A DNA stretch of 64,000 bases, from assembly GCA_950295325.1 (NCBI GenBank), contig OX485808.1, forward strand, positions 41,992,527-42,056,526, given 5' to 3'. The DNA comes from Polytrichum commune (taxonomy: Eukaryota > Streptophyta > Polytrichopsida > Polytrichales > Polytrichaceae). The notes beneath the pieces were generated by a model. That model was given only the letters and a program-made list of their open reading frames with translations. It did no database searches and had not been told where the DNA came from. Made by a program: the position numbers and the translations under genes. Shown here piece by piece: positions 1 through 64,000 of this stretch (position 1 is the stretch's first letter; each line of letters opens with the position of its first letter).

Positions 1-1450
1 TGTTTTACACAGAATAATTAAGCAAGCTCAAGTCACATTTTCAATATACTCATAGAAATCAATACATGGTACCATGAGAGCAGGTCAAAGGATTCCAGCA
101 AACTCCAATCGGTAATTCCAGGTTCTCTTCACAGACAATGGACTTCTCATCTTGCCCCTTCGGCACCACCGGAGTCTATCGACAATCACCAAGTGACAGA
201 CACTGAAACCGCTTCATCTTCAAAGGTGTAGGCCGTCGTGACAAATTCGGCTGAGTCTATAGACCACTCAAACTGCTCGTCTATTGCCCTGCAACTTCAC
301 GACCACCGGCACAAGCACTCCGGCTATTGAACAACTTTATGCTTCCTTCAAACTTTACCCTTTCCAGGCTATGGTGAATGCGACAACGATCTCTCACAAC
401 TTATTCTCTCGTGCAGACAATAATATTTAACAAGGGAAAATCTCAGCACGGTGATCACAGGGGAAGCTAAGTTTCTGATTCTACTTCGGAACACTTCATC
501 AATTCACAATCATTCTCGATCATTCAATCACTCTGCTAATATGGTATTAATGCCAGCAACTCGGAGTAACTGAAATCCAACACGATTTATTAAGATGATA
601 GTCAAATTGATGATTTACTCTTTAAACTAGCTCAGCCATCTCTCTCGTTGAATACACACATAATTGATAATAACAGACAAGTCCAATCACACACTGCGAC
701 AGATAATGGACAAGGTAAGTATTTCAAAACAAACTGACTCAGGGATCACACATGAATAGCCTCGCAATCTTCTGCGTAAGTTGACCACATATCCAACAAC
801 AAATGATAACTTTATCTCCGGTTGCAAAACAAATCCAGAAGTTGGTAGAATGGAATGATCACTCAAAAGTCAGACAATGGCACAATGGCCGAATAGCTTT
901 CTATTCAAAACAATAATATGTCAATTCGCCAAAGGAGAGAGTGATCCCCTCTCTTAAGTCATTTTCAGGGTATATACTTTCTTTGAGAGAATCCAGGGAC
1001 TACACTTCCCTGAATCAGACGATAGCCCTTATAATCCCGAGTTCCTGGAATCTCGAGATAATAGCCTCTACTTTGCGTTCTAGTTTGATAATATCAGGCT
1101 ATTGTCCTACCCTGTTCACATCTATTCCTGAAATGGTTACTCAAAACCAAAAAAGTTGGATGACAAGATGGTTTAAATTCTCAATTAAAACTAAAATGAT
1201 TTTGTTTGGGAAAACCCAAGGAAAAACAGTGACCCCGTTAGTTCACAGGGAACGCTTCGATAGTTGTCCCCACCAATAAACTTATCAAAATCGAAAACTT
1301 AATCAATCATATTATAACACATATACTGCACTTTTGATAGTTGATTCAACTCCGACATCAACATCCATGATCCCAAATTAGTCTGACATGAGTCATTTGG
1401 GATGAACTATTAAACCGCAAACCTATGAGGGAAGTTTTTGGTTGACCCCA
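1..1450. other. No recognised gene; AT-rich intergenic sequence
   Basis: No coding pattern with recognisable domains was found. The only ORF above 100 codons (941–1279, plus strand) has no recognisable motif, no repeats and no convincing splice context, so it is not called. The sequence starts inside some larger feature whose left part lies outside the window. Confidence 0.5.
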
Positions 1451-1460
1451 TTTACAAAGC

Positions 1461-1813
1461 CCTAACATTACCCAACCCAATACTCTTAACTCCGGCGCGG
1501 AGTTCGATGCGGCTCCGATGCGGCTCCGGGGAGGTTCGGATGCCAGCTCCGGTGGGTCCATTTTTTTGGCCCTCCCCGTTTTGGCCCCTTGATGATTTTT
1601 TTTGGTTTTTTTTTGCTAAATTTGGGTTCTACGGCCCCAAATTACACTAGGAGGCCCCTTATGAGATCTAGTAAGGCCCCACCCAATCAAAAAAATAGGG
1701 GGCAATTTTTGCCCCAACCCACCCGAACCCACCGGAGCTGGCATCCGAACCTCCTCGGAGCCGCATCGAACTCCGCGCCGGAGTTAAGAGTATTGGGTTG
1801 GGTAATGTTATCC
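1461..1813. mobile_element. Hairpin MITE of Mutator type (long TIRs, 10-bp target duplication)
   Basis: The two ends form a long inverted repeat: about 95 bases at 1461–1558 match the reverse complement of about 90 bases at 1720–1813. The left arm carries a 12-base internal duplication (GATGCGGCTCCG) that the right arm lacks. Directly outside the arms, TTTACAAAGC occurs at 1451–1460 and again at 1814–1823. This is a 10-bp direct repeat and a good candidate target-site duplication. Long terminal inverted repeats with 9–10 bp duplications are typical of Mutator-like elements. The element has no coding capacity; its short interior is T-rich. The outermost bases of the two ends differ (CCTAACATTACCC versus GGATAACATTACCC), so the exact boundary could shift by one or two bases. 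Confidence 0.75.
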
Positions 1814-1823
1814 TTTACAAAGC

Positions 1824-3310
1824 TATTGGTAAGATTGGTGGCACCCCAACTTATTTAGAGCCACATGTCATCTACCAATCAGGTAACTTGGCCCTTGAGA
1901 AGCCCTACCCCTAAAAGGTATCCCCTTTCCAAAAAGGGTCTCCAACCAAATTGAATACTAAATGTGAGTTTTCATGTAAGCTTGGGCCGCATGCCCATCA
2001 AATTCTAGTGGGAATAAGGACAACCTGTCTCAAATGTACATGGAATACGGTGGGGTAGGGTTCGTATTGTGCCAAGTAGCTACTCTCATCTTCTCAAATC
2101 TAGGCCCATCTACTAACCTCCTCCTCCTCCTAAATCGGCCTTCAAGCCTTCGGTGATTGGCACTTGTAGGTTGCACAATGCTTTATTGGGCACATGGAAG
2201 TCTAGCGGCCCATGTCCACCACCCTTCACATTCTAGTAGGCCAACACAATGTGGTTGGTTGGTGGTTCCTGCTTATCTACACGAGAACATCTCCCATCCA
2301 CTATTATCTAAAATCTAGTGAAAGGGCAACATCCATGGAAATTCACTGTAAGGGGGTTGTTTGATGATGTAGCAACCATAATGTCGCCTCTATGGGTGTC
2401 TCTATGGTTAGATTGATTTTGGGTCTAGAAATATATATTTAAAAACTATATATAGACACATAATTGATTGGACGAAGGACTATGTTTGCAGCAATTGATG
2501 TCAATTGAAAATACTTAGCTACTTGACCCATGTTCACATTTGTATAATTGGATGAAATGCTAACTCTCTAATGTTAATGTTACACTTCTTCGCAAACATT
2601 TTAATTACATATTCCAAGAATTCATCAATTAACAACTTATTAAAAAAATACTTCATATTCATAGGTAAATTCTATGCATTTCAAATGCTACTATTCTCTA
2701 GTTGTATGAATGAAGAAAGAGACTCAAAACTCATCCAAAGAGTGCATGTGCAACACATTAAAAAACAAATGAATGGTCTACACAATTAAAAGTTACCAAA
2801 CTCTAATCATTTTACTAAGTGACTTTGAAATGAGAATATAGTAGTGACAATGACAATGACAAAAATAGGAATAGACATAATAAGTGCAAGCATTAGATTG
2901 TAATTTATAGTATTTAGACTCTCTTAGGGCATGTTGCAAGAATTAAATTGATTGGGGACATATTTGTTTGCAATATAATTTTCCTTTCTTTTATAGTCAA
3001 AGATCACAATTCACAATAAAACTCTAGTGTATAGTGAGGTTGTTCCCTAGTCACATGCGTAACCAACATTCAAAACCCATGCAAAAAGTCATACCATGTG
3101 CAATACATTCAAAATCAAATGGATGCATTAAAATCTCTCCCTCCCCCTACAAATTTACTAAATGTTTGAAGATAAACTTCCTCACTAAAATGAAAATAGA
3201 ATTAGAAATAGAAACATAAATTATCAAATAATAATATGACAAATAATAAGTACATGTATTCCATATTTTTACTCTCTCTACGGGCAGGATGCATGAATGG
3301 GCCTCCTATG
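1824..3310. other. Intergenic, no gene seen
   Basis: AT-rich DNA with only short ORFs (about 60–70 codons) lacking recognisable domains. Nothing in it could be assigned to a known element. Confidence 0.5.
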
Positions 3311-4993
3311 TCAATGAGGAGGGAAATGGAGTTGCATCCCATTTGAACCAATGACATTTACATAGGTTTGAATTAGTGTTGCTATAGTCACAAGAGTGGC
3401 TCCAATCACATATAGTACAATCCACGGTCTTGAGCAAACCAACTTCACAAATTCAAACCGAAGCTTATTTCTTCTTTGCCCTACATATTTATTCACTTTT
3501 GTCAACAATAAGAAAAACTCCTCCGTCACCGAGGGGTCATTTATATAATTGTTAATAGTTTTCCACATGACTAAAACATTATCATGCGTGCCAACATTTA
3601 CCTCTATAACACCCCACTTTACTAAAAGTTCGACATCCTCAGTGGTTTTCATGAGATTTTCCATGACATTCGTGTAACTTCTAGCACAACATTTCAAATG
3701 GCCATATGTCAATTGTTTATGCACCACAAAATTGCGGAGATATCTCTCGGTCTCATCGTATATACGAAGGAACGGAATCAATAAGCAACCTCTTTCAAAT
3801 GATATATCCTCAAAGGATGTGAACTCCTTGCCTTTTATCCGCACTCCACATGCCTCCAAATAAGTGGCTGAAGGTACACTCTGATAACGTTTATCATAGA
3901 GTCCATGTGAGTCTCCACACAAGATGCGGTAGATCTTATCCAGAATGTGGGAGGCCGCTTCCAACTTACCACCTTCTAGTTGTAACCTTTTGTCCATCCT
4001 TTGCCTGAAAATGGTCTCACTTTCAGCCTGGGAAATCCCAGGCCTGTCAAAATAATGCCATCTCACACAGTTCCCAATATTCCATCCTTGCCACTGTTCA
4101 TGCTCCCATGCTCTAATGAACTTGCAACCCCCTGTCCTCAGAATGCCGGCCACTCTCTCCAACAACACCATGGGGATCTGGTTCTCAACCAAATAGAAAT
4201 CAGAGCACTCTAAGTCATCCAAATACACACGCATCACCTGGGTTTCCATCACTTTCTGCAACGGCGGGCTCATGCTCTCAATTTCTCCACCCCTCCCCTG
4301 CATCCATATAACCAGGAAAAGCGCATCCAAAGCCAGAAGGCACCTTATATCCGCAATGCTGTGCGATTTTGCATGAGGGCTTTGACCGTACACTGCTTCC
4401 CAATGGCTCTTCTCCTCTATGACTACATCTTTGCAAAACTCATCCCATCTGTCTCCTGTCAGACTCAATGCTCTTGCTACTTGGATTTTAAAGCGTTCCG
4501 TGCCATCAGTTTGAAGAGTATCAGGGGCACGATGGTGTAGCCCAAATCGCCAAGTCTTGGGATCAAAGTGATCGCTGCCGGTCCTCATGAAATCAGGTAC
4601 CTTCCAACACACCACATCTGAAAAATCGTTGGAATCATCTCTCAAAAGCGCATCGTGGACCCGACAAATCCAACTCGCGGGTTCAGTTCCCGTATTCGTT
4701 TCAAGAGCAGTGTTGAGTGGAGGTATCATAGCTCGGGATTTAGACAACCCCGTATTTGTTTCGAGCCCGACTATATCGACCGCAGTGTCAACTTGAGGGG
4801 TTACATTGGGCACCGTTCCCACATGCCTTTCAAGCTCGACCTTTTCAAGCACAGTGCTCATTTGAGGAATCAAAATTTTTGCAGGTCCAGTGTCCGTATT
4901 CTCTGACATTGTTTCGATCAGAAAATCGATCGAGAAAGTATATTCAGAAAGCCGTACCAACAAATAGTTCCTTCTGGTCTGAAAGCTTTGCAA
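3311..4993 (-). CDS. DUF247 (UPF0481-type) plant membrane protein
   Basis: A single-exon gene of 560 codons that carries the plant DUF247 family from about residue 109 to the C-terminus. Recognisable blocks in order are ICRVHDALLR (109–118); the WKVPDFM and FGLHHR region (130–155), which stands where other members have the GPYHHG block; LLALDALFLVIWM (219–231); the family hallmark LVENQIPMVLLERV (268–281); SATYLEACGVRIKG (375–388); ISFERGCLLIPFLRIYD (396–412); and a C-terminal hydrophobic helix at about 524–546. The domain has no known catalytic activity; some members are linked to self-incompatibility or growth control in plants. Residues 46–103 are an unusual Thr/Glu/Val-rich leader with repeats of the ALETNTG type. 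The Met at residue 29 (codon at 4907–4909) is an equally plausible start. No frameshift or stop is seen, so this is the best ordinary gene in the window. Confidence 0.9.
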   Translation of the reverse strand: MQSFQTRRNYLLVRLSEYTFSIDFLIETMSENTDTGPAKILIPQMSTVLEKVELERHVGTVPNVTPQVDTAVDIVGLETNTGLSKSRAMIPPLNTALETNTGTEPASWICRVHDALLRDDSNDFSDVVCWKVPDFMRTGSDHFDPKTWRFGLHHRAPDTLQTDGTERFKIQVARALSLTGDRWDEFCKDVVIEEKSHWEAVYGQSPHAKSHSIADIRCLLALDALFLVIWMQGRGGEIESMSPPLQKVMETQVMRVYLDDLECSDFYLVENQIPMVLLERVAGILRTGGCKFIRAWEHEQWQGWNIGNCVRWHYFDRPGISQAESETIFRQRMDKRLQLEGGKLEAASHILDKIYRILCGDSHGLYDKRYQSVPSATYLEACGVRIKGKEFTSFEDISFERGCLLIPFLRIYDETERYLRNFVVHKQLTYGHLKCCARSYTNVMENLMKTTEDVELLVKWGVIEVNVGTHDNVLVMWKTINNYINDPSVTEEFFLLLTKVNKYVGQRRNKLRFEFVKLVCSRPWIVLYVIGATLVTIATLIQTYVNVIGSNGMQLHFPPH

Positions 4994-6446
4994 ATCCTTA
5001 CGCCTTGGGAATCGCCAATATATGGTACTCAGAGTGCTGCTGTGAACTAGTGAGGCTCCTGTTAGACACCATTACACATATGTCACTAGAATTTTCAGCT
5101 TCATGCCATGAGGAGTGTTCAGCCTACAGAAGAAGGGAGAAGGGGTTCCAGATAACATTCTGCCTATGTTGACAAAGATGTTGGTATAGACATTAGAGAG
5201 TGGATTGCGGAAACTATGTAAAACTTGAAGATATGAGCCAGACTTTCAAAAAAGGAGAAAATATCGCTACTACATATTACGAAATAACAACACATTGGCC
5301 ACGGGAATGTATGGATTACAATGCAACATTGTTAAAGCGTGCGTTTCCAATGCTTTAGCGACACCATTCTTTTTGTGGATACAAGTCATTAGAGTTCCTG
5401 CAATCCAAGAATGTGTGTTGGAATTGGATTGCAATGTCACTCCGTACAACCGTTCAAATGGGATGAGTAATCCTCCCTCTGGCAGTTGCACTCTTGATTG
5501 CATCCATTCAAAACTTTTGTTTAGACCTATCGAAGTTCACAATCATACATTCGTTCGTATTCCTGGGTCCCAATATAGGTTGCCAGCCACAAAAAAACTA
5601 TCAATATCTCTGTGACATAGGCGAGGATTGACTATTATCAGAAAATTGCCAAAAATGACTCGGTTACTGGAACATTTTACCCTCCCAAGTATGCAAACCG
5701 CAAGCACGGAGATCCTTGAAAACCACCAAGTTCTTTACTAAACGGGAACCAAAGAGGACCTCACGTAAACAACTCGATCCGCACACATCTACAATGTCAA
5801 ACGGGAATAGAAATATTGGAAGGTCGTGAAGATTCCGACAGACAAGACTGCATCAAACAGATCTACATATCATCCACAACAAGGATGCAAAGGTAACCCA
5901 AACACCTCGAGATACACTCCTAAATGACCTCACGGGATGACTAGAATATCAGGATGCATATCAAACGAAAAAGTCAGGACCATTACAGAGCTTGGCATAG
6001 CTATTGAAGCACAAGTGCAAGAAGAAGATAGGCCATACCTGATCAAACAACCGAGCGCCGGTCACTGAAAATCTTCGATCCCGTGTAAACCATAAGACAG
6101 CTTGAACTAAGCGAAGAATAATCAACGTGGCTCCAGGTAGGTGAAGTCGGAGGCGCTCTGCAAGAATGAGGTCTCTGCACGACGCCCTTTGAGATGTGAC
6201 TCACCTTGAGTAGTGGGAAAGAGACTAGCTTCACATTGGAAAAAATTGTCGATTGAAGAGCGGTGGATGCACTTGCATACAAAAGTCAATGCGAGACTAA
6301 AATATATGACAGCAAGTGTGCCGGCAAGAATAAGGAAGAAACACATATTGTAGTGGTTACACAATTCGGAGGATCGGAGGAAGTGCAACTTTAGGCTGCT
6401 TCTGAAATAGCAGCATTAAGTTCCCCCATACGAACTATGGGCCAGT
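4994..6446. other. Intergenic sequence upstream of the DUF247 gene
   Basis: Apart from the weak DUF247-like fragment, no convincing gene was found. Small minus-strand ORFs at 6043–6388 include a hydrophobic stretch but no recognisable family. The DUF247 promoter should lie in roughly 5000–5300, but no clear core promoter element stands out. Confidence 0.4.
5270..5550 (-). pseudogene. Possible DUF247 relic
   Basis: A minus-strand reading frame upstream of the intact DUF247 gene contains GGLLIPFERLYG, which resembles GCLLIPFLRIYD in its neighbour (residues 401–412), preceded in both by a Phe/Glu-rich stretch. The rest of the frame (77 codons from the Met at 5503) does not align by eye, and a stop lies just upstream. 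It may be a decayed fragment of a second DUF247 copy, or a chance match. Confidence 0.2.
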
Positions 6447-6780
6447 GTATATGTTTGACAAAGTTTTTGCAAGTTTTTCTCTTTTGACACGCAAAAACTT
6501 GCACACAAAAAAATGCACGTCAATTGACACACACAATCTAGAAATTGACACGTACTGTGACTTGTGAAGAAAAAAACCACACGTCAATTGACACACTAGA
6601 AATTGAAATGACACGTATTACTTGAGTACTATAAAGTGCAGCTCAAGTATCCGGAAAACATAACCCATAACAGTAGGAGAACTTCCTACACTCACTCACA
6701 TACTTAAGTTCAACTTTGTTCTTGCAATTTCCTTTGCTACCTGGAGCTAAGACGGTGATCGGAGAGCGAGACTAACTAGG
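6447..6780 (+). repeat. Dispersed repeat, inverted copy at 61190–61555
   Basis: This 330-base stretch begins GTTTGACAAAGTTTTTGCAA and recurs in reverse complement near 61555. Shared landmarks are the short hairpin around GCAAGTTTTT/AAAAACTTGC, the CGTCAATTGACA blocks, AACCCATAACAGTAGGA, and AAGACGGTGATC near the end. A TATA-like motif (TATAAAG) at about 6628 suggests a promoter-bearing repeat such as part of an LTR or a non-autonomous element, but no target duplication was identified. Confidence 0.65.
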
Positions 6781-7647
6781 AACATGGCGAGGCAAATGTT
6801 TGTATCACCGTGGTGCTTGCACATCCTCCACTCCATATGAGTTTTCTTGCTTCCAACCAATGTGAGTTTTTTTTGCAAAGTATCCCTCAGGATTGCAGGG
6901 ATGAGGGCTTTGAGCAGAATCGGGATGGGTTCCTTTTGATCCTCTTCTCGTGCTTCCGGCATTTTCCTCTCCCTTCTAACTTTCCGGCTCGACTACGGAA
7001 ACTTTCTCTCTCCCCTCCAGGTGCCCTCTGTTCCGGCTAATGGCTACAGAGTCCCGGCAAGCCAACTGCCGGTGACTGGAAAGTGCGGAGTCCCAGCAAT
7101 CCAACTGATGGCGGCTCAAACTGACGGCAAACTCACCACTCGTTCTCTCAACAACTTGCCTTTTGTGATCAGAGAGAAAAAAGTGAAGAGGAGAAGGAAG
7201 GGACCCTTAAGTATCCTTCCTCCCTCTTCCTTCCCCTGTTACCGTTCGGTTTAACGGAAAACGGTTGTCAACTGTTTTCCGGCGGTTGTTACCAATGGTA
7301 TAATTAACAGTTTTACCAACGGCGTTCTTTCCCCCCCCCCCTCCATCATCATAAATCCGTTGTAACTGTCTCTCCTCTTCCGGGCCGTTAGTTGAACGTG
7401 GCATAACCGTTACTTGGTCCGGCCCAACGGTCCGGACCATGATCAAACAGTCCCCCTAATCCAATTTACCGGACCAGTAATCATACCTTTTTTTTCTTTT
7501 TTTTATCGTGTAAGACGGATTTAGATCGCCCTAATTCCCAGTACCCTAAATTTTAATCTAAGAGACCCTATTGTCCTCACTAAGGTAAGCAAAAATACGG
7601 AAAATGGATCCGTATTTCCGTATTTCCGTCAAATTTGGACTCCCACA
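6781..7647 (-). mobile_element. 3' LTR-like part of a Ty3/gypsy element
   Basis: On the minus strand, a purine-rich tract (about 7648–7665, GGGAGTGGGGTAA) is followed at 7647 by TGTGGGAG, the expected polypurine tract and LTR start behind a pol gene. The first 180 or so bases resemble the start of the solo LTR at 46150–47895, with shared TACGGAAATACGGATCC and CGTCTTACACGATAAAA. The two sequences then diverge, so they belong to related subfamilies. The lower boundary is not resolved and is set where the dispersed repeat ends. A run of 12 or more C at about 7331 lies inside it. Confidence 0.5.
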
Positions 7648-7705
7648 TTACCCCACTCCCAAATGTGAGAGTCCCCGCGAACATTCGAATTAAACAATAC
7701 TAGAT

Positions 7706-8990
7706 TCAAGACATACCCGGTGAGGGTTCTTGTTCCGGGCGGGTATCCTCCTCGTCGTCTGTTGGGATGCCCGGTCGGTACTCCTTCACTCAGGATCCGT
7801 TCACACGGGTCCCCAGCCAATTCCCTTGCAGGTCCTCGAGTTGGATCGATCCGTTCTCGAATAACTCCGCTACCCGGTAGGGACCCATCCACCGGGTATG
7901 CAGTTTACCCGGAAACCGTTCATGCCGGTTGTCGTAGAGTAGTACCAATCCGTTCTTCCGGATCTCGTGGCTCATGGGAGTTTGGCGTCGAATTTCTTCT
8001 TTCGGTCAGCCTGGACGGAAATGGTACGCTCAAGGGCTTCCGTGCAGGCCTCCTCCAAGTCCTGGATTGCCATCATCCGGTACCCTGGGTCTTCCGTCCG
8101 GGTCCCCTCCCGGTACGCCATGACCCGCAAGGTCTCTATTTCCAATTCCACCCCATGAATAGCCCCCTGCCCAAATACGAGGAAGAATGGACTCTTACCC
8201 GTGGTTCGTTTTTCCGAGGTGTTGTATGCATGTACGGCAGAAGGTAGTTTCTGGTCCCAATCCGTCTTGTGGGCGGATACCATCTTATTTAAAAAAATTC
8301 CGACTATGCCGTTGGCCCGTTCCGTCAACCCATTTGCCTTTGGATTGTAAGGCGTCGTCTTCCGGTGTTTGATGGAGTATCGGGAGGTGATGTTGAAGAT
8401 CACATCATTTAGGAAATGCTTTCCCCTATCGCTCACTAATTCTAGCGGATGGCCGAACCGCATCATGATCTCTTCAAACAGGAATGATGCCGCCGTGATG
8501 GCGTCATTCTTTATTGTTGCTCTTGCCTCCACCCACTTGGTCGCATAATCCGTGGCGAGGATTATGTACCTCCGCTTCCGGGCACTCATGGGGTCTATGG
8601 GACCGATAAAATCGATCCCCCATTTTTCAAATGGTGCTAGCGGAATGATCGGTGTTAGCGGCCAATGGTTCAGGAACGAAGGCGCACCCGTCCTTTGGCA
8701 CTGATCGCACCTCCCTACAAAGGCCTTTACGTCCCTATTAACATACGGCCACCAGTATCCGGCTTTCCGGATCCGGTTGATGGTAGTGATGGCAGCAAAG
8801 TGTCCTCCCGATGGGCCGGAATGGAGAGCCCTCACGACCTTCCCTTGTTCCGGCTTCTCCAAACACCGCCGGAGCTGGTCATCCGGACCCATCCGGAAGA
8901 GGGTTCCCTTAATTAAGGTGAAGGGGGCCACCTTGGTCTGGAAGACCATCTTCTCTTCTCGCGACAACCCGGGAGGGACGACACTTGTAT
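7706..8990 (-). pseudogene. Ty3/gypsy pol fragment: integrase (broken)
   Basis: The C-terminal part of a retrotransposon polyprotein. Upper coordinates encode an HHCC zinc-binding region (GGHFAAITT, YWWPYVNRD, CDQCQ), then the integrase core with its acidic residues in IDFIGP, VSDRG and TERANG, then a C-terminal GPYRV domain. The NGS-type tail and the order of parts suggest the Tat/Athila branch. It is broken: the reading frame shifts by one base at about 7972–7975, and a stop stands in the frame at about 7790 where an arginine codon (CGA to TGA) is expected. Reverse transcriptase, RNase H and protease are absent because the copy is cut at about 8990 by unrelated sequence. A polypurine tract and LTR start follow downstream at 7647. 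It is not functional. Confidence 0.85.
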
Positions 8991-9240
8991 GTGAGCGGAG
9001 AGCGTAGAGCGGAGAACGTAGATTTGGATAGCGGAGAGCGTAGATGAAATAAAAATAGCAAACCTTCCAGATAAAAATATGAATGTTTAAAAAATAGACA
9101 AGAATATGCTTGGAATATTCCAGAATATACCAAAATTAGTAAAAAATTGGACCTATTTCCGTGGGAATTATAGGTCATAAAATAAACAAAAATGCCCTGA
9201 AATTGAAATGGTCTCACTAAGTTTGGAGACCGCGAGGTGG
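8988..9240. repeat. Repeat with GTGAGCGGAGAGCG end, partner at 59442–59597
   Basis: Abruptly after the pol fragment, the sequence TATGTGAGCGGAGAGCG and several further GGAGAGCG-like units begin. A reverse-complement copy of this end (CTCTCCGCTCTCCGCTCACATA) lies near 59575–59597; both are followed inward by a TTTCCGTGG block. The shared end suggests two insertions of one transposon family, or the two ends of one disrupted element. No target duplication was found. Confidence 0.4.
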
Positions 9241-9503
9241 TTGAATTGTTAAAACCATGGATGATTACAAGAAAAAATCAATGAAAATGGATTTTCTGAG
9301 ATTGGTATAATTGAAGAATGAGTCAATCAAAATACAAAGGAATCAAAATAATCAACTTCCTTCGTTTTTATTCATCACTTTTCTCTTTGTCTTATATGTG
9401 AGTCTACTCTATAGCTTGGACTTGAGCAATTATCGTTTGTGGCCGAATAGATTATATATTGGACTCATACCCAACATCATTGTATATACACTTGCATACA
9501 ATG

Positions 9504-9968
9504 GGTGATGAAAGAGACATGTTTGCTGGATTAGGATGGGATAAGGAAATTAGAAGTCTAGCAGATCCTCATATTCCGGTTAATTTATTGTCAGAATTTT
9601 CGTTTGCAGCTGGAAATCGAAGTAGTGATGATTACGACCTAACTCCATTTTCACAGTCTACACAAGCATGGAGGTGGAGGACGCGGGAGGAGCAAAAACA
9701 ACGTGAGAAAAAAGAAAAGAGGCAGGAAGATGTGTCCGAGAAGGACGCTGATTTGAATGAAGACAAATCGAACGAAACAAAGGAGGAGGTGAAGGTGGAA
9801 GGGGAATCTTCGAAGTCTATTTCATTTCGCGAACGGATGAGAGCCTTGCCGCCGCATCATCTTCCGCTGAAGGATCGAAAGAGAGATAAGACAGTTTTTT
9901 ATATGGATTTGCTTCGACCGGGTCCACCTCCCTCGGAATCATCCAAGAAGTATGCAAAACGAAAATAG
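9504..9968 (+). CDS. Hypothetical small, highly charged protein
   Basis: An ORF of 154 codons from the ATG at 9504 (MGDERDMFAGLGWDKE); an in-frame ATG at 9459 would add 15 residues. The middle third (about residues 55–105) is dense in Glu, Lys and Arg (RTREEQKQREKKEKRQED), suggesting a solvent-exposed helix. The C-terminal part holds SFRERMRALPPHHLPLKDRK, a tract of prolines and a basic end (KKYAKRK) that could act as a nuclear signal. I do not recognise a family. It lies between two transposon remnants and could be a gene carried by one of them. AT-rich DNA with TATATATTGG lies upstream. It may also be a chance ORF. Confidence 0.35.
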   Translation, partial: GDERDMFAGLGWDKEIRSLADPHIPVNLLSEFSFAAGNRSSDDYDLTPFSQSTQAWRWRTREEQKQREKKEKRQEDVSEKDADLNEDKSNETKEEVKVEGESSKSISFRERMRALPPHHLPLKDRKRDKTVFYMDLLRPGPPPSESSKKYAKRK

Positions 9969-10336
9969 AGTTGATAGACAAATGATTCATTATAATACAA
10001 TACTTTGAATGGAATAAACATAATCATTGAGATTATATCTTTATTATATCAATCAATTATTGCTTCACAAGAGGTCCAGAAATGGACACATATATCATAT
10101 CCCAATGTAGTGCTAGGCTGAGAAGAATTCTAGGAAGTAGATTGAGTTAAGAGACCTCCCTTCATGATGAGTTTGACCTCATTGAAACTAAATGTCGGGG
10201 CGTGTATGAACAAATTCACTTCCGCATCCAAATTAGAAACCTTGACGAAAATGTAATACAGATGCTTACAATTCATATAAGAATTTCGTTTGCGGCCGAA
10301 CTTGGAAATCATATCCAATAAGTAGGCGCAGTTGCA
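9969..10336. other. Short intergenic gap, nothing recognised
   Basis: AT-rich sequence between the small charged ORF and the 3' end of the Mutator-like pseudogene. It may contain the transposon's end, but no inverted repeat partner was found above 14.1 kb. Confidence 0.4.
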
Positions 10337-13300
10337 CTATGGAAGAGAACTCACTGTCACTTGGTAGATGGGTGGTTGGGGTTCTGATTTGGACTGCAGT
10401 GTGATAATGCAACCAAATCCCGGTTGAGGGATCATAGTTAACTTCAGAACAGTCGCATGCATAGCTTCAGCAGAGGCCACCATCTGCCTCTGCTTTGCCG
10501 AAGGTGCGCTGCTGGATCGCCGAACAAGCTTGGACAGTCTTGTGGTAGGAATGAAATCGGGGTTTTCTGGAACACGGATTCGAGACATATCCAGCGGGGT
10601 CGCAGAGTTGGTGAAGAGTCGAGTCGGTGTGATGCGCTCCTTTGGTGGAAGTTGAAAACCTGCGTTCTCAAGCGCAAAGATCTCCGAGCGGGTGAGGTTG
10701 GTACCAATCTTCACGGGCCAGATTGGGGGAATAGGTGGCTTCTGGTCATCAGCAGAGAACGGCATGACCCATTTTCGACGAGGGCCCTTGACGCAACGCT
10801 CGATGTCGTCTGGACAAAAGACGAAGTCAGTGCGCTTCATAGTTTGGAGTTTGTAGTGATGCCACATACCGGTGTAGGTCGGCGTAGGGACGCTCTTGTT
10901 ATTGGTGACGATTCTTGTGGTGCACTTCTTCTTCGTGCCCGCATGATTAGCCCAACAAGACTTTCCAGAGGTATAGGGTATGCGGGCAATATGCCAAAGA
11001 AAGACATCTACTTTGGTTTCTTGCACGGCGGTGACACGCTGGAAACCAAGTCCTGCAGGTGAAGGCACTTGAACCTCTTGTACAGAGGGGGAAGACTCCT
11101 CAATGATAGTAGGCAGTGTTTCAGGTTGAGAGCGAGTGACTCGCTTACCGGGGGGAGGGCGAGAGAAGTTCACAGTATCCGGACGGTGGGTTTCGCCATC
11201 ATCACCAATTGGAGTGTCGGGTCTTCGCTTCTGCGATCCAAACACCTCGGCGCCCTCAAGGTGTGGATCACGAGTGCAAAACTCTTCCCCACCGGGCATG
11301 TCAAACAAGACCTTCTGCAACACTGTGGGGTCGCCAGTACGCTGAGCTCGACGTTGAACACCCCTGAGCTTGAGTTCTTCTTTGCTTGGACCGTCTCCGC
11401 CAATTCCACCTTTAAGGAACTGGTAGTATGCAACAACTTGTAAGAAGGCCCGAATGTAGTCGTCCACCGTAGCCACGTATAGATCTCCACCCTTGTTGCC
11501 GGAGGCTTGAAGCCACTTGTTGTGGACGGACTCCGCAAGATTGCAGGACGGCATCTCGGCCAACTGGTCTTGGGTTAAAACCTTTTCCTGATTGGAGAAA
11601 TGAAGTGTTAGAATAGGCACAGAGAGAGGAAACCGAAACCATGAAAAACCAAAAATGAATCATGAAGGAGATGTACCAGTTCCATGAAACCACCCCATTG
11701 AAGGTAGCGGAAGTGCGAGAAAGCAAGCCAGAGCTGAAGATGCTTGAGACCGTCCTCACTTGTACAATTCGATGACGCCCACCAAGCCTTGATAGCTAGG
11801 TACCTAGTCTCCGCCTCTTGCATAGAGGAAGCATTCCGATATTGAAGGCAAAGGTGTCTATGTTGGTCTTGTAACTCATGCTTTATATACGATTTTGTAT
11901 GCTTTTCGAGCGATTGTTTCCAATGAAAAAAACAAGTGCGCTCACGACCCTCCATGGGAACTTTGGGATCCCCCGAACCATACACAATGCGAACAGCGTT
12001 CCAATTGGCTTGGGCACTGTCGGCCATGAAGCCTATAAAGTTTGGATGTGGGATACCGTGACGGGCCATGACGTGGTTGAGGTTCTGCTAGAAGAGAACT
12101 TGGGCATCCTTATCCTCGGATTGGAAATCACAACATGAAATGGTCATGACCCGTTGATAAGTCCCATCGTAAACATGAGCGGCCATGGTGGTCCACCCTT
12201 TGACCCGCTTGACGTGATCGGACATCATCCACGCATTCTCGAGGTCCCCACCCGGTTGCATCCGACGAACCAAATCCACACCACTTCCAGGACCCACCTC
12301 CGACATCTTGAAGACGAACACCTTGTATGTATCGTCACCTTGTCCTGGGAATTGGTTCCGTTGGACGTAAGCCCAATTGCTAACGCCCCGGAGCTTTGCG
12401 ATGCCATCCATAACACCAAACCTCCGCAAATATTTAAAAGAGGTAACCTTAGAGCGAAGGTTGGGGGAATTCAACTCTCTACAACTCTCAAACACAGGTT
12501 CGAGCTCTTTCAAGGAGAGGAGACGTTGTGTGTCATTATTACCAGAAAGGAGGAAATCACCTACAATGTCCTTGTTGGCTTCGAGGACGATCTTGCTGTA
12601 CGTGGCTTGAGGAGAACGGTCAACGTGCTCCTCGAGAAGTGCATTGATACGCTTTCGGCTGTCTCTGTAGTCTCCAACCTTGACTGGATGTTGATGAGTA
12701 CCAATATGAATGCAGGCTCTTTGGGAGGACTCCTTCCCATGGACGTAGAAGATTTTGGCATCGCATAGTGCAATGCATTTGGGAGGTTGTTTGCAGATCC
12801 TGCAAACAAGAGTAGATTTGGATGGCACAATGCCAGAGAGAGGGAAAGGATCTTTAGTGAAACCTTCAAATTCCGTGTCGTTGACCTTAGATGCACGATG
12901 GGGTCGTTGAAGGTAATCACAACTAGGGTTTTGGCATTGGAGATGGCCAACACAGGCAGAGGAACGAAAGGCAAGGCCAACGTCGTTTGTAATGTTGGTG
13001 GTTTGAGTCTTAGTCCAAACATGGCCATCATATTGCTTGTCCATGCCGTCCAAGGACTTGGCCCTGGTTTGAGAGGAAGAGACTTATGCTGCAGGGAGGA
13101 CAAATAACTGGGTACCATCGAAATGAGGGGGAAGGTGATTAACTAATTGGATTTGTAGTTTATCGTAATCTAATGTCTTGAGGACGTTCTTACTACCTGG
13201 CATAGAACCAAGACGACGAAGACATTGAACAATCACTAGTAGAAAACATGGTAAAAAAGAACCGCAGTGGTTTTCCCATTGCGGTTCTTTTGACCACCCT

Positions 13301-14109
13301 GATCTACAGTCACAAAACGACTGCACATTTGTTTTTTTGGTTGTATGAGTGCAATTTTGAAATTGTGGGGGCATGTAATACACCGTTGCAAAGGTATTTT
13401 CAAGACCTATCCAGAGGTATATTATAAGCCCCCAAAATTTCAAAATTACAATCGTAAAACCAAAAAAACAAAACCGCAATTGTTTAATGACTGCAGATGA
13501 GGGTGGTCAAAAGAACCGCAATGGGAAAACCACTGCGGTTCTTTTTTACCATGTTTTCTACTAGTGAATAGGTTGAGGAGGCTTGGACGTAGAGGGTATT
13601 GAAGTAGGTGAAGGCACAGAGAGAGAAGGAGAGGGCGTTACATAGGCAGGAGAGGGAAACAAAAGAGGAGAATCATGAACTGCTACATCTTCATGCTAAA
13701 CTGGTCCATCTTCACTCGAAGAATCAGACAAGTCTATAACGTTGTCTAGACCAGGCTCGGTCTTGACACTTATTACGGGAGGGGTGCTAAAGGCAGCAGT
13801 GGATGATCGAAGAGGAGTAAGGATTTCTGTCGACACTCCGATCTGAGAATCTGGCCAGCCACAAACCCTATACTTTCCCGCGGCAAGCTCCCAAACTACA
13901 ATGCCATTGTCGGATACCTTGGAGGTCTCATGGAAGGTATGAATGAGCAATCCAGTATCAGGATGGAAGATCTCACGCTCTACCCATATTGTATTGGGTT
14001 TGAAAGAGAACCTAATGCTAAGATGAAGCTCGGAGACAACAGCAATACCTCGTGCATCAATGGGGAAAAGAATGGGGACCCCGATGCCATGGGAACGAAG
14101 TTCGGCCAT
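10337..14109 (-). pseudogene. Mutator-like (MULE) transposase, multiply disrupted
   Basis: One large transposase can be followed from an ATG at 14109 (MAELRSHG) to a stop at 10337. In order it holds an N-terminal part ending in VKTEPGLDNVIDLSDSSSED, which looks like a SUMO acceptor (VKTE) plus a SUMO-interacting motif (VIDLS followed by acids); a Pro/Ser-rich linker; Cys/His clusters (CQNPSC; CRICKQPPKC; HIGTHQH); and the catalytic region with AHVYDGTYQRVM, GFMADSAQANW and ERTCFFHW, as in MULE-type DDE enzymes. A GT–AG intron spans 11588–11676. The C-terminal exon (11587–10337) is basic and Ser/Pro-rich. Lesions are in-frame TAG codons at 13696–13698 and 12088–12090, a one-base frameshift at about 13085–13110, and a CACTA MITE at 13234–13566. 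Coding resumes in frame after each TAG, so the damage is recent. I identify the family from motifs only. Confidence 0.75.
13234..13566. mobile_element. CACTA-type MITE inserted in the MULE transposase
   Basis: A 333-bp element that starts CACTAGTAGAAAACATGGTA and ends with the reverse complement; the terminal inverted repeats extend for about 75 bases with few mismatches. It is flanked by AAT on both sides (13231–13233 and 13567–13569), the 3-bp target duplication expected for CACTA/En-Spm elements. It has no coding capacity. Removing it rejoins two parts of the transposase frame (PSTSKPPQPI and VQCLRRLGSM), which shows the insertion came after the transposase gene was in place. Confidence 0.9.
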
Positions 14110-15359
14110 CACAACGAGGGGGATGCGCAAAGATGGGAATGAGAAAGAGGATGCTGAAAAGTGTGGAATACTTATCCATTGTAAATATGCTTTAAAAAGG
14201 GTAAACAATGAACAGTGACCAAAAATACCGTAAACCCTAAATCTTGAACAGTGGCACTATAAAGGTCTGAGAGGGTTGGGGAAGGGTCTTTTTGGGAGCG
14301 AAGGAAAGGGATGCTGAGAGAGTAGAGAGTACGAAAAAGGAAGCAGAGCGGAACTGGGACGCACACATGAAGGAACCAGAGCACAATACAGATTCCACAA
14401 TAGATATAGGAAAGAAGCGGAAGAAGCGAAAGGGAGGATTGAGTTTCAGCAATTCGAAACAGAGGAGACAGAGAGAACTGAAGAAGAAGGAGGAATCGTA
14501 CATAGAGGGTAGAGGAACCCCATCAGACGTGCAAAGCACAGGTGGAGAGAGCAAGAGAGGATCTTCGAAACGGCAATTGAATCTGCAGCCGATAGAGAAA
14601 GACCGCCGACCGGGAGGATAGTGAATCCCCCGCGGCATCTATGGAAGAAAGCGAGCAACCCAACAGTTCAAATCAAAGCGGGTATCAGGAGGAGACAAGA
14701 GATGATTCCATTCTTATAGTAAGATTGTCATTTAAGTTATATGAAAAATGGCATTTGAGGATTCAATTTAAAGCAAACATGACAATGGAATAATTGAATG
14801 CGTGCGTCAATGTTAGGTCGTTGCCACATCTATGTATTTTCAATGTTTGTTGTATGGTTAGGATAACGGCCACATATCAGAAAGATTGAATATATGTTCA
14901 AACAGTGGTCTCGGCACCGAGAGGGTACCTCCAGGAACCCTAAGTCACGGTCGAATTTTAGAATGGATGTACGAGTCAAGGTTAAATTCGCGGCACATTT
15001 TAGTGTGCGCAATGGATTGAGAGAGAATGAGGTTGGAGGATTTTGATAAAAGGTTCTTAAGCTTCATGGATGAATGAATATATGCTTTGGTAGTTCAATG
15101 TGTGGTTTGTTGGAGTTTGAGAGGGAAATGCTTTAGTTGAAGGGGACCAGATATTGTCATTTTGTGGAATGCTCCGAGGGGGTAAGATTTACGATGACTA
15201 GGACTAGATTTTGGAGGAGCCAATCAGCTCTCGGCTCGGCTCCGAGAGGGTAAGGTTGAGGGGGTAAGGTAGAGATGGACCCGATTTTGAGGTTGTGCGG
15301 AGGCTTCGAGTTCATGGTTGTGGGGCTCTCGGCACCGAGTGGTATGTTTTCTGAAGGAC
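14110..15359. other. Sequence upstream of the MULE pseudogene; purine-rich tract
   Basis: A strongly purine-rich plus strand lies at 14280–14610, so the minus strand is pyrimidine-rich, as in plant 5' leaders; it may be the leader of the MULE gene. It causes charged and hydrophobic ORFs on opposite strands (109 and 133 codons) that I do not call genes. From about 14900 to 15350 there are several CTCTCGGC…CCGAG motifs that also occur beyond the satellite array at 57390–57860. Confidence 0.4.
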
Positions 15360-18300
15360 CAGATTTCGCATTGATTTGAATGTTTGAGTTAGCACATAGA
15401 TTCCGAGAGGCTAGGCCTTTCAAGGGTAATGGACCAGATTTCGCGATGATTTGAATGTTTGAGTTAGCACATAGATTCCGAGAGGCTAGGCCTTCCAAGG
15501 GTAATTGACCAAATTTTGACTTTGTTGTGTATGCTTGAGTTAGCACTTAGATTCCGAGAGGCTAGGCCTTTCAAGGGTAATGGACCAGATTTCGCGATGA
15601 TTTGAATGTTTGAGTTAGCACATAGATTCCGAGAGGCTAGGCCATCCAAGGGTAATTGACCACATGTTGACTTTGTTGTGTATGCTTGAGTTAGCACTTA
15701 GATTCCGAGAGGCTAGGCCTTTCAAGGGTAATGGACCAGATTTCGCATTGATTTGAATGTTTGAGTTAGCACTTAGATTTCGAGAGGCTAGGCCTTTCAA
15801 GGGTAATGGACCAGATTTTGACTTTGTTGTGTATGCTTGAGTGAGCACTTACATTCCGAGAGGCTAGGCACTCAAGGGTCTTGGACGAGATTTTGCATTG
15901 ATTTGAATGTTTGAGTTAGCACTTAGATTCCGAGAGGCTAGGCCTTTCAAGGGTCATGGACCAGATTTCGCATTGATTTGAATGTTTGAGTTAGCACTTA
16001 GGTTCCGAGAGGCTAGGCCTTTCCAGGGTAATGGACCCGATTTCGCATTGCTTTGTATGTTTGAGTTAGCACTTAGATTCTGAGAGGCTAGGCCTTTCAA
16101 GGGTAATGGACCAGATTTCGCGATGATTTGAATGTTTGAGTTAGCACATAGATTCCGAGAGGCTAGGCCTTCCAAGGGAAATTGACCAAATTTTGACTTT
16201 GTTGTGTATGCTTGAGTTAGCACTTAGATTCCGAGAGGCTAGGCCTTTCAAGGGTAATGGACCAGATTTCGAATTGATTTGAATGTTTGAGTTAGCACTT
16301 AGATTCCGAGAGGCTAGGCCTTTCAAGGGTAATGGACCAGATTTCGAATTGATTTGAATGTTTGAGTTACCACTTAGATTCCAAGAGGCTAGGCACTCAA
16401 GGGTCTTGGACGAGATTTCGCATTGATTTGAATGTTTGAGTTAGCACTTAGAATCCGAGAGGCTAGGCTTTTCAAGGGTAATGGACCAGATTTCGCATTG
16501 ATTTGAATGTTTGAGTTAGCACTTAGATTCCGAGAGGCTAGGCCTTTCAAGGGTAATGGACCAAATTTCGCGTTGATTTGAATGTTTGAGTTAGCACATA
16601 GATTCCGAGAGGCTAGGCCTTTCAAGGGTAACGGACCAGATTTCGCGATGATTTGAATGTTTGAGTTAGCACATAGATTCCGAGAGGCTAGGCCATCCAA
16701 GGGTAATTGACCACATGTTGACTTTGTTGTGTATGCTTGAGTTAGCACTTAGATTCCGAGAGGCTAGGCCTTTCAAGGGTAATGGACTAGATTTCGCATT
16801 GATTTGAATGTTTGAGTTAGCACTTAGATTTCGAGAGGCTAGGCCTTTCAAGGGTAATGGACCAGATTTTGACTTTGTTGTGTATGCTTGAGTGAGCACT
16901 TACATTCCGAGAGGCTAGGCACTCAAGGGTCTTGGACGAGATTTTGCATTGATTTGAATGTTTGAGTTAGCACTTAGATTCCGAGAGGCTAGGCCTTTCA
17001 AGGGTCATGGACCAGATTTCGCATTGATTTGAATGTTTGAGTTAGCACTTAGGTTCCGAGAGGCTAGGCCTTTCCAGGGTAATGGACCCGATTTCGCATT
17101 GCTTTGTATGTTTGAGTTAGCACTTAGATTCTGAGAGGCTAGGCCTTTCAAGGGTAATGGACCAGATTTCGCGATGATTTGAATGTTTGAGTTAGCACAT
17201 AGATTCCGAGAGGCTAGGCCTTCCAAGGGAAATTGACCAAATTTTGACTTTGTTGTGTATGCTTGAGTTAGCACTTAGATTCCGAGAGGCTAGGCCTTTC
17301 AAGGGTAATGGACCAGATTTCGAATTGATTTGAATGTTTGAGTTAGCACTTAGATTCCGAGAGGCTAGGCCTTTCAAGGGTAATGGACCAGATTTCGAAT
17401 TGATTTGAATGTTTGAGTTACCACTTAGATTCCAAGAGGCTAGGCACTCAAGGGTCTTGGACGAGATTTCGCATTGATTTGAATGTTTGAGTTAGCACTT
17501 AGAATCCGAGAGGCTAGGCTTTTCAAGGGTAATGGACCAGATTTCGCATTGATTTGAATGTTTGAGTTAGCACTTAGATTCCGAGAGGCTAGGCCTTTCA
17601 AGGGTAATGGACCAAATTTCGCGTTGATTTGAATGTTTGAGTTAGCACATAGATTCCGAGAGGCTAGGCCTTTCAAGGGTAACGGACCAAATTTCGCGTT
17701 GATTTGAATGTTTGAGTTAGCACATTGATTCCGAGAGGCTAGTCCTTTCAAGGGTAATGGACCAGATTTTGACTTTGTTGTGTATGCTTGAGTTAGCACT
17801 TAGATTCCGAGAGGCTAGGCACTCAAGGGTAATGGACCAGATTTCGCATTGATTTGAATGTTTGAGTTACCACTTAGATTCCGAGAGGCTAGGCCTTTCA
17901 AGGGTCTTGGACCACATTTTGACTTTGTTGTGTATGCTTGAGTTAGCACTTAGATTCCGAGAGGCTAGGCCTTTCAAGGGTAATGGACCAGATTTCGCGT
18001 TGATTGAATGTTTGAGTTAGCACATAGATTCCGAGAGGCTAGGCCTTTCAAGGGTAATGGACTTGATTTTGACTTTGTTGTGTATGCTTGAGTTAGCACT
18101 TAGATTCCCAGAGGCTAGGCACTCAAGGGTCTTGGACCAGATTTCGCATTGATTTGAATGTTTGAGTTAGCACATAGATTCCGAGAGGCTAGGCCTTTCA
18201 AGGGTAATGGACTTGATTTTGACTTTGTTGTGTATGCTTGAGTTAGCACTTAGATTCCGAGAGGCTAGGCACTCAAGGGTCTTGGACGAGATTTTGCATT

Positions 18301-18716
18301 GATTTGAATGTTTGAGTTAGCACTTAGATTCCGAGAGGCTAGGCCTTTCAAGGGTCATGGACCAGATTTCGCATTGATTTGAATGTTTGAGTTAGCACTT
18401 AGGTTCCGAGAGGCTAGGCCTTTCAAGGGTAATGGACCCGATTTCGCATTGCTTTGTATGTTTGAGTTAGCACTTAGATTCTGAGAGGCTAGGCCTTTCA
18501 AGGGTAATGGACCAGATTTCGCGATGATTTGAATGTTTGAGTTAGCACATAGATTCCGAGAGGCTAGGCCTTCCAAGGGAAATTGACCAAATTTTGACTT
18601 TGTTGTGTATGCTTGAGTTAGCACTTAGATTCCGAGAGGCTAGGCCTTTCAAGGGTAATGGACCAGATTTCGCGTTGATTGAATGTTTGAGTTAGCACAT
18701 AGATTCCGAGAGGCTA
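15360..18716 (+). repeat. 75-bp satellite array 1 with 1,051-bp higher-order repeat
   Basis: About 45 tandem units of 74–76 bp, each beginning near CTTAGATTCCGAGAGGCTAG. Two monomer types alternate: one ends in ATTTCGCATTGATTTGAATG, the other in TTTTGACTTTGTTGTGTATG. Long stretches repeat exactly at a distance of 1,051 bp (for example 15615–15848 against 16666–16899, and 16141–16326 against 17192–17377), so a block of about 14 monomers has been duplicated. Because 75 is a multiple of three, the array is open in several frames; those repeated-peptide ORFs are not genes. The same satellite occurs at 48541–51785 (same orientation) and 56495–57344 (inverted). The array ends abruptly at 18716. Confidence 0.95.
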
Positions 18717-21700
18717 GCCGGTTAATTTCTTCTTCATTGTAATGACGACCAGCCAAGAACTTGGGTATTGATAAGTAAGCCATGCCTCCAATGTAGCAAA
18801 ATTATGAATAGCAATAAAGAAGCAAAAGCTTCGCTTATTTGCCATTCACCAAATCGCTACAAGCCTACAATGCACAAATAACCTAAACCCTAGAACCAGA
18901 TGATATTGTGTAGATGAATCAAACCGGATGAAATTTGCCTATTTCACAATTCATCCGGGTAAGAATCCTCCTCCTGAAAATGGTTGCCGGTTGAAATCCG
19001 TTGTGTTTTCAAAAGCACCGGTTTACACTAAATGCAGGTTGGACCCGGAGATTGGGATGCATGCCATTCAAGCAAGTTGAAGGTGAATTTCAAACGATTC
19101 AAAAACCCTTGTAGAGTCTTAAATGCCCCCATATGATCAACGCAATTTCTAATGACAGATGGGTGCTCGAAGATTGGTGCCATTGGAACATGTTTCGGTT
19201 CCTTCTCTTAAAAATAACACTTCTATTGAATAACTAAGTGCAGATCTACAAATAAACACCAATTTGAAAATCACATATTATATGTACTAGGCAAGATTGG
19301 ACCAAGTGCCCCAAACTTAAGTGTCACTTCCTATTTGGATTATACGAGGCTATATGTAGTGTCCAATAATTCTTTATGCAATAATTCTTTCCGTCCAATG
19401 TTCAAGTTTTGAAGTAAGCACACCTAGTTCAATTGCTCAACTTCAATAGACACCTATATTTGATAGGGTCTGTAGTCAAGTACGGATAAGTTGTTTGAAA
19501 AAGGGATTGAACTACATGCTTCATTTTTTCCAGAAGGTTCTAGGCCCTTTAATCAACATGCGGGGGTGGGGACAGTAATTCGATCATTTCAGAAGGAAAA
19601 AATATCTTCACTTTTGCATTGTATTAGATACATGTACAAGCTTCAAATATAATGAGGAAAACAATGATGGGCATGATATGGATTTGCTAATAATCTTGCA
19701 CTAATTGCGTATTGTAAGTACGACAGTATGTAGGGAGTAGAAGATAGTTAACATTTAGAGAGGCATGACAGTTATAGGTGTAACATTTATATCGTGACCG
19801 GTGGCCTGTAGTGGGTTCTGAATATATATCTATATTTCCCCTAATTTTAAGTTACGGAGCCCATTATAACCAACATATATCTTCACCATGACCGACAACA
19901 ACTATTTCGACCCTAAACCCTCCACTCCATAAGGTCCTCACGTCTATAATATACAAATATCGACTTCTCACGTTTACAATATCAATCTATCGACTTCTAG
20001 GGTTTGCCATGCGCGTTCATGCATCGGTCTACTTATCGGTGATGGGTGCGTTAATATCGGTTATGGGTGTCTATTGCCTCAAGCCTGCACGACGGTGTAA
20101 GGATGTTGAGTGTTCGTAGTACTACGCATAAGTTAAGGGCTCTTAATTGCAAGGTGTTACACTGTTGGTTATAACATAACAGTTGGTATGTATTTAATTT
20201 GTGGTATTGATTATAACATATTATGGTGAAAGTGGGTGTCGCAAGGGTTAGCCCTCCATCCCATATTAATATTGTGCACTTTCATAAGGCTACTAGTAGG
20301 CAAATTGAATCCGCTGGCAAGTCTTTCAGACCGTCTAGTTGTGCATGATCGTCGTCCTATTAATGGTTAGTGGTCTATAGACTGTGGTGCATATATGTCC
20401 CAACCCACTCTAGGTACACTAAATATGATATTTAGTGTTAGATACACAAAATACGAACGCATACACTAAATATTAGTAACCCTAGATGAAAGTAAGTAAC
20501 ATTAATTGTGAACTATATGAATTAATCCACATATTGCACACTATAAAATTAATGTTAAACGTGTTAACTGTTTACAAAATGGTACTCCCTTCTTTGTAAA
20601 TTTGACTCTATAAATGTTAACGAATGAAATACAACCATAATATTCCATCCTATGGTGACATACAATCTAGTTTTGGTACCATTAGAAGGTACATGGCTAC
20701 ACGTTCATGTGATGTGTCCAAGTATGTGGGTTTGTTCTTGGTGCAGATTGAGAAATATTTGGAAGTTGTGGAATCAATGCAAATGAATCTCACCAAAGGA
20801 CCATTGATTCATACTTCACCCGTGATTTGTAAACTTGTGTTTCAATATAATTATAGTTTTGATTGGGGATTGTAATTTTATGAACGGTATTCACCCACAA
20901 GGACTCTTAACAATTGCGTCTATTTACAAATGTGGAATTTTGTATATTGCTCAAAAAAGTAATTTTATAACTGTGTTATGTCAATGTTATGTTATGTTAA
21001 CATGTCATGTTATGTCAATATGACATTCAGATAAATTGGAGCACACCCTGTGGCCCTATTACTTATATCTCGCGCAACCAAGTGTGTCAAGTCAAGAAAG
21101 TTGCATCAAAATGTTGTACACACATACTTACTAGGCTAAGCAGGCTAACAAGGAATGATCATAATATAGTTGCATTTGACACTCTTCAAACTTTGTCCAT
21201 TTTTATTGAGAGCTATCAGTTTTTAACATCATCATGGTATCTACTAGGGTCATGCATAACATTCATTTGCAGATTTTGTCACTTGAAACCCTTTATTGAG
21301 TTGGATGAAGCGTGGCATTCAACAATTTGAATGCACTTTCTAAATTTGTAATTGCAAGACTTCATCCATATATTAATATGCTTTGACAAGTTTACTCCAC
21401 AAGTTTACTAGTAGGGTTTAGGGTACCCTAAACTTGAATCAGCATTGTTTGCTACCCCAAACAATACATTGTGCTCTATTAAACACTCCAAACAGTGGGT
21501 GCTCATGTGGATCATTAGCCCTAAGCCGATGTGGCATCACAATTTAACTTCTAATGAATGACATCGCTGGGTAAACGCCATTCATCGCTCAATATCACGA
21601 CACTTGATGAGTAACATAATTCCCTACATGCATAATACTAGCTTAAGGGTTGCCCCACACTTTTACGGTGACCATACAAAGAAGACTTAAATCACAAAGA

Positions 21701-21840
21701 TTGCATACAAACAAACTTCTCATCCATCAACATAAGGAACACTTGGCTCACATGATAGGATTGTGGCCACAGACCTGATCATGATATCAATCAAAGTATT
21801 CAAAGCCAGTATGGAGTTCACTAAAGTACCTTAACCAAAA
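18717..21840. other. Intergenic, repeat-derived, no gene seen
   Basis: AT-rich sequence. A small hairpin (CCGGATGAA…TTCATCCGG, about 18930–18960) lies near the array edge. A block at 19260–19400 (around AAGATTGGACCAAGTGCCCC) is repeated in direct orientation at 41090–41230. Around 20400–20520 is one copy of a dispersed repeat bordered by ACTAAATAT…ATATTTAGT motifs, also found near 34930–35090 and 61720–61840. ORFs of 62–107 codons at 20624–21330 show no family features. Confidence 0.45.
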
Positions 21841-21900
21841 AACCCTAAACCCTAAACCCAAACACAGACCCAAACCCAAACCCTAAACCCTACAAACGAA
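21841..21900. repeat. Interstitial telomere-like CCCTAAA stretch
   Basis: Several copies of CCCTAAA and variants (CCCAAAC) in a row, the plant telomere motif in C-rich orientation. Similar short stretches lie at about 23460–23490 (G-rich orientation) and 34075–34105 (C-rich). They are too short for a chromosome end and are most likely interstitial remnants or telo-box sequences. Confidence 0.7.
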
Positions 21901-24354
21901 ACCCAAACCCATACACAATGGATGTATAGTAGAACCCATGAATTACTCCATAAACAATATGTGGAGACATAGCATGAATTGCATAGCACACATGAAGAGC
22001 CATGATGACAGTGTTCTGTGGCAATGTACGGCCAGTACATCGGTTTAGTAACGAGCCGGCTGATAGTTTTGCGGTGATTTCCAATTGATTGTGGACTGAT
22101 TCGGGATGGGGTACCGTGACATGTGTATCATGTTGAGGTCGGAAACCTACCGATTCCAGCTGGCGAGTTGAGGGGACAACGACCAGTTGAGGGATTTACT
22201 TCATAGTCCAGGAATGTTACGAAGTCCACTTAGCCATTAGAGGCAAGTAGCCGAAGGGACTAGGGATAGGGCGGAAATGTTTCTAGTGTTCATAATCTTT
22301 AGTATAGTCAATATGACACCTTTGGGGAGCGCAGAAAGCCACCCTAAACCAGCTAAAATTCCTATTATGACAGGTGGTCTAGAATCTTCTAATCTGATAG
22401 TAGGGAATACAAACATGTAAGCAATATGTCATTGAGCTTAAAAACATATACAACTTGGTCAAACAATATAGATGGAATTTATAATATACATGTGACAATA
22501 TAGATTGAAGAGTTATAGGATCTATGGTGTTGCCTACCTAAGTTGTGAACTGTCATCTTATATTTTAAATTCCTTAATAGCGTTTGAAAACTAAAAAATT
22601 TATTAACACCAAAATGTAAAGAGTTGTCCGATTAAGAGTTACACAACAATGTATAATGACGTAACGCATCACTAGTAAGATTCACCGTAGGTGGTTGGTG
22701 TGAACATTATCATGATCCACATCTCTTCAATGCACATGAACATTGAGATGAAAGCCGTGTGCACGATTTCTCAATTTTGGGTCAGTAATCCCTTCCCCTT
22801 CCATCCGAATATAACTTAGTCTCGAATGACATCTAGTAATCATCATATTCAGGGGTTAGCTCCTAGTTCATATTTAATTTAGACAATTTTGGCTTGAGAA
22901 TGTTTCGATCCAATGGCATGATTATTATAGTATATGGCTTAGCCCTCCATCCCATAATGTGTCAGCTCTTGGACCTAACATAATATGAAACTATACATTG
23001 TGACCAAATTGAATGGTGGATCCGAAGCATTAATTTACCATTGTGAGCGGAACCCCTTGGAATGCCACACTGAAATTTCACATCAATACATTAATTGTCT
23101 TTCCTTATGAACACATTAATTTTAAATTATGTTGGAGATTGGGCTTGGTCCAATAATTAGATTTAGGCAGCTGTAGCCAGGGACCATTATATTAATTGGT
23201 AAAACAAACTAACAAATCACCTCATGTTTAGCACATTGTAAGCCTTTTGTGAGAAAATCCTGGCGTGCAAGGAATTTTCAGACATAGCACTTAATATGAA
23301 TAACTTGGAAGTTGAGGAACCTAGTAGGAAATTTGTAAATCCATATACAAATTGAATGTATTTGGGATCGTTTTTGTAATCGTAGCCTGAGTTGGGGTTT
23401 TTTTTTGGTTTCCCATTCATTGTAATTTGCTCAAAATGCAAACCAAAGTGGCACTTAGAGTGTAAGGGGTTTAGGGTTTAGGGTTTACGGTTTACGGTGA
23501 GGAGTAGGGTTGATGGGCCTCCGGAGGCTACTCAATCTTAACTAATATTTAACTCACACATCAACTTTTCGCCTATTGGTTACACTATTGGAGTCAATTT
23601 GTTTAGGGTACAAGGGTTTAGGGTCAATTTGAGACGGCATCCTCTAATGTTAGTTGGCGGCACAAATTTCGAATGTTAGTTGGAGGCACAATTTCCGAAT
23701 GTTTGTTTGTCAGAGCAAAATTGAAATTGTTGTTGATTCAGAAATGTGTTCTGTTTACGAAATACCCCAGAGATGTTGTTGATCACAAATGTTGTTGGTT
23801 TCACATTTGCAAACTTTAAGGTGACTAACCCAAACATCATGATCAAGGTTGCAAATACCAAGTATTACTCACCCGCCAAGTTAAAGCGATCATTATACCA
23901 CCGATAAGAAGCCAAATGAAAAGACGTCCAAGTGAGGACTCCGAGGCTAACCAATGAGGTTCATTGCCCTAGGTTACTAAGGCAGATGGTCCACAATCCA
24001 CTCAAATTTCAGTCTCAGATTGTCAATAAAGCACCTTTAACTCTGACCATATTAAATACAACCCAAAACCCTCAATAGCACAACGATCATCACAATTTTG
24101 TGACTTACCATTGAAAACGTCTGTCATTCTGAAATGGAACTCAAATTAGGATGTTTATTCTATAGCAGATTAGTTGATAGCACACCACTTTCACAAATTA
24201 TTCACATAACACTATATTCGTTAAATTGAGACTTTTTGGGCATTTTGAGACATTCACATAAATAAGAACAAGGATAAATGGAACACATATTGGAGAAAGT
24301 TGTAAGATGCGAACACTTTGAAGCAGGTGTTTAGACCAAGAACCCCATAAATAA
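21901..24354. other. Intergenic, no gene seen
   Basis: AT-rich DNA with short ORFs only. A degenerate TTTAGGG stretch lies at about 23460–23490. No recognisable transposon ends or coding exons were found. Confidence 0.45.
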
Positions 24355-24640
24355 CTCATATTTGTGATGGTTTAGGGTGGGCAATCCAAATCTTAGACCA
24401 CATTTAAGGGGAAACCTTAAAACATTCATATTATTGCACACAAAATATTAGAGCTTGTATGAATATGGTTTAGGTAGGGCAATCCAAACCATAGATCTTA
24501 TTGAAGGGTTAATATGTTAACCAATATAATATTGCATACAAAATATTCCAAACTCATATTTGTGATGGTTTAGGTAGGGCAATCCAAACCTTAGACCATA
24601 TGGAAGGGGAAATCATGTCTAACTTGTATTATTGCAAAAA
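24355..24640. repeat. About 100-bp tandem repeat, three copies
   Basis: Three imperfect copies, each with a GATGGTTTAGG–GGGCAATCCAAA–TTAGACC core, begin near 24365, 24462 and 24563. They lie just downstream of the minus-strand exons that end at 24794. Confidence 0.6.
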
Positions 24641-24793
24641 AAAAACATACAAAGTGTGGCATGTAAAATGCATATCATGCTAACACCACACATGCATTGG
24701 ATAGTGCGACCCAAAATGTTCTTGCCTATGGCCCAAAACCCTACGCCTACTATGGCCTATCTAGCCTCGGATACTACCTCTTTTTCTTTTGCT

Positions 24794-25566
24794 TCATTTT
24801 CTTTTGTTTTTTTTTTCTTTTGCCTCTTTTTCTTTTGCTGCAGCTTCTTTTGCTCGCATTGCTTCAACATTCCTGAAAATCTCCGCCCCGCGACTATAGC
24901 CATTCTTGGGGTGAACGCCATCAATAACACATTTTGTATTCCGTCGGCCGCCCGAATTATACGACGAAGAATTCGAATACGATGAAGTGGACTGTCTTGC
25001 ATTTCTGGTCATGGAGTAGAAACGCTCCAACTCGATGGACGCACTAGACCGCATAGGTTTACGGGTGGGAGCAACCTGCAACGCGTCAACGCAAGAACAC
25101 ATGTGTTAGTTTAGGGAGGAAGACCCAAACGTGTCACACATTCATTTTTTAAGTGCAAAATGATTGTAATGCGCGGATAACCATGTTTTTTTTGGGGGGG
25201 GGGGGGGTTCACCTTGTCACCGGGGGCGTTCCCGTCGGAGTTGGCGAGGAGGGGCAAGGCATCCCACAAAGGAATAGGAAGGGTTCCACTCTTCGTAGGC
25301 CGAGCGTCCATCCGCAGCCGCCGTTGAGGTGTACTACTGCCGCCGGGCCGAGAGGGGGATGTCCGGACGCATTTGCGATTTATGCCTTTGAGCGGTGACG
25401 GGGACGCAGATCGCCGGAAGATTTGCTTGGGTGGGGGGCTATCGACGACGCCGGCGTCAAGAGGCTCCTTGGAGTAGTCGATGGTTGACGCGGCGTCGTA
25501 AACGGTCTCGTAGAAGAAGCTCCCCAAGTCTGACTCGCTGACGACGTCAATCGAGGGCTCCAAACG
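24794..25566 (-). CDS. Hypothetical protein, two visible exons (no start found)
   Basis: Two exons with consistent phase can be drawn: 25566–25213 after a CTCCAG acceptor and before an AAG/GTGAAC donor, and 25075–24794 after a TTGCAG acceptor. The first encodes LEPSIDVVSESDLGSFFYET and a Ser/Pro/Arg-rich middle; the second has a Ser/Tyr/Asn-rich stretch and ends in a Lys/Glu/Ala helix (EAAAKEKEAKEKKNKRK, then stop). I recognise no family. The exons lie directly downstream of the HAD-like exon on the same strand. They may be a separate gene whose 5' part is not visible, or alternative 3' exons of the ParB–methyltransferase gene. The intron contains a run of 14 G on the plus strand. Confidence 0.4.
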
Positions 25567-25709
25567 CTGGAGCCAAAATTGGAACAAAACAAAACCCAAG
25601 GAAAAGGGGGGAGATAGAGCGCGTGAAAATCAAGATACATATGAAGCGTAAATTACACAAAATGGGTAGGCGCATATACACACACACACATACAAACACA
25701 CGTACTGTC

Positions 25710-26522
25710 TCAAATGAGCTTGTTAAATTTCGCGTGAGATAACAACTCTCTGTACAAATGGTCTCGTGGATCCAAGTATCTCTCGCCTATGGGATTATTC
25801 CTAACAAAATTGTTTACGGGAAGTCCGCTTCCCCAGAGCGCCTGGAGGTATTTACTAAGGTCTAACAAAAATCGGTCCCGGACCTTCTCGACCGTCCACG
25901 TAGGGCACACTATGAAGTTGGCCGTCGGGTTCAACATGTTCTTTGCGGCGCTGTCGTCCACCATGAGCGTGTTCTCGCGGGTGGGGCGGACGTCGTAGGG
26001 GACGCCTATCAAGGACGGTCGCTGGTCCCAAAAAATGGGCTTCAAGACCTTGAGGTATTGGGGGGAAGCGGGGTTGTTTGGTTTTTTGACGACTTTGCCG
26101 TCCTGTGTGTACAATATTCTACAGGCTTCCTGTGCTAGGACCATGCAGGGGGGCTCGATGCCCTTGAAGATGAACTCCACGACCGCATTGGTGTTCTCGG
26201 CCGTCATGGAGCTCCACACGACCACCCACCATCGTTGTTGGGCGATCTGGAGGAAGGTCCGAAGCCACGGGCGGAGGTGAACTAGTTTGCTCTTTATGAA
26301 CGTGGGCGGCCCGTCGTAATTAGCGTCCTCGGGCTTGCAAAAGGGCACCGTGGGGGTCCTAGGGCAATGAACGCATTGGACGAGGACCCCGTTCAGGTCT
26401 AACACCAGGAATCGTTTCTTCGGCAGCGGGGGCGGGGCGGGTAAAACCGGGGGCGCCGCCGCGCTGCCCTCTCCGCTCCTTGGGGAAGAGCGTCGGGGAG
26501 CCGCTACGCTATGCTCCGAGCC
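25710..26522 (-). CDS. FCP1-like HAD phosphatase domain exon
   Basis: An exon of 270 codons after a strong acceptor (TATCCGCAG/GGC), ending in a stop at 25710. After a Pro/Ala-rich leader it has the HAD motif FLVLDLNGVLVQ (Asp at exon residue 42, with Asn where the second Asp usually stands), then WWVVVWSSMTAEN (motif II), a Lys in KVLKPIFWDQ and NTLMVDDSAAKNMLNP (motifs III/IV). This pattern matches the plant FCP1/NIF-like phosphatase family that keeps LDLNG. There is no in-frame ATG between the acceptor and the domain. The phase fits the donor at 27024 of the upstream ParB–methyltransferase exon. I therefore infer it is the last exon of that gene, giving a fusion of about 1,650 residues. 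With Asn replacing the general acid, activity is doubtful. A separate gene with a non-ATG or distant start is the alternative. Confidence 0.65.
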   Translation of the reverse strand, partial: GSEHSVAAPRRSSPRSGEGSAAAPPVLPAPPPLPKKRFLVLDLNGVLVQCVHCPRTPTVPFCKPEDANYDGPPTFIKSKLVHLRPWLRTFLQIAQQRWWVVVWSSMTAENTNAVVEFIFKGIEPPCMVLAQEACRILYTQDGKVVKKPNNPASPQYLKVLKPIFWDQRPSLIGVPYDVRPTRENTLMVDDSAAKNMLNPTANFIVCPTWTVEKVRDRFLLDLSKYLQALWGSGLPVNNFVRNNPIGERYLDPRDHLYRELLSHAKFNKLI

Positions 26523-27024
26523 CTGCGGATACGAGCGAGAGAAAACGGGGGCGACTTATGTCATGCTATGTCCAAACGAAGCATTAAGGAAACGAGCGTT
26601 CTCGGTGCAAACACAAAAGCATTTGATTCATTTTGGAGGGGGTGCAACAAGGGATACAAGGGATACAAGAGCATACAAAATACATTCAAACACAATATAC
26701 AAGTATATAGGAGTCAAAAATGGCGATTATATTATATACAATGCTCTATGTACATCTTGATTGGGGGAGCCGCGTTGAACGATGCGTTCAAACTAGCCTA
26801 CTTCTACATCTAGAAAAAATTGAAGAGACGGGCCGCCGTGATGAAGACTTCGTTGCAAAGCCGGGGGTAGGTGGACGAACGAATGGTCGCTGGGGGTGAC
26901 GAAGGGCGCGAGTGCCGGGGGGGGCCTAAGTTCGTCCTAGCTAGGGGACACGACCAAGGCAAGAAGTCAAAGACCCAGGAAGTTTGGGTCGGCCGACCCA
27001 AACTGAGTGGGGTCAGTGCATTAC
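26523..27024 (-). other. Probable intron between gene A exon 3 and the HAD exon
   Basis: A 502-base stretch bounded by a minus-strand GTAATG donor at 27024 and a TCCGCAG acceptor ending at 26523, both in phase 0. It contains one perfect copy of the TTTGGGTCG palindrome (26983–27002). Short ORFs inside have no family features. Confidence 0.5.
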
Positions 27025-27375
27025 CTCGCCTTGGTCGTGCCTTGACGACGTTGATGCCGGCATCGCGTGCGCTGCCCCACCTCTGTCGCCGCCGCCTCCG
27101 ACGACGCCGTCAGCCGCAACCTGCTCCTGCAAAGGCTGACTGTCAGGCCTTTGTCCCAACCCAACCTCCGCATGCGCATCATGCATTGGTTCATCGACTG
27201 GGTTAGGAGTAGAGGTATCACCAGGCCCTTGCGGGCCTTCAACATCTAGCATAGGCTCGTCGACCGGGGTCTGATGGGGGACGGGGTTTGGGTCGGCCGA
27301 CCCAAACCCTGCTGCTTGGCGAGGGTCGCTCTGCGACGCTGCAACGTCGGCACTGTTTGGGTCGGACGACCCAAA
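26983..27375. repeat. Three TTTGGGTCG palindromes, two inside coding exon
   Basis: Palindromes of the form TTTGGGTCGNNCGACCCAAA occur at 26983–27002 (centre GC), 27287–27306 (GC) and 27356–27375 (GA). The last two lie in gene A exon 3, where in the frame after the G10 run they encode FGSADPN and FGSSDPN. Seven codons (21 bases) keep the frame open, so the palindrome has entered coding sequence without adding a stop. Confidence 0.9.
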
Positions 27376-30300
27376 CATGTGGGGGTCGTCCCGCTGGTGG
27401 TGTGGGGGCAAGAGGATGGGAGGCCGGAGCGGGGGGGGGGTGCCAACGAGCTGGACGCTCCGGGGACGCGCCAAAGGTTTGGATCATCCACCTGCTGCAC
27501 AGGCGCGTAAGGACGGGCGTGCGGCTGCAGCAAATCCGCGAAGCTGAAGGAATGCTCCAACGCCGGCCGCGGGCGGATATCCTGTGGAGGGAAGCCTGCC
27601 GGCAAGTGAGGGAATGAACTCGGGGGAGCCATCACCAATCCCTGCGCCAGCATGCCCTGGATCACTTGCGTGATGAGGTCCGCTTGGGACGGAGTTTGGG
27701 ACATCGCCCTTTGCCGCTCCTGCTCCAACAGGAGAGCCCTCAACTCCGCGACTTCGTTGCGGACAGAGGGTTCCTCGGCGGCAGCCCTCTGCAGTCGCAC
27801 ACGCTGCTCCTCGTCTCGGAGCATTTTTGCGTTCGCCTCCTCCACGGTGAGGACCTCCGGTTTCACCCTCACATTCCCGGCGAACGCTCTGGGGGAGGCA
27901 GGATCAGACCTCAGCTTCTTGGCGAGTTCCATGTCGTCCTCGTCCTCGGAGCTTATTGCGATCGTCTCCTCCACCGCATAGTCCCCGTACAGCTTCTTCC
28001 CCTTCATCCTTCTACGCTCCCTGAAGGTGGCCGTCGCGTCCCTCGAGTACATATCCTTGGCGTCGTCCACCGTCAACGCGGGCACCAGCCTGCTCTGCGG
28101 CGTGGCAGGCCGCATGGCCTTCTTCCACTGAGGGGCCTCGGATTCTTGAGTGAATCCTGTTGCCCCTTCCTCCACCTCCCCCTCCACTTTCTCTGCTTCC
28201 TCCTCCGCCTCCTCCTCGTCTTCCTCCCCCTCCTCCCCAACCCTGCCACCTGCTCCCATAGACGGATTGCCCGGATGCAACCCGATGAGCGGCTCTGGCA
28301 ATTGAACGGGGGCCCGCATGGCGAATTCACCCGGGTTGATTCGCCTCGCAATATCCAAAGGATTCTCGCCCCCCTCGACGATCTCTTCGACGTAGGATCC
28401 GGGTATCCAGTCGAGGATGTCCATTCTCTTGGCCAGCGCCTTTTGGGTCCTGTAGAATTGAACATCGGCATCCTCTACATAGGAGTAGATGTTCAACCCA
28501 GACATCTGCACAATCAAAATCAATACTATTAGTAACACCAAATGAACATATAATGGAAAATGACTTCCAAACAAAATAAGAATAGTTAGTTTGGGTCGCT
28601 CGACCCAAACTGTGCATGCCCCTAGTTTGGGTCGTTCGACCCAAACCGAACGTATAGGGACTTCTGGGTTTTCTGCTTACCATGGCTGCAAAAATCGGTT
28701 TGGACCCCCCGAAAACGTTGAAGATGCAGTCCCCTCTCTTCGTGAGGGTCCTCATCATCCGCAGGTAGAACTCCATGCGCAGCTCATCCGCGGGGTAGTT
28801 GGCGTACTTCGCCTCGTCATATAAGCTCCTGCTGGTACCCAACCCTTCTTGGACTTGGAAGAGCTTTTCCATCCTGGCTATGGGATGGTTTGGCACCTTA
28901 AGCAGCTCAGCTTTGTACACGAAGTACAAACACAACACGTTGACGATCTTCGTCTTCTTGTCTTTCAGCGTGCTGTACGCCCCCTCCGCCGGTGCAGCAA
29001 CGTAGTGAGATTTCGAGACGGCATACTCCGGCTGCAATTTGCGCACGATCTCGTAAACCTGCTCTGCCCTTCTGTCCTCGACAATCCAGAGCCAGACGTC
29101 GACCTCCCTGAATTTGGGGCTGGCGTAGTCCACGAACTTCGACAAGAAAGGATCGTAAAAAGGGGTGCTCATAGTCCCCTCGAATGAGGCTCCAGGGATG
29201 TTCCTGAAGTCTATCATTCCGAAGGGGAAGCGGTCCCCGGCTCTAGTCCTGATCGCCTTCCTTGACTCAGAACCCGGCCAACCCTGGATCCTGAGAGGTT
29301 CGACAATGACCATGTTGAATTGCGCATCGCCTTCGAAACTGACGATCTTCTTCTCCTTTATGAAGTTGGAGAAGGCCCGCACTGAGTGTTCGGGAAGCGC
29401 CCGGTTCCTCCCCCCCTTCACGAGCTTGGATCTGAGGAAGTCGTCTCCCGCCTCCCTCATGAGTGCCGCCATGGACGCACTGGTAAACTTATATTCGGCT
29501 TTGAAGGCCCTCCAGTGCGCCTCGTCGACCTCTCCGTCCACGATGAGCTTCTTCTCTGGCACAAGCTTGTGCAGCTCCTGGACGATGGTCGTCTTCTTCT
29601 TCCTGTTCTCCGTCCATTCCTTCATTGTGTAGCATGAAGGGACGAAGATCTTGGGTTTGGTGAAGACGATCTTAGGGTGGACCCAGCATCTCTTCGCCGT
29701 CGTCTCCACGTGTAGGATGTGGGACGCCGCTTTTCCCATCTCTGTCTCGGAGAGACCTTGAAGCGCTCTGAAGAACTCCCTCACCAGAGGCTTCATTTTC
29801 TTGAAGCGCGTAGTCTGGTTGAAGAGCATGCCGGTGTCGGGGTCCATGAGGTCCCCCGTCTCGTGTTTTTCAAAAACACTCTTCCATCTTGCCCATACGG
29901 AATCGGACGCTGTGATCAAATAGATTTCTCCTCTCAGCTCGTTATACTTTTTCTGCTTGTGGCTAGCATTGTCGATCGAGGAGAATTTATTGATCATTTG
30001 ATATTTGAAGTCCTGCACAGGAAGACATTAGCACATGTTAGACAACACATAATGGAAAAACAAATGCAACAGCAGTTTGGGTCGAACGACCCAAACTATG
30101 AACCTGGCGAAAACATCTTAACAATTTCAGAGTTTGGGTCGACCGACCCAAACTATGAACCTGGGGACAATATCAAAATAATTTCAGAGTTTGGGTCGAC
30201 CGACCCAAACTATCAACCTGGTGATGACAACAAAACAATGTAGGAGTTTGGGTCGATCGACCCAAACATACTCACCTCCCATTTGGGGTTCTTGTCTTTA

Positions 30301-31601
30301 GCATTCTCCCTTTCCTTGGGAGGCCTTCCATAAAACTCCCACACCTCCCTCGAGGCCATGATGTTTCTGATCCACGATGCCTGATAGGCCCTCTTTTTGT
30401 TCCCCATGTTGAAGAACCTGGAGATGTCGCTGAGGACCGTCTCGTTGTCCGACCAAACCACCAAAGCCTTCCAAACTTTTAGCTTCTCCTTCTGGTTGTT
30501 CGGGTCGTCCCACTCGGTCATCAGCTGGATTTTTTTCGAGGCCTCCACACTGTGCTGCCCGTCAATCAGCCAGAAGTCTCCTTTAGAGATTGCCGGCCAC
30601 ATCTCAGGCGTCGGCATTCTTTTCAGCCCTTGTGGCATGACAACAATTGTCTGCCTGTTGTCCTTGAACTGCCCGCCCAAGATTTGAGCGACCATCCAGT
30701 CGACGTAGGCGTCCTCCTTGGCTCGGACGCACTTCTCTGGTGGCGCAAGGTGGCACTGCGCAATGTTGACCTCGAATTTGAAGTCCCTGCCCATGAAGAA
30801 GCAGTGCAGGCATTTTGTCTCGAAGTTGTTGTTTATTTTTTGTATTTCGCCTGCATCCACCTCTTGGCCAGGCTTCGGCATCCGGAGCTCCGGGGAAACA
30901 GGCTCGTCAGTCATCCCCGATGACTCTCTTCCCCTCTTGGAAGGGGTCGTCTGACGGCTTCCTGATGGCGTTGGCGTCTCGCTGTCAGCCGGCGTTGTTG
31001 TAGTGCTCGTCCGTCTCGAGTCTGCAGGGACCGCCCGCGGTTTCCTCACAGTTTGTGGTCTTGAGGACCCTGCGCCTTCTTCCGTCGTTGCCTTCCGCCT
31101 CACAGGCTGCTGCGTCTTGGGTTTGCTTTGCAGCGCCTTGTTGAGAACCGTGATAGCCTGTTTTAACTTCGTGAACCTGCTCGCAACCTTCGTGTTCGTT
31201 ACACTACCATCTATGAATATGGCCTCCGGTTTTATGGTTTCAGGGTCGACGCAAGTCTCCTTGGCGTACAGGGGGTCGAAGGGCTCCGAGAACTGGTGCA
31301 TGAACATGTGGACGTTCTGCACGGCGGAGTTCTCCAGTATCACGTCTACGTAGTCCCCGAGAGACTGGACGGACGCAACCTCCCATCCCGTCAGCGTTGC
31401 CCAGGTGTGCTGCTCGTGGGTCCCCACCTTCACCACGAATAGCAGCTTGAACATGGATGCCTTCACCACCTGAACGGACCATGCCAAAACGACGCCATCT
31501 TTTGGGACGTAAGAATCGTCCTGTGGAGTTTCATACTCCTGCCAAAGGTGGTCTGGCGCGAGCATGAACCACCTTTCACCTGGTCTCTTTTTAGGGGCCA
31601 T
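27025..31601 (-). CDS. Gene A: ParB/Srx-like domain fused to beta-class DNA methyltransferase-like domain
   Basis: Three phase-0 exons: 31601–30276, 30012–28681 and 28505–27025, with donors GAG/GTGAGT, ATG/GTAAGC and GAG/GTAATG. Exon 1 (442 residues) has a basic Ser/Thr linker at 160–245, then Cys/His residues and a ParB/sulfiredoxin-like fold with FWLIDGQHSVEASKK (DGQHS at 347–351). Exon 2 (444 residues) carries features of the N4/N6 DNA methyltransferase beta class in the order IV then I: NMVIVEPLR (exon residues 233–241) in place of the DPPY motif, a VDVWLWIVEDRR strand, then RTLTKRGDCIFNVFGGSKPI (motif I) with YVEDADVQF beyond the intron (motif II). The catalytic DPPY and motif I Asp are not conserved, so the enzyme may be altered or inactive. 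Exon 3 is acidic and disordered. A run of 10 G (27431–27440) shifts the frame; coding continues in another frame to the donor, suggesting a homopolymer error or a real lesion. The ATG lies immediately after an acceptor (GATTGCAG), so a 5' leader exon lies upstream. Confidence 0.75.
28590..28645. repeat. Two TTTGGGTCG palindromes in gene A intron 2
   Basis: Copies at 28590–28609 (centre CT) and 28626–28645 (centre TT) lie in the 175-base intron 28506–28680, which separates methyltransferase motif I from motif II of gene A. Both are perfect in the 9-base arms. Confidence 0.9.
30076..30266. repeat. Four TTTGGGTCG palindromes in gene A intron 1
   Basis: Copies at 30076 (centre AA), 30133 (AC), 30190 (AC) and 30247 (AT), each 20 bases, spaced 57 bp apart inside the 263-base intron 30013–30275. 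The intervening sequence (AACTATGAACCTGG…) is also repeated, so this is a 57-bp tandem array. The last palindrome starts four bases after the GTGAGT donor. Confidence 0.92.
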
Positions 31602-31629
31602 CTGCAATCCAAGAAATCGAAACTGTGAG

Positions 31630-32566
31630 TTTCGGTCGATCGACCCAAAGTATTGCAATGTGCATTTAACATTTGGAGGATTGACCCAAACATTTACTTA
31701 ATTTTCAAAGTCGTTTTAAAAGATCTTTTAGATTTTAAAGTGTGGTTTAGGTGGTCACCCTGTAATGTTTGGGTCGAGCGATCCAAACATGATGAGGCTG
31801 CAAATTTAGGTATCTCAACACATTCATTTCAGACTGCAATGTTTGGGTCGAACGACCCAAACAATTACTTAATTTTGGAAGTTCTTTTATATTTTACAAT
31901 GTGGTTTAGTTCTTCTCCCTGTAATGTTTGGGTCGAGCGACCCAAATATGTTAGGCTGCAAATTTAGGTAGCTCAACCCATTCATTTCAGACTGCAATGT
32001 TTGGGTCGAACGACCCAAACAATTACTTAATTTTCAAATTTCTCTTTTATTTTACAATGTGCTTTAGTTCTTCTCCCTGTAATGTTTGGGTCGACCGACC
32101 GAAACATGTTAGGTTGTAAATTTAGGTAGCTCAACCCAATCATTTCAGACTGCAATGTTTGGGTCGAACGACCCAAACATTCACTTAATTTTCAAAGTTC
32201 TTTTATATTTTACAATGTGGTTTAGTTCTTCTCCCTGTAATGTTTGGGTCGAGCGACCCAAACATGTTAGGCTGCAAATTTAGGTACCTCAACCCAGTCA
32301 TTTCAGTCTGCAATGTTTGGGTCGAACGACCCAAACATTTACTTAATTTTTGAAGTTCTTTTATATTTTACAATGTGGTTTAGTTCTTCTCCCTGTAATG
32401 TTTGGGTCGAGCGACCCAAACATAATGAGGCTCCAATGTTTGGGTCGCTCGACCCAAACAAGAGGCTGCAATGTTTGGGTCGAACGACCCAAACATTTAG
32501 TTCATTTTAGGCTGCAATTCAAATATTTATTATATTTTAATATGAGTTTGGGTCGTCTCCCCAAAC
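31630..32566. repeat. 158-bp tandem array with paired palindromes upstream of gene A
   Basis: Five units of 158 bp, each with two palindromes. One series has centre AG (31768, 31927, 32243, 32401, with AC at 32085) and the other has centre AA (31842, 32000, 32158, 32316, 32474). Extra copies are at 31630 (one mismatch), 32439 (centre CT) and a decayed copy at 32547. The arms stay almost invariant while the AT-rich spacer varies slightly. The array ends about 165 bp upstream of the gene A start codon and ahead of its splice acceptor. Its position suggests a 5' leader intron or promoter. Confidence 0.93.
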
Positions 32567-35450
32567 TACTGTGTTTCCAGATGCATGTTTAATGCTTGGG
32601 CAACATATACAATGCTTATGCATTGTATATGTAACAGGAACCTAAAGGGAATGATGCAAATTGTGTGCACTGATGCAAATTGCTTACCTTGTCTTTCAAA
32701 CTCTTGAAAGCTGCTCTCACAATCTGCTTCTTACAACCAGACTCAGAAACTCTGTTGTGGCACTAAAGAACAACTCTCACAAAGATCTCAGAAACACAAT
32801 GAATCTCTCAAGCACCCTAAAACTTTCTCACAAACCCCCTGATTCTTGCAAACTCAGGCCTAATTTGAAAGACCTCTACCTTTCTATCACACTCGACCGT
32901 GCTCACAGAAACTCAACCTAAAATCACTCCATGCATGAATTTTACAAAACAAGTAAGGAGTTCAACACAATAAACCGCTCCGAACTCACTCAAAGCTAAC
33001 ACTCTGGACCAAGAAGAGAGAATAAGAAGAGGAAGACAATAACACGAGGAATAGAATGAGAGAAGAGGAGGAGAAGCATCAGAGAGGAGGAGAGGAATGA
33101 AGGAGAAAGAAGAATGAAGGGAAGCGGCGCGACCAAGACAAAAGTAAAAGGTGCGAGAGGAAGCGCTTGGCGCGGCGCTATGGAAAGCGGCGGCGGCGTT
33201 TCCAAGAGCGGTGCTTGGCGCGGAGGAAGAGAGGAAGAAAAAGAGAGAAAGAAAAAAGAGGAAGGGAGAGAAGGAGAGAGCGGAAGGGGTCACCCTAAAC
33301 CCTCGAATCCGGGCCATTAGATTGCGCCGGGCCCATCAACGGCTCAGAAGCCTCGCGGGCCAACACCTTGCCAGGTGTCGACACCTCCTTGGTTTAGGTG
33401 GTTGCCCGCGAGGCTTGTGGTGTTGACACCTGCCACCCTAGGGAGATTGCCTTCCTGGTTGTCCTTGCCCCTAGGTGCGGGACATAGGAGGGCCGGCGCC
33501 TCTCTTGGCCGCCCGGCCCCGGCCTTCTAACCCGCTATTCATTAGCGGCAATTCAATACCAGTCAAAAACCTACGTGGACTAAGGTATTCCACAAAATTA
33601 ACACCATCACCAACTCATATTTTAATGGTGTTCAATTGAATGATCACCCGTTGGAATTGATAACATCGTTGAATGTAGCCATTATCGTTTTGGTGTATGA
33701 ATAATGTAATTTATGGAATCATATGAGAGTGTTACAAAGTCTAAGAGGAGTAAGTCATAATTATATTGCAATCCACAAAGGCAATTACACGGTGCAATAA
33801 TATAAATATGGTAACCATTCACATGGTTAACAGTTTAGGATTATGTATTGTAATTTATATGATGGTTGTTGGTTGAGGACAATGCTCTAGTCTATAATGG
33901 ATACCCTAACAAGTAGCATTAGAGTGAACATTAATATATGTACTTAGAAGTTCACATTTGAAGTACATGGGAGAAACAAATGATTACAAATGTATCTACT
34001 GCAACCCCATGGAGTTCACATATCATATGAAGTCATTTAAACATTCAGTTTGATGTTTGATGATGCCTGAACCCTAAACCCTAAACCCTAAACCCTAAAC
34101 CTTAAACAACACAAACCATAACTGGATGGCACATAGGTCAAATGACATGGGCCTTGGTGCTTGTAGTTTCCAATACAAATGTATATTGTCATCACAACAT
34201 CCTAATTCACAAACGTGAAAGATGGATGTGTGGTTTTTCACGAATGAACGCACTAAAGGAAATAAACGATATTGTGCTCACAAGTAGGTGATACAATATT
34301 AACCTATAACCTTGTCACCTGGTAAGAAAAGCATAAGAACTAGATTATAATGGATAGGATGTTGTTCATGTTAACATGTTATTTGGAATAGTGAAATATT
34401 ATATATTAATTTAAAGTAGATTTCATGTTGTGAATGATACGAGGACATACCTTTTGAACTTTGCATGTTTTGCTCACACACATTGGTAGAGTTCAAGGGA
34501 CTTCACGATAGGTTCAAACATCCTTGGAAGATTGAACGTGCCAAATGTCATTTGTGGTTTAGGGTTCCATTAATGACTTCCACATAGGTACTAGGTTATT
34601 GTCACACTTGGAGTCTTGAGGATGAAGCAATATTGGGTGCACACATTACAACACAACATATGTTCTTTTAATTAGCAGAAATTGAAAGTTGGCCAAATTA
34701 TTCAAGTTTGTCATGGCATTAATTATTTGTTTTCAAAATATAAGTCCTCATGTGAGAGTCTAAATAATAGCATTAACTATTATATTTAGTGACTTTTAGT
34801 ATATGAAGTTTTATAATACATGCACATCTTTTGTCAATATATTGTTTGAAATATACCATAATGTTTGACTACAAGTAGAGTAAAACCCCTTAATAGATAT
34901 AATCTTACATATTGTCATAGGGTTATTGGTATTTAGTGTATGCGTTCATATGTAGTGTATCAAAACCTTTATATCCTTTTTAGTTATATGATAGTTAGTG
35001 TTTGATACACTTAAAACGAACGCATACACTTCCCATTACTAACCCTATGAGAGTAAGTAACATTAAATGTAAACTCAAACACTAAATATCCACTATGGTG
35101 ATATATGGAAGTTACATATAGGGATTTAGTATTAGTAAGGATGTGAGAAAAATATACAACAATGATAAAAGGAGAAAGGAGATGGCAATAGGGAAGGTGG
35201 TGGTGTATTCATGTATAAAACTAATTATGAAAGAGTTGAAGAATAGTGTTGACCAAGTTAGGGTGGTAACAACTTTAAATATATGTTGAATTATTCATTT
35301 GGTGGTTGGGGCAACGAAGAGCCAAGCTAAATATACATTATCTATTATTGACAAGAAGCGGGAAATTGAGTCAGAAGGTTTGAATTAACATCCAAAGGAG
35401 ACCAGGTGGGAAAGGCATCCAAAGAGGATGCCCAAAGCGGAGGCGGGTAG
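32567..35450. other. Intergenic core between divergent genes A and P1
   Basis: No coding gene is recognised. 32990–33300 is purine-rich on the plus strand, hence a pyrimidine-rich candidate leader for gene A on the minus strand; it produces spurious ORFs. At 33348–33360 and 33404–33416 are perfect 13-bp inverted arms (AAGCCTCGCGGGC), enclosing the palindrome AGGTGTCGACACCT (33373–33386). A telomere-like CCCTAAA run is at about 34075–34105, and a copy of the ACTAAATAT-type dispersed repeat at 34930–35090. Confidence 0.5.
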
Positions 35451-35457
35451 TATAAAG
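35451..35457 (+). promoter_or_regulatory. Candidate TATA box for P1
   Basis: TATAAAG preceded by a GC-rich stretch (GGCGGGTAG) and followed by a pyrimidine-rich segment, a typical plant core promoter layout. It lies 1.4 kb upstream of the P1 start codon. The palindrome array and a splice acceptor sit in between, which fits a 5' leader intron. No transcript evidence is available. Confidence 0.4.
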
Positions 35458-35672
35458 AGCCCAACCCCCCCAAATGCTGGTTCTTTCTTTCATGTCCCAA
35501 TCCTGAGATTGCTGCAAGCTCTCTAAGTTGGAGCTGTAATACACGGTTTGTATACGCTTCCATTCATGAGCAGCTAATTACAACAAGCATCTATGAGTTC
35601 AGTTGTCCCAAATAGGTTATAAATAGATTAATAGAGCATCACCCGAATAAATAGGCGGATTTTGCGGAATTG

Positions 35673-36628
35673 TTTGGGTCGGTCGACCCAAACCCAGCCT
35701 TACAGTGTGGGTGCTCTCTGTATTGAGCCAGAACCCATCCTGCCTCAAGGTTTGGGTCGATCGACCCAAACCCAGCCCTACAGTGTGGGTGCTCACTGTT
35801 GTGAGCCTGAACCCATCCTGCCTCATGGTTTGGGTCGATCGACCCAAACCCAGCCCTACAGTGTGGGTGCTCACTGTTGTGAGCCTGAACCCATCCTGCC
35901 TCATGGTTTGGGTCGATCGACCCAAACCCAGCCCTACAGTGTGGGTGCTCACTGTTGTGAGCCTGAACCCATCCTGCCTCATGGTTTGGGTCGGTCGACC
36001 CAAACCCAGCCTTACAGTGTGGGTGCTCTCTGTTGTGAGCCTGAACCCATCCTGCCTCATGGTTTGGGTCGATCGACCCAAACCCAGCCCTACAGTGTGG
36101 GTGCTCACTGTTGTGAGCCTGAACCCATCCTGCCTCATGGTTTGGGTCGGTCGACCCAAACCCAGCCTTACAGTGTGGGTGCTCTTTGTTGTGAGCCTGA
36201 ACCCATCCTGCCTCAAGGTTTGGGTCGATCGACCCAAACCCAGCCCTACAGTGTGGGTGCTCATTGTTGTGAGCCTGAACCCATCCTGCCTCATGGTTTG
36301 GGTCGATCGACCCAAACCTAGCCCTACACTGTGGGTGCTCACTGTTGTGAGCCTGAACCCATCCTGCAAAAAGGTTTGGGTCGCTCAACCCAAACCCAGC
36401 CCTCTAAGTGTGGGTGCTCCCTGTCGTGACCCAAAACCAATTTCCCAAAAGGTTTGGGTCGCTCGACCCAAACCCAACCCCTAAGTGTGGATGCTGTCTG
36501 TAGTGAGTCTAAATCCATCCTGCCAGAAGGTTTGGGTCGCTCGACCCAAATCCAGCGCCTAAGTGTGGGTGCTCTCTGTATTGAGCCTGAACCCATCCTC
36601 CCAAAAGGTTTGGGTCGCTCGATCCAAA
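35673..36628. repeat. 78-bp tandem array of 13 TTTGGGTCG palindromes upstream of P1
   Basis: Thirteen units at an exact 78-bp period (starts 35673, 35751, 35829, 35907, 35985, 36063, 36141, 36219, 36297, 36375, 36453, 36531, 36609). Each has one 20-base palindrome; centres are AT or GT in the first nine and CT in the last four. Copies 10 and 13 have a mismatch in one arm. Since 78 is divisible by three, the array is open in all frames on both strands for about 220–260 codons; these ORFs are by-products. It ends 215 bp before the P1 ATG. Confidence 0.95.
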
Positions 36629-36842
36629 CCCAGCCTCTAAGTGTGGTTGGGATCTGGGTGCCGGTGTGGCCACTGGCTTTCCGAAACCTTTACAAGCCCA
36701 ATGGCATAGCAGTCATATGAACTTGTATGAGCACTGAGTATTTGCAATTTTGTTTATATATGATGGTTTTTTTGTTCTTCGATTTGAACCTACAATTTTT
36801 GTGATTTTAAGACAATGTTCAATGTTCATGTGTGTAGGCAGA

Positions 36843-39800
36843 ATGGATGGGTTTAGTGAAATAGGGGATTGGTCATCTGATGACATGGCCACTTGGCCAT
36901 CTGCATCTGATGATGACCTAGACATTGTCGGGGAGGCTACTATGGCTGACAGTGCGGATGAAGATCATTTGGATTTACCTTCGTCTTCCGTACCGCAGTG
37001 TCCCATTGTTGAATGTACGGGACTTTCAAGGGCTTCGTGGGTGAATTTGGAGGTGATACTTCTTAACGATAGTGGAGTTGTTGTGGCGGAGGGGATTTGC
37101 CGTAACACCCATCCGCAAGATTGCATTGATGAAAACCCGCTTGGCACTGAGGACGTTGGGGTTGTCATATTGGAGTCGGTCGTTCATTCCGAGGTGGATC
37201 CCACTCATAGGTTCTCCCTCCGCAGGTGGCCATTGAGGAATGTCACAATTGATGGAGTTAGCTTGCGTGAACATGAGCAACAACACATGCAAATCGAAAA
37301 GGAGGTGCAATCAAACATGCGGCCGCGCAAGGGTCAAAGAAAGTACGATACATTGGCACGTCCTGCTCCGTCTGCAACTGATTGTAAACGTCAAAGGTTG
37401 CTCGGGGAGGAGTCCATTAGAGAAGTTGCCACAAAGGATTGTTGTGTGCATCGTTGTTGCCAATTGTTTCCAAGGGATAAATTGAAGGTCATCCGCGAAG
37501 AAATGTGGCTTGGAGATTTCCGTCTAAGATCCACAAGAAAACTTGATGTCCATAGGGCGATACATGTGAATGGGACGGGTCGCAAGGTCATCACCATTGA
37601 AAGCATAGACGTGTGTTGTAAGGCATGGTACACCATTCACGGTGTGTCGAAATCGGACTTTTATAGACAAGCTGCTTATGCCAAGGAAGGCCGCCGGTCC
37701 CGTCACCATGGTAACGTGGGTTTAAAGAAGCCTAGGGAAGCAACAAGGCAAGCAACGGCCACTCTAGCAACCATCATTGTCCCTCTTGCCGATGCAATGC
37801 CGCACAAAACACGCACACTCACAACCGGTGAAAAGGTTGTGGAGAAAGTTCTTCCCACAGGCACAAAATGGAAAGACATATTGTTGGACGTTAATGCAGT
37901 TGGCGAGAAGATTGGGTTGGAGCCAATTTCATTGTCAAAATTGAGTGCAATCAAGAAACAAAACTTTAGCGAATACATTACAAAAAGACGAGGGGACAAA
38001 TTTGCCAGGTGCTCTAATTGCGAGAAGTTGAAGCGCCTCCGGGATGCACACACGATGGGCACCGAGTCATATGCAGCGCATCAATTGAACTATTTCAAGC
38101 ACGTAAACATGCAAGAGGCACACCGTAATGATTACTACACAAATAGAGCTTTGTCCATCTCCAGGCCCTTGGAGGTTCTTACGGTCATCCATGACAAAAT
38201 GGACCATGCCAAAACAGCCTCCCCATGTTTTGCAAATCGAATCAAGGCCACGGATGGGTTTTTCAAGTTGCATGTATCGGTTACAGGTGAACTTCGAAAC
38301 AATGTCATGACATACCCTAAATGTTGTTGTATTTTATTCCGTGATGTACTGGAGAACATGGATTCCTTCATAATGGTTTATTCATACATAGATGCTAATC
38401 ACGTTGGGTTGGCATTGCAGGAATGATTGCACATGGACACGGTGATGTCAAATTTGCTCATTATGCTCTTGATTTGTATCCAGCGGATTCAAACCACACG
38501 ATAGGATCATTTGCAAGGCTTTTACGTGATTTAGAGAAACCACCAGCCTATTCTTCAGGATTGTTATTTGAAAACTCGGGTTCAACACCTTTATATGAAG
38601 CGGTGTTGGATGGAAAAGATGTATGCTTGCATTCGTTGCCCGAGCCACCCAATGAACCCGTGATTGCCAAGAAGTTGCCTCCAACTTTGCGTGTCCAATT
38701 GGACAATTGTGCCAAGGACAATAAAAGCAGATATGTATTTGCATATTGGTCGTTGTTGGTTGCGAAAGGCATTTTCAAGGAGGTTTTTGTGTCCTTCCTA
38801 TTGGTAGGCCACACGCACGATGATATTGATGCATCTTTTGGGCGGTGGAGCATGAAGTTGCGGGAGGAGGATTTCCCTACAATTCCATTATTGATGAAGT
38901 CGTACATGGATTTGGAGAACGTTCCCGTCATCCCACATATGATTGAGGAGGTGCCAGACTTCAAGGCATTTATAGAACCTTATATTCGAAGTGGAGCTCA
39001 CCGATTGATCGGGCATACGAAGGCACAACAATTCCGCTTCTATATGCGTGACGATGGTGTCCCGGCCATGCAATACAAGTTGTTGTGCACGTCACAAGAC
39101 TGGAGCCCGCCGGAGGGTCTTCTTGTGTGGCGCGTGGATGCGGATGGAAAGACCATGTTACCGGATGGGGAGCCTAGGCCTTGTAAGCCAATAGCCATGA
39201 AGAATTTGGAGGATATTTTGAAAGGTATATCAGGCTTCATACAATATTGGGAGAGTTTGAAAATAGCGGATGTTGGCGGATCATGTTGGCATCGTTATGG
39301 GAGTTGGATACATTATTGGACACGTGTTCGTGCCGCCTTGGCAGACCTCCACCAAGATAGCCCTCATACTTTGAGGCATGGATTTTGGCCACAAACACGA
39401 GTCGATGTACAAGCTTCAGAGCCTAGTCTTTTGGGAAATGGAGAGGTTCGAGAGGAGTTTGATGTGGACGACCATTACGTGGGGCCTGCTAGTAGTCGTC
39501 CCCCACCATCTTTCCGCATTGCAGTGGATTGTCATGAAGGTTATATGCTCATTTTGCGTCTTGGAGACGAGACATATGCGAAGCCAGTGTGGGTGGCAAG
39601 AGCTTTGTCCAATCCCAATTTTGTAACTTCCAGCCCTCATTTTCGACAAATACAAGTGGAGTACTATCGACCGACAGCAAGGAATGAAGATGTGATTCGG
39701 CATTATACAGGCTGGGATACAAACCCTAACTTTCGGTGGAAGGTGGATTCTGAGCACGGTCCATCTTGGGTAGATACAGATTCCATATTCATAGCATGGA

Positions 39801-39907
39801 AACCACGGAAACACCATAGTGGATCAGTGTCCATCCCTCAAAAGTACATAACTTTTGCAAAAGACAACCTTGCTCGGATTGCAGAAGAAGCAACCCACGT
39901 TGAATGA
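36843..39907 (+). CDS. P1: DUF7869-like protein, putative RNase H-like nuclease/transposase
   Basis: Two exons (36843–38286 and 38421–39907) give 976 residues. The 134-base intron has a GT–AG pair and splits the codon in VTG/MIAHGHG exactly where the paralogue P2 reads through. The ATG follows a TGTGTAG acceptor by six bases. Features in order are an acidic Ser-rich N-terminus; CCVHRCCQLFPRD and ARCSNCEKL (Cys pairs); VIHDKMDHAKTASP (about 448–461); VQLDNCAKDNK (about 574–584); and VGHTHDDIDASFGRWS (about 610–625). The last blocks match what I recall of DUF7869, found in uncharacterised plant and invertebrate proteins. Spaced acidic residues at 451/454, 576 and 615/618 look like an RNase H-type D–D–D/E set, which is inference. 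No stop or frameshift is seen, so it may be active. It lies divergently from gene A with palindrome arrays between them. Confidence 0.8.
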
Positions 39908-41597
39908 GAAGTTGGTAGGATTGTGTTAGCATGATTATAGTTTAATACGTAATTATAGCAATATAAATTACACATATGTGTGCTCTTCAAAATTGGGGCA
40001 GAGTTTGGGTAGAACTTACGAATACTATATTGTTTGGAGTTGGATGAATATCCATTTACTATATTTCAAGCTGCAATTGAAGTTCATCTTATTATTGTGC
40101 TTGGGACTATATTCTCGAATGAAGAAACATGCATTTATTACATGCACTTTGTATGTTGCAATGTCTATATTCTATTGAACATGCTAATAATAGAAATCAT
40201 TTTATATATATTTTTGGGTGAAACTTGTTTGAAGTGCTCTACCCAATGTGTTTTTGTTGATGAAGTTGGTGTCGAGTGCTCTACCATATGTGCTTATGTC
40301 CGCACATCATAGATTTGGGATATTAGAACATATAATATAATTGAGATTGTTGACAATATAGTTTCGGGCCTCTTCAAGTTCTTTGATCCATATATTAATT
40401 TGAGACTAGAGAAAGTCTCAATTTAACGAATATAGTGTTACATTCAACTAATTGAATGTAATTACGTGTAAATAACCTTAACTAATCTCAATAAATAAGA
40501 AAGTATGCTTCACATATTGCATGTAAAACAATTAACACTAGCAAATTGATGTTTATCTATAAATCAGACCATCACAACCGGGTCATCTGTAACCCGCGTT
40601 TGGCAGTCATGGATTACGATTTAGCAACGAGAACCACAAAAAATCAAAATTGAAAGTAATACCCCTGTGGAAAATAGTGGTTGTTCGCACCTATATCCCC
40701 ATTTTTTTAACACACTGAGTGAACCCAGAGATGTTATTGTGTTGTGACATGGCCCGAGCTCGTTGAATTGGGTGAACCCAAAATTATGGGCCAAACCTTG
40801 GCGTAGGGGCCAATTGAATGTCATATTTCACATCAAAACAAAATCCTTACATCTAGTATCGTTTATAGCGAACTAGATCCATTGGATTATGTGGAAATTT
40901 ATACTACTCTTTCCCAAATTAGTTCTTGAACATTTGGGTCACTGAATTGGCCTACCCTCTAGAAATGTTAACCATCGGGATCGCCACAACATTTATAGAG
41001 GTGTTAACAGCTAACAATTATTATAAAATTATTATTATTTTGAACCCTATAAAAATCTTAACATTTATAAAGCTAACAAATAAACAACAAAATCACATTA
41101 TATGTAGGCAAGCTTGGACCAAGTGCCGCAAACTTAATTGTGATTTTAGTCCCCTTCGTCAAATGTTACGATATTGGGGGGTGTTCAATAATTCCCTTTT
41201 TGCTTGGGAACATTGTACGCGCCTCAATAGCAGGGTATGATGCCCAAGTGTGATGGCAGTGGTGGGCCGAGGGTACCAATGGATAGGAATTACCAATTCA
41301 GGCGTGTTTTCATCCCATCAATCCAACTTGGATCCAAAGGCGTACCAGCGGGTAGTACGCGCTCATAGTGGTGATGCCCAAGAGTGGGCGATGTGCTAAG
41401 TATCATTACAGGATTGGGGGTGGACCGGATTGGCAAAATTTCCCACGTTCACAATTGCATGATGTGCATGTAAATACCCACCAAAAGGCATCAAAAGCCG
41501 TCCTTCCGCCGGAGCTGTGACGGCCTAAAACGACAGGGAGGGAACCTTCAAATTTGTATTAGGGCACTATTCTCCCACCAAATCTGCTACACCCGTC
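39908..41597. other. Intergenic between P1 and P2, no gene seen
   Basis: AT-rich DNA after the P1 stop. The block 41090–41230 repeats 19260–19400. ORFs of about 65–105 codons have no recognisable features. Confidence 0.45.
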
Positions 41598-41605
41598 TAT
41601 ATAAG
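41598..41605 (+). promoter_or_regulatory. Candidate TATA box for P2
   Basis: TATATAAG followed after about 30 bases by a pyrimidine-rich stretch (CACCCTCTTTTGTCGCCC), a good plant core promoter. It lies 1.2 kb upstream of the P2 ATG. As at P1, the palindromes and a splice acceptor lie in between. Confidence 0.5.
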
Positions 41606-41726
41606 CCGGCAACATGCACACTCGCACCCTCTTTTGTCGCCCTCTGCCAGGGAGCACAGCACCACAACCTTCTTGTTGCTATCCCATCCCTGGATCCATA
41701 AACAAGGTTCGGTCCTACACATATAC

Positions 41727-41890
41727 CACACCTGCTCGAAGGGGTGTTGTAGCATATGTTGTTCCATGTGTTGTTCCATGTGCAGGGAGCATTGCAATGG
41801 CGGTAATACCACACCTGCTCGAAGGGGTGTTGTTCCATGTGTTGTTCCATGTGCAGGTCCATGTGCAGGGAGCATTGCAGTGGCGGTAGT
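41727..41890 (+). repeat. 82-bp direct repeat, two copies
   Basis: CCACACCTGCTCGAAGGGGT starts at about 41727 and again at about 41809. Both copies continue through TGTTGTTCCATGTG units to GGGAGCATTGCA(A/G)TGGCGGTA. It lies in the presumed 5' leader of P2. Confidence 0.7.
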
Positions 41891-41972
41891 TTTCCAGGGC
41901 CTCTAATCATCCCTCTATACCGTACAGTACGGACGTGTAGCCAAAGCCTGGAAGCCAGAGCCAACCCAAGGG

Positions 41973-42688
41973 GTTTCACTCGATAGAGTGAAACCTCAAG
42001 GGCCATAAACTTAGCTAGAGCCAGCCCAAGGGGTTTCACTCGATAGAGTGAAACCTCAAGGTCCATAAACTTAGCCAGAGCCAGCCCAAGGGGTTTCACT
42101 CGATAGAGTGAAACCTCAAGGTCCATAAACTTAGCCAGAGCCAGCCCAAGGGGTTTCACTCGATAGAGTGAAACCTCAAGGGCCATAAACTTAGCCAGAG
42201 TGAAACCTCCAGGGTTTCACTCGATCGAGTGAAACCTCCAGGGTTTCACTCGATCGAGTGAAACCCCATGGGCTGGCTATGGCTAAGTTTATGGCCCTTG
42301 AGGTTTCACTCTATCGAGTGAAACCCCTTGGGCTGGCCATTTTACTTACCTTTTTACTTACCTTTTTACTTACCCTTTTACTTCCCCTTTACTTACCCAA
42401 AGCCGTAACACCACTTAATTATCAGCCAGCCCTTGAAGTTTCACTCGATCGAGTGAAACCTCAAGGGCACTGGCGTCTTCCAGCAGATGGCTCTAGGGTA
42501 GGCTTTGTGATATTCAAAATTGCAAATGAATGTCAGTACACTACATAAAAGCAGTCTGTATCATTACTACAAACCATATAGTATTGCGAAGTTATTTAGA
42601 GCCCATATATTAGGAAAGGATTTCATTGCAACATGTGCTATGTGAATATAGTGCCAGCCCAATTAGCTCTCACTCGATCGAGTGAAAG
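41973..42688. repeat. Second palindrome family (arms GTTTCACTC/GAGTGAAAC) upstream of P2
   Basis: Palindromes of 22 bases with 9-base arms and a four-base centre: GATA at 41973, 42033, 42093 and 42153 (exact 60-bp period), GATC at 42214, 42243 and 42438, and TATC at 42303. A variant (TCTCACTC/GAGTGAAAG) is at about 42667. The spacer (AGCCAGCCCAAGG, GGCCATAAACTTAG) also repeats and is inverted after 42250, so the cluster forms a larger hairpin. The central TCGATCGA core is shared with AT-centred copies of the family at 26.9–36.6 kb, but the arms are unrelated. Confidence 0.92.
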
Positions 42689-42833
42689 TTCATTGGCAGG
42701 CTGCTTGTGCTGGCAGCCAACATAGTGCGAGTGCAAGCTCTAATATGATTAAATAGCAGATTGTACGTGAAGCTATATGAAGGCAAAGTTGTAGCCCTGA
42801 CTGCGCAAGTGTTTTTGTGCAGATTTGCGGAGA

Positions 42834-45800
42834 ATGGATGCGGAATCATCTACTTCAGAGGAGGTGGTTTTCTAAACTTAGATGTTTAACGTTGTATGTT
42901 GGAATATGTTTTATTAATGATAAGTGTGATGTGCAGGGGTCATCCCTTTCGGACGCAATATTCTCGGAAGATGAAACTGTTCCAGTTGAGGATATTGACC
43001 CCAATTGCAGTGGACTTCATAGGGATGATTGGGTGAACAAACCTGTTATGCTTGTGAACGAACGTGGACAGAATATGGCAAAAGGAATTTGCCGTAATGT
43101 AAACCCAATTGACTGCGTGGAAGACAAATGTTTGGGACCTGATCACGTTGGTGTCCTCATAATGGAGCCTATTGATGGCATGATGGACATGGGGGCCATG
43201 TTTGCTTTGAGGGCCTGGCCAATTTCTCGTGTTTTTCACGATGGATGCACTCTGGCACATCACATCCTAGTTAGTGGCCAGAGATTGCGGGCACAAACTA
43301 AGATGCTGGAGAAGCGAAGGAAGGAAGGGAAGAGGGCGTATGATACATCCCGGATATCAGAGCGTCGTAAGCCAACAAAAAAATCCCAAATACTGACCAA
43401 TGCAAGCATACAACAACTATCTGCAATTCTGTGTTGTGATCGCGAGTGCCTCAGATTCTTTCCCAGAGATGAGGCATTCGCTCTTCGAACTGAATTTTAT
43501 GATTGCTCCACAAGGATGAGGCATGCAAAACGTCTTGAGGTCCACGGACAAGTACATCCACTTCCGGGGGCGTGTACGAATGTCGTAACACTAAGTGGAC
43601 GTGATATTTGCCTCATCGCATGGAGGCACATATTTGTAATATCAAAAACCGCGTTCTACAGAAATCGACAAGAATTCAATTGTGGGGTGCGACCACGAGA
43701 CCATGGAAACTTGAACACCAAACGGTATCGTGTGTCCACACAGCAAGCCACTGCCACTCTTTCCAACCTCTTAGAGGACAAAGCGGACATGATGCCCCAT
43801 AAATCCCGCACTTTGCCTAACGGCACTTGAGTAGTGGAGATGGTTTTGCCTCGCGGAACAAAATGGAAGAAATTTTTGGAGACAATCAACCAGGTTAGTA
43901 TGCTCATGATGTTCCATTTATTCCGTTTTCAATGTTAGTCTGAGCCTCACAAATCAAAACACCTGGATTGAGGCAATGTCTAAATGTTGCATGTGGTATG
44001 ATTTTCAGGTGAATGAAAAATGTGGGTTGCAACCAATTTCTCTTTCTACTCTGAGCCAAATAAGACAGAATTATTTTAAGCACTACGTGACAAAAAGAGC
44101 AGGGGATAATTTTGCTCGCTGTGGGAAATGCGATTCACTTATGGCTATTATTCAACAACATGTTAAAGGTTCCGCCGCACACACCGGGTTTTCGAAGCAG
44201 TTGGAGAAGCACCAGGCACAGCAGGAATCCGCTCGTAATGCTTACCGTTGTATGAGAGCGTTGTCTATTGAGCATCCCCGCAAGGTTTTGACCATCATTC
44301 ACGACAAAATGGACCATGGCAAAACTGCATCTCCATGCTTTGCTAACAAGAACAAAGACACTGATATGTTCACGAAACTACCACTTTCAGTGACAGGCAT
44401 GATGGCTCATGGCCATGGAGATGAGAGATATGCTCATTATGCATTGGATTTGTATCCTGGTGATTGCAACCATACTGTGGGCTCATTTGCGAAGCTTCTT
44501 CGCGATTTGGAACAGCCCCCGGCTTCATCATCTCGCATGCTATTCCATGGTGCGGGTCGGTCACCGCTTTATCGTGCTGTTCTTCATGGGAGTGATGTAT
44601 GTTTGTCAGGATTACGACCTCCACCCAGTGAGCCTATTCCAGTTGTCTTGCTTCCACCCGTTTTGCATGTTCAACTCGATAATTGTTGGAAGGACAACAA
44701 GTGTAGATATGTGAAGGCATTTTGGTCCATGCTCACGGCCAAAGGTATATTCACGGAGGTCCACGTGTCTTACCTTTTAGTTGGTCATACACATGATGAC
44801 ATTGATGCTTCATTTGGTAGATGGAGTATGGACTTGCGCGAACATGATTACCCCACTATCCCCTTGCTCATGAAATCATACATGGACATGGAGAAGGTCC
44901 CTATCATCCCACATATGATAGAGGAGCTTCCAGATTGGAGGGCTTTTGTTAGTGAGTACATTCCTGATGGCCAAGACAAACTCATTGGCCATACGAAAGC
45001 CCAACAATTCAAATTTGTTGTACGGGATGATGGTTGGCCCGTCATGCATTACAAGGTGCTTAGTACGCATGATGAATGGTTGCCCAAGGATGGCATATTG
45101 ATGTGGAAATCCAACATAAAGGGGGAGCCAGTTTTCCCACCTGGGGAACCTTACCCTGCTAAACCTCGAGAAATGGCAAAACTGGACGATGTTCTTGTTG
45201 GGTTGCAAGGGTTTGTTGACTACTGGCAATCTATATGTGACCATGACATGACCGGAGCATATAGGGGCTCACAAACACATCTTTTACAATACTGGACTGG
45301 GGTACTGGAGGCATTACGGGCACCCCTCACAAATGTGTACACTGCGGGATTGGCACTCCAAGAGGGATTCTGGCCATCCTCCCGAATCGAATTGGACGCA
45401 CATCCTTTCATGAATACTGGTGAACTTCGTGAGGAGCACCAACCAGATGACCATTATGTGGGCCCCTCTAACCTTCGACCTGCACCTGCTTTCCGCATTG
45501 CCGACAACGTGCATGAGGGGCATTTCCTCATTCTTCGACCCCAAGATCAAGACATTGATAGACCCATTTGGGTGTGCCGAGCTTTGTGTCCACCAAACTT
45601 GAACGTCACTGGGGACCATCCCCGTCAGATTCTGGTACAGTGGTTCACTCCCACTTCAACTGCTAGAGACATAACAAGGAAATACCATGGTTGGGACTCC
45701 AACAAGAACTTCAAGTGGAAAGCCGATTCGAAATATTCCATCCCCGACTGGCAACCAATTGACTGCATCTTGGCAACATGGCCTCTACCTGCACATGAAG

Positions 45801-46012
45801 ATGTTGAGCCCCTTAAGATTACTAGTCCACCAGAGCAGATTGAATTTGCCAAAGACAACCTTCGCCGTTGTTCTGAGCAAGAGCGCGGAGGGATGGCGGT
45901 TGAGGAGGACGTTGATCTGCCGAGTGCGCGACGAGTAGGTCGTGGACGTGGAACTGGAGGTCGTGGCCGTGCAACTGGTAGACGGGGAGCTCGGGGCAAC
46001 CCTTCCTCGTAA
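42834..46012 (+). pseudogene. P2: DUF7869-like paralogue of P1 with one in-frame TGA
   Basis: Three exons (42834–42863, 42937–43893, 44009–46012) with consistent phase give 996 codons. The start MDAESSTSEE follows a TTTTGTGCAG acceptor by 11 bases. It aligns with P1 throughout: CCDRECLRFFPRD, ARCGKCDSL, IIHDKMDHGKTASP, VQLDNCWKDNK and VGHTHDDIDASFGRWS are all present. It ends in a Gly/Arg tail (RGRGTGGRGRATGRRGARG) that P1 lacks, likely RNA or DNA binding. One TGA (about 43828–43830) interrupts the frame between LPNGT and VVEMVLP. Everything after it is conserved, so it is a young pseudogene, a sequencing error, or read through. Its 115-base intron at 43894–44008 is absent from P1, and the P1 intron is absent here, so introns were gained or lost after duplication. 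Confidence 0.75.
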
Positions 46013-46149
46013 TGCGAGACTGGAAAACCCACATCGTATTCGTCACACAATGATTCATGATTAGATGTGATTTCCTTGACAATGTGAGACACCACATCAA
46101 ATACTCCGGTGATTGGTACTAATTTTTTTGGGGTGGTTCCTCGATGGGA

Positions 46150-47895
46150 TGTGGGAGCCCACTTTTTCGCCGGAATACGGAAATACGGATCCAAATTACG
46201 TATTTTACCATGCTAACCTAGGGGTAATCAGGTTTATTTGAGTGTTTTAGCCGTATTAGGAATAATGGGTTTTTGAACTCCGCCTTACACGATAAAATGG
46301 TTAAAACTGATACTTTGGCCGGACCGGAATTTAAGTCAAATTCCGGATCCCGGGAGCAAACCGGGCCTTCAGCGGCTAGGGCCTTCAGCAACCAAGGAGA
46401 CTCTTTTGCCCCCGGAGGAGGAGCTTCCGCCATCAACGGATTACCAAGTCAAACCAAAAATGGAAAGGCGGCGAAAAAGCACCACACCACTTGAATTAGA
46501 CTTAGGCATGCAGCTGTAGGTAGATCAAAATTAGGACAGCAGGAATAGGTAGATCAGACTTAGGCGAGCATGCAATTCAAATTTTGTGTCAGCAGATCAA
46601 GATCCGGGAATTCCGGATCTTCCGAGAAATCCGGAAAGTCCGAAGTTCCGGATTTCTCGCAGTTAGGGTTTTCCAGGGCGGCCGCCTGGGCCGCCACCCT
46701 TAGTTAGGGATCACAGCCTCTACTTAAGGCTGAATAAGGAGCTGGAGAAGTGTTCCTTCTCCATTGTTGTATTGTGGTTACTCCTACCCCGAATAAATGT
46801 CTTTGCTTCTCACCCCTTGACTTCTCTTGATTGATGTGTGTGTGAATGACCCGGAGATCGTTAGTGGAAGAGAAAGGGAGGGCATGAATGATAGGAGTTC
46901 CGGATAGGACATGAGAGAGGAGACCCGGATCAGATCCGGTTACCGCCTTGTAGATCCTCTCTGAGTGTAGTGGGAGGGAAACCTCACTAATCCGGTAGGT
47001 TGGGTAACGTCTAGGTGGGATAGCCGCTGGGAAGATTGGGTGAGATCCGGAAGGAATCCGGGCTTACGCCAATCTGATCTTCTGAAGAGGTCCCACCGTC
47101 CTTAGACGGACCTGCCCGGATTAGTGGTACGGATCGCCTAGTTATCTCAGATTGAGTAGAATCCAAGGTAAAGGTAGCCGGACAGATCCGTCGGACGGAG
47201 AAGGAGAGGTCCGGATCAGTAAGGATTCCGATAGGAGGCCACCTCCGGAGTGCAGTAGGAAGAGATCCTCATTGTTCCGAATGCCTGGGTAACGTCCATG
47301 TGAGATAGCCGTCGTTAGGACTGGGCAAGATCCGGAAGGTGCCGGACTTACGCCATCCGACCTTCTGAAGAGGTCTCACAGTCTTTGGACAGGGTAATCC
47401 GGAAAGTGGTACGGGTCACCTACTCATCCCGTCGAGTTAGATCCCCGGTTGGAATCCGGACTCTTCTAGCCACTTTGGTCCCAAGAAACAATCCAGATCT
47501 CTCTGCGTGACCTGCCAGGACGGACCTGATCAATCCGGATTGGTTGTGAGGGAGTTTCCGGATTCTAACCTTATCAAGGACGTCTTCACCGGAAGAAACC
47601 CATTATTCTAGAGGGTAGACGTAAAGGGGTGGGTAAGTATTATAAAGAGGACCTAGAAATAACATCCGGAGAGGTACCCTCCGGAAAAAGGCTAAGAATG
47701 TCCCCAAAGACCAAATATCCGGAAATTAGGATTTCCGGAAATTTGGCTAAGGAAGAAGAAATAAGCAGGTACGGAGAGTTTTAGACCTCCTACACTTCAC
47801 AGAATCCCTGGACGATACTAAGGTCACCCGGAAATATCCGGATTTGGCACAAAAACCCGCCAATCCGGAACTTTTGGTGTTTGTGGGTTCCCACA
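46150..47895 (+). mobile_element. Solo LTR of a Ty3/gypsy-type element
   Basis: The element starts TGTGGGAG and ends TTCCCACA (a short terminal inverted repeat with TG…CA ends). It is flanked by TGGGA at 46145–46149 and 47896–47900, a perfect 5-bp target duplication. It is 1,746 bp with no internal coding region, as expected after recombination between two LTRs. A CTTAAGG promoter-like segment (about 46720) and an AATAAA signal (about 46790) mark a plausible U3–R boundary. Its first 180 or so bases resemble the LTR start at 7647 (minus strand). It sits 137 bp beyond the P2 stop codon. It is rich in CCGGA-type motifs. Confidence 0.92.
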
Positions 47896-47900
47896 TGGGA

Positions 47901-48540
47901 GACCATCATGGCTCCTCTCGGACATGTGGGTGCAATTTTTGTTGATTTCAACACTATGACCAGCTAAATGGAACCCCATTGTGGGCACGGTATACCCGTG
48001 CAACTCTTAATGAAAACCACCAGCATTATAGAGGGCGGGTTCATTTATCTAATGTGAAGTGTTGTAATTTGAACTTTGAAGTATGTAATGCAAGGTTTGT
48101 CCTTTGTATTTGGATGTAGTTGGCATGACTTGTATTAATGAGCCCTCGGTCTGTCACTGTGCACACCACAAACACCCCTTCTATCACGTTTGCAAACCAC
48201 ACTACCCTGGTGCGACCACACACCGTTCCCACGTAGCCACAAAATGTGTTCTTGTTCCCCCGTTCCACAGTGCGCACATGCGTTCCCATAGAGCGTTCCC
48301 AACGTTCCCCTAGAGAGTTCCCACGTTCCCGTAGAGTTTTTATGCGTTCGCTCTAACGTTCCCATACATAGGTTCCCACGTGCACATCTGGCATTCACAT
48401 GGTCTAACTTCATTGTTCCCACGTTCCCACAAGCTAGTTGCATGTTCCTGGGAGCAATAAATATGTTCCCATGTCCCCAAAATGTAAAAAAATCTTCACT
48501 TTGGGACTCCCAAAAGTCCCGAAATGTTTAATATAGTGTT
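47901..48540. other. Gene-free stretch with degenerate GTTCCC repeats
   Basis: No gene is recognised. From about 48220 to 48470 the motif GTTCCC (often CGTTCCCA or GTTCCCACGTTCCC) occurs more than ten times at irregular short spacing. The cluster ends about 70 bases before the satellite array. Confidence 0.6.
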
Positions 48541-51500
48541 TAGGCCTTTCAAGGGTAATGGACTTGATTTTGACTTTGTTGTGTATGCTTGAGTGAGCAC
48601 TTAGATTCCGAGAGGCTAGGCCTTTCAAGGGTAATGGACCAGATTTCGCATTGATTTGAATGTTTGAGTTAGCACATAGATTCCGAGAGGCTAGGCCTTC
48701 CAAGGGTAATTGACCACATTTTGACTTTGTTGTTTATGCTTGAGTTAGCACTTAGATTCCGAAAGGCTAGGCCTTTCAAGGGTAATGGACCAGATTTCGC
48801 ATTGATTTGAATGTTTGAGTTAGCACTTAGATTCCGAGAGGCTAGGCCTTTCAAGGGTAATGGACCAGATTTCGCGTTGATTGAATGTTTGAGTTAGCAC
48901 TTAGATTCCGAGAGGCTAGGCCTGTCAAGGGTAATGGACCACATTTTGACTTTGTTGTGTATGCTTGAGTGAGCACTTAGATTCCGAGAGGCTAGGCCTT
49001 TCAAGGGTAATGGACCAAATTTCGCATTGATTTGAATGTTTGAGTTACCACTTAGATTCCAAGAGGCTAGGCACTCAAGGGTCTTGGACCACATTTTGAC
49101 TTTGTTGTGTATGCTTGACTTACCACTTAGATTCCGAGAGGCTAGGCCTTTCAAGGGTAATGGACCAGACTTCGCATTGATTTGAATGTATGAGTTACCA
49201 TTTAGATTTCGAGAGGCTAGGCACTCAAGGGTCTTGGACCACATTTTGACTTTGTTGTGTATGCTTGAGTTAGCACTTAGATTCCGAGAGGCTAGGCCTT
49301 TCAAGGGTAATGGACCAGATTTCGCGTTGATTGAATGTTTGAGTTAGCACATAGATTCCGAGAGGCTAGGCCTGTCAAGGGTAATGGACCACATTTTGAC
49401 TTTGTTGTGTATGCTTGAGTGAGCACTTAGATTCCGAGAGGCTAGGCCTTTCAAGGGTAATGGACCAAATTTCGCATTGATTTGAATGTTTGAGTTACCA
49501 CTTAGATTCCAAGAGGCTAGGCACTCAAGGGTCTTGGACCACATTTTGACTTTGTTGTGTATGCTTGACTTACCACTTAGATTCCGAGAGGCTAGGCCTT
49601 TCAAGGGTAATGGACCAGACTTCGCATTGATTTGAATGTATGAGTTACCATTTAGATTTCGAGAGGCTAGGCACTCAAGGGTCTTGAACCACATTTTAAC
49701 TTTGTTGTGTATGCTTGAGTTAGCACTTAGATTCCGAGAGGCTAGGCCTTTCAAGGGTAATGGACCAGATTTCGCGTTGATTGAATGTTTGAGTTAGCAC
49801 ATAGATTCCGAGAGGCTAGGCCTTCCAAGGGTAATGGACCACATTTTGACTTTGTTGTATATGCTTGAGTTAGCACTTAGATTCCGAGAGGCTAGGCCTT
49901 TCAAGGGTAATGGACCAAATTTCGCATTGATTTGAATGTTTGAGTTACCACTTAGATTCCAAGAGGCTAGGCACTCAAGGGTTTTGGACCACATTTTGAC
50001 TTTGTTGTGTATGCTTGACTTAGCACTTAGATTCCGAGAGGCTAGGCCTTTCAAGGGTAATGGACCAGATTTCGCGTTGATTGAATGTTTGAGTTAGCAC
50101 ATAGATTCCGAGAGGCTAGGCCTTTCAAGGGTAATGGACCAGATTTTGACTTTGTTGTGTATGCTTGAGTTAGCACTTAGATTCCGAGAGGCTAGGCACT
50201 CAAGGGTCTTGGACGAGATTTCGCATTGATTTGAATGTTTGAGTTAGCACTTAGATTCCGAGAGGCTAGGCCTTTCAAGGGTAATGGACCACATTTTGAC
50301 TTTGTTGTGTATGCTTGAGTTAGCACTTAGATTCCGAGAGGCTAGGCCTTTCAAGGGTAATGGACCAAATTTCGCATTGATTTGAATGTTTGAGTTACCA
50401 CTTAGATTCCAAGAGGCTAGGCACTCAAGGGTTTTGGACCACATTTTGACTTTGTTGTGTATGCTTGAGTTAGCACTTAGATTCCGAGAGGCTAGGCCTT
50501 TCAAGGGTAATGGACCTGACTTCGCATTGATTTGAATGTTCGAGTTACCATTTAGATTTCGAGAGGCTAGGCCTTTCAAGGGTCTTGGACCACATTTTGA
50601 CTTTGTTGTGTATGCTTGAGTTAGCACTTAGATTCCGAGAGGCTAGGCCTTTCAAGGGTAATGGACCAGATTTCGCGTTGATTGAATGTTTGAGTTAGCA
50701 CATAGATTCCGAGAGGCTAGGCTTTTCAAAGGTAATGGACCAGATTTTCACTTTGTTGTGTATGCTTGAGTGAGCACTTACATTCCGAGAGGCTAGGCAC
50801 TCAAGGGTCTTGGACGAGATTTCGCATTGATTTGAATGTTTGAGTTAGCACTTAGATTCCGAGAGGCTAGGCCTGTCAAGGGTAATGGACCACATTTTGA
50901 CTTTGTTGTGTATGCTTGAGTGAGCACTTAGATTCCGAGAGGCTAGGCCTTTCAAGGGTCATGGACCAGATTTTGCATTGATTTGAATGTTTGAGTTAGC
51001 ACTTAGGTTCCGAGAGGCTAGGCCTTTCAAGGGTCATGGACCAGATTTCGCATTGATTTGAATGTTTGAGTTAGCACTTAGGTTCCGAGAGGCTAGGCCT
51101 TTCAAGGGTAATGGACCAGATTTTGACTTTGTTGTGTCTGCTTGAGTTAGCACTGAGATTCGGAGAGGCTAGGCACTCAAGGGTCTTGGACGAGATTTCG
51201 CATTGATTTGAATGTTTGAGTTAGCACTTAGATTCCGAGAGGCTAGGCCTTTCAAGGGTAATGGACCACATTTTGACTTTGTTGTGTATGCTTGAGTTAG
51301 CACTTAGATTCCGAGAGGCTAGGCCTTTCAAGGGTAATGGACCAAATTTCGCATTGATTTGAATGTTTGAGTTACCACTTAGATTCCGAGAGGCTAGGCA
51401 CTCAAGGGTCTTTGACCACATTTTGACTTTGTTGTGTATGCTTGAGTTAGCACTTAGATTCCGAGAGGCTAGGCCTTTCAAGGGTAATGGACCAGATTTC

Positions 51501-51785
51501 GCGTTGATTGAATGTTTGAGTTAGCACATAGATTCCGAGAGGCTAGGCCTTTCAAGGGTAATGGACTTGATTTTGACTTTGTTGTGTATGCTTGAGTTAG
51601 CACTTAGATTCCGAGAGGCTAGGCCTTTCAAGGGTAATGGACCAGATTTCTCGTTGATTAAATGTTTGAGTTAGCACATAGATTCCGAGAGGCTAGGCCT
51701 TTCAAGGGTAATAGACCAGATTTTGACTTTGTTGTGTATGCTTGAGTTAGCACTTAGATTCCGAGAGGCTAGGCAATCAAGGGTA
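48541..51785 (+). repeat. 75-bp satellite array 2 with 450-bp higher-order repeat, upstream of gene B
   Basis: About 43 units of the satellite seen at 15360–18716, in the same orientation and with the same two alternating monomers. Blocks repeat at 450 bp (for example 48894, 49344 and 49794), i.e. six monomers, unlike the 1,051-bp period of array 1. The array stops 25 bases before the GTGTAG acceptor of the first visible exon of gene B. An inverted array lies downstream of the gene. Confidence 0.95.
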
Positions 51786-51822
51786 ATGTCTAACTTTCCT
51801 TTTTGTGTAGGAGTCTCAAGTT

Positions 51823-54800
51823 ATGGATCTCATTCTCTCGGAGGAGCCATCCACAGGTGCCCATGTTCTTCAATTGGAGCCTGCCGAGGTGGAAGTTGAT
51901 CCACTTGGCGATGTCCAACCGGGAAAGGTGTTCTCTATGTCAACTCTTCCTTTTGTTTCCAAGCACTTCCGGTACCTTGGCTTCCAATATATTTTGGGCT
52001 TAATCTCATATCTTTGTTTCCACCCTTGTAGATTGATTCACCTCATCAATTCGACCTCATGCATCCTCTTGATGAGTCTAATGCAGAGAAGACTGAGCTC
52101 GAGATTCGGAAATCCCAAAAAGAAGACTCTATCGGTGTGATTCATAGGGTTCGCATCAAACCTCTTGCTAAGTCACGTTTCTCTATTGCATTGTGCCGCT
52201 TGCAATGTCTTCCTCTTCAGCGAGGTCGATGTTGCTCGGCTGCAAAACAAATTTGTCATGGGTTACCGTGACGGTGACCGTGCAATGTATGTCTCTCCCT
52301 ACAACAACCTTGATGAGGTGCTTCTAGTTTCGGACGACATTCGAGCCTCCTGGAGTTCACTATGGTAGGAGTCTAGTGATGAGTTTGATTCCATGCTCGA
52401 GAAGGATTCCGACCTCTCTCAATTTGTTGGCAAGATGTTTTTCGTGTGGGAGGGGAATCATCGCTTGACGGCTTGGCTTAGACACATTAACAAGCACCAT
52501 TCCATGGACAAAGATTGGCACATCTCCGTGGATTGCATTGTTGTCGACCCGAGAAACTGTGCTGCCGTCTTCCTTAATGCCATGAATGACATCAACTAGT
52601 AAGTTTGTTTTTGTTTGGGTTCTCATTGTTTGTTTTCCATTCTCAAAAATTTTCATCTTTTGTTTCTCGCTTACTTATTCCTTGTAGGTCCACGGAGCAT
52701 GACCATGTCAAGGACAACCTTCCCGCCAAGCTCCTCCGCATTCGAACATTTGGGAAGATGAAACTTGAGGAGTTCAAGGACCTCATTTCTCCCCAAGACT
52801 ACAAGACTTGCGAGGCCAAAATGCTAAAAACTCCAACTTGGTATCCTCTTACCTTGGACATATTCGTCAAATTCTTGTATAAGGTGATTCTTCCTCCCCT
52901 TCCTTTTGCTTTGATAGCCCACAAGCATGTGTTCATACTTGCCATCTTACCCTCCAAATACAGTGACATATATAGGCTTATGCCTTTCTCCTCTTCATTT
53001 ATGTGATTCATTTTCATTAAGAGCCCACAAGCATGTGTTCATACTTGCCATCTTACCCTCCAAAAACAATGACATATATGGGATTATGCATTTCTCCTCT
53101 TCATTTATGTGATTCATTTTCATTAAGAGCCTACAAGCATGTGTTCATACTTGCCATCTTACCTTCCAAAAACAATGACATATATGGGATTATGCCTTCT
53201 CCTCTTCATTTATGTGATTCATTTTCATTAAGAGCCTACAAGCATGTGTTCATACTTGCCATCTTACCCTCCAAAGACAATGACATATATGGGCTTATGC
53301 CTTTCTCCTCTTCATTTCTGTCATTCATTTTCACTTCTCTTTGTGTGTTTTAGAGAGAGATCTCGAACGCAGCCGACACTGCAGCAAGGTTGTACCGGGA
53401 GAATACACCCGAATCCCGCAGGTCAGCTACCGAAATTTGGGATACTATGACCAAAGCGCAAGAGAAACTCATCAAGAGTATTCGGACTCGAATTTTCGAG
53501 AAGTTCATTTTCGTCACCCACAAGGATAATGGCGAAGACTTCTTCTACGAGGTGCGCCTCCGATTTGTTTTACTTTTGGCTTTCAACTTCATCTTTCATC
53601 CATTCTAGTTTCATCTTTTCTTACACTCTTTTATGTTGCAGATTGACCGTCATTTTTCCACCTTCATGTACCCCGATATGACGATAGAAAAACTTCAAAA
53701 GGTGGCAACCACCCATGTCGATGCCTGTTTCAAAGCCAAGTGGCTTCGGTGGTGGAATTCTCCCGCCAAGGTCAAAATGGAAAATCAATTCCCCTCTTAT
53801 CTTCCTCTCCGTGAGAAAGTCCTTGACGACTGGCTTAACAAAGCTTCTTTTTGGGCACATGTACATCTTCATCTTTTGTGTTTTCTTGTTTGTTAGTTTC
53901 TCTCATTTCCATATCTAACTATTGGTCTCTCTTTACATAGTTGGAGAAGGGCGTTGAGGCTGAGATTGCATCGTTTGAGAACGAGTTATCCGTGGACATT
54001 GATTGGAATTCCACGGAGATTTTACACCCGTCCAATTATGTTGAGCATTGGAGGCTCATTTTGTAGGACAAGGCTTTCTGGATGTATTTTGAGGACAAGG
54101 CCGATTTAACATTTAGTAAAGGCCTTGACCTCTTCGAGTTCGACGAAGGCCCCATCGCCATCAAACGCGTTGCTTACCAGTACTCTTTTCCTTTCATTTT
54201 TTTCATCGCTTTCGTTTCCTTTCCACGGCCATTTTCTTACTCTATGTTTTTCATTTTCTAGGTACATTCACCGTGAGCTCTTTGTGAAGAATGCTTTGCC
54301 TCCTTCGTCCTTGCCCGCTTTCCTTTTGGAGTGGATCGATGTCCACTCCAATCTTTGTGTCTATACGGCCATGCAAGTTGCAAAGTTTCCACCCTCGCAC
54401 TTGAAGGAATGTGGTTGGTACTTGGATTGCTCTCGTGCATTCGTGCCCGATGAAGAAGAAGCCCTTTACGGCAGTCTTGTGAACTCCGGCCCCGACGTCA
54501 TTGAATTGGATGAGGAGCCAAATGAACCTACTACCGCTCCTCCATCGGTTGAGAAGGATGTTGCGCCCGTCAAGGGTATGGGCAGAGGTAAGAAGGCTCT
54601 CGCCCATGCCTCTTCTCAAGTTTCCTCACGTTCTAATGCCAAGGCCTCCGTTCAACGCAATGTTCCTCCAGCCACCACCGTGGTTGGAAGTCCCACCGGC
54701 ACTCCATCTGCCGCCCTCGCCAATCCGGTAGTTGCTCCTTTTCATAGCGGTGTAACCATTCCATATGTGCCTCGCAAGCGGAAGGCTGTTGCACCTGATA

Positions 54801-56321
54801 CGTCGGCAACTTCCTCCGACATGTCATCTTGCCTTATTTTGATTGAGAATGTGGACATGGGGGAGCTCATTGAGGATCTCATGAAGACCAAAGTTCCACC
54901 TCCGGCCTACCGACGCATCCAAGACTTCCTAACAAAGGTTTGTGTGCATTGTTTTATTCTTTCATTCAATGTATTTCATCATTTTTTTTTTGACTTTCTT
55001 TGCATTTTGGCCTTTCAGGTTGGAGCGGGTCGTACTCGTCCAAACACCAAGCATAAGGTTCACACGGGCATTGATCTCATGTTTGCAGATGTGCCCGAGA
55101 ACCTACATGTTCCGGGCATCACTGCCTCATCCTCGGATGTTCCTCACTGGAACATCCACTCAGCCACTTACTTCGAGGTTCTGTTTGTATTCGTGAATGC
55201 TAACCTTCATGACGATGGCGTCCTCGTCTTTGCGCATGCTGCCGATCTAGAGGTTTCGAGATCAATTCATAACTGGGCTCACACAGAGGATTTCTATGTT
55301 GCCGAGGACTGGTTCGGCATGAGCGACCTCGATCTTCAATCTCCCTCTAATCCGTCTGAACTGGTACTTCTTCTTGGCCTTCATCCATTTTCATTCATAG
55401 TCTTTTTGTTTTGTTCTTGTTTTCCTAACTCTAGCTTTCACAATTTGTGCAGACTCGGAATTTTTTTATCAAGGTACTTGTGCGGAACCGGTCCGTTTTG
55501 AATGTCCGCACGTCGGACTTCATGGACATGGGCTACAATCTCAAACGAGATGGTTGGCTCAACAGCTTCACCGATTTAAAAAACCATTCCGTGAGGGTCG
55601 ACGGGGTGCCTTGGAGAGGCGCTCGTGAAAAACGCCCGGAATTCTTCTCAATCTTTTTCTCCGCCCTCACAGACAAAGACGACATTATATTGGATTGGCA
55701 GTGTGGTGTTGGTTCGTTCTTCTTCTCTAGTTTTTCTCATTTCTTTCCTTTTGGATTTTTTGATTTTATTTGTAATCGGTTCCTTATTCATTTCCCAATG
55801 TTAATCCCTTCGCATTTTGTTTGTTTAGGAGGTTCCATCATAGCATGCCGCTCCATTCAACGCCATATTATGGCGTTTGAATCCGACATTGATGTCTTCA
55901 AGTCCATCCTCCTCCCCCTTCGCGAGCCTGACCAGGAACATACCTCTCAACCCGCCGCCCCTCAACGAGGCTCCGTTTTTGCTCCTCCTCCTCGAAAGAT
56001 GGCCAAGTGCAATTTCGATTTGCTTTGTGAGTAAGTTCGTTCGTTGATTCTATCTTGTTTTCCTTTGTATCTTCAAGTGTTTGACATAAAGACATGTGCT
56101 CATGTTTCTCTTTCTTTTCATCTATGTGCAGAGTTCAAATTGAAAGCCCCATCCGCGTTCTTAATGCGGAGATTTTTGCAACGCCTTCGGCGACGTTCGA
56201 GCTCCCTCCTTATGCTTCAGAGCTTGCCCATCGTTTGGCCGAAGCACCATCCCCACCTCCTAGTTGTATCCGGCCTTACAACAAACTAGTATTGGATTTC
56301 CTATACATAGAGGTAGAGTAG
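51823..56321 (+). pseudogene. Gene B: second ParB-like/DNA methyltransferase gene, 11 exons, disrupted
   Basis: Exons 51823–51927, 52032–52598, 52688–52883, 53354–53551, 53642–53860, 53941–54179, 54262–54937, 55019–55363, 55453–55711, 55829–56030 and 56132–56321 have GT–AG introns; all junction phases fit once a frame change in exon 2 is allowed. Exon 2 holds MFFVWEGNHRLTAW, a ParB/Srx-like motif comparable to DGQHS of gene A. Exon 7 is linker. Exons 8–10 form a beta-class methyltransferase-like domain: GIDLMFADVPENL where the DPPY motif IV is expected, VFVNANLHDDGVLVFAH, then KRPEFFSIFFSALTDKDD and motif I split by an intron (DWQCGV/GGSIIA) with MAFESD as motif II. Lesions are a one-base frame change at about 52165–52205, TAG at 52366–52368, a TAG formed across the exon 2/3 junction, and TAG at 54064–54066. 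Coding continues after each. The ATG lies 12 bases after an acceptor that follows a satellite array. Confidence 0.72.
52916..53340 (+). repeat. 106-bp minisatellite in gene B intron 3
   Basis: Four copies of a 106-bp unit containing CACAAGCATGTGTTCATACT and ATGACATATATGGG, with starts near 52920, 53026, 53131 and 53237. It fills most of the 470-base intron between exons 3 and 4 and creates spurious short ORFs. Confidence 0.9.
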
Positions 56322-56494
56322 GGCGAGGAAAGTGATAGACATAGTAGTCATAGTGGTTGACTACGATTCGTCCATCTCTAACCTCCATCTCATACGTATT
56401 GCGTTTGCTAAAGTTTTTATAAAAGTGTTTTATGAATTTCAATTTTCCTTTTGCAATCCCATATATCTCCTTGGTCGTCTTATGTTGGTGTTTG

Positions 56495-57344
56495 AGGCTA
56501 GCCTCTCGGAATCTAAGTGCTAACTCAAACATTCAAAACAATGCGAAATCTGGTCCAAGACCCTTGAGTGCCTAACCTCTCGGAATCTAAGTGCTAACTC
56601 AAGCATACAAAACAAAGTCAAAATCTGGTCCAACACCCTTGAGTGCCTAGCCTCTCGGAATCTAAGTGCTAACTCAAACATACAAAACAATGTGAAATCT
56701 GGTCCAAGACCCTTGAATGCCTAGCCTCTCGGAATCTAAGTGCTAACCCAAACATTCAAAACAATGCGAAATCTAGTCCAAGACCCTTGAAAGGCCTAGC
56801 CTCTCGGAATCTATGTGCTAACTCAAGCATACACCACAAAGTCAAAATCTGGTCCATTACCCTTGAAAGGCCTAGCCTATCGGAATCTAGGTGCTAACTC
56901 AAACATTCAAATCAATGCGAAATCTGGTCCATTACCCTTCAAAGGCCTAGCCTCTCGGAATCTAAGTGCTAACTCAAACATTCAAATCAATGCGAAATCT
57001 GGTCCATGACCCTTCAAAGGCCTAGCCTCTCGGAATCTAAGTGCTAACTCAAGCATACAAAACAGTGCGAAATCTGGTCCATTACCCTTGAAAGGCCTAG
57101 CCTCTCGGAATCTAAGTGCTAACTCAAACATACAAAACAATGCAAAATCTGGTCCATGACCCTTGGAAGGCCTAGCCTCTCGGAATCTAAGTGCTAACTC
57201 AAACATTCAAATCAATGCGAAATCTGGTCCATTACCCTTGAAAGGCCTAGCCTCTCGGAATCTAAGTGCTAACTCAAGCATACAAAACAATGCGAAATCT
57301 GGTCCATTACCCTTGAAAGGCCTAGCCTCTCGGAATCTAAGTGG
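56495..57344 (-). repeat. 75-bp satellite array 3, inverted, downstream of gene B
   Basis: About 11 units of the same satellite in reverse orientation (CTAGCCTCTCGGAATCTAAG…), starting 174 bases after the gene B stop codon. With array 2 it encloses gene B between inverted repeats, as subterminal repeats do in some DNA transposons. Confidence 0.95.
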
Positions 57345-57389
57345 CCACATTTTGTATGAAGGGGGGAGGTTAGATTTTTTGTTGGGTAG

Positions 57390-57860
57390 GCTCTCGGCTC
57401 CGAGAGGGTAATCACTTGGGCTCTAGGACCAGATATTGTTTCAATGTGGGTGGTTACATGTTTGGTTGGGTAGGCTCTTGGCTAGTTAGTGTAGAGTCTT
57501 AGTTAGAGGGGCCATATTTTGGATGAATGTGAAAGCCTTCAAGTTATGTTAGTTTAGGCTCTCGGCTAGGTAGTCTAAGGTCTTAGTTAGAGGGGCCATG
57601 TTTTGGATGAATGTGAATGCTTCAAGGTTATGTTTGTTTAGGCTCTCGGCTAGTTAGTTCAAGGTCTTAGTTATATGGGGCCATATTTTGGATCAATGTG
57701 AAAGCTTAGAGGTCATGTTTGTTTAGGCTCCCGGCTAGTTAGTGAAGGTCTTAGTTATAGGGGGCCATATTTTGGATGAATGTGAAAGCTTCAAGGTTAT
57801 GTTTGTTTAGGCTCTCGGCTAGTTAGTTCAAGGTCTTAGTTATAGGGGGCCATGTATTGG
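57390..57860. repeat. About 85-bp tandem repeat, about five copies
   Basis: Units containing GGCTCTCGGCTAGTTAGT, AAGGTCTTAGTTA and GGGGCCATATTTTGGATGAA recur with 80–90 bp spacing. The opening CTCTCGGCTCCGAGAGGGTA also appears to the left of array 1 near 15220, linking the outer flanks of arrays 1 and 3. Confidence 0.75.
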
Positions 57861-58099
57861 ATGAGGGGTTCATCATATGGTGGTCTAGCCCGGATCCTCT
57901 AATCGAGTTTTGATTCACCCCTTTAATACAAGGCAATCAAACCAAATATACTACCAATCATAGACACCTCACCTTTCTCCCTTTTCACATTAGCCCCTGA
58001 ACAAATGCAATGAGTTGGGCAACTATATATCGGCCACAAATGGTTGCAAGCTCCAATTCATGCAAGCTTCACTAAAGGTGCGTCTCTCGGCCTCTCTTA

Positions 58100-59050
58100 A
58101 TATTTTGTTTGCTCTTGAGTTGTATTTGGCTTGTGATTGTGAATTTGTTGGTTTCTACTTCAAATCTAATCTTTTGAGGTTAGGCCAGATTTTCAACTTG
58201 TGAGGTTCAATGGCCTTGAGTTGTATTTGGCTTGTGATTGTGAATTTGTTGGTTTCTACTTCAAATCTGATCTTTTGAGGTTAGGCCAAATTTTCAACTT
58301 GTGAGGTTCAATGGCCTTGAGTTGGATTTGGCTTGTGATTGTGAATGTGTTGGTTTAGACTTCAAATCTGATCTTTTGAGGTTAGGCCAGATTTTCAAGT
58401 TGTGAGGTTCAATGGCCTTGAGTTGGATTTGGCTTGTGATTGTGAATTTGTTGGTTTAAACTTCAAATCTAATCTTTTGAGGTTAGGCCAGATTTTCAAC
58501 TTGTGAGGTTCAATGGCCTTGAGTTGGATTTGGCTTGTGATTGTGAATGTGTTGGTTTATACTTCAAATCTGATCTTTTGAGGTTAGGCCAGATTTTCAA
58601 CTTGTGAGGTTCAATGGCCTTGAGTTGGATTTGGCTTGTGATTGTGAATTTGTTGGTTTACACTTCAAATCTGATCTTTTGAGGTTAGGCCAGATTTTCA
58701 ACTTGTGAGGTTCAATGGCCTTGAGTTGGATTTGGCTTGTGATTGTGAATTTGTTGGTTTACACTTCAAATCTGATCTTTTGAGGTTAGGCCAGATTTTC
58801 AAGTTGTGAGGTTCATTGTTCTTGAGTTGGATTTGGCTTGTGATTGTGAATTTGTTGGTTTATACTTTAAATCTGATCTTTTGAGGTTAGGCCAAATTTT
58901 CAACTTGTGAGGTTCATTGGCCTTGAGTTGGATTTGGCTTGTGATTGTGAATGTGTTGGTTTAGACTTCAAATCTGATCTTTTGAGGTTAGGCCAGATTT
59001 TCAACTTGTGAGGTTCATTGTTCTTGAGTTGGATTTGGCTTGTGATTGTG
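58100..59050 (+). repeat. 101-bp tandem repeat, about ten copies
   Basis: A unit with CTTGAGTTGGATTTGGCTTG, TGTGAATTTGTTGG and TTTTGAGGTTAGGCCAGATT is repeated at 101-bp spacing (starts near 58102, 58214, 58315, 58416, 58517, 58618, 58719, 58820, 58921, 59022). Copies differ by a few substitutions. No gene is present. Confidence 0.93.
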
Positions 59051-59325
59051 AATTCCAGAGATATGGGATTCCAGAGTTGTGTTTGCCACGCGAGCATAAC
59101 CTAGTTAAATTGTTTAAATTGAACTTCATGTTGTTCTCAGAGAGCCGGCACGTCACCTCGAGAATTTCGCAGAGGATTATGAGGTCGGAGTTGGGGGATT
59201 TGTCTTTGCGGTCTTTGGCTAAGCTAAGGACTGAACTGGAAGCCTGTTATGGTGCGGAGAATATCTATGGCATGTTCTTTGGATCATTTTACCCATATTG
59301 GACATGCCCGGCAGATAGGGTGTAG
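59051..59325 (+). CDS. Possible terminal exon of an unrecognised gene
   Basis: Directly after the tandem repeat, a frame opens behind a possible AATTCCAG acceptor and runs to a TAG at 59325, with non-repetitive protein-like content (RSELGDLSLRSLAKLRTELE, then YGMFFGSFYPYW). I recognise no family and no upstream exon. It could be a captured gene fragment or chance. Confidence 0.2.
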
Positions 59326-59441
59326 ATGGCCTTAAACTATAGTATATAGCTACTTGAACTGACTACCCATTTTTGTAAGTCTTCAGGTTGGCTACATTTT
59401 GTTGACTAATAAAATATTTTGTGTATTTCAAACAATTTTTG

Positions 59442-59597
59442 GTTATTAAGTCCACGGGAATGGGGTGCCTTTCCAACATATTGAATTCAAACTATCTCTA
59501 ATTCCACGGAAATAAGCACTGCTTCTCCGAAAATTTCCCAATATAATATAAATTTTCCGCTTTCCAATCTCTGCTCTCCGCTCTCCGCTCACATACT
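59442..59597. repeat. Inverted partner of the 8988–9240 repeat
   Basis: The reverse complement starts TATGTGAGCGGAGAGCGGAGAG and contains TTATTTCCGTGG, matching the end and an internal block of the repeat at 8988. About 45 bases at the end are well conserved; the interior is not. Confidence 0.4.
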
Positions 59598-61189
59598 TGA
59601 GTTTCCCCATTAGGTAGGTGGTTAGATTAATGTGAGTTAGGCTTAAGGTAGGGAATTGGGTTTTAGAAGCCATATTGGGCTTAGTGAGTGTTCATTTAAG
59701 GGGGTCGGGGACTGTACCCCTAAAAAATCCCGGAGCTCGGATCAACTTCTGGTAGAGTTCGGTGCGGCTCTCTCTCTCTCACTGGGTAGTGTGTGGCCGG
59801 AGCCCGACAGAAGCACTGGCGACTCGGGACTAGGATGCATGAGATTGGGTTGCAGCTGAGAGATGGGCACAAGGGCAGCACAGGGTCTCAATCCCGCTCG
59901 GAACAAGAGATTCAGACGAACCAAAGGAGGAGCCTGCAGCCAGAGAACTCCTGCTCTGCTGGGAGCCTCATTTTCGGCAGATTTGAGCCGTCTGCAACCC
60001 CTGGGGAATGAAGGAAAAATTAGTTGTCTTGACGAGGAAGGCTGCTGATCTATGGGTTGGGAGTGGGATCTCGCATTAGAATGGACTGCTCCAAATCCAG
60101 GAGCAGAGAAAGACTTCAGGCAATGCAACCATCGGAAGGAGAGAAGGAATTCGGAAATGCCACAGAGGGGGAGGTAGTAGCGCCGTAGAGCCGCCGTATG
60201 TTGGGAGCTGATACATTCACCTACCTGGGTTAAAACACCAACGGAGTGGAAGGGACGATTTGGTGACCAGAGATTCACCGAACAAGCTGGACATGGGCGA
60301 GAGGAAGGGCATTCGAATCTGGGGTTGGGATTTGACTAATTGATGAAGAAAGGCAGGGAAACGACCTGTGGTGACGGGACTGAGGTGCTGGATACTAATC
60401 CCGAAGCAACCATCTGCCCAGAGGCAGCAGACTGAGTAGTCGGCCGTCGAATTCCCAACTAGGAGGATAGAGACGTGAGCTGGATAAGTGAGCATTGAGT
60501 TGTGAAGGAAAGCCGCAGGTGCTAGGGCATGTGGCCACTAATTCCAGGGGCTTGGGGAGGATTTATGGCACAATGCAGTCGGATGGAGGAGGGTCCATCA
60601 AAGCTGTGGGTTAATCGGAAGTGAAGGTAGGCCGAAGGAGCATTGAATTGAGGTTGGAGTAAAGAGTTGGATGATGGTGGAAGTGGGCAGTGCATAGTGG
60701 TGGTTTAAGTGATTAGGTGGTTGGTAGTGGGAAGTGTGGCTAAGCCTAACCATCCATTAGAGGCTGGCTTAAACCCGACTTAAGTTAGAATAGTGGAGTA
60801 AGGTTTAGGGCTTAAGGGTAGCATGTTGAAGAATTAGTGAGTAAGTGTGCTTGGCGAAGTTCACTAGTAAGAAGAGCATTTCTAAATGCTTGTAACCTGG
60901 ATCATTTGAGTAAAGTTGTGTGTGTGACATTCATATTGCGGGACCTTGGGTGCCGAGTTACTAGGGCTAAGTAAAGCCAATCACATACATGTGAGTCCTT
61001 AGCTTCCACCTGGACTAGGACGCATAAGGGTGGTGGTTTAGGGCTGACAGACGCATCATAATTAACTCAATATTTAACGAACCAAAACATCATTCTTCGA
61101 GATCTAGTAGAGCAAATTGTTCAATCACATACCAACACAAAATCGTCTTGGAAATACATCCGCAAGAGACCAGGATGGTCTTATTGGCC
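59598..61189. other. Intergenic, no gene called
   Basis: Moderately GC-rich 59700–60550 gives overlapping ORFs on both strands (up to 178 codons, minus strand 59742–60278), none with recognisable domains. A short CT microsatellite is at about 59768–59780. The rest is repeat-like. Confidence 0.4.
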
Positions 61190-61555
61190 TTGTACTTAGC
61201 CTCCACCACCTCTCTGATCACCGTCTTGGTTGTAGAGCCTTCCCAGTTACAAAGGAAATTACAAGAACAAGGCTGAACTTAAGTATGTAAGTGAGTGTAG
61301 GAAGTTATCCTACTGTTATGGGTTATGTTTTATGGATACTTGAACTGCAATTTATAATACTTAAGTTGCCTAGTAATATGTCTCATTTCAATTTCTAGCA
61401 TATCAATTGACGTGTGTTTTTTTTCTTCACAAGTCACAGTTTGTGTCAACTTCTAATTTGTACATGTCAATTGACGTGCATTTTTATTTTGTGCGAGTTT
61501 TTGCGTGTCAAAAATGAAAAACTTGCAAAAACTTTGTCAAACATACTCACTAGTT
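61190..61555 (-). repeat. Inverted copy of the 6447–6780 dispersed repeat
   Basis: Reverse complement of the repeat near 6.5 kb, sharing GTTTGACAAAGTTTTTGCAA at its start and AAGACGGTGATC near its end, with several small indels. Confidence 0.65.
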
Positions 61556-63412
61556 GTTGTTGTCATGTCGGATGAAGAATGGATGACAAAAGAAGACCTA
61601 AAGTCAACCCTAGTACATTGCCACCAATTAGAGGCCACTCTCGAGAAGTGTTACCCCGATAAGTGTTAAAATCACATATGTGTTAAGGAAAATTGCATTC
61701 TTTAAAAAATGTCCAAAAAATACACTACACTAAATAAGATATTTAGTGTTTGATACATTAAATATGCACGCATTTAGTAAATATCAATAACCCTATGAAA
61801 GTAAGTAATATTATATGTAATCTCAAACACTAAATATCAACTATGGTAATATGTTAGTAAGGATATAGAAGGGAAAACAACAACAACATAGTGTTGGGCA
61901 GGGTAGGGTGGTAACAACATTAGATATAATCAAACACTAAATATCCTATTTAGTATAGTGAGTGTTGATTGCTCAACTTTAAGATAATTTATAAAGGTTA
62001 TGCTCCCATCTTTAATGATTTCACCTCGAGAAGTGTTAATTTGGATGAAAGCAAGGCTATGAAATTTTATAACTTGGATGAAATTACTATACATAGCTCA
62101 AAATATCATCACACATGATGCATTGCGCATTCCACATCATGCATGCAATTATTTTTTAATGTATAATAGGTTCAAAAATATGCTCGGAGTTAGATATGCT
62201 CATAGCTCATTGGGACCTACATACACATATTATTTCGAGGTTTTTTTGATGATGTGGAAGCAAAGGAGGCAACCATAGGAGACAAAGAAGCTCAAAAAGT
62301 TATACAAAAGGAAGAGTTGGAAGAAGTTACTACCTTACTAGAACTACACTAAATATGATATTTAGGGTCATTTACTATTGGATTTCCATAATGCTATATC
62401 TTTTTGCTTTTAATGTAAAATTTCACCAAATAAAGGTGTTAATGTTCCATAATGTCCAAACAACTAATTCAACATTATTGGTAAAATATGAGATATATAG
62501 TAAATAGATATAGCATGCGTTATTCCAAATAGTTAGTGACATTAAATATAATATTTAGTGTAGCATTGGTATGTACAAAGAATGAAAGTGGACCCACTAT
62601 AAAGTCACCTGAGTTCATCAATTATAAACTAGAATTTGATCTAAACAATCCCTACATACCTACCGAGGAGGAGATTATAGCTATGTTTGATGGAAGAGAT
62701 GTGTGAGCCCAAAATGGTGCTCACATGTGTTCTTAATTCTTTGAAACCATTAGAAGTTATGATGTTTTATGATTATTCACAAAAATATAAAAATAATGAA
62801 GCTTGAATGAAGTTATGTTTAGACCTTAGGCTTGTGTGGAGTAGTTGATTAAAAGTTTAGGGGTGTGAAGAAAATTCCTTAGTTAGGTGAACGTAGTGTA
62901 TGGTGAACCAATGGTAGCTCCTTGATTTAAATGTTTGAATTAGGACCTAAGTTGTTGGTTTAAAGACTTAAAGGTTTAGAGGATAGGATGAGAGCCTACA
63001 AAGTAGCAAAGAATCAAAAGGCTTATCTTGAGCCTTGGGGGTGCTCACCTACTCCCTCTCAATTCATTATATAAACCCTCACTCTTCCCTCTCTCATCAT
63101 CTTTTCCTTCGTGCTCCTTGGCACCCCACGTGTTATAAGTGTGGGTGTGGGAAGCAAGAACGGAGCACATGTGCATGCAAGGTCTCAAGGTGAAGAACCA
63201 AGACTAATTCACCTTGAAGTTGGTTTGACATTTGTTAGGAGTAGTCTTTGGTTGAGACATTTAGAGCTTAGCTTGTTGTATGTGACTTATAGAATTTAGA
63301 TTCATGGTATTTAAATTTATAGTGTTTGAAATCATGACATTTAGAATTGTAGCATCCACATTCATGTTGAGTTTTAAGCTCTCTCTTCTCTAAGGAGTTA
63401 AGCTCTAGAGCT
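61556..63412. other. Intergenic with ACTAAATAT-type dispersed repeats
   Basis: Copies of a short repeat bordered by near-palindromic ACTAAATA(N)ATATTTAGT motifs lie at about 61720–61840, 61930 and 62345, and one further in near 62545. Internally they share GTAAGTAA(C/T)ATTA and CTCAAACACTAAATATC with copies at 20400 and 34930. No gene is recognised. Confidence 0.45.
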
Positions 63413-63755
63413 TTGGGAAACACAGTGTTTAGTCAGAGGGTAGGTTGCTGGAAATACAGTACTTAGTCAGAGGGTAGGTTGCTGGAAATACAATATTTAG
63501 TCAGGTTAGGCTGCTGAAATACAGTATTTAGTCAGGTTAGGCTGCTGGAAATACAGTGTTTAGTCAGAGGGTAGGTTGTTGGAGATATAGTCTTTAGTCA
63601 GAGGGTAGGTTGCTGGAAATACATTATTTAGTCAGAGGGTAGGTTGCTAGAAATACAGTATTTAGTCAGGTTAGGCTGCTGGAAATACAGTGTTTAGTCA
63701 GAGGGTAGGTTGCTGGAAATACAGTATTTAGTCAGGTTAGGCTGTTGGAAATACA
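63413..63755 (+). repeat. Minisatellite with about 30–35-bp units
   Basis: About ten to eleven copies of GGAAATACAGTNTTTAGTCA followed by either GAGGGTAGGTTGCT or GGTTAGGCTGCT. Two length variants alternate irregularly. Confidence 0.92.
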
Positions 63756-64000
63756 ACATTGGGTTCAGAAGTTAGACAGTTGGGACATTAGATTGGGTCA
63801 TAGTTAGTTAATAAGAATATTACCTAATGCTAATTAGGTAATGAGCATTTAGCTAGGGGGTTGACTACAAGGCATCATAAGGTGATATCAAGAGGGGGAA
63901 CTTGTAGTTAAGTTGTTGGGATTGTAATCAAGCACTTAAGGGTGTCATGGTGACGAATGAACGAACTTAGGAGTGAATGGCGAAGAATTGCGGAAGAGGA

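Follow-up and report, generated by a model that had tools for sequence, protein, structure and literature searches.

The window, which is the whole stretch of 64,000 nucleotides of Polytrichum commune DNA that was analysed, contains at 24208-40439 a DNA transposon with terminal inverted repeats, identified as such by those repeats, by its target site duplication and by an empty site. A predicted accessory gene on the minus strand of this element stands opposite a DUF7869 candidate transposase gene on the plus strand, and the target into which the 16.2-kb element inserted is itself a second DUF7869 element. The original prediction concerned the span 25710..31601, which does hold a gene, but one gene of a larger element whose inverted repeats, transposase gene and palindromes were missed. 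The features outside the accessory gene are as follows:

24208..40439, unstranded: whole transposable element, 16,232 bp (left edge common to independent copies, inverted repeats, empty site)
24204..24207, unstranded: left target site duplication ACAT (direct read and empty-site comparison)
24208..24235, plus strand: left terminal inverted repeat AACACTATATTCGTTAAATTGAGACTTT, matching the right end at 28 of 28 bases
40412..40439, minus strand: right terminal inverted repeat, a perfect inverted copy of the first 28 bases
40440..40443, unstranded: right target site duplication ACAT (direct read and empty-site comparison)
36738..39907, plus strand: candidate transposase gene (DUF7869) made up of two frames that overlap (PF25273 E 1.1e-42 in the second frame)
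42781-46012, plus strand: DUF7869 gene of the second element (PF25273 E 6.9e-40)
41973-42459: palindrome array of the second element, of type GTTTCACTCGATCGAGTGAAAC, directly upstream of its DUF7869 gene

Ends, insertion site and copies of the element

The edge at window 24207-24208 is common to nine of ten further copies retrieved from this genome, the tenth (C3_42M) beginning only at the equivalent of 26000, and since the first 28 bases are repeated in inverted orientation at 40412-40439, the length of the element is 16,232 bp. A matching 4-bp duplication of its own was read by eye at both ends of 8 of the 10 fetched copies, nine of which (all but C3_42M) were examined; the right end of C5_45M was not found in the slices read. 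The insertion is directly shown by a related locus on another contig that lacks the element, which the window flanks, joined with a single ACAT, match at 79 of 80 bases. The DUF7869 domain and the 4-bp duplication argue against membership of this element in the Mutator group; the size of the duplications agrees with the 4 bp given for Sola2 in the available text of PMC3627910.

The two DUF7869 frames are probably joined by a short intron; one trial splice of them failed, and the first frame, of 562 aa, is open in eight of the ten fetched copies. Sub-terminal repeats about 100 bp apart at window 24353-24643 contain, as judged by eye, a degraded sequence (GGTTTAGGTAGGGCAATCCAAACC) that resembles the motif discussed below but is not palindromic. 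Outside the main element the window also includes a long array of 75-bp tandem repeats (15286-18795), a DUF247 plant gene (3314-5071, minus strand, PF03140 E 1.4e-45), a fragment of a retroelement integrase (rve, Integrase_H2C2; 7975-9135, minus strand) and a plus-strand frame at 54110-56034 without a Pfam match, in which the methyltransferase-like motifs LDWQCGVGS...GGSIIACRS and FADVPENLHVPG were seen by eye and which is possibly a second, different transposon-borne methyltransferase.

The exon 2 query returned at least 95 scored matches, including the window's own, at 91-100% amino-acid identity, a lower bound since they were drawn from 1,235 first-look candidates; by hand count an internal stop is absent in 69 of them and present in 26. 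A reading of the locus as an ordinary host gene or as bacterial contamination, which the presence of ParB and DNA methyltransferase domains typical of prokaryotes might suggest, retains practically no probability in view of the apparent introns, the inverted repeats, the target duplications, the element copies on all seven large contigs and the plant-type telomere repeats on four of six sampled contig ends. Copy number and the empty site rule out host gene, domesticated gene and contamination, the first two of which are also rejected on the evidence of the inverted repeats and target duplications; where the original prediction offered a transposon-borne or a domesticated gene, the former was right and the latter is abandoned.

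The predicted accessory protein

The accessory gene is divided as follows, the splicing of its four exons being inferred from the sequence:

30276..31601, minus strand: exon 1, 442 aa, with an N-terminal ordered part, a disordered linker and a ParB/Noc-like domain (frame, predicted structure)
30013..30275, minus strand: intron 1, 4 palindromes
28681..30012, minus strand: exon 2, 444 aa, with a helical region and a predicted beta-class amino-methyltransferase fold (frame, alignment, predicted structure)
28506..28680, minus strand: intron 2, 2 palindromes
27025..28505, minus strand: exon 3, with the probable end of the methyltransferase fold, then an acidic and Pro/Ser-rich linker; 2 palindromes
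26523..27024, minus strand: intron 3, 1 palindrome at 26983
25710..26522, minus strand: exon 4, NIF/FCP1-type HAD phosphatase domain (PF03031 E 3.2e-15)
24794..25566, minus strand: two additional stretches resembling coding sequence, located downstream of the HAD exon, with similar frames in both divergent families; these may be an alternative gene end or a separate small gene

The junctions proposed originally (30276/30012, 28681/28505 and 27025/26522) all carry GT...AG signals, and the peptides quoted in that prediction are found on the minus strand where they were said to be, with FWLIDGQHSVEASKK in exon 1, RTLTKRGDCIFNVFGGSKPI in exon 2, and FLVLDLNGVLVQ and NTLMVDDSAAKN in the last exon. 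A search with the joined exons matched three proteins, each of which reads through an in-frame intron, and these matches therefore neither prove nor disprove splicing; the same introns carry the palindrome in all three.

The FCP1/NIF-type HAD domain, which had been put forward as a possible addition to the fusion, is confirmed by a clear match of exon 4 to PF03031 (56.6 bits against a cut-off of 21.8). In the window copy a frame shift at the C10 run at 27431-27440 interrupts exon 3, and only the frame that follows the run is in phase with the HAD exon; the length of this run varies from 7 to 15 among the ten other copies, in four of which exon 3 is uninterrupted and in phase with the HAD exon. 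The fit of phase claimed for this exon thus holds for those four copies and not for the window copy. Both divergent families have the same residues at the end of exon 3 and at the beginning of the HAD exon, and their HAD parts are 75.6 and 76.7% identical to that of the window, one of them with a stop codon. Because this border is kept in both families and in the open copies, the HAD part is likely to be the C-terminal domain of the predicted protein. The spacing of the motifs suggests that the methyltransferase fold probably ends within exon 3. The second DUF7869 element also has a NIF/HAD frame (PF03031 E 3.9e-10; 31% identical), so that at least two of these elements carry such a domain. 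In the copy of the second element on contig C2 a NIF/HAD frame is accompanied by a Pro/Ser-rich frame (L071 2797-3642 and 4094-4813, both on the minus strand), and by BLAST the stretch holding these two frames is absent from the window copy of that element.

Neither of the other two domains that had been predicted gave a significant match in Pfam, NCBIfam or PDB sequences, whether to the ParBc profile (24 exon 1 sequences) or to PF01555 (43 exon 2 sequences), and what supports both is predicted structure. Exon 1 is predicted to consist of an ordered, weakly PH/PTB-like part (residues ~11-160), a disordered linker and a ParB/Noc-like domain (~274-404) that is assigned to the ParB/Srx fold in a model of modest quality (pTM 0.40; mean pLDDT falling from 72 to 54 across five models). 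The best Foldseek E-values are 2.3e-3 and 4.7e-3, with none at 0.001 or better; in the viral library, too, no match reaches that level, its weak matches including several amino-methyltransferases and, at rank 19, one named ParB/Sulfiredoxin. The nucleotide-binding signature of ParB is a GERRxR-like (GxRR-type) motif, and it is not kept in exon 1, which has DGQHSVEAS where that motif is expected: among the 24 sequences, three of which do not cover the region, G.[RH]R occurs anywhere in exon 1 in only two and DGQHR in none. No helix-turn-helix could be assigned in the predicted protein. The alignments comprised 23 of 49 relatives for exon 1 and 42 of 49 for exon 2, picked for spread and length.

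Exon 2 is predicted to combine a helical region (residues 1-225), for which no structure match was listed, with a beta-class amino-methyltransferase fold (226-444), in which motif IV precedes motif I as had been predicted, and whose nearest structure is M.BceJIV, followed by CcrM, RsrI, PvuII and MTA1. Both motifs are altered, to IDFRN (IV) and FGGSK (I). A DPPY-type motif IV is found in none of the 43 exon 2 sequences, DFRN mostly taking its place and its D being kept in 42; the FxGxG form of motif I, sought as F.G.G anywhere in exon 2, occurs in two of the 43 (two others lack coverage of motif I), K occupying the position of the last G while the F-G-G part is retained. Judged by these motifs, the methyltransferase-like part is degenerate, without the usual catalytic motif, and the earlier designation of it as an enzyme is not upheld. 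It is accordingly improbable, given these counts, that the accessory protein marks the element as an active N6A or N4C DNA methyltransferase, even though the resemblance of its fold to M.BceJIV and the other enzymes named and the retained F-G-G of motif I would suit this role, which has been suggested in print for Ectocarpus Sola1 (available text of PMC12477816). As to the supposed prokaryotic ancestry, the predicted folds suggest it, but exon 2 has no relative in IMG/VR (single-sequence query) or in annotated phages (best E 0.7).

The two divergent families (L058 and L059) are 82-86% identical to the window in exons 1 and 2 and are partly decayed, with broken frames. Comparison of exon 2 with these families, using a purpose-written counting script, gave dN/dS values of 0.074, 0.071 and 0.064 in three stretches, at synonymous distances of 1.15-1.5, from which it follows that the coding is not due to chance. 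Between L058 and L059 the ratio is higher (0.31 in exon 2, over 159 codons, and 0.17 in exon 1), as expected of dying copies; for exon 1 against the window the synonymous sites are saturated, which precludes a ratio. Among relatives in other sequence sets, identity ranges from 93% down to 26%.

The palindrome and its candidate readers

The element carries a repeated palindrome of 20-22 bp, of the form GTTTGGGTCGATCGACCCAAAC, whose central two bases vary while both arms match. The window has 34 sites with at most one mismatch to TTTGGGTCGNNCGACCCAAA, 29 of them perfect, and all of them, together with a 35th site with three mismatches at 24696, lie within the element. Twelve of the 34 precede the ATG of exon 1, 13 precede the DUF7869 frames, 7 are in introns 1-3 and 2 in the linker of exon 3, and none is in exons 1, 2 or 4 or in the DUF7869 frames. 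The two groups upstream of the genes form arrays:

31630..32493, unstranded: 12 sites, located in and next to 158-bp repeats, immediately before the start codon of exon 1
35673..36628, unstranded: 13 sites, located in 78-bp repeats, immediately before the DUF7869 frames

Array sizes vary between copies (8-14 and 10-20 sites in the window and nine copies), and the genome contains 9,731 perfect sites, against none for the reversed control. The palindrome is thus a family-specific repeated motif found mainly in the non-coding parts of the element, as in VANC-type systems. The C5_45M copy (L017 high end, C5 near 45.73 Mb) is adjoined by a relative that is older and diverged, the left flank of that copy having 7 motifs and 76%-identical sequence.

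In ten copies at 91-94% identity the palindrome is present in both introns sampled (20 slices). When the introns are aligned pairwise with those of the two divergent families, whose synonymous sites are close to saturation, and gaps are left out, 203 of 213 positions match in motif columns and 372 of 532 among the remaining aligned bases, a contrast that is overstated by the preference of the aligner for placing one motif against another. The palindrome also appears in the read-through translation of 32 of 101 fetched relatives (47 instances), where 200 shuffles gave a mean of 0.005 and a maximum of 1. It is very improbable that the palindromes have no protein reader and represent hairpins, small-RNA features or passengers of expanding repeats: most of them do lie in tandem repeats, but the sites in introns 1 and 2 are intact while adjacent intron bases diverge, and a variable centre between matching arms suits a dimer better than a hairpin. 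By eye, six of ten palindromes with a single arm mismatch (L038-L057) have C to T or G to A at one of their two CpGs, changes that are expected if the sites are methylated in silenced copies.

The array of the second element has eight sites of type GTTTCACTCnnnnGAGTGAAAC, three of them perfect for GTTTCACTCGATCGAGTGAAAC, which has 20 perfect copies in the genome (control 0); its half-site GTTTCAC is one half of the common bacterial parS site TGTTTCACGTGAAACA. The palindromes of the two elements have the common frame GTTTnnnTCGNNCGAnnnAAAC; in each arm the same three positions set them apart, with GGG in the main element and CAC in the second.

The reading to which we give slightly better than even chances is that the accessory protein serves for sequence-specific recognition of its own element: it would bind the palindrome as a dimer and de-silence or autoregulate the element's own genes. 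Contact with GTTTGGGTCGNNCGACCCAAAC would be made by the ParB-like domain together with the neighbouring helical region, and the methyltransferase-like part would be a non-catalytic module for DNA binding or dimer formation. Once bound, the dimer would place the FCP1-like HAD part, an effector whose targets may be RNA polymerase II or chromatin factors, at both promoters of the element and at its introns; de-silencing or autoregulation would be the likely outcome, as by VANC proteins for VANDAL elements. This reading is suggested by a ParB fold and helical region that would be a natural reader of a palindrome, and by a layout like that of VANDAL elements. Against it stand the lack of profile-level ParB homology, with Foldseek values and an exon 1 model as modest as those given above, the loss of the ParB nucleotide signature, the unassignable helix-turn-helix and the two palindromes in the coding sequence of exon 3.

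The strongest point against self-recognition by the accessory protein comes from the second element, whose array adjoins a DUF7869 gene while relatives of exons 1 and 2 were detected neither in the 19 kb of it that were read nor elsewhere in the window, so that DUF7869 may be the reader. The palindromes would then be sites of the DUF7869 transposase, or of a host factor, serving transposition or its own regulation, and the ParB-like protein would do something else. CACTA transposases are served by sub-terminal repeats, and DUF7869 is common to both elements (54% identity); but the outer 2.7 kb (left) and 3.8 kb (right) of the main element contain no site with two or fewer mismatches, which is unlike sub-terminal transposase sites, and nine sites lie within the ParB-like gene itself, in its introns 1-3 and exon 3. 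We consider this alternative unlikely. A bolder form of recognition by the accessory protein, possible but doubtful, is that plant transposons have captured a ParB/parS-like logic, in which the protein would load at the palindromes and spread, keeping the element transcribed, with a dead methyltransferase as clamp and a phosphatase as effector, and in which the change of address from GGG to CAC in GTTTnnnTCGNNCGAnnnAAAC would reflect co-evolution of protein and palindrome.

Comparison with known systems

The closest system is Sola1-1_Ec32 of Ectocarpus, for which a ParB-methyltransferase accessory gene has been described and binding of its own element suggested (Genome Biol 2025, PMC12477816, in the available text, which cites Iyer 2011 and Petroll 2025 as well as green and red algal cases). 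Both are giant DNA transposons in which an accessory gene with ParB-like and N4/N6 methyltransferase domains lies opposite the transposase, and since the combination in an algal transposon is already in print, its kind is known. In contrast to Sola1-1_Ec32, the present element is found in a plant with TTTAGGG telomeres and has a DUF7869 candidate transposase, a lost methyltransferase motif, a fused NIF/HAD domain and a concrete candidate target palindrome, whereas the available part of PMC12477816 makes no mention of a target motif for the Ectocarpus protein. As far as our searches extend, what is new is the plant host, the loss of the catalytic motif, the HAD fusion, the measured purifying selection and the candidate target sequence.

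Bacterial ParB, a chromosome-tagging protein, and Noc resemble the predicted protein in core domain fold and in the palindromic nature of the parS site, from which the present system differs in its 22-bp site with wider spacing, its changed nucleotide-binding signature and its eukaryotic-type introns. The beta-class DNA amino-methyltransferases M.BceJIV, CcrM and RsrI have the fold and the order of motifs in common with exon 2, which unlike them has neither DPPY nor, at motif I, FxGxG.

VANDAL elements are of the Mutator type, and VANC proteins are not known to have a ParB or methyltransferase fold. The likeness lies in the target: according to the available text of PMC5735166, VANDAL elements too have a family-specific short motif, located in introns and upstream regions, expanded in tandem and varying in number between copies, although that motif is a non-palindromic 9-base sequence and the one described here is a palindrome. 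VANC proteins bind the VANDAL-specific motif, and both binding and loss of methylation have been demonstrated in Arabidopsis (same text of PMC5735166), while the reader proposed here is a candidate. Its putative target can be named and tested, being a perfect palindrome in upstream regions and introns, and if the protein does read it, the discrimination of self from host by a transposon would become testable by gel-shift. There would then be, beside VANC, a second and independently built system of sequence-specific anti-silencing or self-marking, with a prokaryotic fold as its reader and a pseudo-methyltransferase as a component.
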